From assembly GCA_903926075.1 (NCBI GenBank), contig CAIYHQ010000132.1:1-32453 (forward strand): 32,453 nt of DNA, read 5' to 3'. Made by a program: the position numbers and the translations under genes. A model generated the notes under the pieces. The model worked only from the letters and a program-made list of their open reading frames with translations, made no database searches and had not been told where the DNA came from. Below, piece after piece: positions 1 through 32,453 of this stretch. The number at the start of each line of letters is the position of its first letter. Position 1 is the stretch's first letter. The DNA is from an uncultured Methanomicrobiales archaeon. GTDB lineage: Archaea; Halobacteriota; Methanomicrobia; Methanomicrobiales; Methanospirillaceae.

Positions 1-243
1 AGTAGTAACAGTAGTTGGTTTGGTAGTAGTAGTAACAGTAGTTGGTTTGGTAGTAGTAGCAACAGTAGTTGGTTTGGTAGTAGTAGTAACAGTAGTTGGT
101 TTGGTAGTAGTAGCAACAGTAGTTGGTTTGGTAGTAGTAGTAACAGTAGTTGGTTTGGTAGTAGTAGCAACAGTAGTTGGTTTGGTAGTAGTAGCAACAG
201 TAGTTGGTTTGGTAGTAGTAATAACAGTAGTTGGTTTGGTAGT
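1..243. repeat. 27-bp tandem repeat, nine units, open to the left
   Basis: Nine head-to-tail 27-bp units (unit starts at 1, 28, 55, 82, 109, 136, 163, 190, 217). Units differ at one or two positions (AGTAGTAAC or AGTAGCAAC; the last has AGTAATAAC). On the minus strand each encodes TTKPTTV(T/A)T, so the repeat lies inside the secreted-protein gene and keeps its frame. Near-identity at DNA level suggests recent expansion and likely copy-number variation between strains. Confidence 0.95.
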
Positions 244-780
244 CTCAAAAATTGTTGATGTAGGAGTGATGTCACACTTATGCGGGTTGTTGCCAGAAGC
301 AGTACATCCGGGCAATGGTGTTCTAACGGTAGTAGTAACAGTTGTAGGATGTGTAGTCGCTATAATTGTTGATGTAGGAGTGATTTCACATTTATGAGGG
401 GTATTACCTGAAGCCGTACACCCTGGTAATGGTGTGCTAATTGTAGTAGTAACAGTAGTTGGTTTTTTCGTTTCTTTATTCAGCTCTGCAACTACTGGCG
501 GGAGATTATACTGAGGCGGTCCTGCGATCTCAACATGAGGAGGTGGAATTTCCACGTAAGACGGTGTATCAATTACAGGTTCATATGCGTTATCTACATT
601 GGGTGATAATATCGGTTCATTGAATATTATCAAAGGTACAATTTCATAGGGAATAGGTGGGACATAAGGTTGTAAATTAACAGTTAAGGACTGGTTAGAA
701 TCATCAGCTGAAACGATCGAAATAAAAATCAAAATTACCAGTATGATGAACAGAATAGCTGGATAAAATTTTAATGTCAT
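1..780 (-). CDS. Secreted Thr/Pro-repeat surface protein (C-terminus beyond window)
   Basis: Open minus frame of 260 codons from ATG at 780-778 to the left edge with no stop, so the gene is partial. A perfect GGAGGTGA ribosome site lies at 788-795, only 16 bp after the stop of the upstream propeller gene, so the two are probably co-transcribed. Residues 1-25 form a signal peptide (MTLKFYPAILFII... ending VSA-DD). Residues about 30-105 are Pro-rich. Two copies of a module with PLPGCTASGN, then PHKC and ITPTSTI, follow, each with two cysteines (probable disulfide). The rest is a 9-residue repeat TTKPTTV(T/A)T, at least nine units, as in mucin-like, heavily O-glycosylated stalks. I infer an extracellular, possibly wall-anchored protein. 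No enzymatic domain is visible in the part present. Confidence 0.8.
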   Translation of the reverse strand, partial: MTLKFYPAILFIILVILIFISIVSADDSNQSLTVNLQPYVPPIPYEIVPLIIFNEPILSPNVDNAYEPVIDTPSYVEIPPPHVEIAGPPQYNLPPVVAELNKETKKPTTVTTTISTPLPGCTASGNTPHKCEITPTSTIIATTHPTTVTTTVRTPLPGCTASGNNPHKCDITPTSTIFETTKPTTVITTTKPTTVATTTKPTTVATTTKPTTVTTTTKPTTVATTTKPTTVTTTTKPTTVATTTKPTTVTTTTKPTTVTT

Positions 781-796
781 CGTGAATTCACCTCCA

Positions 797-2011
797 TTAT
801 CCAAGTTTCACTACCCAGGCGTCATATCCACCTGATCCGTACGAATTTGTCATACCAACCATGATGTATTCATTTGGATTTGTCTCAATGACAGAATTCA
901 ATGCATCCTCTTTAGGTCCGCCGATCGTAGTGCTCCACTGGTAATTTCCGTCTGAATCGATTTTAATAAGCCATGCATCCAGGCTTCCTGAACCGTACGA
1001 TTTTGTTGTTGCACCAATGAGATATCCTCCGTCGTAAGTCCTTATCAATGAAAATCCCTTATCATCTTCTTTACCACCGTAGGTCTTTTCCCAGATGACT
1101 TTCCCGGCAGAATCTATTTCAAAGATCCAGACATCACTTCCTCCCGAACCCTGTGAATCTGTCTCCCCTAAGATAATATAGTGATTATCCGGTGTTTCAA
1201 TGACTTTATGGCCTGAATCTTCCATTACTCCTCCATATGTCTTTTCCCAGAGAAGATTACCACCTTTATCTACTTTTGCTACCCATGCATCGAAGTTGCC
1301 ATTTCCTGATACATCCTTATACCCGGTTATAACATATCCTCCATCTTTTACTTCAATTACTGATTGTGCATCTGTCGTATAATTATTAACGAAACTTTTT
1401 CTCCACAATGTATCGCCATTCTGGTCAATAAGGCCCATATATGCAATAAAATGAGAAGAATTCTTTAAAAACAGGTGCCCAATATAGAAAAATTGTCCCT
1501 GAGAATTTTTAATTATGGCATTCGGGGCTTCATCAACCTGTTTTAAAGTTGTGACATTCCAGACGATATTTCCATCCTTGTCTAATTTTACAAATGCTGC
1601 GTTATCAGGTCCATCTTGACCATATGGTTTGTTAAAGCCTGATAAAACAAATCCTCCGTCTGGAGTCTGGATAATTGCTTTGACATAATCAAGTATGGAA
1701 GAGTTCTTACTTTTTGTCCAAATAGTATCACCATTCCTATCAATTTTTTTTACCCAGAAATTATCTAAGTGACTGACAGATGTTTTAGTACCGCCTCCCA
1801 AAACAAATGAATCATTTCCAACGGGCACAATACAGATAGCATAATCATCTGCTTTCTGTCCATACGTCTTTGCCCAATCGATAGAAAGGGAAGTTGTAGT
1901 GACCGGTTGTGTTTCCGCCGTAATGGGTGCCGCCGCTTGCAGATTCCAAACGATCAAGGTCCCAAAAATAAAAGCAATCATGAAATATTTAAAGTATTTA
2001 AGATTAAGCAT
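797..2011 (-). CDS. Secreted seven-repeat beta-propeller protein
   Basis: 404 aa. Residues 1-27 are a signal peptide (basic start, hydrophobic core, ending QAAA). The rest is seven repeats of about 50 residues, each starting near W-x-K-T-Y-G-G and continuing with D-D/E, S-V-I-E-T, D-G-G-Y-(V/I/L)-(I/L)-x-G, G-S-G-x-x-D-A-W-(V/L)-x-K-(V/I)-D and D/G-G-(N/D). Seven such units fit one complete seven-bladed propeller. The family (repeat proteins annotated as hypothetical or PQQ/WD-like) is extracellular and usually binding rather than catalytic. No catalytic residues stand out. It is followed 16 bp later by the Thr/Pro-repeat gene, suggesting a surface pair of propeller and stalk. Repeats 1 and 3 are the most diverged. 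Confidence 0.8.
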   Translation of the reverse strand: MLNLKYFKYFMIAFIFGTLIVWNLQAAAPITAETQPVTTTSLSIDWAKTYGQKADDYAICIVPVGNDSFVLGGGTKTSVSHLDNFWVKKIDRNGDTIWTKSKNSSILDYVKAIIQTPDGGFVLSGFNKPYGQDGPDNAAFVKLDKDGNIVWNVTTLKQVDEAPNAIIKNSQGQFFYIGHLFLKNSSHFIAYMGLIDQNGDTLWRKSFVNNYTTDAQSVIEVKDGGYVITGYKDVSGNGNFDAWVAKVDKGGNLLWEKTYGGVMEDSGHKVIETPDNHYIILGETDSQGSGGSDVWIFEIDSAGKVIWEKTYGGKEDDKGFSLIRTYDGGYLIGATTKSYGSGSLDAWLIKIDSDGNYQWSTTIGGPKEDALNSVIETNPNEYIMVGMTNSYGSGGYDAWVVKLG

Positions 2012-2031
2012 AGTAATTGCAACTATTATGA

Positions 2032-2046
2032 TTTAATATAGTAAAA
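2032..2046 (-). promoter_or_regulatory. Putative archaeal TATA box for the propeller gene
   Basis: On the minus strand this reads TTTTACTATATTAAA, centred about 28 bp before the ATG at 2011. That spacing would give a leaderless or very short-leader transcript. Assigned by pattern only. Confidence 0.4.
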
Positions 2047-2104
2047 CATTTTCGAAACCTTCTATTTTCCATGAAAAACAAGAGAGTCTAGTATTTGGTC
2101 CCCT

Positions 2105-3040
2105 TTAAAATGGATCAGGATCTGATTTCTTTATCTTCTTAATGGTTTCGACAAACAACTTTAGGGCTTCTTCAAATGAAAATGCTATTGGTATTCGAAT
2201 TGTGCGATATGAATCTTTTCTCTGTTGATTTCCATATTTATCGGTATATTCTTCATCATGAGTAATCAGATGATATATTATTGTTATCATTTTTCTAACA
2301 AAGGCGATAATAGATTTTCCTGCTCCAATTACTGTTTTTTTAGAGTCATAAAAGTCCTTGAGCATACTTTTTTACCTCTTGCAGCTGCATGAGCGGCTTG
2401 AGTCAATATCCATCTTGCTAAACGTGATCCTTTTTTGGTGATTGATCGATTTACATGACGATCAGCTGATTACTAAACGTTTGGTACTATTCTTAATCAG
2501 TTTGTCATTTTCTCAGCAGAAGGAAAGTCATTCATATCTTCAATTTCCTCTCCAAGTTTCATCATCACCCGGAGACAATGACCGAGTTGCGTCAATGCAT
2601 TTTAAAGAGACTTTGTTCAAGAAACTTACGAATTTGAATCTCTTTTTTCTTTTTTGTTTGATTGGGCAGTTTTTTTAATAACTTATCTGCTGGTAATCCA
2701 ATAAGAAGCCCATTTACCACAACTTGTCCAAAAACTACAATAATATCAGTAAGTGTTTCACTAAGATGGAATAATTCGCTATCGAGAATACTATGAATCC
2801 GATTTTTGATATCTGTCCTCTTTCTAATGAGAAATTGTCTTAATCGGACAATTTTCCTGAAATTACGTTCATGTCATGAAACAACCCTTGATGGTTCGAT
2901 CATTCATTTCAAAGCGAGAAGAGTTATCATCTCCGAATCTATTTTATCGGTCTTTTTATGAGATAGCACTTTGATATCATGAACATTTCCCTCGACACCA
3001 GGAAGATGATCAATTAACATGTCGTAGATCTGAACCCATT
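2105..3040 (-). pseudogene. IS110-family transposase, decayed
   Basis: Reading the minus strand across several frames gives consecutive IS110 blocks: HKKTDKIDSEMITLLALK (end of the DEDD N-terminal domain), IVRLRQFLIRKRTDIKNRIHSIL (linker), and the Transposase_20 signature NRSITKKGSRLARWILTQAA, then an open 86-codon tail (2105-2365) with the usual HxL...YH ending. In-frame stops follow LALK and RVVS, and there are frameshifts near 2600 and 2480-2380. The first about 60 residues with the leading catalytic Asp are missing. No IS ends were identified. It must be non-functional. Confidence 0.8.
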
Positions 3041-3205
3041 AGTCACTAGTTGATTCGCATGATACCATCTGACATTTATTCTCAAGCGATACAGTTTCAT
3101 AGACGCTTGAGATATGATTATGCGTTAGCCAGAATAAATGTTGATTGCAACAATTCATATTGCATATGCACCAAGAAAGTATCTCATAAATACGGTGAAA
3201 AAGTA

Positions 3206-4852
3206 ATGAAATCAATATTCAATAAAATATCTACTGATTTTAATCAAGGTGTTCAATATTCAAAAAAATATCGGATATTAATTTTTTTCTCTATACTGTT
3301 AACATTTTTTGTTGTGGTTTTGGTGCATAATTTACACTTATTCACAACAATTATTTTTGAGGATGGAGATTATGCAGCAAATTCTATCCTTATTAATTTA
3401 GCTAAATCCTTTCAGTTATTAGTAGGTCATTATTCAAGAATGGGATTTAACCATCCGGGTCCAGCATTTTTATATGTTATGGCTTTTTTTGAAAAAATTT
3501 TCTTTGACGGACTCCACATAGTTCCTTCAGCATTTAATGCACAAGAAATTGGGATAATGTTCCTCAATTCTTTTTTTCTCGCAATCTGCTGTTATATTTT
3601 CTTTGATATGACAAAATCTGTAATAAAAACCCTTTCTGTGGTAGCATTAGTGTTGTTTTTTTACTCGATAAATCCGATTTTACTTTATTCCACATGGATG
3701 GCTCATGTGTTTTTTGCTCCTTTTTTTGCATTTATACTATCTGCATCAGTTGTTTCTGCAAAAAGATCCTCTTTTATTTGGGTGATGATATTAAGTGGAA
3801 TGTTTTTAATCCATGGTCATGTTACTTTCTTTTTGATTATATGCCCCGTTTTTCCTATCTCACTCATTCTTTGTTTATTTAAATATAAATTTGACTTCAA
3901 CAAATTTTTGCAGGATAATCGATTCAATATCCATTTATCAGTAATTATTATCATAGTTTTTTTAACTCCTATCTTTTTAAATACTATAATTAATTACCCC
4001 GGGGAATTTGGGAAATATTTCCAATATAGCTCAAATAGTGTTCGTGTAATACCTGATATCTATTCAATAATTGGATTTTTTTTGCCATTCTGGTCAATAG
4101 TTGTGACATCCATGCAATTCCCTTCAAAACTCCCTATTATAATGTCTGATAAACTTGCTGGATTATTCTCTTTATTTTTTATGAGTGGGGCGATAGTTAT
4201 TATATATAAATATACCTCCGAAAAAAAAATTAGAGAGATTATCTTAAGTACGAGTATAATAATATTCACAGTTTCTATCTTATTTTTACTTTATATTGCT
4301 AAAGGTATAGATGATCTTAGTGCTCTCAATCACTATACAGGTATATTTTTTTATGCAGTACCATTACTGCTATTGTGTTTAATTTTATTAGGGGTTATCT
4401 CAAAAATATCAAATTATAAAATCATAACAATAATTTTATTAATTTCTCTAATTACTATCGGTATCACAGCATCAATGGGTGATTTTACAAATCCCTATAA
4501 TGGATCTTCAGATTATAAAGAAATTGTAACCAAACTCCAATCTGATCCCAGATGGAATACTGATACAATTATATTAGATTTTTCTAGAGATTACTGGAGT
4601 GAAGTTGCGGGAATCGTAATAACCAGTAAAAGACTTGGAAAATCAATTTTTTTGTCAGATCCATTTTGGAAGGTTTTATTTACAAAGAATTATATATTTA
4701 AGTTAGATAATAAAAATGTAAATAAATCGAACAAAATTTGGCATATTAGATTAACCGATAAATTGGAAACTAATCAAAAAGTGATTCTCTCTAATAAGAA
4801 ATTTTCAATAATTGATGATCTTAATTCAACGATTGGTACAGGTAACGGTTAG
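3206..4852 (+). CDS. Polytopic membrane protein, possible GT-C type glycosyltransferase
   Basis: 548 aa from the ATG at 3206, chosen because GGTGA lies 7 bp upstream; the frame opens earlier (3050) but the extra 52 codons look non-coding and abut the transposase remnant. About 11-12 hydrophobic segments. After the first segment comes an external loop with E52-D53-G-D55 and, further on, N82-H-P-G-P86. An acidic first loop followed by a HPGP segment is seen in large membrane proteins of GT-C/PMT-like build that use polyprenyl-phosphate sugars. A soluble domain of about 100 residues follows at the C-terminus. Function is inference. The gene is much more AT-rich than its neighbours, with long T runs, consistent with acquisition by transfer. 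Confidence 0.6.
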   Translation: MKSIFNKISTDFNQGVQYSKKYRILIFFSILLTFFVVVLVHNLHLFTTIIFEDGDYAANSILINLAKSFQLLVGHYSRMGFNHPGPAFLYVMAFFEKIFFDGLHIVPSAFNAQEIGIMFLNSFFLAICCYIFFDMTKSVIKTLSVVALVLFFYSINPILLYSTWMAHVFFAPFFAFILSASVVSAKRSSFIWVMILSGMFLIHGHVTFFLIICPVFPISLILCLFKYKFDFNKFLQDNRFNIHLSVIIIIVFLTPIFLNTIINYPGEFGKYFQYSSNSVRVIPDIYSIIGFFLPFWSIVVTSMQFPSKLPIIMSDKLAGLFSLFFMSGAIVIIYKYTSEKKIREIILSTSIIIFTVSILFLLYIAKGIDDLSALNHYTGIFFYAVPLLLLCLILLGVISKISNYKIITIILLISLITIGITASMGDFTNPYNGSSDYKEIVTKLQSDPRWNTDTIILDFSRDYWSEVAGIVITSKRLGKSIFLSDPFWKVLFTKNYIFKLDNKNVNKSNKIWHIRLTDKLETNQKVILSNKKFSIIDDLNSTIGTGNG

Positions 4853-5165
4853 AATATGGGTGAAAAGCATGTATCTCAGTTTAGTGCCAAGTGAAAAAAA
4901 TTAATATTGTAAGATGTTGATCTAAATCTTTGACAGCCAGATGAAAACATTCTTGCGGTTGAAATACTGTACATCTTTGGCGGGTTCCTGGATAGACCAT
5001 ACTTGGGCGCCCGCATAGTATGTAGTTCTTTCGTTTTAGGGCCTAATTCTCGATAATCTAAGTTTTCTGAGTTAGTGAAGTACTGATTACAATTCGTGCC
5101 CCGTAAATTTTCAGGTATTGAACATCACACAAAAACATAAATAGAACATTCATGTAAGGTATTAT
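4853..5165. other. Intergenic, no gene seen
   Basis: 313 bp with stops in all frames. An AT-rich element ACATAAATAG at 5135-5144 lies about 26 bp before the lipoprotein ATG at 5166 and may be its TATA box; AAGGT at 5156-5160 is a weak ribosome site. Nothing else is recognised. Confidence 0.4.
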
Positions 5166-5639
5166 ATGAATAAGGCACTGTTATCTATAATAGGTATTCT
5201 TTTAATTGGGTTTGTAATATCAAGTGGATGTAATTCACTTGTAAAAGAACCAGTAATTACTGTTAAGAGTGTAGACCTTGTCGGCATTACACCGACAGAT
5301 CTGACAATGAGTGTAACCCTTAACATCGACAACCCGAATTTCATGGGAGTCACTATCGATATATTATCATGCAATATCGAATACTTAGATGGAAATAACT
5401 GGGTGCCTTTGACGCAAATAACAAGACAAAATGTTGAGATTAAAAAAGGTGAAAACACTCTTACTTTTACTGTGCAAATGAAAAATGCTGATCTGATCAA
5501 AGCCGGATTCAGTGGTTTTAAAAGTGGACAAATCTCATTGAAAATAGAAGGTACAGCCCAGGTATCATTCTTTGGGATTTCCTCAACAATACCCTTCTCT
5601 AAAACTGAGATAATTCCTATTGGGCAACCAACAAAATAA
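5166..5639 (+). CDS. LEA14-like (WHy domain) lipoprotein
   Basis: 157 aa. Residues 1-21 are a hydrophobic signal ending in a lipobox-like SSG with C22, so probably a lipid-anchored surface protein. Residues about 32-150 form a WHy/LEA_2 domain: VKSVDLVGITPTDLTMSV, NIDNPNFMGVTID (the NPN signature of the family), the internal ENTLTFTVQMKNADL strand and LKIEGTAQV. The family is a beta-sandwich linked to desiccation and hypersensitive responses; archaeal members have no defined partner. The gene stands alone, with flanking intergenic DNA on both sides. Confidence 0.8.
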   Translation: MNKALLSIIGILLIGFVISSGCNSLVKEPVITVKSVDLVGITPTDLTMSVTLNIDNPNFMGVTIDILSCNIEYLDGNNWVPLTQITRQNVEIKKGENTLTFTVQMKNADLIKAGFSGFKSGQISLKIEGTAQVSFFGISSTIPFSKTEIIPIGQPTK

Positions 5640-5753
5640 TTCCTATCTCTTTATAAAAAAATCAAAGGTCAGTTTTTTTGTCAAAAACTCCCCGCATATG
5701 GGCGTATTAAGTTTGTGATAAGATTAAAACGTGAAATAAACATACAGTCTTCT

Positions 5754-6539
5754 ATGTATAAATGGAATGCGAAAGAATATGCTGAAAATTCTTCCTTTCA
5801 AAAGTCGTCCGCATACGATTTTATCCAGAAACTGACGTTCAATGAAACAGATAGAATACTTGACATTGGGTGTGGCGACGGAAAAATCACGTTGGATCTT
5901 GCTAAAAAAGTTACCAGTGGTTATGTAATTGGTCTGGACCTCTCCAGCGATATGGTTAAATATGCTTATTCGAATTTTGAATCGGTTGAAAATATCTCTT
6001 TTATTAATGGTAATGCACAAACGCTCCCATTTTATAATGCTTTTGACGTTATCTTTTCCAATTATGCTCTTCATTGGGTACCCAATCATTACCAGTTACT
6101 CGCAGGAATCTATTGCGCCCTTCGTCCAAAAGGGAGAGTATTTGTACAAATGAGTGCAAAAGGAATTGGTACACCTATCTTCGATGCCACTGAGCAGGTA
6201 ATTAGCAAACCTTTCTGGAACAAATATTTTATTGGCTATGTTAATCCTTTTCAATATTATACCCTTGACGAGTATCGCTCTATCCTTGAAGGAGCCGAGT
6301 TTGCGATAAAACGGCTGGAAATCGTTCTGAGACAAATAGTGCATAAAAGCAGAGAAGGAATCACGGGTATGTTAAGGGCTGCTTTTCATCCTACCCTGGA
6401 GAGAGTTCCTCCCAATATTAGAGAAAATTTTCTAATGGAGTTAATAGATGTACTGGTGAGCAAATATCCTGCTGATAATGAGGGAGTTATTTGTATTCCC
6501 ACTATTGGGCTTCAATATGAGGCATGTATTAAAAAGTAA
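5754..6539 (+). CDS. Class I SAM-dependent methyltransferase (Tam/BioC-like)
   Basis: 261 aa from the ATG at 5754; an in-frame GTG at 5715 would add 13 residues, but family members begin near MYKWNAKEY and neither start has a clear ribosome site. Motif I is ILDIGCGDGKIT (SAM-binding glycine loop), the motif II acidic residue lies in VIGLDLSSDM, motif III is NGNAQTLPF, and FDVIFSNYALHW precedes the LRPKGRVFVQM post-motif. This order matches small-molecule carboxyl or C-methyltransferases of the trans-aconitate methyltransferase group. The substrate cannot be told from sequence. It has no obvious operon partner. Confidence 0.8.
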   Translation: MYKWNAKEYAENSSFQKSSAYDFIQKLTFNETDRILDIGCGDGKITLDLAKKVTSGYVIGLDLSSDMVKYAYSNFESVENISFINGNAQTLPFYNAFDVIFSNYALHWVPNHYQLLAGIYCALRPKGRVFVQMSAKGIGTPIFDATEQVISKPFWNKYFIGYVNPFQYYTLDEYRSILEGAEFAIKRLEIVLRQIVHKSREGITGMLRAAFHPTLERVPPNIRENFLMELIDVLVSKYPADNEGVICIPTIGLQYEACIKK

Positions 6540-6719
6540 ATATCTTAAGGAAATTAGTTCTTTTACGAATTTAAAGTCAGAACATTAATTTCAAGAATGA
6601 ATCTATCCCGAATATGGACCGGTTTTTCAATAGTATTATCATCAAGTTTTTATTGACTCATCGATCAGATAATTATTAATACTGGATTTGATAAGAGATA
6701 GTAAAATAAAAGGAAAATT

Positions 6720-7184
6720 ATGACAGATGCAGATCTTGTAAAAAGTGGCCAGGTTATGGGTCCGGTTGACTACGTAATAGTCGGGTTTCCAGGGAACAAA
6801 TTCAGTGGTGAAATAGCCCCTGAACTTGCAAACCTTGAAAAAAAAGGAATTATCCGGGTGATAGATCTGGTTTTTGTTTTAAAGAATGAAACCGGAAAAG
6901 TACTAATAACCGAAGCAAAGAATCTCGGAGGAGATACTGGTGATGCGTTCAGTAGATTCGCAGAGAATGCGAGCGAATGGTTTTCACTCGATGATATAGA
7001 AGCTATTGCAGAAGAATTGCCGATTAACAGCTCAGCTGGCATTATTCTATATGAAAACACTTGGGCGGTTCATTTCAAAGAAGCCGTTCTTAATTCCAAA
7101 GGAGTACTTCTTGACCAGGGTCGTATTCCGGCCGAAATAATAAGTAGTGTAATGCAGGGAAAAATTAAACAAGGAGGTGTATGA
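6720..7184 (+). CDS. DUF6325 family protein
   Basis: 154 aa, soluble. The start of the domain is typical: GPVDYVIVGFPGNKFSGEI, then LEKKGIIRVIDLVFVLKN, an acidic middle (EAIAEELPINSSAGIILYENTWA) and HFKEAVLNSKGVLLDQGRIPA. DUF6325 proteins are short, uncharacterised, and commonly sit next to SHOCT-domain genes, as here: the stop codon at 7182-7184 is 1 bp from the ATG of the SHOCT gene, and the ribosome site of that gene lies inside the end of this one. Translational coupling is likely. Role unknown; the family is often associated with stress or membrane proteins. Confidence 0.8.
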   Translation: MTDADLVKSGQVMGPVDYVIVGFPGNKFSGEIAPELANLEKKGIIRVIDLVFVLKNETGKVLITEAKNLGGDTGDAFSRFAENASEWFSLDDIEAIAEELPINSSAGIILYENTWAVHFKEAVLNSKGVLLDQGRIPAEIISSVMQGKIKQGGV

Positions 7185-7185
7185 A

Positions 7186-7431
7186 ATGAGAGGAAGAGGA
7201 ATAATGCTCGTTGCCGGAATGAAAATGGGGCAAAAAAAAGCCTCACAGGCAACGGCCTTAAAAGAACAGGGTGCTGCAGAAGCTCAGCAGCAGATGGCAC
7301 AGGCACCGACTGCATTAAGTCCGGAAACAGATGTTACAGTTCAGTTGCAAAAATTTGCCGAACTGCATAAATCAGGCGTACTATCAGATGAAGAGTTCAC
7401 AGCCGCTAAAAAAAATCTCCTGGGAATTTAA
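7186..7431 (+). CDS. Short SHOCT-domain protein
   Basis: 81 aa from the ATG at 7186, which has AAGGAGGTG at 7171-7178. Residues 1-50 are a Gly/Met/Ala/Gln-rich lead (GRGIMLVAGMKMGQKKA, then AEAQQQMAQAP). Residues about 53-81 are a SHOCT motif: LQKFAELHKSGVLSDEEFTAAKKNLLG, the short C-terminal helix pair thought to mediate oligomerisation. It overlaps the control region of the DUF6325 gene, so the two products probably act together. Confidence 0.85.
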   Translation: MRGRGIMLVAGMKMGQKKASQATALKEQGAAEAQQQMAQAPTALSPETDVTVQLQKFAELHKSGVLSDEEFTAAKKNLLGI

Positions 7432-7451
7432 ACCCTGGAAAAAAATTGTTT

Positions 7452-8312
7452 TTAGATTTTTGTATAGAACAGTGTAGCCTTTCCATTTGGATATAAAAGT
7501 GTAAGCTCTGTGTTCTTAACTGAATATTTAGTTGCATTTTGAAGATTACCCAGATATGTCGATTCCTGTGCCATAACTCCGTCCGGCTCCGGGCAGAACA
7601 TCCGAGTACTTCCAGGTTGTGATATTTCAAGTTTATCACCCTCAACCTGGAAACTGGCAAAGTATCGGTTACATCCTGATGAGCCTGTCACTTTCCCATC
7701 TGATTCAAATATTGCAGTAATATTTGTCCCCTTAATGGTTTCATTAACAATGTTATTTTCATTCATCGAATCCAGTTTCCATGAACCGGTCAGAATAACA
7801 GGGTTGTATTTCGCAAAAACCAGTTGATTTTTCCCATCCATGTCCTGTACCTTAAGCTCATTTGCTGTTACCGAGAAAGTGGATGAATTCTCGAGTATGC
7901 CTAAATATATCCTTTCCTGGTCCATATTACCGTCCGGCTCCCCACAAAACATCATAGTAGAGCCAGCGTTTCCAAAGGATATTTTATTCTCTGTGACATT
8001 ATAAGAAGTAAAATAATTATTACATCCCGAATTCCCATTTATATTTCCCTCTGCGCTAAAATTAGCGGTTATAGTAGTCCCGGGGACCAGCTTAACTGAA
8101 TTTCCTTTATTAATGATTGACTGAAGCGACCAAATACCATTCGTAAGTAAAAGTTTTGAATCAGCAGATACCGTGGATGCAGCAGGAAGATTGCCCGAAT
8201 CTATCGTTCCCGGAGGGGACGTTGGGGGAATTTGAGTTGTTTGTTGTGTGCATCCGGTTATCAGTACTGCAAGAATTATACAGGTGATGCTAAGCACCAG
8301 GTATGACTTCAT
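7452..8312 (-). CDS. Lipoprotein with two META domains
   Basis: 286 aa. Residues 1-20 are a signal with lipobox LITGC (C21), then a Pro/Thr/Ser linker. Two META (HslJ-like) domains follow, about residues 58-170 and 172-285. Each has W-x-L, an Ile-Thr-Ala strand, GN/GS-S-G-C-N-x-Y-F and M-F-C-x-E-P-D-G-x-M-x-Q-E. The paired Cys in each domain (SGCN and MFC) could form a disulfide. META domains occur in heat-shock and motility-associated surface proteins and have no enzymatic activity known. The gene is convergent with the DUF6325-SHOCT pair, leaving about 20 bp between the ends. Confidence 0.85.
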   Translation of the reverse strand: MKSYLVLSITCIILAVLITGCTQQTTQIPPTSPPGTIDSGNLPAASTVSADSKLLLTNGIWSLQSIINKGNSVKLVPGTTITANFSAEGNINGNSGCNNYFTSYNVTENKISFGNAGSTMMFCGEPDGNMDQERIYLGILENSSTFSVTANELKVQDMDGKNQLVFAKYNPVILTGSWKLDSMNENNIVNETIKGTNITAIFESDGKVTGSSGCNRYFASFQVEGDKLEISQPGSTRMFCPEPDGVMAQESTYLGNLQNATKYSVKNTELTLLYPNGKATLFYTKI

Positions 8313-8333
8313 ACCTCTAAATATTTATTTTCA

Positions 8334-8343
8334 CTATAAATAG
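8334..8343 (-). promoter_or_regulatory. Putative TATA box for the META lipoprotein
   Basis: Minus strand reads CTATTTATAG, 22-31 bp before the ATG at 8312. This distance suggests a nearly leaderless transcript. Pattern-based only. Confidence 0.45.
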
Positions 8344-8384
8344 TACTTCTTTTGTGTACTCAATTTAAACCTGAAAGGAAAAAA

Positions 8385-9404
8385 TTAAAAATCTTGTATC
8401 GGGTAAAGGAATTTTTTTTCAGGAATCCTATGTATGGTGATATGTACTGGATTTCCAAGTTTCTTCTCAATAGCTTTCCCGAGTCCCTCAATATTTGAAA
8501 CATTTCCTTCACCAATTATTGTCAGATCAATTTCAGAATGAAATGACTGGACCCTGTCAAGTTTAAATTGAGTATTTTCAAACCATTTTTGTGCTACCGA
8601 GTTTACTATTAACTTCTCTTTTTCAGATTGAAATACACCGTACGATGTAAATACAAGGAGAATAATGATTATTATAGTTCCAATCATTATGAATTCAGTT
8701 GCTTTTTTTCTAACTTTTCCATTAGATTCAATATTCGATAGTGTTTGAAGGCCCATTAAACCAAACACGATTGTCCCGGAAAGAAGGATGGCAATAAAAT
8801 TTGTTATAAAAAGGAGAAAAGCACCGTTTGCATTGTTCCATTGTCCTAAAGCCAGTGAAATCCCAACTACACTTAATGGTGGTACAAGAGATATAGCTAT
8901 TGCGACACCTGGGAGTGAGTCTAAAATTTCTGACCTGCCCAGTGCATACGCCCCTGCTGCACCAGCTGCTAATGCTATTATTAAATCATAAATTCCTGGA
9001 GAGGTCCTTGCAATTATCTGAGTATTTGTTGCGAATGAAATGGTGGATTCAGGCGTTATCAGTGTTAAAATCATTGAGAGAACAACTACACTTACAACAC
9101 CTGCTATTACAACAAAAAGAGCCTTTAGCATTCTATCAACTGATCCTATTGTTACTGCTGCTGCAGTTGCCATGATTGGTGTCATAAGAGGGGCAATTAT
9201 CATAGCACCAATAACCGTTGCCGTGGAATCAGAAATAACGCCGTATGTGGAGATAATGGTCGATAAAAGCAGGAGGACTGTAAAATTCGTAAGTTGCTGG
9301 GTCCTTTTTTCACCTTCAAAAAACAATTGACTCTCAAACTTTGGGAGATATTCAGGGTCAAACCGGTTTACCCGAATATATCTTAATAAATCATCGAATA
9401 ACAT
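8385..9404 (-). CDS. DUF389 / TIGR00341 family membrane protein
   Basis: 339 aa. The N-terminal about 40 residues are charged and cytoplasmic (FDPEYLPKFESQLFFEGEKRT). Five to six transmembrane segments follow between about 40 and 255, with the family signatures DSTATVIGAMIIAPLMTPI, ALAAGAAGAYALGRSE and GVAIAISLVPPLSVVGISLALG. The last 85 residues form a soluble alpha/beta domain (LTIIGEGNVSNIEGLGKAI). DUF389 proteins are widespread in archaea and actinobacteria and their substrate is unknown; a transport role is inferred from the fold. The gene is solitary, in the same orientation as the sulfatase block. Confidence 0.85.
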   Translation of the reverse strand: MLFDDLLRYIRVNRFDPEYLPKFESQLFFEGEKRTQQLTNFTVLLLLSTIISTYGVISDSTATVIGAMIIAPLMTPIMATAAAVTIGSVDRMLKALFVVIAGVVSVVVLSMILTLITPESTISFATNTQIIARTSPGIYDLIIALAAGAAGAYALGRSEILDSLPGVAIAISLVPPLSVVGISLALGQWNNANGAFLLFITNFIAILLSGTIVFGLMGLQTLSNIESNGKVRKKATEFIMIGTIIIIILLVFTSYGVFQSEKEKLIVNSVAQKWFENTQFKLDRVQSFHSEIDLTIIGEGNVSNIEGLGKAIEKKLGNPVHITIHRIPEKKFLYPIQDF

Positions 9405-9678
9405 GTGAGTGCCCTATAGAGGATTTAGAATAACTAATACCTTTTTTTCAAATCTATGAACTTTAAATTGGCGATTTTTCCATCTCTTTTGTAATAATGT
9501 TTGAATCTAATTGTTGGGTGATTTCCGAAACATTTGAGGCTTTAATTTTATCTACTCCAAGATTTAATATAATTTTCTGAACTTGAAGTTCTTCTTTTTA
9601 ATACTCCCAAAGATAGCACCAGGGATGTTTTCTTTATGCTAAACTTGCACTATCGCGGATAAGGTGTCATCGTTATCT
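9405..9678 (-). pseudogene. Decayed coding tail with frame changes
   Basis: The minus strand of this gap reads like protein in pieces: from about 9665, DNDDTLSAIVQV, a TAG, then HKENIPGAIFGSIKK, a frame change in an A-run near 9600, then a continuous EELQVQKIILNLGVDKIKA...TKEMEKSPI ending in a TAA near 9470. The first piece is out of frame by one base with the end of the upstream 258-residue gene. It may be a broken C-terminal extension of that gene or the remains of a separate small gene. Seen directly, but homology is not known. Confidence 0.35.
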
Positions 9679-10455
9679 TTACCTGGAATCCATTGTAACT
9701 ACAATATCCATTTGGGAGATCTTTTTGTATACCTTTCGTTTTCTGGATAAATTTCGGTAATCATAGAAATAGAACTCATAAGTTTTCCACATTGAAGCCC
9801 AATTCGCGATCATAATAAAAAAACCAATAAACTGGTAGATTACCGGATTTATATTCAGATATCCATTGTCGGTCAGAAGAATAAATAAAAATCCGATTAT
9901 CGCATTAATCAGGGTAATCTGAAAACTAAAGATTCCTTCACGCTTTTTTAAGATTAATTCATGATTCAATTGGGGGATTCGTTTTAAAAAATGGTTTTTT
10001 ATTGTTTGTGAAACTAACTCCTTATCAAGGGAGAGAATCTCTTTTTTCGGGATAACGATTTCAAGTTCAACCTGACGTCTCACCCAGATTTCATCCAGAT
10101 ATGATGCTATTGTTTCTTCGGCTCTTTCTGTCAGTTCTTTGTCTGGAAGAGGGGCTGTATCTGAATCATCAAAGAGTTGTTGTATAGAATGAAAATGGAG
10201 GATTACAATCCTTATGTCTCCCTTTTTCTCCTTCGTGACATCGATTACCTTCACAATATCAACACTCTCTAAACAATATACATCTTTTATACTCTTTTTG
10301 ATACATAAAACGATAGGATTACTAATAGCAATATAATTCCAGCTAAATATCCCTTGGTTACTTCCTCTAGTAACTGTGAGATCTGGTTTGTTAAATATCC
10401 ACTGACACAGGAACGAAGGTAGGAGTAATCTACTTTGAATAAAGATAATGCACAC
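9679..10455 (-). CDS. Hypothetical protein with two C-terminal membrane segments
   Basis: 258 aa, not recognised. The frame starts with GTG at 10455 and has no internal Met until the membrane region, so the start is uncertain. Residues about 60-110 look like a small alpha/beta domain (ESVDIVKVIDVTKE, GDIRIVILHFHSIQQLF), residues 110-170 are charged and helical (TERAEETIASYLDEIWVRRQVELEIVIPKKE). Two membrane helices lie near 175-195 and 205-225, followed by a basic/aromatic tail (MWKTYEFYFYDYRNLSRKRK). It follows the sulfatase gene by about 38 bp on the same strand. The end may be truncated by a frameshift. Confidence 0.55.
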   Translation of the reverse strand: MCIIFIQSRLLLPSFLCQWIFNKPDLTVTRGSNQGIFSWNYIAISNPIVLCIKKSIKDVYCLESVDIVKVIDVTKEKKGDIRIVILHFHSIQQLFDDSDTAPLPDKELTERAEETIASYLDEIWVRRQVELEIVIPKKEILSLDKELVSQTIKNHFLKRIPQLNHELILKKREGIFSFQITLINAIIGFLFILLTDNGYLNINPVIYQFIGFFIMIANWASMWKTYEFYFYDYRNLSRKRKVYKKISQMDIVVTMDSR

Positions 10456-10493
10456 CCTTTTCTTTAAAAGGAGGAGATAATGATTATATTCAT

Positions 10494-12827
10494 CTATTCA
10501 ATCATAAATGCCTGTTTAATCTCTATGGCAACATTGACATACGGTTTTCCATTGACTGCTACTATAACCCTTTTTAAGTCACCGGTAAAACGAAAAGGCG
10601 GATCATAAAGGTCACTTACCGGGGTCTCGCTGTCATAACCACAACACAGACCTTCACCACTCAATGACCACCCGAATGGAACCGTCTTTTCGATATTTCC
10701 TGATCCTACCTGTTCATCATCAATATACAGGATTCCAATTCCACTCACTCCCATAACATTATTGGCACTTAGTTCTGGTGATATCTCATATTGACCCGTA
10801 ATTTTAAACTCAAATCCCAGGGTATGGGTTCCTGCAGGAATGGGGACATCTGAAATTATCCGATACCGTTCTAATCCCAGGAAATTATGTTCATACAATA
10901 ATCTGTTATCCTTGACGAAAAGCGACCAACCTGCAAAACGGCCTCCCTGGGAAATGAGGACACCTTCAGCTCCTTTAACCGGAATTGTAACTTCTGCATG
11001 AACAGTAAATGGACGCATCCTTACATTTACCGCTGCTTCATTATCAATTCTGGTTGTATTTGGGTAATAAACATACAATTGACGGTCAGCATATGGCCTG
11101 GGACGTTGACCTTTACGTTGTTCAGAGTGGAGGGGAAATACATCATATTTCCCTGCCTGAAGAAACCAGATGCCTATCATTTCCTGTAATTTTTCCGGGT
11201 ACTTTAAGGCCAGATCATGGCATTCTGAAAAGTCTTTGGTAATATGATATAATTCCCACTGGTCACGGACAAACGGTAACAAAGGATCTCCGGGTCCATC
11301 TGCAGGAATACCAGGGATTTTGTGAAATGTGACTGCTTTCCAGCCATTGTGATAAATTGCCCGTGACCCATACATCTCATAATATTGGGTATCACGAACT
11401 TCACCGGCATCAGGATCTTTGAAGGTGGAAGCCAGACTTACTCCTGCAATCTCTTCCTGAGGTACCCCTTTAATAATATTCGGAGGTTCTATTCCAAGAA
11501 CCTCCAAAATGGTAGGCATCATATCAATGGCATGCGAATACTGTACCCGATATTTAACTTGTTGTGAGATCTCTTTAGGCCAATAAATAATACAGGGATC
11601 TGCTATCCCGCCATTAAATACATTTCGTTTCCATCGTTTAAATGGGGTGTTCCCAGCCATTGTCCAGCCGGTTGCATAATGATTGTAAGTTTTTTCACTC
11701 CCCCATTCATCATATCTTTCCAGGTTGGCCTCAAGAGAATCGGGAATAGCATTAAACAACAGGTTTTCATTAAATGAACCAAAAAAACCTCCTTCACCTG
11801 AAGCTCCATTATCTGAAACCAGTATAATGAGGGTATTATCCAGTTCCTTTAATTCTTCCAGACATGATATCAGGCGTCCGATGTGATAATCAGTATGACT
11901 TAAAAATCCGGCAAATACTTCCATCTGTCTGGCATAGAGCCGCTTTTCATCATTGCTCAGACTATCCCAGGATTGGACCCAGTCTGGACGGGGAGATAAT
12001 TCTGTTCCGGGAGGAATAACACCCGTTTCTAACTGGCGACGGTTTACCATCTCCCGGTATTCATCCCACCCATAGTCAAATTTGCCTTTATACCTATCAA
12101 TCCACTCTTTTGGCGCCTGGTGGGGTGCATGAGTTGCCCCTGGGCAGTAATATAAAAAGAATGGCTTTTCTGGATCAACTACCCGGAGATCATGAATAAA
12201 TCTGATGGCATGATCCGTGAGATCATCGGTCAGATGATATGGTCTCCCTCGCGTCTTTTCAGGTTCTGTAAAATGGTTGTCATACACCAAATCAGGACTG
12301 AATTGATCCGTTTCAGCTCCCAGGAATCCATAATATCGATCAAATCCCCGACCCAGCGGCCATCTATCGAAAGGACCTGCCATGGTCATTTCTTCGGTCG
12401 GGACAAGGTGCCATTTTCCGATTGCTATATTGAAATATCCCACATCATGCAAAATTTCTGAAATAAAACCCCTGGATGGAAGAATAATTCCATCGTAACC
12501 TGGATATCCCTGGGCTAGTTCTGAGATCATTCCAAGGCCATTGGTATGATGATTACGACCGGTTAACAGACAAGCTCTTGTCGGAGAACACATCGCCGTG
12601 GTATGGAAATTCGTGTACTGGAGCCCATCAGATGCAAGACGGTCAATATGGGGAGTGTCAATGGGTGCCCCATAGCACCCCAATTGACTATACCCTACAT
12701 CATCAAGAACAATCATTATGACATTTGGTGATCCTTTTTTTGGGCGAGGTGGCATTCTCCAATGCGGTAGAGATTCTGCCATTGTGACACCAATTTTCCC
12801 TTTAAAAACTTCTCCCTGCCAGGTCAT
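10494..12827 (-). CDS. Type I arylsulfatase (Cys-type), cytoplasmic
   Basis: 777 aa, preceded by AGAGGAG 5 bp before the ATG. Sulfatase domain residues about 30-480: metal ligands D42-D43 in VLDDVGYSQLG, the formylglycine signature C80-S-P-T-R with LLTG at 87-90, K138 and H140 in GKWH, H233 in ATHAPH, and D339-N340 in VSDNGASGEG. C80 would be oxidised to formylglycine, the catalytic nucleophile that hydrolyses sulfate esters. No signal peptide is present, so the enzyme should be cytoplasmic. Residues about 590-777 look like a LamG/concanavalin-type beta-sandwich. Its maturase gene lies 75 bp upstream on the same strand. The substrate is unknown; choline-sulfate, aryl-sulfate and glycan-sulfate are all possible. 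Confidence 0.92.
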   Translation of the reverse strand: MTWQGEVFKGKIGVTMAESLPHWRMPPRPKKGSPNVIMIVLDDVGYSQLGCYGAPIDTPHIDRLASDGLQYTNFHTTAMCSPTRACLLTGRNHHTNGLGMISELAQGYPGYDGIILPSRGFISEILHDVGYFNIAIGKWHLVPTEEMTMAGPFDRWPLGRGFDRYYGFLGAETDQFSPDLVYDNHFTEPEKTRGRPYHLTDDLTDHAIRFIHDLRVVDPEKPFFLYYCPGATHAPHQAPKEWIDRYKGKFDYGWDEYREMVNRRQLETGVIPPGTELSPRPDWVQSWDSLSNDEKRLYARQMEVFAGFLSHTDYHIGRLISCLEELKELDNTLIILVSDNGASGEGGFFGSFNENLLFNAIPDSLEANLERYDEWGSEKTYNHYATGWTMAGNTPFKRWKRNVFNGGIADPCIIYWPKEISQQVKYRVQYSHAIDMMPTILEVLGIEPPNIIKGVPQEEIAGVSLASTFKDPDAGEVRDTQYYEMYGSRAIYHNGWKAVTFHKIPGIPADGPGDPLLPFVRDQWELYHITKDFSECHDLALKYPEKLQEMIGIWFLQAGKYDVFPLHSEQRKGQRPRPYADRQLYVYYPNTTRIDNEAAVNVRMRPFTVHAEVTIPVKGAEGVLISQGGRFAGWSLFVKDNRLLYEHNFLGLERYRIISDVPIPAGTHTLGFEFKITGQYEISPELSANNVMGVSGIGILYIDDEQVGSGNIEKTVPFGWSLSGEGLCCGYDSETPVSDLYDPPFRFTGDLKRVIVAVNGKPYVNVAIEIKQAFMIE

Positions 12828-12902
12828 TTTCTCCTCTTATTGTAGGTAATAGTGATTCCTCCTCTTTTAGTATCATTGTTTCCATTGAAAGTGAAAAAAA
12901 AT

Positions 12903-14075
12903 TTAGCTAAAATATCGCATGATATTAGCAGGAGAACGTCCAAAATTTAATTCTCTTCTCATATACTCCATTGATTTTGAGATATGGTTGAAAAAATCGA
13001 AATACCCTTCACATAAGTAGTTGAGTCCGGGTTCACCATCAGGTGTTTGAATAAAACGATTCTTGGGACATTCACCATGACATACAAACAAATATTTGCA
13101 TTTTTGGCAATATTCCGGTAATTTTTCTACTTTATTAAGGCCAAATTGAATTTGCTTTCTATCATGAATCATATCATAAATTGAATTTACCAGAATGTTT
13201 CCGAGTTTATGGGTGTTGTCAACAAAATGGTCACAGGAAAAAACATCCCCATTATGTTCTATCACTATTGATTGACCACAAACAGGAGATAAATGACAGA
13301 TACCATGGGATTGACCACACCAGCCCGCAAGTGCCGTGTCAAAGAGTTGGATAAACACCGTTCCAACATCCTTCTTAACCCAATCATCAAATATCGTAAT
13401 TAGAAATCTTCCATATTTATCCGGTTTAACAGACCAAGGAGTAACAATCCCTGTATTGTAATCATAATTAACAACCGGAATAAATTGAATGAAATTTGCT
13501 TTCACGTCATCACGGAGAAATCGGTAAACCTCTAATGGTTTACTCTCATTTACTCCGTTAATTGTACATAATATATTAAACTCTACTCCAAATCTCTTAA
13601 GTAAATTTATACCCCTCATAACCTTGAGATATGAGCCATTCCCAATAGAATCAGTTCTTAATGCATTGTGTATTTCTTCTGGTCCATCAAGACTGATTCC
13701 GACAAGAAACTGATTCTCCTGAAAAAAAGTACCCCATGTATCATTCAACAAGACACCATTGGTCTGAATGGCATTATAAATCTTCATTCCCTCTCTTGAA
13801 TACTGCTTTTGAAAGTGAACAGCTTTTTTAAAAAAATCCAAACCCGCAATGGTTGGTTCTCCACCCTGCCAGGTGAATAGCACTTCATTAATTTGATTAA
13901 TCTCTATTGTCTGTTTGATATATTGTTCTAAAATTTCGTTTGACATCAAATGATTTGATTTTTTGTAGAGGTCAAGTTTCGAGATATAAAAACAGTATTT
14001 ACATGCCAGATTACATCTTGGGCCTGATGGTTTGGCCATTATATTTAACGCCGGAATATTATCCGAATAAGTCAT
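12903..14075 (-). CDS. Anaerobic sulfatase-maturating enzyme (radical SAM, SPASM)
   Basis: 390 aa from the ATG at 14075; an in-frame GTG at 14087 adds 4 residues. The radical SAM cluster motif is C21-x3-C25-x2-C28 (CNLACKYC) after MAKPSGP, the typical anSME opening. TWQGGEPT is the glycine-rich SAM-binding motif. The C-terminal third has the SPASM cysteines: CHLSPVCG, FSCDHF and the C-x2-C-x5-C-x3-C run in YCQKCKYLFVCHGEC. It converts the CSPTR cysteine of a sulfatase to formylglycine without oxygen. The neighbouring sulfatase carries exactly that target, so enzyme and substrate are paired. Anaerobic chemistry fits a methanogen. Confidence 0.93.
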   Translation of the reverse strand: MTYSDNIPALNIMAKPSGPRCNLACKYCFYISKLDLYKKSNHLMSNEILEQYIKQTIEINQINEVLFTWQGGEPTIAGLDFFKKAVHFQKQYSREGMKIYNAIQTNGVLLNDTWGTFFQENQFLVGISLDGPEEIHNALRTDSIGNGSYLKVMRGINLLKRFGVEFNILCTINGVNESKPLEVYRFLRDDVKANFIQFIPVVNYDYNTGIVTPWSVKPDKYGRFLITIFDDWVKKDVGTVFIQLFDTALAGWCGQSHGICHLSPVCGQSIVIEHNGDVFSCDHFVDNTHKLGNILVNSIYDMIHDRKQIQFGLNKVEKLPEYCQKCKYLFVCHGECPKNRFIQTPDGEPGLNYLCEGYFDFFNHISKSMEYMRRELNFGRSPANIMRYFS

Positions 14076-14128
14076 TGATATTGCCACATATAAAGTTTAG
14101 TCATCAATTTTTTGGGATTGTGAAAAAA

Positions 14129-14137
14129 ATATAAAAG
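14129..14137 (-). promoter_or_regulatory. Putative TATA box of the maturase-sulfatase operon
   Basis: The minus strand reads TTTTATAT in an A/T-rich setting, about 55 bp before the ATG at 14075. A second TTTATATG at 14089-14096 is closer but would place initiation after the start codon. Pattern-based. Confidence 0.4.
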
Positions 14138-14207
14138 TTTGGGCGATAATTTTGGGTGATTCTAATTTCTCAATTTTAATAGGTTATTAATTCCAGTTTG
14201 CTGATTA

Positions 14208-15608
14208 TTACCCTTCTTCTATTGTAATTAGACCTGTTTTTTCAGCATTAACCAGTTCCAGATAATCATGATAATTCTGACGTTCATATTTTTTTGCAAA
14301 TGATGTTATTGCCTCATCGAATAGATCACTTTTCCCAATATATCCTGCAATTTTCGCTGCATCTCCGGCCCGTGCATGTGCTCTTGCAAGCGTCCATCCA
14401 CATCCTTCAGCATAATTTATCATTTCTTCATATCCCATTAGATCTACATCCCATGAGTACTTCATATCCCTATATTGGCGGAGATAATATTGAATTCCTT
14501 CCATATCTGTTGTCCATCCTAGGAAAGCATCACTTGCGGATTGCATGTGTCGTTGACCCTGGACAATCCGTTCTCCATGATGTGTATATTTATTTGGAGA
14601 GGTATATGGTTCAAGAACTGACTGTCTTCCTTCCTTAATCTGAATAAAAAGAGGGCCTTCATTCTCACCAATAAGAAGGATAACGCCACATCTGGTACCC
14701 ACACTTCCGACTCCGACAACCCTTGTGACTATGTCTTCAATCCTATAACGGTCTAAGAAAAATTGACGGTCGTCATTCAATGATTTCACATACTTTCCAA
14801 ACATATCTAAAATTCCATTCGACATTCCCTCCACATAAGTAGGGTGATAAATGATAGGTTGTTGATCAATTATTTTCCATCTTCCATTGACGTATTCAGT
14901 GATTTTAGGAAAAACATATTCTACTACTTTCTTTCGAGCCTTTTCTGCCATTTTTTCCCTTTTTCGGCGTATAGACTTGTTATCTGCCGCAGCAATCATA
15001 TCCTCGATTCGTATCCTTAAATTCCAGATATCCAGTATTTTCATGGTACTAAAAGACTGGATTGCCTCGCGGTACATTGCTACATTTGTAGCAACAATCT
15101 GTTTGCACTCTTTTTCAGAGAACTTTTTTGTTTTGCAGGCGATATAGAAACTTGCTGCTAATCGTTTTAGATCCCATTCGAAGGAAGCCGGGTGTGTTTC
15201 ATCAAAATCGTTTAAATCAAAAATTAAGTTTCGTTCGGGTGTCGCAAATAATCCAAAATTGGACAAATGGCAATCTCCACAAGCCTGAACAATAATATCT
15301 GACCGTGGAGTGTGAGAGAGGTCATATGCCATGATTGAAGCTGCACCCCGGTAAAAGGTAAACGGAGATTGAAGCATCCGATAAAATCGTATCGGTATTA
15401 AATGGGGTAATCGTCCCTGATTTGATTCTTCTAATAAATCGATAGGGTTTCTTCTATCAGGTAAGGGTTCCAATTGGGAATGTGATTCACGGGGAACTGT
15501 TTCACGGATTGACCTCCCATATTCTTTTCTTTGTTTTACCGTTTGATAATCTGATTTATAATAAATTTCTCCGGATTCATCTCGCATGACAGTTGTATTC
15601 TTCCACAT
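14208..15608 (-). CDS. DUF2252 family protein, copy 1
   Basis: 466 aa, ATG at 15608 with GGAGG-type ribosome site (GGAGGAGTGAAAAC). DUF2252 hallmarks: R-x-x-x-R-(E)-(T/S)-H near 36-43, HLIPIRFYRM at 69-78, FTFYRGAA 83-90, GDCHLSN 111-117 and DLNDFDE 131-137, EWDLKRLAAS, and late GWTLARAHARAGD. The GDCHLSN/DxNDFDE pair resembles the catalytic HGDxxxxN and metal-binding Asp of aminoglycoside-phosphotransferase-like kinases, so a kinase-related fold is a reasonable inference; no substrate is known. A second full-length copy lies at 19.8 kb on the other strand. It sits upstream of the maturase and sulfatase, all minus. Confidence 0.88.
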   Translation of the reverse strand: MWKNTTVMRDESGEIYYKSDYQTVKQRKEYGRSIRETVPRESHSQLEPLPDRRNPIDLLEESNQGRLPHLIPIRFYRMLQSPFTFYRGAASIMAYDLSHTPRSDIIVQACGDCHLSNFGLFATPERNLIFDLNDFDETHPASFEWDLKRLAASFYIACKTKKFSEKECKQIVATNVAMYREAIQSFSTMKILDIWNLRIRIEDMIAAADNKSIRRKREKMAEKARKKVVEYVFPKITEYVNGRWKIIDQQPIIYHPTYVEGMSNGILDMFGKYVKSLNDDRQFFLDRYRIEDIVTRVVGVGSVGTRCGVILLIGENEGPLFIQIKEGRQSVLEPYTSPNKYTHHGERIVQGQRHMQSASDAFLGWTTDMEGIQYYLRQYRDMKYSWDVDLMGYEEMINYAEGCGWTLARAHARAGDAAKIAGYIGKSDLFDEAITSFAKKYERQNYHDYLELVNAEKTGLITIEEG

Positions 15609-15744
15609 GTTTTCACTCCTCCAAAATTGCTAAGGATATCTGATTTGATTTTGCTAAGCCATAAGTGCATTGGTATCTTTATTTTAAATACACAATACTT
15701 CACTCAAGACTTTTTTTAATTGATAATATCACCTTTTTTACTAT

Positions 15745-16779
15745 TCAGGATTCTATCGTACTTGTATTTGGTATATCACCTCTCATTAACTTCACCTGGG
15801 CAATGAGCAGCCGGTATCCGGAGACGAGCAGGGTAGCAAAAAGAGGGCCCAATATGATACCTGCTATGCCTATAGTTGCAATAGCCCCGATGATTGCAAT
15901 CATCATCATGGGGGCAGGCAGTGAGACTCTTTTTCCCATCATTTTTGGTTTTAAAACTGAACCAGGGATAAACATAAAAAGGACATACCCAAGGATAATG
16001 AATACAATGGCAAGGGGAATATTTCCCAAGGCGAGTGCATATAGAGTGATAAATACGAGCACTAACAAGGGTCCTATTGTAGGGATCAGTTGTGAAACAG
16101 ATGCAAGGGTTGCATTTGCTACAATTCCCCCCTTAACACCAAGGAGAGTAAAAAAGGGGATAGCGATAATGAATGTTATCACACAGATCTGAAGATTCAC
16201 AACGTATGTTGCATACAAGGTGTTGACTATATCTTTTTTGAGTTGTGTGGTCACAGCCTGGAGATGGTCCGGGATTGCAGAAAAAAAATCATCTACAAGC
16301 TCCCTGCCTCTGAGGAGGAACAGGAAGAGGCTTAGCAGGAAGAACAGGAATTGAACTGCAAATGAGGGAAGAGAGGAAGCAGCCTGTATAACTGCATTCT
16401 TAATCAATCCTGTAATAACAGAGAGAGACGAACCAAAAATACTCCCTCTCAAAAAACCTATATGGGGGAGAGTGTTCAGCCAATCTGCAATTGTTTCAGA
16501 CATATCAAAGAGATAACTAGAAGAATTGATTAACACGGATAAAATAAATGTAATAATTACAGTCAATATTATTATTGCAGTAACAATTACAATTGTTGCT
16601 GCTCGCTTTTCCGATACGTACTTACATAACCGTTGATAGGGGGAATAAAGGACTACCGCGAGTGTTCCTGCAAGAATAATTATTGATACATATGGCCAGT
16701 ATATAATGAATACCCCAAGGATTATGAAAGTAAGCAGGATAAGTGGAAGGATATTGTTTTTGATATTCGAAGGAAACAT
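15745..16779 (-). CDS. AI-2E family transporter (PerM / UPF0118)
   Basis: 344 aa with seven to eight membrane segments. The N-terminal helix pair, the soluble loop around 100-200, and the C-terminal signature (GVKGGIVANATLASVSQLIPTIGPLLV, then GSVLKPKMMGKRVSLPAPMMMIAIIGAIATIGIAGIILGP) are diagnostic. Family members export small molecules; Na+/H+ antiport and autoinducer export have been reported for individual members. The 3' end is about 136 bp from the start of DUF2252 copy 1 on the same strand, and a divergent K+ channel gene begins about 40 bp away. Confidence 0.9.
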   Translation of the reverse strand: MFPSNIKNNILPLILLTFIILGVFIIYWPYVSIIILAGTLAVVLYSPYQRLCKYVSEKRAATIVIVTAIIILTVIITFILSVLINSSSYLFDMSETIADWLNTLPHIGFLRGSIFGSSLSVITGLIKNAVIQAASSLPSFAVQFLFFLLSLFLFLLRGRELVDDFFSAIPDHLQAVTTQLKKDIVNTLYATYVVNLQICVITFIIAIPFFTLLGVKGGIVANATLASVSQLIPTIGPLLVLVFITLYALALGNIPLAIVFIILGYVLFMFIPGSVLKPKMMGKRVSLPAPMMMIAIIGAIATIGIAGIILGPLFATLLVSGYRLLIAQVKLMRGDIPNTSTIES

Positions 16780-16819
16780 ACATCAACCGTTTTAGCTTTT
16801 TTACCCTATTGAATTATCG

Positions 16820-17788
16820 GTGAATAGATCTATACAAGATTTAATCGGGTCATACTTGAATGCAAAGAAAAATGTAGGGGTAAAAGAATTAAGAGGACTT
16901 GAATATAATTTAATCATATTTAGGGTGACAAAATTGAAAGCAACTCAGGAAAATCAGGCGTCTGAAAAGAAAAGGATATTAATTGAAAAACAAAAGGATA
17001 ATTCTACCGATTTGAAAGACCTGGGATATGAGATTTTTATCGCCATGGTGTCAGTTCTTTCGGTGATAAATATGGGTATGCTCTGGTTTCCAGGGATGGA
17101 TCAGAATACCATCAATCTGATTTCAATAATGAATTCCGGACTGACATTAATTTTTCTTATTGACTTTGTATATCGTTTTACAACTACCGATTCCAAATAC
17201 CGTTATTTCATTAAAAACTGGGGATGGGCCGATCTTCTGGCGTGCATACCACAATTAAGAATTTTCAGAATTTTCCGAATTTTCAAGGCTTATAGGCTTG
17301 TAAATTCCATGGGAATTAAAGCTATAATCAAGCATCTTTCTGATAATCGGGCAGAAACAGCTTTGTATATCCTTGTTTTTTCAGTTTTTATTATTCTTGA
17401 ACTAGGATCTTTCTTTATTCTAATTGCAGAGAGAAGTTCATCAGCAGCTAATATACTTACAGCTTCCGATGCTATCTGGTGGACATACGTAACTATTACA
17501 ACAGTAGGGTATGGAGACAGGTACCCGGTTACAACCGCAGGCAGGATTGTTGGAATTCTTGTTTTAACAACAGGTGTTGGTGTCTTTGCAACATTTGCAG
17601 GATATATTTCGAATAAGCTGCTTGCCCCAAAAGAAGAGAATAAAGGAGGCAAAGCAGATATTAATAAGGTCATACTTGATAAACTGGAAGAATTGCATAA
17701 ATCTATTAATGATCTGAAAACGAATGAAAAAGAGACCACTCTGCGTGTACAACAAATTGAGCAGATGATTAAAGAGATTAAACAATAG
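16820..17788 (+). CDS. Voltage-gated-like K+ channel
   Basis: 322 aa from GTG at 16820; a GTG at 16923 is an alternative and neither has a clear ribosome site. Six membrane segments in the order of a Kv-type subunit. The S4-like helix carries a basic residue every third position: R147, R150, R153, K156, R159. The pore holds the selectivity filter TTVGYGD at 227-233 and the S6 segment GRIVGILVLTTGVGVFATFAGYI. Residues about 275-322 form a charged helix, probably a coiled coil that assembles the tetramer; a RCK domain is absent. TerC/DUF475 follows by 13 bp in the same direction, suggesting co-transcription. Confidence 0.88.
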   Translation: MNRSIQDLIGSYLNAKKNVGVKELRGLEYNLIIFRVTKLKATQENQASEKKRILIEKQKDNSTDLKDLGYEIFIAMVSVLSVINMGMLWFPGMDQNTINLISIMNSGLTLIFLIDFVYRFTTTDSKYRYFIKNWGWADLLACIPQLRIFRIFRIFKAYRLVNSMGIKAIIKHLSDNRAETALYILVFSVFIILELGSFFILIAERSSSAANILTASDAIWWTYVTITTVGYGDRYPVTTAGRIVGILVLTTGVGVFATFAGYISNKLLAPKEENKGGKADINKVILDKLEELHKSINDLKTNEKETTLRVQQIEQMIKEIKQ

Positions 17789-17801
17789 GTATATTTCCAG
17801 C

Positions 17802-18716
17802 ATGGACCTCGCAGTAGCAACTATTACAATTGCAGGACTGGTTCTATTTGAGACAATAACGAGTATTGATAACGCTATTATCAATGCTGAAGTCCTCAAT
17901 ACGCTGGGAACCAGAGCCAAAAGATGGTTTCTCACATGGGGAATCCTTGTCGCAGTTTTTCTTGTCCGTGGAGCACTTCCCTGGCTTATCGTCTGGTTGT
18001 CAACACCGGAACTTGGGCCGATAGGTGCCCTGACTGCAACTTTTTCAAGCGACCCGGTAGTCATTGCAGCTATAGAGGAGTCAACACCAATCCTCCTTAT
18101 TGGTGGCGGGATGTTCCTCATATTCCTGTTTTTTAACTGGATCTTCCTTGAGACAAAATATTTCGGACTTAAAATCGAGAATTACATTGCGCGAAAAGCG
18201 GTCTGGTTTTATGCAGTAGTATCAATTCTGCTTGCAATTATTGTCTGGTTTGCATTGAAAATCAATCCGATGATGGCTTTCGCTGCAGTTATGGGTTCTA
18301 CAGCATTTTTTATTGTATGCGGTTTCAGACAGAACTCAGAAGAGCAGGAACGCCTGATGCTTGGTGGTGGAATGACGGATATCTCGAAACTTTTTTACCT
18401 TGAAGTCATAGACGCCACTTTTTCAATTGACAGTGTGATTGGTGCTTTTGCATTTACTATGTCAGTTCCCCTGATTATTATTGGCTGTGGTATCGGGGCC
18501 ATAATAGTCCGCCAGATAACGGTATCAAATACAGAGACTGTTAAAAAGTATCATTATCTCAAAAATGGAGCGATGTACTCAATATTTTTTCTTGGTACTA
18601 TCATGATTCTTGAAAGTTTTGGAATCGGCATTCCAGCCTATGTATCACCACTGATTACGTTTGTAATTGTCGGATTTTTCTATTGGAAGTCTGTCAAGGA
18701 ATTAAACGATACTTAA
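17802..18716 (+). CDS. DUF475 / TerC-superfamily membrane protein
   Basis: 304 aa, seven or more membrane segments. Two acidic intramembrane motifs define the family: FETITSIDNAI with D23 and EVIDATFSIDSVIGAF with D214 and D220, related by internal duplication. The family includes TerC and manganese exporters, so metal-ion transport is likely but not proven. It is 13 bp downstream of the K+ channel, so ion homeostasis is a shared theme. Confidence 0.88.
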   Translation: MDLAVATITIAGLVLFETITSIDNAIINAEVLNTLGTRAKRWFLTWGILVAVFLVRGALPWLIVWLSTPELGPIGALTATFSSDPVVIAAIEESTPILLIGGGMFLIFLFFNWIFLETKYFGLKIENYIARKAVWFYAVVSILLAIIVWFALKINPMMAFAAVMGSTAFFIVCGFRQNSEEQERLMLGGGMTDISKLFYLEVIDATFSIDSVIGAFAFTMSVPLIIIGCGIGAIIVRQITVSNTETVKKYHYLKNGAMYSIFFLGTIMILESFGIGIPAYVSPLITFVIVGFFYWKSVKELNDT

Positions 18717-18725
18717 AAAAAGTCA

Positions 18726-18742
18726 GACAATATATTTATATT
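18726..18742 (+). promoter_or_regulatory. Putative TATA-like element upstream of the HdeD-like gene
   Basis: An uninterrupted A/T stretch ATATATTTATATTA at about 18729-18742, roughly 100 bp before the ATG at 18839. If used, it leaves a leader of about 75 nt. Weak evidence. Confidence 0.3.
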
Positions 18743-18838
18743 ATGTATTCTCTTAATCAATACATACTCGGTCATAGTATTAAATAAAAAATCTATTTGG
18801 TGAAAGTTATAAAAAATTAAAGTTGCAATTTGAACTTT

Positions 18839-19738
18839 ATGACGAAAATCGAAGATTATCTGGAACCTTTACACAATGGAGTATGGGAAGTTGAAATACC
18901 TAAAGAAGATGTTACTGAACCTTTAAGTGATGATTGGAAAAAATCTCCGATTAATGTCCCGACTCCTGGTACTATTGCAAGTTATAGAAATGGTCAGTAC
19001 CATGTTCATGAAACAAAAACCGAGTGGATGGTCCACCTCGACAGGTATGACCCAAAATTACACCCTGTACTACATTTAATGGATGATGCACCTCTGTTTC
19101 TTATGATCTCAGAAACTCTCGTTATGCTCTCTTCTGAAGCCAGGGGGAAATCCACAAATATTGAGAGTAAATTAAAGGAACAGGAAAGATTTTTGAAAAG
19201 AGGTTTTTATTTCGGATTGTTTTTTATTCTCCTCGGGTTTGTTTTTGTAATAAGACCTGATGTTGTTTATTACAGCCTTCTTCAGGTTATTGTCCCTCTC
19301 GCGGTCATTGTTATAGGAATTATTTCGATAGTTAAGGGGATTAAATTTTATCCTTTGCAGGTTTCCGATAAAAAAGACCAGGTAAACGGGTTGAAAATTT
19401 TAATTATCGGTATAGTTCTTGCAATATTCCCTATCATCATCTGGACTTTGATTTTACTTGGAATTCTCTGTATCTGGATGTTTGCAAGTGCAATTATGCT
19501 TCTTAACAGGGTAAGAAAGGGTAAATCTGCAGTACCGGAAGGATTTTACAGCAGATTTGCAATAGCTATCGTTTCATTAATCCTCGTGATAGTGATATTT
19601 ATTATGCCTGAGGCAGTTCTTACATTATTTATGATAATTGTAGGATTAGTGATAATTCTTATCGGTCTCGCTGTAATATCTGCAACTTTCAAGCTGAAAA
19701 AAAGATCACAGCAGTCTGCAAAAGAGATGATAGCATAG
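18839..19738 (+). CDS. HdeD/DUF308-like membrane protein with N-terminal soluble domain
   Basis: 299 aa from the ATG at 18839 (a TTG at 18830 in frame adds 3 residues). Residues 1-100 are soluble and unusual: VWEVEIPKEDV, PLSDDWKKSPINVPTPGTIASYRNGQYHVHETKTEWMVHL. Residues about 115-290 contain six membrane segments in three helix pairs, a DUF308/HdeD-like arrangement (hydrophobic runs with short G-x-x-x-L-I-x-G loops, ending KLKKRSQQ). HdeD proteins are linked to acid resistance in enterobacteria; archaeal roles are unknown. DUF2252 copy 2 begins 54 bp later. Confidence 0.65.
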   Translation: MTKIEDYLEPLHNGVWEVEIPKEDVTEPLSDDWKKSPINVPTPGTIASYRNGQYHVHETKTEWMVHLDRYDPKLHPVLHLMDDAPLFLMISETLVMLSSEARGKSTNIESKLKEQERFLKRGFYFGLFFILLGFVFVIRPDVVYYSLLQVIVPLAVIVIGIISIVKGIKFYPLQVSDKKDQVNGLKILIIGIVLAIFPIIIWTLILLGILCIWMFASAIMLLNRVRKGKSAVPEGFYSRFAIAIVSLILVIVIFIMPEAVLTLFMIIVGLVIILIGLAVISATFKLKKRSQQSAKEMIA

Positions 19739-19792
19739 AATGTAATGAAAGGAGAAGGGAAATAAAATTTTTGAGAAATTTGGAGGATTATA

Positions 19793-21196
19793 ATGCAAAA
19801 TGAGATAAAAGTTGAATTTGATGAATTTGGTTTTGCCAGATACATCTCAGATTATAAAACTGCAGCTCAACGAAAACAGGAAGGAAAAGATATCAGGCTG
19901 AAATTTCCCAGGGAAACTCATTCTGAATTTGATTTGGCTGGAGATTGTAGAGATCCGGTAAGTGTTATCAAAAAGTCGAGCGAAAACAGAATTGAACACC
20001 TCATACCAATCCGATATGGCAGGATGGCTAAGAATTTTTTCACTTTTTACCGCGGGACAGCTTCATTAATGGCGAATGACCTCGCAGAGACACCTGTATC
20101 AGGTATCAGGGTGCAGGCATGTGGTGACTGTCATCTTTCCAATTTCGGCCTTTTTGCAACCCCGGAGCGAAACCTGATCTTTGACATAAATGATTTTGAT
20201 GAAACCCTGCCTGCCCCTTTTGAATGGGATGTTAAAAGGCTTGCAGCGAGTTTTTACATAGCGGCCCTGAATAACCGTTTTGCTGATAAAGATTGTGCTG
20301 CTGCAAGCAGGAACTGTGTTCGTGCTTACCGTGAAGCGATTGCTAAATTCTCTCTCATGAAAGTACTTGATGTCTGGTATTCAAAGCTTGATATGGAAAA
20401 AATCATTGCATCTGCACCGGATGCTGAAGCAAAGCGAAACCGTGAACTGATTGCAAATGAAGCAAGGTCAAATGTTACAGAATATGTTTTCCCAAAGATT
20501 GCAAAAGTCCAGGGTGACAGGCGTCGAATCGTTGATCAGGTTCCACTGGTGTATCACCCAAAAAATGATGAGCTGGTATATGAATCATTAACAGAAACGA
20601 TTGGCATGTATCGTGAGACACTGCCCCACGAACGCAGGGTTCTTCTCGACCGATACCATATTGAAGATATAGCTTACAAAGTTGTTGGTGTTGGAAGTGT
20701 CGGAACTCGTTGCGGAGTGGTCCTGTTACTTGCTGAACAGAACGACCCACTTCTTCTTCAGTTAAAGGAGGCACGTCCTTCAGTCCTTGAGCCATATGCA
20801 GGTAAGAGCGAATTTTCGCAGCATGGACAGAGAATTGTTGTTGGTCAGCGGCTTATGCAGTCAGCTAGCGATATGATGCTCGGGTGGGTAACAGGCAGGA
20901 AAGGTGTAGATTTTTATATCAGGCAACTCAGGGATATGAAATATTCGCTTGATATTGATAAATTAATCCAGAAACAACTCTCCAGGTATGCAGAGATATG
21001 TGGCTGGACACTTGCACGTGCCCATGCACGATCAGGTGATGCTTCGACTATCTATGGTTATCTTGGAAAAAGCGATGAGTTTGACAGGGCAGTGGGGACC
21101 TTTTCCAAGGCGTATGCTGATCAGACTAAACATGATTATAAAATTTTTGTTGAGGCAATCAAGTCAGGGGAGATTACAGCGAAAAAAGGTGTATAA
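19793..21196 (+). CDS. DUF2252 family protein, copy 2
   Basis: 467 aa; GGAGG at about 19782-19786 precedes the ATG. Same landmarks as copy 1 at the same positions: HLIPIRYGRM, FTFYRGTA, GDCHLSN 111-117, DINDFDE 131-137, GWTLARAHARSGD near the end. The two align end to end without long gaps; by eye about half of the residues match, so they diverged long ago or came from different sources. Copy 2 follows the HdeD-like gene; copy 1 is upstream of the sulfatase maturase. Confidence 0.88.
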   Translation: MQNEIKVEFDEFGFARYISDYKTAAQRKQEGKDIRLKFPRETHSEFDLAGDCRDPVSVIKKSSENRIEHLIPIRYGRMAKNFFTFYRGTASLMANDLAETPVSGIRVQACGDCHLSNFGLFATPERNLIFDINDFDETLPAPFEWDVKRLAASFYIAALNNRFADKDCAAASRNCVRAYREAIAKFSLMKVLDVWYSKLDMEKIIASAPDAEAKRNRELIANEARSNVTEYVFPKIAKVQGDRRRIVDQVPLVYHPKNDELVYESLTETIGMYRETLPHERRVLLDRYHIEDIAYKVVGVGSVGTRCGVVLLLAEQNDPLLLQLKEARPSVLEPYAGKSEFSQHGQRIVVGQRLMQSASDMMLGWVTGRKGVDFYIRQLRDMKYSLDIDKLIQKQLSRYAEICGWTLARAHARSGDASTIYGYLGKSDEFDRAVGTFSKAYADQTKHDYKIFVEAIKSGEITAKKGV

Positions 21197-21272
21197 CTAG
21201 ATCTATAAATAATAATATCATCATCTAAAATGAAGATATTTTTTAAACGCACACAATTTTTCATAGGAAATT

Positions 21273-21281
21273 TTTTTATAG
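21273..21281 (+). promoter_or_regulatory. Putative TATA box for the zinc-ribbon/TM2 gene
   Basis: TTTTTATAG about 30-37 bp before the ATG at 21310, so the leader would be short. Pattern-based. Confidence 0.4.
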
Positions 21282-21309
21282 TAAAGAACGTAATAAAGAG
21301 TGTGAAAAA

Positions 21310-21661
21310 ATGCCAAATTTTTGTGGATTTTGCGGAAATCAATTAACTAACATCGATGCGGTTATATGTCCACATTGTGGAGCAGATCTAAAAAAATGAA
21401 AATGTGGCAGAGACTATAATATCACGAAAACAAAAAAGTCCGGGCCTCGCAGCGTTATCAAGTCTCTTGATCTGCGGAATAGGTCAGGTCTACGTAGGGG
21501 ATATTGGTCGAGGTATTGTATTTTTTATCATAACAGTTGTAATTGCGATATTTACTTTAGGGATTGGTGGGCTGATTATGTTGATAATTGTTATTATCGA
21601 CGCATATAACTCAGATAAACTACATAATGAAGGAAAAGATCGGAAATTTTTAAATTTTTAG
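21310..21661 (+). pseudogene. Zinc-ribbon + TM2 membrane protein, split by a frameshift
   Basis: Two pieces in different frames. The first (21310-21399, 29 codons) is a complete zinc ribbon: C-G-F-C-G near the start and C-P-H-C-G near the end. The second (21404-21661, 85 codons) is a TM2-type domain: SPGLAALSSLLICGIGQVYVGDIGRGI then FTLGIGGLIMLIIVIIDAYNSDKLHNEGKDRK. Family proteins fuse these two parts. Removing one A from the run of seven at 21390-21396 joins them into a single frame reading ADLKNENVAETIISRKQK. So this is a single-base frameshift, a sequencing error in a homopolymer, or a phase-variable tract; independent translation from GTG 21404 is also possible. Confidence 0.7.
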
Positions 21662-21967
21662 TTAATTTCCATATTCTTTCTTTTTTCATAAATCCTGGTT
21701 CCAGTCAAATAAAATCCTTTATATATCTCTTTACCGAGTTCTTGACCCTGGAAGTGTAATTCGACTCGGAGAGACTGGATAGACGGAACTTTTTCGTCTG
21801 AATTATCAATAATATCTTCAACAGTTTAATCTGTCTTTATTGGTATCGAAGCATGACCGCCATTACCTTTAGTGATCCCCCCTCTCAAGAAACTGCATGA
21901 CAGTTTTTGCAATATGCTGGTAATCTCAATAAGAGATATCAGTCAATATCACATATGATATCATACC
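21662..21967 (-). pseudogene. Decayed minus-strand reading frame, unrecognised
   Basis: Between the TM2 gene and the ATPase pseudogene the minus strand reads, in one frame from about 21895, SFLRGGITKGNGGHASIPIKTD, a TAA, then a 56-codon run (TVEDIIDNSDEKVPSIQSLR ... TRIYEKRKNMEIN) to a TAA at 21662-21664. The phrase ITKGNGGHASIP resembles the start of small DNA-binding or AbrB-like strands, which is only a hint. No start codon was identified. The rest of the stretch (about 21896-21967) holds nothing recognisable. Confidence 0.35.
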
Positions 21968-22984
21968 ATGAGTTTCTTCAATACTGCAGGGCCGGTGAAC
22001 TGCCAGGACCACTATTGTCTCCCTCCTCTTTCACGGTTTGACCTTGCTGAGATGCTCTCCCTCATCACCCAGAAAAAGTACTTCGTCCTTCATGCTCCCA
22101 GGCAGAGTGGGAAGACCTCCTCCCTTCTTGCCCTCCGGGATTACCTGAACCGTGAGGGAAACTACACAGCACTCTATATTAATGTAGAAAGCGGGCAGTC
22201 AGCTCGGGGGGATGTTGGGAGAGGGATGAAAGCGGCACTTACCCAGATTGCATATGAGGCCGATATAACTCTGCAGGATATGTTTCTCCTGGAAAACAAG
22301 GCACCAATCCTTGACCAGAATGGTGAAAATGCCGCTCTTGGTGTAGCACTCTCCCTGTAGTGCCGTAGGCTTGAAACGCCCCTCGTCCTCCTTGTTGATG
22401 AAATTGATGCACTTGTAGGAGATACTCTGATATCTGTTCTTCGGCAGCTTCGAAAGCGGGTATGCAAACAGACCCTCATCATTTCTATCTTCAGTCACCC
22501 TGTGCGGTGTTCGTGACGTCCGTGATTATCGGATCCACTCAGAGAGAGAGATCAGGAGATCATAACCGGTGGCAGTGCCTTAAATATCAAGGCAGAATCA
22601 CTTCGACTTGGTAACACTTTTCTCAGGAAGAAACGAGAGCTCTTTGCCTGCAGCATACCGCAGAGACCGGCCAGGTATTTGAAGAAGAGGCACTTTCAGT
22701 TATTTGGAACCTGACCTGTGGTCAACCTTGGCTTGTTAATGCTCTTGCATACGAGGTTTGTTTCAAACTTAAGAAGGGGAGAGACAAGAAAAATTCAATC
22801 ACATCTTTGATGATTGAAGAAGCGAAGGAACATCTGATACTCAGGCGGGAGACCCACCTTGATCAATTGGCTGATAAACTCAAAGATGAACGGGTTAGAC
22901 GCATTATTGAACCGATCCTCATGGGAGAGGACTATGAAGGGATGCTTCGTGCTGAAGACATTGAATATGTCGAGGACCTTGGTC

Positions 22985-22989
22985 TGATT
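22985..22989. repeat. Target-site duplication TGATT (left copy; right copy 23793-23797)
   Basis: The 5-bp TGATT directly flanks both inverted-repeat ends of the IS, as expected from staggered cutting on insertion. Confidence 0.8.
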
Positions 22990-23054
22990 GAGCCTGTCCA
23001 ACGAGCGTATTAGCTTAAAAAGATATCTTTTATATACTTTGAAAACGCCCAAAT

Positions 23055-23780
23055 ATGGTCTCATTTGAAAAAGAGCCATATTTAGAGGTTTTTAATGAAA
23101 GTAACTCTGATGGACTATCGATCTGCAGATTACTTCATGAAACTGACTTCTACTCTGTTGTGAAGCACATTGAGACGAAATGTTATACCTCAGATTCGAG
23201 TCACTTTCGTTATCCACCTGAGTTCATGGTGAAACTGGTAGTATTGAGAGCATTTCGAGGTCAATCGTTTCGTAAAACGATAGCCTCCCTGACTACTAAA
23301 GATTGTAAGCTTCTTTCGGCACCGAAGAAAAATGGACATTATCTCATCCCATCTCCTTCGACTCTTCACCATTTTATGAGGTACCGGTTAGATGAGAAGT
23401 GCTTTGAAGAAATCATTCGCATTGCTGGTACTCAGCTAGCGCGATTATCAGGTGAAAAAGATGGAATTATTGATTCGACCCCTCTGGAAGCATCAAGATA
23501 TGATCGCTATGCCGATTTTAATACTCATTACAATTGCAAAATCTGGCGAAAAGGAGGATCCATAAAATCTAAAATTAATGAAAAGTTGCGGTTTCTTTAT
23601 GAAAATGGAAGAACTGAAACTGTTGGGATGGGTCTCAGAAATCAGTCAATGATGGATCCTCATTTTGAAATGAGGTACGGAATGAGAGGAGATTGTGAGA
23701 GGACACATTCTCATATTCATTCTAAATTTTGGATATTGACTGTTTACAATATTGGCCTGTCCAATCATTGTGGTACCTGA
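23055..23780 (+). pseudogene. DDE transposase (DUF772 type, IS4/IS5 superfamily), internally deleted
   Basis: 241 codons. The N-terminal DUF772-like domain is intact: FRYPPEFMVKLVVLRAFRGQSF, SAPKKNGHYLIPSPSTLHHFMRYRL. The first catalytic Asp is in GIIDSTPLEASRYDRYADFN. The sequence then jumps from HYNCKIWRKGGSIKSKINEK to the late region YENGRTETVGMGLRNQSM and GMRGDCERTHSHIHSK (containing the late catalytic Glu region), so about 120-150 residues with the second Asp are missing. The last 18 residues are not family-like. The ORF end overlaps the right IS terminus. Inactive by itself; it could be moved in trans by a full-length relative. Confidence 0.8.
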
Positions 23781-23790
23781 TTGGACAGGC
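23755..23790. repeat. Perfect 13-bp inverted repeat (hairpin) at the IS right end
   Basis: GCCTGTCCAATCA at 23755-23767 and TGATTGGACAGGC at 23778-23790, separated by a 10-nt loop. The outer arm contains the terminal inverted repeat, so the IS end is duplicated in inverted orientation. It may act as a transcription stop or mark a rearrangement at the end. Confidence 0.85.
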
Positions 23791-24507
23791 TCTGATTACC
23801 CAGGCGAGGGATGGGGGAGATTATTATCTCTAACCGAATTTATCAGGAAATCATCCCCAGACAGCTCGCCTGGGAGAGTCAGTCCGGGATGGCGATTCGA
23901 CAGTCCTGGTTTGTTGATGAAGATGGAAGATTGAAGGTTCCCACTCTCATTGAATCTTTCAGGCAGTTCTTTTTGGAAAATTCTGAGATTTGGATCGAAC
24001 GATTTCACTACAAAGAAGCAGATCCTCAGATTCTTCTCCAGGCATTCCTTCAGCAGATAATTAATGGAGGTGGACAGATAGACCGGGAGTACGGGCTAGG
24101 CAGAACACGGATTGACCTCTTCATTCTCTGGCGACTAAAGGACGGCTCATTTCAGAGAGTAATTATAGAGCTAAAAGTTCTTCACAGGTCCCTTGAGCAG
24201 ATGATCATTGAGGGGATGGTTCAGACGTGGAAGTATGCTGATCTGTGCGGTGCAGATGAGGCCCATCTCATCATCTTCGATCGGGCAGTGGGAAAACCAT
24301 GGGATGAGAAGATATTTTTGGAGAACAGGGTGTATGAAGGGACTATCGATTATCCAACTCAGTTTCCTATCACCATCTGGGGAATGTGAACTCGACAGTA
24401 CTCTCCATGAGGGTGTTCAACTAAGCGTTCAAACCTAAAAGAAAGTTAAAAGATTATTGATCTCCTGTCCAGAGGAGTTGAAATGATTTTTGAAAAAAAT
24501 GGGCCTT

Positions 24508-25296
24508 TCAAGAAATTTTTTTTCCACACAACCTGCAGAACTTTGCCACGGGTTGTAAGGACACGCCACATGATAAGCAATAGAGGGGCAATTTTGTGGT
24601 TTCCGGTCCGGAAATCTCTTCCTCACCAACACTTCCCCCGAGCTTCCTTACTATCTCCTGTGCAGTTTTCACTTCACCTGCTGGGACAGGGACGCTGATC
24701 CCAAAAGGTCGAAGGATAAAAAGGCCTACCAGCTGCAGGAATGAAAAATCAAGCATGGGTGGTCTATTGGGAGTCCCTTTCACAAAACTGACCCCGTCCA
24801 TCCTCATCAGGAAGGAATGGAACGGGTAGACTGCCCCTTCGTAAATAATACCAGTACCGGTAATATATGCATCCTGTGGTGCGTTGAGGGCACGTTTCAG
24901 TTCGAGTTTCGGGGCCACGACTAAGATAATTGCAATAATTATCAACACGACAAAGAGAATTCCGGCAGTGAGAACACCGCCTTCCCCGCCGAAGAGGAGC
25001 ATAAGTATCATCCCGATAAGAAGAAAACCGCCTATTACAAAAAGCATCGCCCTGTTGGACTCCTGGTAGTTTGCATATTCACGTTCTGCACTTGTTTGTG
25101 TCTCTTCTGTCGGATAGACCCAGTGGGCAAGAAGATCCTTCCTGCCGAGAATGTCATCAATTGCCATGGCTCGGGTAAAGAAAAGGAATGCAACCGCAAA
25201 CGAACAGATAATAAGGAAAAATGAGAGAAACATTACCGCGTAACCCCCTGACATTCCGTCCATCGTCCCACCTGCCACAAACATGAGAATAAACAC
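24508..25296 (-). CDS. Membrane protein with C-terminal zinc ribbon
   Basis: 262 aa. The frame opens with GTG at 25296, but Met5, Met12 or Met15 are possible starts since no ribosome site is visible. Two to four membrane helices: about 16-42 and 83-130 (two in tandem). A soluble domain follows (NAPQDAYITGTGIIYEGAVYPFHSF, then PNRPPMLDFSFLQLVGLFIL). The C-terminus (about 238-262) is a zinc ribbon: C-L-S-C-G then F-C-R-L-C-G. Not assigned to a named family; likely a membrane protein of unknown role. It abuts, head to head, the truncated ATPase at 25.3 kb, where sequence context changes abruptly, so its upstream region may have been replaced. Confidence 0.65.
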   Translation of the reverse strand: MFILMFVAGGTMDGMSGGYAVMFLSFFLIICSFAVAFLFFTRAMAIDDILGRKDLLAHWVYPTEETQTSAEREYANYQESNRAMLFVIGGFLLIGMILMLLFGGEGGVLTAGILFVVLIIIAIILVVAPKLELKRALNAPQDAYITGTGIIYEGAVYPFHSFLMRMDGVSFVKGTPNRPPMLDFSFLQLVGLFILRPFGISVPVPAGEVKTAQEIVRKLGGSVGEEEISGPETTKLPLYCLSCGVSLQPVAKFCRLCGKKIS

Positions 25297-25308
25297 GATT
25301 GTCTACTG

Positions 25309-26307
25309 AACTTTTCACTCGCGGACTTTCCCACTCTGATGCTGGTATTTGAAAAGATCTCGCCGGTTACAAAAGTCATATTCATTGACGAAATCCAGAA
25401 CATTGCAAGTTGGGAACGTTTCATCCGCAGGATTCATGACGAAGAATATAAAGTCTTCCTGACCGGCTCGAATGCGAAACTGCTATCAGCAGAACTCGGG
25501 ACTCACCTGACTGGGCGCTATATGAAAATTACTCTGTACCCGTTTTCATTTCGGGAGGTACTGAGGTTCCGGGCCGTCACTGTAGACAGGATCACTGAAA
25601 AGAAGAAAGCGGCCATTATCAGGGAATTCGACCGTTACCTTAACGGGGGTGGGTTCCCTGAATATGTAAAATACGGGGACAATGAGTACCTGAAACAAAC
25701 ATACGCCGATATCCTGTTCCGGGATATTATCGGCAGGTATGGTATCCGCGAAGTGAAGGCATTTCGCAAGCTCACTCATTACCTATTCACCAATGTGGTG
25801 AACATGGCGAGTTACAATGCGCTGAAGTCGGCTCTCGGTATTAAGAGTGTTGGAATCGTGCGTGATTACATCGGTTTCCTGGAAGAAGCATACCTCGTCT
25901 TCGAGCTGTTCAAGTATGATTATTCTCTAAAAAAGGAGTACGTAAACGACAAAAAAATCTATGTAATAGACAATGGTATGAGAAACGCCGCAGCGTTCCG
26001 GTTTTCGGATGACCGGGGACGACTTTTAGAGAATCTCGTTTTCATTGAATTACTCTGCCGCAACAAAACGATATACTTTTTTAGGAATACAAAAGAATGC
26101 GATTTCGTCACGGAAGATCGTGGGAAGATAATGGCCGCAATCCAGGTCTGTTATGAGCGCTTTCACGTGAGAACCGGGAGAGGGGAAATTGAAGGCCTCG
26201 TTGAAGCGATGAAAACACTTTCAATCAGCGATGGTACTATCCTCACCTGGCACCAGGAAGAGACCATCGTCCATAATAACAATTCTATCCGGGTGCTTCC
26301 GGTCTAG
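25309..26307 (+). pseudogene. AAA_14/DUF4143 ATPase, 5'-truncated (lacks Walker A)
   Basis: About 330 codons, open from 25309 or earlier, first ATG at 25339. Walker B is VIFIDEIQNI, followed by FLTGSNAKLLSAELGTHLTGR and the DUF4143 region (YLNGGGFPEYV, VNMASYNALKSALGIKSVGIVRDYIGFLEEAYLVFEL, FFRNTKECDFVTEDRGK, AIQVCYE). Family members are about 400-440 aa and begin with a P-loop GxGK(S/T), which is absent. Sequence upstream belongs to the oppositely oriented zinc-ribbon gene, so the 5' part was lost at a junction near 25300. DUF4143 ATPases are archaeal/bacterial proteins of unclear function, often strain-specific. Confidence 0.8.
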
Positions 26308-26745
26308 CGATGGCTATTGGAATATGAATCGCCATTGGGGACTTCGAACCAGGAAATAATCCAAAAATAGTTGACAGAGAGTGGTCATGACGAAAGTCCA
26401 AAGTGTACGCCAAAGGAAACAATTTATTTTTTTTACTGCCGTTTAAGTGAGTCATAACGAAATTTTGGACTAGCAGTCGGTGTTACACCTTACCTTAACC
26501 GATAACAAATGGAAATTGATCTTTATTTGACTGGTTCGTTGATCTTCTCAGGGCTGGTGACCATATAGAGGTATCAACAAGAACTTTCCTCAATGTGATC
26601 GGTATTTCGTATAATCGTAGTCTGGATAATAATCCACATCTCCAAAGAGTATAATAACCTGAATTTGTTTCTTTTGTGTATATATTCCTCAAGTGCTTCT
26701 GTTTCAGAACACATTCAATCAAGATCACCGAAAAAGGCATCTTTG
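26308..26745. other. Gene-poor stretch with a PIN-domain scrap
   Basis: 438 bp without an intact gene. The only recognisable coding trace is the VapC-like fragment at 26495-26590, described separately. A short pair AGTCCAAA (26395-26402) and TTTGGACT (26464-26471) could be an inverted repeat but is too short to interpret. Confidence 0.4.
26495..26590 (-). pseudogene. VapC/PIN-domain N-terminal fragment
   Basis: On the minus strand the sequence reads (M)RKVLVDTSIWSPALRRSTNQ, then SNKDQFPFVIG and a TAA. VLVDTSIWSxALRR is the first strand and first catalytic Asp of PIN-domain toxins. The remaining roughly 100 residues, including the other acidic residues, are absent, and no VapB antitoxin was recognised beside it. 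A dead toxin remnant. Confidence 0.55.
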
Positions 26746-27255
26746 TCAACTGGGATAGTGTAGAGGGGTGAAAGGAAACTTTGCATAAGAAAGGACCCAG
26801 TGCCATACCGGCATTACTTCAATAACATAATCACCTGAATCAATTTTATCAAACTGGCGTAAAGTAAGAATAAGTCCGTTTTTACAATTACATACTCTCA
26901 TTGCCTCAATAATCCCCGAAATTTCCCGTTCACGATTTTCGTTCATTAGTTCCAAAGAGACCTGAATTGCACCTGTAATCTCTCCTCTCTCGCTAATAAG
27001 GAAATCGCATTCTCCTTTCCCTTTCAACCAATAGACAGTATATCTCCTGCGTATAAGTTCCAACCATACAACCTGCTCCAGCAGAAGTCCGGCATCATTT
27101 GAAAAACGAAAACTTACTGCATTTCGCATCCCGCAGTCAACTCCATAATATTTTCTACTGAAGGAGTGCTGCTTTCGCAGTGAACTATCAAAGCGATAGC
27201 ACTCATGAAAGAGAAAGGACTCTTCCAGATAATCTACCCATGCTCTTATGGTCAT
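26746..27255 (-). pseudogene. DUF4143 ATPase remnant, N-terminal two-thirds missing
   Basis: 169 codons homologous to the C-terminal half of the ATPase at 25.3 kb: YLEESFLFHECYRFDSSLRKQ, VDCGMRNAVSFRFSNDAGLLLEQVVWLELI, KGECDFLISERGEITGAIQVSLE, IIEAMRVCNCKNGLILT. An ATG at 27255 opens the frame, but a stop codon lies about 12 bp upstream and the whole AAA domain is absent. The final 20 residues run past the normal end of the family. Together with its neighbour this shows two independent DUF4143 genes decaying side by side. Confidence 0.75.
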
Positions 27256-27302
27256 TGGGTTTTTCAGTTAACCTTTTTTATCTTCTGTTCTAAGAATCAA
27301 TT

Positions 27303-27515
27303 ATGCTATCTATAGATGGTTATATCGATTATAAACGTCGGGAATATTGTAATGATGTTAAATGCCCTATTCAACTGCTTTTAAATAAAGAAGAGGAAAA
27401 ATCTTCAAAATATGAAGAAATTCGGGCAATTTGTTCATCCAATTGTCTACATAGTACCCACGAATTTCACTTTTGGTTAATAGAGAAGGGGTACCTAATC
27501 ATCAGACATAATTGA
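27303..27515 (+). CDS. Small conserved 4-Cys protein
   Basis: 70 aa. Cysteines at C16, C21, C44 and C48 (C-x4-C ... C-x3-C), in REYCNDVKCPIQLLLNKEEE and EEIRAICSSNCLHSTHEFHFWLIEKGYLI. The tail HSTHEFHFWLIEKGYLI has the look of a winged or small alpha/beta end. From memory, similar short proteins occur in methanogens, but I could not check this. Four cysteines suggest a Zn or Fe-S site, unproven. The gene is 57 bp upstream of the LsrF-like gene, which has its own TATA box. Confidence 0.65.
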   Translation: MLSIDGYIDYKRREYCNDVKCPIQLLLNKEEEKSSKYEEIRAICSSNCLHSTHEFHFWLIEKGYLIIRHN

Positions 27516-27530
27516 AAATAATCACAACTT

Positions 27531-27538
27531 TTTATATA
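27531..27538 (+). promoter_or_regulatory. TATA box of the LsrF-like operon
   Basis: TTTATATA, a textbook archaeal box A, lies 34-41 bp before the ATG at 27572, which predicts a leader of roughly 10-15 nt. The best promoter match in the window. Confidence 0.6.
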
Positions 27539-27571
27539 ATAGTGTATCATTAATTCTCGAGAAGTGTCCCT

Positions 27572-28396
27572 ATGGTAAATGCATATCTTGATACTGGAAT
27601 TCAAAGCCGAATGAACCGGATAATCAATCCGAAAGATAATCGGGTAGTTATGTTTGCAATAGACCATCCCTATTTCCAGGGGCCGACAACGGGCTTGCGC
27701 AATATGAGTAAAACTATAAAAACACTACTTCCCTATTGCGATTGCCTGATGACGACTCGGGGTGCAGTGCGGAATAATATTGCGTTGGAGGATGTTGGAA
27801 AAAAACCCATCATGTTGCGTGTTACAGGGGGAAACAGCGTATTAAATGAGGAATTAAGTGATGAAAAACTTACAGTTACAATTAAAGAATCCATTAGGAT
27901 GGATGCGGCAGGTGTAGCGGTCAGTGTTTATATTGGATCTGTCAATCAACAACAAACTATTATAAATCTTACTGAAATGATTAACCAGGCCGAAGAATAT
28001 GGAATTCCGGTTTTGGCTGTTACAGCTGTTGGTAAAAACATGGCACGGGATTTGCGCTATTTAGCTCTTGCATCCCGTATTTGCCAGGATGCCGGCGCCC
28101 GGATTATTAAAACATATTATTGTGAGGATTTTTCTAAACTGGTTGACTATGTTTCTCCAACTCCTGTCGTAGTTGCAGGAGGTAAGTATACAAGTCCTCC
28201 TGATTCTCTTCAAATGGTTCACAACTCAATGGAAGCTGGTGCAGTTGGAGTTGATTTCGGACGAAATATTTTCCAGGATGACAATCCTGTAGGCATGATT
28301 AAATCAATTGGTTCAATTGTCCATGAAAATTATACTGTAAATGAAGCCTTGGAAATTTACAATGCATGTTTACCCGCTGCATCGAAGCTGGATTAA
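27572..28396 (+). CDS. LsrF-like class I aldolase / thiolase
   Basis: 274 aa, FBA/DeoC-type TIM barrel. Close match to LsrF features: GIQSRMNRIINPKDNR, AIDHPYFQGPTTGL at 29-42, TRGAVRNNI, LRVTGGNS, VYIGS, VGKNMARDLRYLALASRI, IIKTYY with the Schiff-base lysine K180, VVVAGGK and GVDFGRNIFQDDNP. In bacteria LsrF transfers an acetyl group from a phosphorylated dihydroxy-pentanedione to CoA in AI-2 breakdown. No lsrK/lsrR/lsrG genes are nearby, so the archaeal substrate is probably different. A Zn-dehydrogenase follows by 44 bp, pointing to a short catabolic or biosynthetic pathway. Confidence 0.85.
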   Translation: MVNAYLDTGIQSRMNRIINPKDNRVVMFAIDHPYFQGPTTGLRNMSKTIKTLLPYCDCLMTTRGAVRNNIALEDVGKKPIMLRVTGGNSVLNEELSDEKLTVTIKESIRMDAAGVAVSVYIGSVNQQQTIINLTEMINQAEEYGIPVLAVTAVGKNMARDLRYLALASRICQDAGARIIKTYYCEDFSKLVDYVSPTPVVVAGGKYTSPPDSLQMVHNSMEAGAVGVDFGRNIFQDDNPVGMIKSIGSIVHENYTVNEALEIYNACLPAASKLD

Positions 28397-28440
28397 TGTT
28401 TCATATTTTTTTTTAAATTTTCTCTCCCTGGTGAATAAAA

Positions 28441-29493
28441 ATGAAAGCTGCCATCTATTTTTCGAACAGTGACATTCGCACAGAAGATGTTGATGATTTA
28501 TCAGTAGGGCCCGGAGAAATCAAGGTCAAAATCATGGCATGCGGAGTATGTGGATCTGATGTCATGGAATGGTATCGATTGAAACGTGCCGGAAGACCTG
28601 GTGGTATTGGAGCTTTTGGACATGAATGCACAGGAATCATTACGGAAGTCGGTTCCAAAGTAGATCTAAAATGGAATGTGGGAGATCGGGTCGTGGTGAC
28701 CCATCATGTAGCATGTAACACGTGTAATGTATGTTTACGCGGGCACACTACCGCATGTGACACACTGCAAAAAACAAAATTTAAAAATGCGTTTGGAGCG
28801 TTTGCAGAATATGTTGTTTTGCCCGAAATCAACGTGGATCGGGGTATTTTACGTCTTCCCGAATCGGTTTCTTTTGAATTGGGAACCTTTATTGAACCCC
28901 TTGGAAGTGTTTTGCGGGGGAATCAATGGGCTCCGACCTCAGATGGTCGTTCAATCCTAATAATTGGGGCAGGTATTACCGGATTATTACATATTCAGGT
29001 AGCTCGGTTGAATGGTGCCGGTTATATTGCAGTTTCTGATATTAATCCCGATCGTTTGAAACTCGCCCAAAAATTTGGCGCTGATGCAATTATTTTGGCT
29101 ACTGAAGATGTTCCCAAAAAGTTTAAAGAATTAAACAATGGATTGGGCGCAGATACCGTCATTATGACTGCACCGATTTCCATTTGTGTGAAACAATCAC
29201 TTGAAGCAATTGGACAGGGAGGAACTATCTTATTTTTTGCCCCCACAAATCCTGAGATTCAATCTGAAATTAATCTTTGGGATTTATGGCAAAAAGAGAT
29301 TACTATTACCCATTCATATGGTGCTGATTTCCATAATCTTTCAACGGCCTTAAAATGGATTCAATATAACAGAATTAATGTGACAGATATGATAACTCAT
29401 GTTTTTCCATTAGAAGAAACGGTTGAAGGTTTTTTATTAACTGCCCAACCACGTGAGGGCAGCTTAAAAGTTATCATCCATCCACAAGAATAA
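28441..29493 (+). CDS. Zinc-dependent alcohol/polyol dehydrogenase (MDR)
   Basis: 350 aa, medium-chain dehydrogenase. Catalytic zinc ligands: C37 (GVCGSD), H61-E62 (GHECTG) and E152 (IEPLGSVLRG). Structural zinc: C92, C95, C98, C106. The NAD(P) Rossmann turn is GAGITG at 176-181, with D198 or nearby acidic residue in VSDINPDRL suggesting NAD preference. Closest family resemblance is to the threonine/sorbitol dehydrogenase group. Ribosome site is not distinct; a 44-bp gap separates it from the LsrF-like gene, so both are probably one transcript. It may oxidise the alcohol that the aldolase cleaves. Confidence 0.85.
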   Translation: MKAAIYFSNSDIRTEDVDDLSVGPGEIKVKIMACGVCGSDVMEWYRLKRAGRPGGIGAFGHECTGIITEVGSKVDLKWNVGDRVVVTHHVACNTCNVCLRGHTTACDTLQKTKFKNAFGAFAEYVVLPEINVDRGILRLPESVSFELGTFIEPLGSVLRGNQWAPTSDGRSILIIGAGITGLLHIQVARLNGAGYIAVSDINPDRLKLAQKFGADAIILATEDVPKKFKELNNGLGADTVIMTAPISICVKQSLEAIGQGGTILFFAPTNPEIQSEINLWDLWQKEITITHSYGADFHNLSTALKWIQYNRINVTDMITHVFPLEETVEGFLLTAQPREGSLKVIIHPQE

Positions 29494-29692
29494 CTTTTTT
29501 TGTACCTATTCATTTGTTTCTTGATAATTTTTATTTTTAGATTTGCACACTTATTTCTATCACAAATCTTTCGACCGGCTTCGAAGTTACCTAGGCATAT
29601 ACGACCTCTCTTTCTCTGTATGTCAATACATTACCACCGTTTTCTTTTTTACAACCCCGAGGTCGTAATCGGTGTATTGCGGTCAGATATTT
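29494..29692. other. Intergenic, nothing recognised
   Basis: T-rich stretch after the dehydrogenase stop (TTTTTTTG at 29494-29501) that may terminate transcription. An open plus frame here has no recognisable protein features. The conserved repeat copy A begins at 29693. Confidence 0.4.
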
Positions 29693-29803
29693 GGAGAAGA
29701 TCTAAGTATCGAAGCAAGTGCTGAGGGTGGGGTGAGATGCTAAAAGAAGAGTGAGTTTTTAGGGGTAATCACTCGATAGTTACTTGAAGCCCTTTTGAGC
29801 TGC
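29693..29803. repeat. HTH-tail/spacer/histone-end module, copy A
   Basis: Homologous to copies B (30869-30997) and C (32228-32312). It contains, on the plus strand, a decayed HTH tail: LEKI-stop-VSKQVLR against EKIGVSRQAVR of copy B, then a deletion and GAGATGCTAAAAG. The spacer follows, then the last codons of the intact histone gene on the minus strand. A 6-bp inverted repeat GAGTGA (29749-29754)/TCACTC (29769-29774) with a 14-nt loop may form a bidirectional terminator. Confidence 0.75.
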
Positions 29804-29992
29804 CATGTCAATATCTTCTTCCTTGATAGTCTTCCTTCCGGCATGAATAGCTAGTTTATTTGCTTCTTTCGCAAGTTGGCCTATGTATTCCTCTGCTTTC
29901 TCTACAAGCACTTTGGTTGCATCGCTTCCCACACGCTCGGCTCCGTTTGCCTTTGCGATTCTAATTACTGCTGCACTTGGTAAGTCTGCCAT
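29780..29992 (-). CDS. Archaeal histone (HMf/HMt family)
   Basis: 70 aa histone fold: LPSAAVIRIAKANGAERVGSDA (helix 1 and loop), TKVLVEKAEEYIGQLAKEANKLAIHAGRKT (long helix 2) and IKEEDIDMAAQKGFK (helix 3). Sequence of 65-70 residues with no tail is typical of euryarchaeal histones that dimerise and wrap DNA. The R-x-G-S-D loop and the H-A-G-R-K-T pairing residues are present. It is a chromatin protein with no operon partner visible. Stop lies inside repeat copy A. Confidence 0.93.
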   Translation of the reverse strand: MADLPSAAVIRIAKANGAERVGSDATKVLVEKAEEYIGQLAKEANKLAIHAGRKTIKEEDIDMAAQKGFK

Positions 29993-30092
29993 AATTTTTG
30001 CCTATTACAAGATATCTTTTAGAACAGATAAGATTGTCGGCTTGATTTTTTTTATTTGCCGAATTTTCGTGTATGGTTTCATGCACTTTCAA

Positions 30093-30221
30093 TTAGTATT
30101 GAGAAGGAGCGTTATTTGCTGATTGAAATTCGGAGGCAGATGAGAATAGGTTTCTAATATCTTCAAGTGTGGATATTGCATTATTGATATGAAGTAGATA
30201 CACTTGGTCTGATCGTTTCAT
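30093..30221 (-). pseudogene. HepT-like (HEPN/DUF86) gene, truncated to 42 codons
   Basis: Minus-strand ATG at 30221 overlaps the TGA of the nucleotidyltransferase in an ATGA. It reads MKRSDQVYLLHINNAISTLED, matching the opening of DUF86/HepT proteins, then IRNLFSSASEFQSANNAPSQY and TAA at 30093. Normal HepT is about 110-115 aa and its catalytic R-x4-6-H motif lies in the missing part. The antitoxin-like partner is intact. A genuine overlap plus a recognisable start makes this a solid call. Confidence 0.7.
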
Positions 30222-30517
30222 CCAAAGATCACGACCTGTTCACTCTGTATGATCTCCTGAAGGTAGGTACTAATTGCCTGGTTGGTTAGAAGATCTACCT
30301 TAATCTGAAGATGTACTTTCAATTCTTCTTCAATCTGAACAAGTTTCATAAGCGAAAGGGGCTTATCAAACCATACAATAATATCAAGGTCGCTAACCTG
30401 AGTTGCATCCCCCCGTGCCCGTGAACCAAAAATGGCGATCTTTTTCACTCCATATGGACGAAGCAGATCTATTATCTCTCCTTTTTGGTAATCTGTAACT
30501 TCCAGTTTTTCTTCCAT
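30218..30517 (-). CDS. mntA: MntA-type minimal nucleotidyltransferase (antitoxin)
   Basis: 99 aa MNT. Catalytic motif GSRARGD at 31-37, D43 and D45 in SDLDIIVWF, and third Asp D75 in QIKVDLL. In HEPN-MNT toxin-antitoxin pairs MntA adenylylates HepT and blocks its RNase activity. Here HepT (overlapping by 4 bp) is cut to 42 codons, so MntA may be an orphan, kept by chance or with another HEPN protein such as the one at 31.6 kb. Confidence 0.85.
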   Translation of the reverse strand: MEEKLEVTDYQKGEIIDLLRPYGVKKIAIFGSRARGDATQVSDLDIIVWFDKPLSLMKLVQIEEELKVHLQIKVDLLTNQAISTYLQEIIQSEQVVIFG

Positions 30518-30761
30518 CTCTTCACCCCAATGTCAGTTGCCCGTCTGATCCATGTTCTTCAACACACCTTAGTTTTCTGATCTCAGTTCAGGAAGGTGAT
30601 AAGACTATTGTATTCAAATGCTTTACTTGGTCATTCCTTCCGTTCATATATAACATAGATACGGTAGGCGAGAGAACGAGCCCGATATCCCCATTTGTCC
30701 AACAAGTTTTCCTAGGAATTCAGTATCTCGTTGTTATCAGTGTTTATCTAATGCCTGAAAT
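30518..30761. other. Intergenic, nothing recognised
   Basis: Upstream of mntA and before the HTH ORF. The base composition is closer to coding DNA than to a spacer, but no frame gives a recognisable protein on either strand. Confidence 0.35.
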
Positions 30762-30845
30762 ATGTTGTTGGGTCTCTTCCCAGACTGGAAGTGTGTATCT
30801 GTATCGGGACCCTTGTCATCTGGTGAGGTTCATTCGCTATCTCAT

Positions 30846-30947
30846 ATGTTGAGCCTTGCTGAGGTAGCGGAGAAGATCGGGGTGTCGAGGCAAGCGGTCA
30901 GGGCGTCTGTAATGTGGATGAGGAGGGAGATGCTAAAAGGAGGGTAA
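30846..30947 (+). CDS. Small helix-turn-helix ORF, copy B
   Basis: 33 codons from ATG 30846 (LSLAEVAEKIGVSRQAVRA, then SVMWMRREMLKGG), TAA at 30945-30947. The frame stays open upstream to 30762. LAEVAEKIGVSRQAVRA is a clear helix-turn-helix recognition pair. On its own it is very short for a DNA-binding protein and may be the C-terminus of a longer decayed regulator or a stand-alone micro-protein. Decayed relatives with the same ending occur in repeat copies A and C. Confidence 0.45.
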   Translation: MLSLAEVAEKIGVSRQAVRASVMWMRREMLKGG

Positions 30948-30997
30948 TTTATTGGGAGTATTCACTCGACGGTTATTTGAAGTTCTTTTGAACCTGG
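30869..30997. repeat. HTH-tail/spacer/histone-end module, copy B
   Basis: Contains the intact HTH end on the plus strand, the spacer GGGTAATTTATTGGG, and on the minus strand the remnant of a histone 3' end reading VQKNFK-stop (against AAQKGFK-stop in the true histone). Similarity to copy A is high from CAAAAG to CATCTC on the minus strand. The rest of the histone gene is absent. Confidence 0.7.
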
Positions 30998-31001
30998 CTC
31001 T

Positions 31002-31274
31002 CTGAAGTAGTATAATTGAATAAAAATGCTTCTTTGGGCGTGTAGTGGCAAATTCTACTGAAGATAATTATATTCTCTACCTTCATTCTCTTGATATAAT
31101 ACACAGGAAGATGAATAATAGGTCGGCCATTCCCAACCTGATTTACGATGTATATTATAAAAACTCTTTCAAATGACCTTAATGAAATAAAAGAGTAAAT
31201 CACTCCCCTTTCGCAATGTGTCTGTGCTTTGGTTGACGTCTTATCTCTGAAAGAAGGAAAGTGTCATAGAGATA
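31002..31274. other. Intergenic, nothing recognised
   Basis: 273 bp between module copy B and the nucleotidyltransferase stop at 31275. A 76-codon minus frame covers it, but only its final residues (VQKNFK, repeat-derived) resemble anything. Confidence 0.4.
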
Positions 31275-31601
31275 TTATGGAAGAACAACTCCTTTTCTTA
31301 GTGTCCCGGCAATCAAGGATTTTTTATCCTGATATTCCTCAATTGTTAAGGTTATTACATCGAGAGGTATTTTAAATTTTTTTACTGTATGCATCTCTGC
31401 ATCTTTTGTAAGTAAAGCCCTATCAAAGATATCCCTGTTTACAAAATCATCGGAGATTATTGCGATATCGATATCACTGCCAGGTGTTATAGTGCCAGTA
31501 CTCGATGAACCAAACAGAATAAGGTTATTGATTTGAATTCCGTTATTCCGGATTTCGGCACTAAAAAAATTTACAGCTTCGAGGACTTTTGAATCAACCA
31601 T
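31275..31601 (-). CDS. MNT nucleotidyltransferase of a HEPN-MNT pair
   Basis: 108 aa. Nucleotidyltransferase motif GSSSTG at 31-36, D43 and D45 in GSDIDIAIIS, third Asp D81 in KIPLDVITLTIEEY. AAGGAG about 9 bp before the ATG at 31601. It follows the HEPN gene by 17 bp on the same strand. In these modules the HEPN protein is a ribonuclease and the MNT protein neutralises it. The gene order is HEPN first, unlike the MntA-first order at 30.2 kb. Confidence 0.85.
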   Translation of the reverse strand: MVDSKVLEAVNFFSAEIRNNGIQINNLILFGSSSTGTITPGSDIDIAIISDDFVNRDIFDRALLTKDAEMHTVKKFKIPLDVITLTIEEYQDKKSLIAGTLRKGVVLP

Positions 31602-31618
31602 GCGAGAATCTCCTTAGT

Positions 31619-31960
31619 TTAGGATAAAATTTTTTCGGTCTTTGTTTTGCTATATTGTTCAATAACCTTTTCAATGTTATTGGGATAACGTCCAGTCACT
31701 CCGATACGATTGATGACAAACAGTGAGTCCAAATAGGACTGAGGCGGTTCCAGTTCTACAAGTTCAACCAGATAAATAAGGCTGTGAGTTTTTTCCGGAT
31801 TTTCATTGTATTTCTCTATGTATAATGCTTTCAAGGCTTTTTCCAAAGATAGATGACAAAAAAATATCGCAGGTGGATATCTTCCTACCGAAACGAGAGA
31901 TTCGGCTGTACCAAGATCATATTGCGCCTGTCGGAACCATTCAACGGATTCGGGGGTCAA
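31619..31960 (-). CDS. HEPN-domain protein of a HEPN-MNT pair
   Basis: 113 aa. HEPN features: WFRQAQYDLGTAESLVSVGRYPPAIFF, HLSLEKALKALYIEK, KTHSLIYLVELVEL, ending with GRYPNNIEKVIEQYSKT. This matches the HEPN subgroup with WxxxAxxDLxxA and SLEKALKA. H36 and H59 are candidates for the catalytic histidine, but a clean R-x4-6-H is not certain. Paired with the MNT gene at 31275-31601. Probably an RNase-type toxin or a HEPN with lost activity. Confidence 0.8.
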   Translation of the reverse strand: MTPESVEWFRQAQYDLGTAESLVSVGRYPPAIFFCHLSLEKALKALYIEKYNENPEKTHSLIYLVELVELEPPQSYLDSLFVINRIGVTGRYPNNIEKVIEQYSKTKTEKILS

Positions 31961-32227
31961 TGAATACCTCTAATAATTATCTATCTTTTTCGTATGTGTT
32001 CAGATGATTATATTGTTTTATCTTACATTATCCTCAATATCCACAATATCTTTTTGTCAAACAATACAACTTACTCATATACCTGTGTATTAATCTGTCT
32101 GCCAGTTACTTCAATTTGCCTTATTACCCTCTTTTTGATCAGGTCGAATTGTACATCCGAAATTTTATTAGTCTGATTAGTAATTTGAGTGAATTGCGTA
32201 ACAATACGTCATTTCTGATTAATTGGG
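31961..32227. other. Intergenic, nothing recognised
   Basis: AT-rich 267 bp upstream of the HEPN gene. Likely carries its promoter, but I cannot place a convincing TATA box. No recognisable gene. Confidence 0.35.
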
Positions 32228-32312
32228 AGAATCGGTTATTCGGATGAGAAGAGATAGGGAGTTGTCAAAAAAGGGGTGAGTTATTGGGGATAATAACCCA
32301 ATGGTTATTTAA
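32228..32312. repeat. HTH-tail/spacer module, copy C
   Basis: On the plus strand it reads GESVIRMRRDRELSKKG-stop, matching the tail SVMWMRREMLKGG-stop of copy B, then a spacer matching A and B (GAGTTATTGGGG, GGTTATTT). The perfect hairpin AATAACC-CAAT-GGTTATT (32292-32309; 7-bp stem, 4-nt loop) lies at its end and just beyond the stop of the right-edge gene, so it may be a convergent terminator. No histone end is visible. Confidence 0.65.
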
Positions 32313-32336
32313 CCTGAATTACGGAGATGAGGTACA

Positions 32337-32453
32337 CTACGCCTTTATTAACCTGGAGCCGGCAAAAAGCTCACCCATACCAAGCGCTACCACTTGTTTT
32401 TTTAGATCATTGGTCACATTGACATAGAACAGTTCAATCTCTTTACCCAGGTC
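32337..32453 (-). CDS. C-terminal end of a gene entering from the right edge
   Basis: 38 codons and a TAG on the minus strand: DLGKEIELFYVNVTNDLKKQ then VVALGMGELFAGSRLIKA. The frame is open to the window edge, so the start is outside. It reads as coding (balanced composition, no stops) but is too short to name. It may be the end of a large enzyme. The hairpin in module copy C follows its stop. Confidence 0.6.
   Translation of the reverse strand, partial: DLGKEIELFYVNVTNDLKKQVVALGMGELFAGSRLIKA

Follow-up and report, generated by a model that had tools for sequence, protein, structure and literature searches.

A recurring, reshuffled gene set around a DUF6325-SHOCT pair in an uncultured Methanomicrobiales archaeon: a candidate ion/pH-homeostasis and envelope-stress island

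Do the largely uncharacterised membrane and stress families crowded into one 14-kb stretch of an archaeal genome belong together, and if so, what might they do and how did they come to be there? The window (the whole stretch of DNA analysed here) is an entire 32,453-bp contig (C132) of a 3.14-Mb assembly in 134 contigs that is 97% complete. The GC content of the region is 0.386, compared with 0.37-0.42 in other contigs of the same genome, and base composition compared in this way does not point to a block acquired recently from elsewhere. Archaeal relatives of the window include a Methanomicrobiales MAG (L067), and an archaeal-histone-like ORF can be read at 29780-29992; together these assign the window to methanogen-type archaea. 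The families named in the first-pass annotation are confirmed in place by Pfam and NCBIfam matches, the HdeD-like protein only marginally by profile.

The neighbourhood is anchored by a DUF6325 protein (6720-7184, plus strand; PF19850, 38.7 bits, cut-off 23.4), followed on the same strand by a SHOCT protein (PF09851, 32.7 bits, cut-off 27) whose Pfam-matched ORF spans 7177-7431 and whose likely gene is 7186-7431. The TGA stop of DUF6325 occupies 7182-7184 and the likely ATG of SHOCT begins at 7186, one base beyond the stop, with a GGAGG just 5' of this ATG inside the 3' end of DUF6325, so that the two proteins are probably coupled in translation. DUF6325 is predicted to adopt a soluble α/β fold (confident model, mean pLDDT 86) for which PDB sequence and fold searches returned no solved relative, and residues G14, P15, E112 and W115 are invariant across 40 homologues. 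The SHOCT domain comprises residues 56-82 of 84. This C-terminal placement is shared with the SHOCT-domain proteins treated in the accessible part of PMC3581485, in which no function is assigned and oligomerisation was unsupported by the authors' own test, whereas the window's protein is small, stands alone and is apparently coupled to DUF6325, a pairing absent from that part of the source. SHOCT is the usual companion of DUF6325: it is present, mostly adjacent, in 17 of 22 archaeal and 29 of 31 bacterial DUF6325 loci.

Other families of the region also accompany the pair elsewhere. Among 295 archaeal genomes of the window's phylum, many of them draft assemblies, PF19850 is found in 19 and the long sulfatase in 33, and both are present in 13 genomes versus 2.1 expected (hypergeometric P of 7e-10; here and below, loci count as independent in P values except where noted). 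They share a contig within ~13 kb in nine of these 13 genomes versus ~0.21 expected, and six genera (g1, g15, g20, g21, g24 and g33) are represented among the linked genomes, species of one genus not being independent. Neighbourhoods were scanned for ±10 kb around DUF6325 in all frames, using profiles built for this analysis and codon bias for the choice of ORF. Besides SHOCT, the archaeal loci contain HdeD (15), MFS (11), a small multidrug-export family (8), sulfatase (7), ClC and GH63/MGH1-like proteins (6 each), AI-2E and YrhK-like proteins (5 each), and K+ channel, maturase, g9679 and glutamate decarboxylase (4 each), while 20 archaeal control regions of 20 kb, random and not integration hotspots, yield HdeD, MFS and (weakly) SHOCT once each and no other family. 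Recurrent families average 3.6 per archaeal locus versus 0.10 in these controls, and 1.2 per bacterial locus versus 0.11 in nine bacterial regions, likewise random and not hotspots. Since the profiles for these families had been picked after viewing the loci, the count was redone with the families of the first-pass annotation, chosen beforehand, and with the window excluded, giving 1.48 versus 0.05 per locus in archaea, an excess that survives genus averaging (P of 1.5e-4), and 0.48 versus 0 in bacteria. In distant lineages, partner families exceed their background frequency beside DUF6325-SHOCT.

In bacteria, PF19850 occurs in 24 of 198 genomes sampled from the actinobacterial phylum and in a few Chloroflexota. 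The 31 bacterial loci carry, in addition to SHOCT, sulfatase (8), ClC and SulP (5 each), FGE (4), DUF2252 (3), and glutamate decarboxylase and YrhK (2). Four genomes of Actinobacteria link DUF6325 to the long sulfatase (~0.25 expected) and four link it to DUF2252 (0.23 expected). The actinobacterium G477 brings together DUF2252, ClC, SHOCT, DUF6325, LOR, sulfatase, glutamate decarboxylase and YrhK within 20 kb, and ~35 kb of the actinobacterium G486 hold two copies of DUF6325, YrhK, glutamate decarboxylase, two sulfatases, the anaerobic maturase, DUF2252 and SulP. In both these genomes, as in archaeal genus g33, DUF6325 occurs with glutamate decarboxylase, YrhK and often ClC; as a general member glutamate decarboxylase was rejected, being confined to that one archaeal genus and the two actinobacteria.

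Most remaining genes of the region fall into two runs that diverge near 16.8 kb from a short intergenic gap (16780-16819; ORF map and sequence), a candidate shared promoter region. The first gene on the minus side encodes an AI-2E family transporter (15745-16779; PF01594, 131 bits). Beyond it on the minus strand, DUF2252 protein a (14208-15608; PF10009, 465 bits) forms the upstream end of a run that continues through the maturase (12903-14087) and the long type I sulfatase (10494-12827) to g9679 (9679-10455), an unnamed membrane protein family, with spacers of ~120, 75 and 38 bp. The plus-strand run comprises a six-TM-type K+ channel (16820-17788; PF00520 (Ion_trans)/PF07885, TVGYG filter), a DUF475/TerC-family membrane protein (17802-18716; PF04332, 156 bits; NF010612 above cut-off), an HdeD-like (DUF308) membrane protein (18830-19738) and, as last gene, DUF2252 protein b (19793-21196; PF10009, 491 bits), with spacers of ~13, 113 and 54 bp. 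Judging by this spacing, the genes within each run may be co-transcribed.

Several of these proteins have relatives in comparable settings. The HdeD-like protein scores 24.8 bits in the protein search and 27.2 in the genome search (PF03729 cut-off 25), and with 21 bits it falls so far below the cut-off of 189 for the HdeD equivalog NF007577 that it is called HdeD-like only. It carries a ~115-residue soluble N-terminal extension, and full-length relatives of this variant adjoin DUF6325-SHOCT in G015 (one contig) and in G033, a genome of the window's family (on a contig other than the one described below). The K+ channel matches PDB K+ channels (best E of 1e-18), AI-2E relatives occur in L023 and in four further DUF6325 loci of archaea, and g9679, with no Pfam or NCBIfam match, is part of the recurring set, lying near DUF6325 in 4 of the 10 archaeal genera sampled (the window's included) versus 0 of 20 controls. 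The DUF389 membrane protein (8385-9404, minus strand; PF04087) is an occasional member, present also in L023 with the K+ channel, AI-2E and DUF2252 and in the bacterial L213.

Both DUF2252 proteins are full-length (PF10009 positions 1-392 of 392), copy b being 66-70% identical to its closest relatives and 54% identical to copy a. Each keeps the conserved, kinase-like motifs GDCHLSNFG, NDFDET and GVGSVG together with Lys325, as shared by the Pfam family (GDCHxxNFG, NDFDET, GVGSVG, Lys), which PMC9758233 places in a kinase clan with flipped lobes. Searches of the PDB by sequence and by fold found no solved relative of DUF2252 (confident model, pLDDT 90.6), and the best Foldseek match to the PDB has an E of 1.3, although a permuted fold could escape the search. 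The family is patchy, being found in 7 of 101 relatives. DUF2252 was also tried as the neighbourhood anchor (80 loci), but most of its loci lack the other families and DUF6325 was used instead.

We lean slightly towards reading the region as one case of a mosaic ion/pH-homeostasis and envelope-stress island that has spread horizontally and is organised around DUF6325-SHOCT. On this best reading such islands occur in archaea of the window's phylum and in Actinobacteria/Chloroflexota, the present one consisting of two divergent runs, each with a DUF2252 protein. The recurring but reshuffled set beside DUF6325-SHOCT suggests a portable, hitherto undescribed kit for withstanding ion, acid or membrane stress, a function to which the annotations of partner families (Na+/H+ exchangers, cation ATPases, ClC and glutamate decarboxylase) would point. 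Under such stress both divergent runs would be expressed together; the K+ channel and the AI-2E-type transporter (elsewhere ClC, Na+/H+ exchangers and cation ATPases) would reset ion and charge balance, and HdeD-type proteins would stabilise the membrane. The maturase would turn the sulfatase's signature Cys into formylglycine, and the sulfatase would free sulfate from an ester in the cytosol or membrane; the DUF2252 proteins would act as putative kinases, and DUF6325-SHOCT would serve the membrane components as a soluble adaptor or sensor. Loci of related genomes fit this reading: 36 kb of G033 contain DUF389, three g9679, two ClC, a Na+/H+ exchanger, a K+ channel, AI-2E, DUF2252, two HdeD, DUF169, DUF6325 and two cation ATPases; one 34.5-kb contig of G032 carries DUF6325, SHOCT, g9679, K+ channel, maturase, sulfatase, SulP, ClC and HdeD; and 4.7 kb of a G015 contig comprise DUF2252-SHOCT-DUF6325-DUF2252. 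An MFS-GH63-HdeD cluster (L298) lies on another contig of the window's own genome. Counting against the stress-island reading, the transporters are common genes, most bacterial DUF2252 lies away from other families, archaeal glutamate decarboxylase and YrhK come from g33 only and AI-2E from g1 and g33 plus L023, and the window's own genome is without this type of glutamate decarboxylase.

The rival that survives best is a niche-adaptation hotspot, in which stress genes gather in integration-prone regions without joint function; we consider it unlikely, though a serious contender. It accounts well for the mosaic content of DUF6325 loci and for the variation in gene order and strand among them. 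In the sulfatase tree the window's protein occupies the basal position of the main archaeal group (82/84), and two archaea of family f7 nest within bacteria, next to G486 (100/100), one of the two sharing glutamate decarboxylase, YrhK and DUF6325-SHOCT with the G486 locus. The DUF6325 tree instead groups the window with G015, G032, G076 and family f7 (100/98), apart from the others of its own family. The disagreement between the two trees, which the hotspot would also explain, supports piecemeal rather than joint transfer of the members, and with content varying by locus the first-pass proposal of a transferred functional unit does not stand as a fixed, single block. A hotspot would further fit the window's right flank, where transposase and broken ATPase genes occur, and the DUF2252 remnants and split copies in its own genome and in relatives. 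It sits poorly with the DUF6325-sulfatase linkage across six archaeal genera and again in Actinobacteria, and with an exchange of maturases: in several bacterial loci without the anaerobic enzyme, the aerobic maturase FGE adjoins the sulfatase in its place. This replacement, together with linkage in both domains, argues for function of at least that part of the stress island.

The sulfatase itself raises a second rival, that two independent neighbours adjoin here, a sulfate-ester scavenging set for sulfur supply (sulfatase, maturase and elsewhere SulP) and an ion-stress set, which we regard as improbable. The sulfatase (PF00884, 205 bits) combines a Sulfatase domain with the Cys/Ser-x-Pro-x-Arg pattern of type I enzymes, here in its Cys form, AMCSPTRACLLTG at residue 78, and consists of an AtsA-like catalytic part, residues 33-555 of which match solved arylsulfatase chains such as 1hdh (the closest PDB relatives), and a ~220-residue C-terminal domain common to sulfatases of DUF6325 neighbourhoods. 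The maturase is identified as an anaerobic sulfatase maturase (anSME) of the radical SAM/SPASM type by TIGR03942 (489.6 bits, cut-off 349), the motif CNLACKYC (CxxxCxxC) and a SPASM domain (PF13186); the signature motifs of both proteins are intact. In 14 archaeal sulfatase loci chosen regardless of DUF6325, maturase is found in 9, HdeD in 7, and LOR and DUF6325 in 5 each, compared with 0-1 of 20 controls for these four families. The tie to the maturase, the bacterial ties to FGE and SulP, and the absence of ClC and K+ channel from all 14 archaeal sulfatase-anchored loci are what two separate sets would produce, yet HdeD and DUF6325 persist in the same loci, and the window's sulfatase has no evident signal peptide for export in its sequence.

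Finally, that common membrane and stress families came together within 14 kb by chance is highly improbable: such an accident could claim DUF475, found in no other DUF6325 locus, and the META lipoprotein (7452-8312, minus strand; two META repeats, PF03724, 157.8 bits), both unlinked to DUF6325 in the loci counted for the first-pass families, but the control regions of both domains are almost empty of the families concerned. META relatives are limited to two places, L016 (close to DUF2252) and L304 (close to DUF6325/HdeD), and membership of META and DUF475 in the stress island has little or no support. The first-pass claim of a set beyond chance is thereby upheld, and its claim of co-occurrence in distant prokaryotes holds in modified form for archaea and Actinobacteria/Chloroflexota, bacterial DUF2252 being mostly alone in 78 loci. 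Its framing as a sulfatase and envelope module proves too narrow, ion transport (ClC, K+ channel, Na+/H+ exchanger and cation ATPases) being equally prominent. As it had also supposed, no described system joins these families so far as a literature search, mostly at title and abstract level, can tell: no paper was found uniting two of DUF2252, DUF6325, SHOCT, HdeD, arylsulfatase and DUF389, and none, judged by title and abstract, on the DUF6325 neighbourhood.

A bolder extension of the stress-island reading, tentative and in our view doubtful, is that DUF6325-SHOCT forms the conserved core of an undescribed archaeal and bacterial stress-response system that recruits interchangeable effector modules. 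If so, the effectors would be ion transporters, HdeD, the sulfatase with either maturase, DUF2252 and glutamate decarboxylase. The long sulfatase looks cytosolic and is easily taken for a scavenging enzyme; the recurring neighbourhood gives it a possible stress role, which the exchange of anaerobic and aerobic maturases within the same setting supports. At least five uncharacterised families (DUF6325, SHOCT, DUF2252, DUF308/HdeD-like and g9679) gain a shared context that is testable in culturable archaea and actinobacteria.

Known arrangements bear comparison. As in type I sulfatase and anSME/FGE gene pairs, the window has a Cys-type sulfatase adjoining its maturase, but unlike the ordinary pairs its enzyme belongs to a long subfamily with an extra C-terminal domain and is linked to ion and stress genes. 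The acid fitness island of Escherichia coli combines hdeAB-hdeD with gad genes. It resembles the DUF6325 loci as a compact stress island with an HdeD-family protein and, in some of these loci, glutamate decarboxylase, of which this type has no match in the window's own genome at E<=1e-60; hdeA/hdeB and the gad regulators were not seen, and the window's set is archaeal and built around DUF6325-SHOCT and sulfatase. Lastly, a DUF6325-SHOCT core system, if real, would work on a principle comparable to that of a portable defence island, with ion, acid or membrane stress as its target.

In addition to the two full-length DUF2252 genes of the window, the same genome carries a DUF2252 remnant on another contig (G000:C43; positions 864-1004 of sampled locus L025), which retains 68% identity to the second window copy, DUF2252b, and is interrupted by an in-frame stop. 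The remnant is thus a third, decayed DUF2252 copy of this genome. Two relatives, G015 (loci L019 and L067) and G005 (locus L018), carry split DUF2252 copies, suggesting that decay of this gene is frequent. On the right flank of the window, positions 21968-27255 form a mobile stretch in decay, containing a weak piece of a DUF772-type transposase, an AAA-like fragment and two DUF4143/AAA_14 pieces, one of them truncated.

Two proteins are repeatedly found next to DUF6325 in Actinobacteria (loci L217, L215, L230, L221 and L235): an AAA-domain regulator of the LuxR type, which is a candidate for controlling the island, and a carboxymuconolactone-decarboxylase-like protein. Of the 31 bacterial DUF6325 loci, 9 encode a member of a 529-aa membrane protein family (e.g. 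L235:8074-9663) that has no Pfam match. Immediately upstream of DUF6325 in the window lie a LEA_2-domain lipoprotein and a methyltransferase (5166-6539); no neighbourhood support for the LEA_2 gene was found. Further left, a large membrane-protein ORF of low GC (about 0.29-0.30; 3050-4852) gave no family matches in Pfam or NCBIfam.

At the right end, MNT-like (nucleotidyltransferase-like) small proteins and one HEPN protein are encoded on the minus strand (30218-30517, 31275-31601 and 31619-31960). The segment 31275-31960 looks like a putative MNT/HEPN toxin-antitoxin pair. Among the domains named for all these small proteins, Pfam confirms HEPN only.

Follow-up and report, generated by a model that had tools for sequence, protein, structure and literature searches.

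We identify a conserved three-gene module in archaea, built from two known enzyme families, an LsrF-type aldolase and a zinc dehydrogenase, together with a small four-cysteine protein whose family has no match in any of the libraries searched. The module was recognised in a 32,453-nucleotide stretch of DNA (the window) from an uncultured Methanomicrobiales archaeon, whose genome assembly (3.14 Mb, 134 contigs, 96.9% complete) encodes MCR_alpha. The original prediction had described a pair consisting of the aldolase and the dehydrogenase; that pairing is real and the observation holds, but it extends further than described: a third gene joins the pair in 25 of the 30 phylum genomes that have the aldolase. 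The module almost certainly acts as a functional unit, and looks like a system that recycles a deoxy-sugar phosphate, unrelated to bacterial signalling. Among open-access papers, we found no title or abstract opening describing this archaeal module, subscription papers being mostly outside this coverage.

Both predicted open reading frames were confirmed, with the aldolase (274 aa) at 27572..28396 and the dehydrogenase (350 aa) downstream of it at 28441..29493, both on the forward strand. Family cut-off, PDB matches and conserved residues identify the former as an LsrF-type class I aldolase/thiolase: it scores 334.8 bits against the NCBIfam model NF006081 (LsrF-type thiolase, cut-off 297), entries for E. 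coli LsrF head its PDB matches (E 5.6e-70), and it is ~45% identical to enterobacterial LsrF. Its close named relatives belong to Methanoregulaceae and other Methanomicrobiales. The Schiff-base lysine of the LsrF active site, said from the outset to be kept, is Lys180 of the window protein (Lys203 in LsrF), and the equivalents of LsrF Asp251, Gly226/227/253 and Arg254 are retained as well; in the available portion of the source that describes these roles, the three glycines and the arginine bind phosphate (PMC2728841). Across 42 module aldolases, the Asp251 position is occupied by Asp in 34 and by Asn in 8.

The second gene is indeed a zinc dehydrogenase, a medium-chain dehydrogenase (MDR) with Pfam ADH_N and ADH_zinc_N domains. 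All four catalytic (C37, H61, E62, E152) and all four structural (C92, C95, C98, C106) zinc-ligand positions are present, with roles that we presume from the MDR family, and a CGxDxMEWYR motif is invariant in an alignment of 25 sequences. Its fold is that of threonine and polyol dehydrogenases, oxidisers of secondary alcohols, with many polyol enzymes lying structurally near. By HMM comparison, threonine dehydrogenase is the closest family, but both threonine 3-dehydrogenase cut-offs are missed (167.5 against 380 bits and 160.6 against 458.35 bits), and no NCBIfam subfamily cut-off is reached.

Clustering of open reading frames around the loci of relatives brought out the third component, a small gene upstream of the aldolase (27303..27515, forward strand) that had previously been overlooked, encoding a 70-residue protein with four cysteines (C16, C21, C44, C48) and an FHxWL motif. 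Of 28 tabulated loci, 27 have it; the remaining one, L053, begins inside the aldolase at a contig end. Residues Y10, R13, E14, C16, C21, P22, Q24, C48, F55, H56, W58 and L59 are invariant in 37 members, and in proteins of family f30 the cysteine of position 44 is shifted one column further. Compared with the window gene, dN/dS is 0.03–0.14 in 8 of 13 comparisons, with dS saturated in the other 5; the small gene is under strong purifying selection. Judged by its sequence, this is a conserved family that matches no library searched (Pfam, NCBIfam, PDB): the window protein has no Pfam or NCBIfam match up to E 1 and no PDB match up to E 5, the 37 members searched against Pfam give a best E of 0.0038 with any one family hit by at most 7 members, and the family profile searched against the PDB gives a best E of 1.8. 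The best AlphaFold2 model contains four helices at a pLDDT of 90, although three of the five models reach a mean pLDDT of only 56–59; compared with the PDB, the model yields a best Foldseek E of 3.5 (none at or below 0.001) and a best VIA-align Z of 2.0. The gene is also absent from IMG/VR and the plasmids searched. Most likely, the protein has a putative metal or Fe-S cluster site and works with the aldolase or the dehydrogenase, in which case it could represent a new metal-binding subunit. Second copies of the small gene lie away from an aldolase in two genomes of family f16 (L095, 396-608; L096, about 6196-6402), the L096 copy containing stop codons.

A promoter-like block of the CCTTTTT...AGAATCA type (27268..27302, forward strand) stands immediately before the small gene and is conserved, a similar block preceding the small gene in most of the methanogen-type loci compared (by eye, without a score). 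As to the strong TATA box initially attributed to the pair, a TATA-like element, CTTTTTATATAA, does occur at about 27528-27539 on the forward strand, but it sits between the small gene and the aldolase; the T-run at this site is conserved in methanogen-type loci, the exact TATA only partly.

A loss of the aldolase-dehydrogenase pairing in relatives was looked for, and the pairing was found to be kept, exceeding chance. The dehydrogenase follows the aldolase in 25 of the 25 loci where the contig continues (28 tabulated), and is missing only from L033, L048 and L054, where the contig ends. Among 392 genomes of the phylum, 30 encode the aldolase, 30 the dehydrogenase and 29 both; the corresponding Fisher values for co-occurrence (1.4e-41 and 7e-35) ignore relatedness, so they are not usable as probabilities. 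Clear small-gene matches number 25, all within the aldolase-bearing set, two further reported matches out of 27 (G220 and G368, E about 0.006) having been dropped as chance. The only aldolase without a dehydrogenase is in G325 (64% complete), and the only dehydrogenase without an aldolase in G127 (76% complete). Aldolases without the small gene occur in G032 (contig end), G084 and G093 (family f12), G245 (f31) and G325 (f34), and profile searches detected no convincing small gene at the f12, f31 and f34 loci or at the further loci searched with them. Of 61 genomes near the window (own included), 14 encode the close aldolase, the module being missing from the other 47.

Physical linkage is tight in most of these genomes. 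Aldolase and dehydrogenase, as read from coordinates, lie at most 1.3 kb apart in 24 of the 29 co-occurrence genomes, and the small gene adjoins one or the other in 24 of 25, the exception being G386, where it is on a different contig from the pair. The gap between the two enzyme genes measures 29–72 bp in 21 of 25 loci and 586–1239 bp in L039, L041, L043 and L047, where it contains a SpoIIAA-like open reading frame on the other strand (L039) or a flavodoxin-like gene (the other three). These flavodoxin-like proteins (PF12724; L041 6903-7382, barely at the cut-off; L043 6963-7511; L047 6874-7347) belong to Methanolinea-type loci, and a flavin partner may join the module, given their position between aldolase and dehydrogenase in three loci.

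The arrangement of the genes varies by family. In f36, small gene, aldolase and dehydrogenase follow one another almost without gaps, and the three f30 loci read (L097–L099) have the succession aldolase, dehydrogenase, small gene. Families f16 and f19 keep the small gene and aldolase together, with the dehydrogenase 0.5–21 kb off or on another contig; f16 includes dehydrogenases far from the aldolase (G074, G092, G106) and one on another contig (G099). Downstream of the dehydrogenase come a class II aldolase and deoC in 6/6 f16/f19 loci examined, after two intervening short open reading frames in G106; the dehydrogenase locus of G083, which is cut, is outside those six. That genome also carries the one single-ORF fusion of small protein and aldolase (L089), which may be an artefact of sequencing; the two genes are separate in G132, a member of that family. 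Separately, in G038 a class II aldolase on the opposite strand precedes the small gene by about 1.2 kb (L034, 3969-4532, reverse strand). All three genes are also present on three Asgard contigs, two from Sigynarchaeota and one from Lokiarchaeota, with 72–81% identity to the window, a similarity that suggests transfer between groups or else mis-binned contigs; on one of them, L051, 1.4 kb separates the small gene from the aldolase.

In phylogenetic trees, the module aldolases and six bacterial LsrF proteins form one group against the ADH synthases (100/100). Within it, the window aldolase, 21 methanogen-type and three Asgard sequences make up one clade (100/100), and the bacterial LsrF proteins form a single branch (96/99), with several archaeal branches beside it in an order that the tree does not resolve. 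Archaeal members keep their dehydrogenase partner. The trees place the aldolase of G092 (f16) with that of f31 (100/97), and its dehydrogenase with f16 (99/98). An apparent in-place exchange of the aldolase, with retention of its partners, supports one shared function.

No wider neighbourhood is shared around the methanogen modules, flanking genes being common only to small groups of loci. In the window, a truncated DUF4143 protein (26746-27255, reverse strand) lies immediately upstream of the module on the opposite strand, preceded by an AAA_14/DUF4143 ATPase (25339-26307, forward strand). Three reverse-strand genes (31275-31601, 31619-31960 and 30218-30517) encode a nucleotidyltransferase (MNT) and an adjoining HEPN protein, together resembling a HEPN-MNT toxin-antitoxin system, plus a second, lone MNT. 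A weak match to the DUF772 transposase domain, under the cut-off, at 23055-23780 (forward strand) is possibly a mobile element remnant. A tie to methanogenesis was rejected, since only 15 of the 23 genomes tested, and no f16/f19 genome among them, gave an MCR_alpha match. Weak, divergent MCR_alpha matches also occur in module genomes (five in G325, two in G245) and may represent alkane-type rather than methane-type enzymes.

As to function, the original prediction had pointed to an archaeal pathway for a 2,4-diketone, and a phosphorylated 2,4-diketone, the substrate type of LsrF, does fit the anatomy of the module. We tentatively propose, at somewhat less than an even chance, that the module performs oxidative, CoA-dependent cleavage of a phosphorylated 5-deoxypentulose. 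The starting compound would derive from 5'-deoxyadenosine, a radical-SAM by-product, through phosphorolysis and MtnA-type isomerisation to 5-deoxyribulose-1-phosphate. The zinc dehydrogenase would then act on a 5-deoxypentulose-1-phosphate, most probably this one, and oxidise its hydroxyl at C4. Derived on paper, this step (CH2OP-CO-CHOH-CHOH-CH3 to CH2OP-CO-CHOH-CO-CH3) would give 3-hydroxy-5-phosphooxypentane-2,4-dione (CH3-CO-CHOH-CO-CH2OP), bacterial LsrF's own substrate. From homology and active-site residues, the LsrF-type enzyme would cleave this diketone with CoA to DHAP and acetyl-CoA, the CoA-dependent reaction that Marques et al. (2014) reportedly described for LsrF. Because C4 oxidation would yield the substrate of LsrF, a polyol-type dehydrogenase beside an LsrF-type enzyme acquires a natural reading without a kinase. 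The class II aldolase and deoC beside the f16/f19 dehydrogenase fit the same mechanism, and in these families the genes could form a cycle with DHAP as carrier that converts acetaldehyde to acetyl-CoA.

For M. jannaschii and bacteria, the available portions of three papers report or propose that 5'-deoxyadenosine metabolism passes through 5-deoxyribulose-1-phosphate, and the fate of the deoxyribose part in M. jannaschii is a matter of proposals only (PMC6079011, PMC8102628, PMC6302742). In favour of the proposal, the enzymes it would need upstream are there, MtnA in 37/37 genomes (6 module-free among them) and PNP_UDP_1 in 6/6. Genome content does not single out this compound, since MtnA and class II aldolase (59/61 genomes near the window) occur with or without the module. 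MtnA consequently failed as a discriminating partner, and the prediction that module and class II aldolase would be complementary failed too. Several observations count against the mechanism: class II aldolase already gives 5-deoxyribulose-1-phosphate another exit, Asn replaces Asp251 in 8 of the 42 module aldolases, f12, f31 and f34 have no recognisable small gene, f16 dehydrogenases can be far off, and 47 of 61 relatives are module-free. The full mechanism, substrate included, has in our estimate slightly poorer prospects of being right than wrong. The most specific version, a new anaerobic archaeal route in which 5-deoxyribulose-1-phosphate derived from 5'-deoxyadenosine is oxidised and cleaved with CoA to DHAP and acetyl-CoA with the help of a four-cysteine metal or Fe-S subunit, is possible but doubtful. 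If true, it would explain the fate of the deoxyribose part of radical-SAM by-products in module-bearing archaea.

The same two-step chemistry might instead serve another phospho-2,4-diketose, formed, for instance, from a 6-deoxyhexulose-1-phosphate, with lactyl-CoA and DHAP as products, or from 1-deoxyxylulose-5-phosphate, which would lead to the same diketone. We regard this as possible, if on balance rather unlikely: LsrF-type residues and a secondary-alcohol dehydrogenase would suit any such substrate, and the f16/f19 class II aldolase and deoC fit several deoxysugar phosphates, but nothing points to either of these two compounds in particular, and to our knowledge the synthesis of 1-deoxyxylulose-5-phosphate by DXS is not on record for archaea. 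Less probable, and in our judgement unlikely, is that the pair works in reverse or on unrelated substrates, as an ordinary aldolase and a polyol or threonine dehydrogenase of a different route. The dehydrogenase's HMM and structural neighbours described above would suit this, as would the Asn-bearing aldolases, but the threonine-dehydrogenase cut-offs are clearly missed, and strict co-occurrence of the dehydrogenase with an LsrF-type enzyme calls for a joint substrate.

The further suggestion that the archaeon scavenges bacterial AI-2 or its breakdown products is not supported, and we consider it very improbable. It has LsrF homology in its favour, and anaerobic communities contain AI-2 producers. 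Against it, and in agreement with the earlier remark that no lsr genes lie nearby, a Pfam scan of the 10 open reading frames at 23055-31960 detected no LsrG, LsrR or LsrABCD. Across the whole host genome, no FGGY_C protein was found, with 14/14 control genomes positive, so the genome has no LsrK and hence no full lsr set. LuxS is absent from 16/16 module genomes tested, and we know of no place for a dehydrogenase in AI-2 breakdown by the LsrK-LsrG-LsrF route. With FGGY kinase and LuxS both missing, AI-2 scavenging was rejected. An LsrF homologue outside an lsr operon is in itself unremarkable, such genes being common, bacteria included. Bacterial LsrF proteins do occur in lsr operons, as in Enterobacter and on a Lacticaseibacillus plasmid with annotated lsrK. 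Homologues are also found in Sagittula, in a sugar operon that further encodes an FGGY kinase, a glycerol-3-phosphate dehydrogenase and a class II aldolase, in Shinella beside an SDR oxidoreductase, a sugar transporter and an FGGY kinase, and in a dihydroxyacetone kinase context in Aureibacter and Parabacteroides. Given these varied contexts, the LsrF label says little about AI-2. With an unvarying dehydrogenase and a commonly present small protein as partners, non-lsr LsrF homologues instead gain a testable metabolic meaning. In the available portions of two papers, LsrF homologues are treated as indicators of quorum sensing, archaea and syntrophs included (PMC11442133, PMC10787695).

All 61 genomes near the window, its own included, encode some member of the aldolase superfamily, and module-free relatives keep a tandem ADH-synthase-like pair. 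In the host genome, this pair lies on contig C66 (12906-14467), an arrangement seen again at matched loci of many relatives. That the enzyme serves the synthesis of aromatic amino acids or sugars, in the manner of ADH synthase or FBP aldolase, is the least credible reading, for despite the common superfamily and 29% and 26% identity to the C66 pair, the module aldolase falls under the ADH synthase cut-offs (190.9 against 241 bits, 170.5 against 299.45 bits) and the NCBIfam archaeal FBP aldolase cut-off, belongs to a separate clade (100/100), and would duplicate a tandem pair that the genome and its module-free relatives already have.

Four known systems come nearest to the module. With the LsrF of the lsr operon, the module aldolase shares the family cut-off, the catalytic lysine, Asp251 and the phosphate-binding residues, but the module lacks an FGGY kinase and nearby lsr genes, has a constant dehydrogenase and, in most cases, the small protein with four cysteines in their place, and its aldolases branch apart from the bacterial LsrF tested. 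ADH synthase (2-amino-3,7-dideoxy-D-threo-hept-6-ulosonate synthase) has in common the DeoC/LacD superfamily and the class I lysine; the module aldolase differs in its score below the cut-off and its separate clade, and the equivalent of Asp251 in ADH synthase is Ser or Cys. Threonine, polyol and galactitol-1-phosphate dehydrogenases, all zinc MDR enzymes, share the fold and both zinc sites with the module dehydrogenase, which is about 24–30% identical to them among the PDB matches listed, reaches no subfamily cut-off and has its own CGxDxMEWYR motif. With the DHAP shunt (DrdK-DrdI-DrdA; MtnA and class II aldolase), 5-deoxyribulose-1-phosphate and DHAP would be common. An MtnA-type isomerase and a class II aldolase are present in the host genome, but they are not specific to module genomes and so provide no evidence that the module belongs to this shunt. 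In the shunt, as described in the available portion of its source, cleavage proceeds without oxidation and acetaldehyde is released (PMC6079011), whereas the module would oxidise first, and its second product would be acetyl-CoA.
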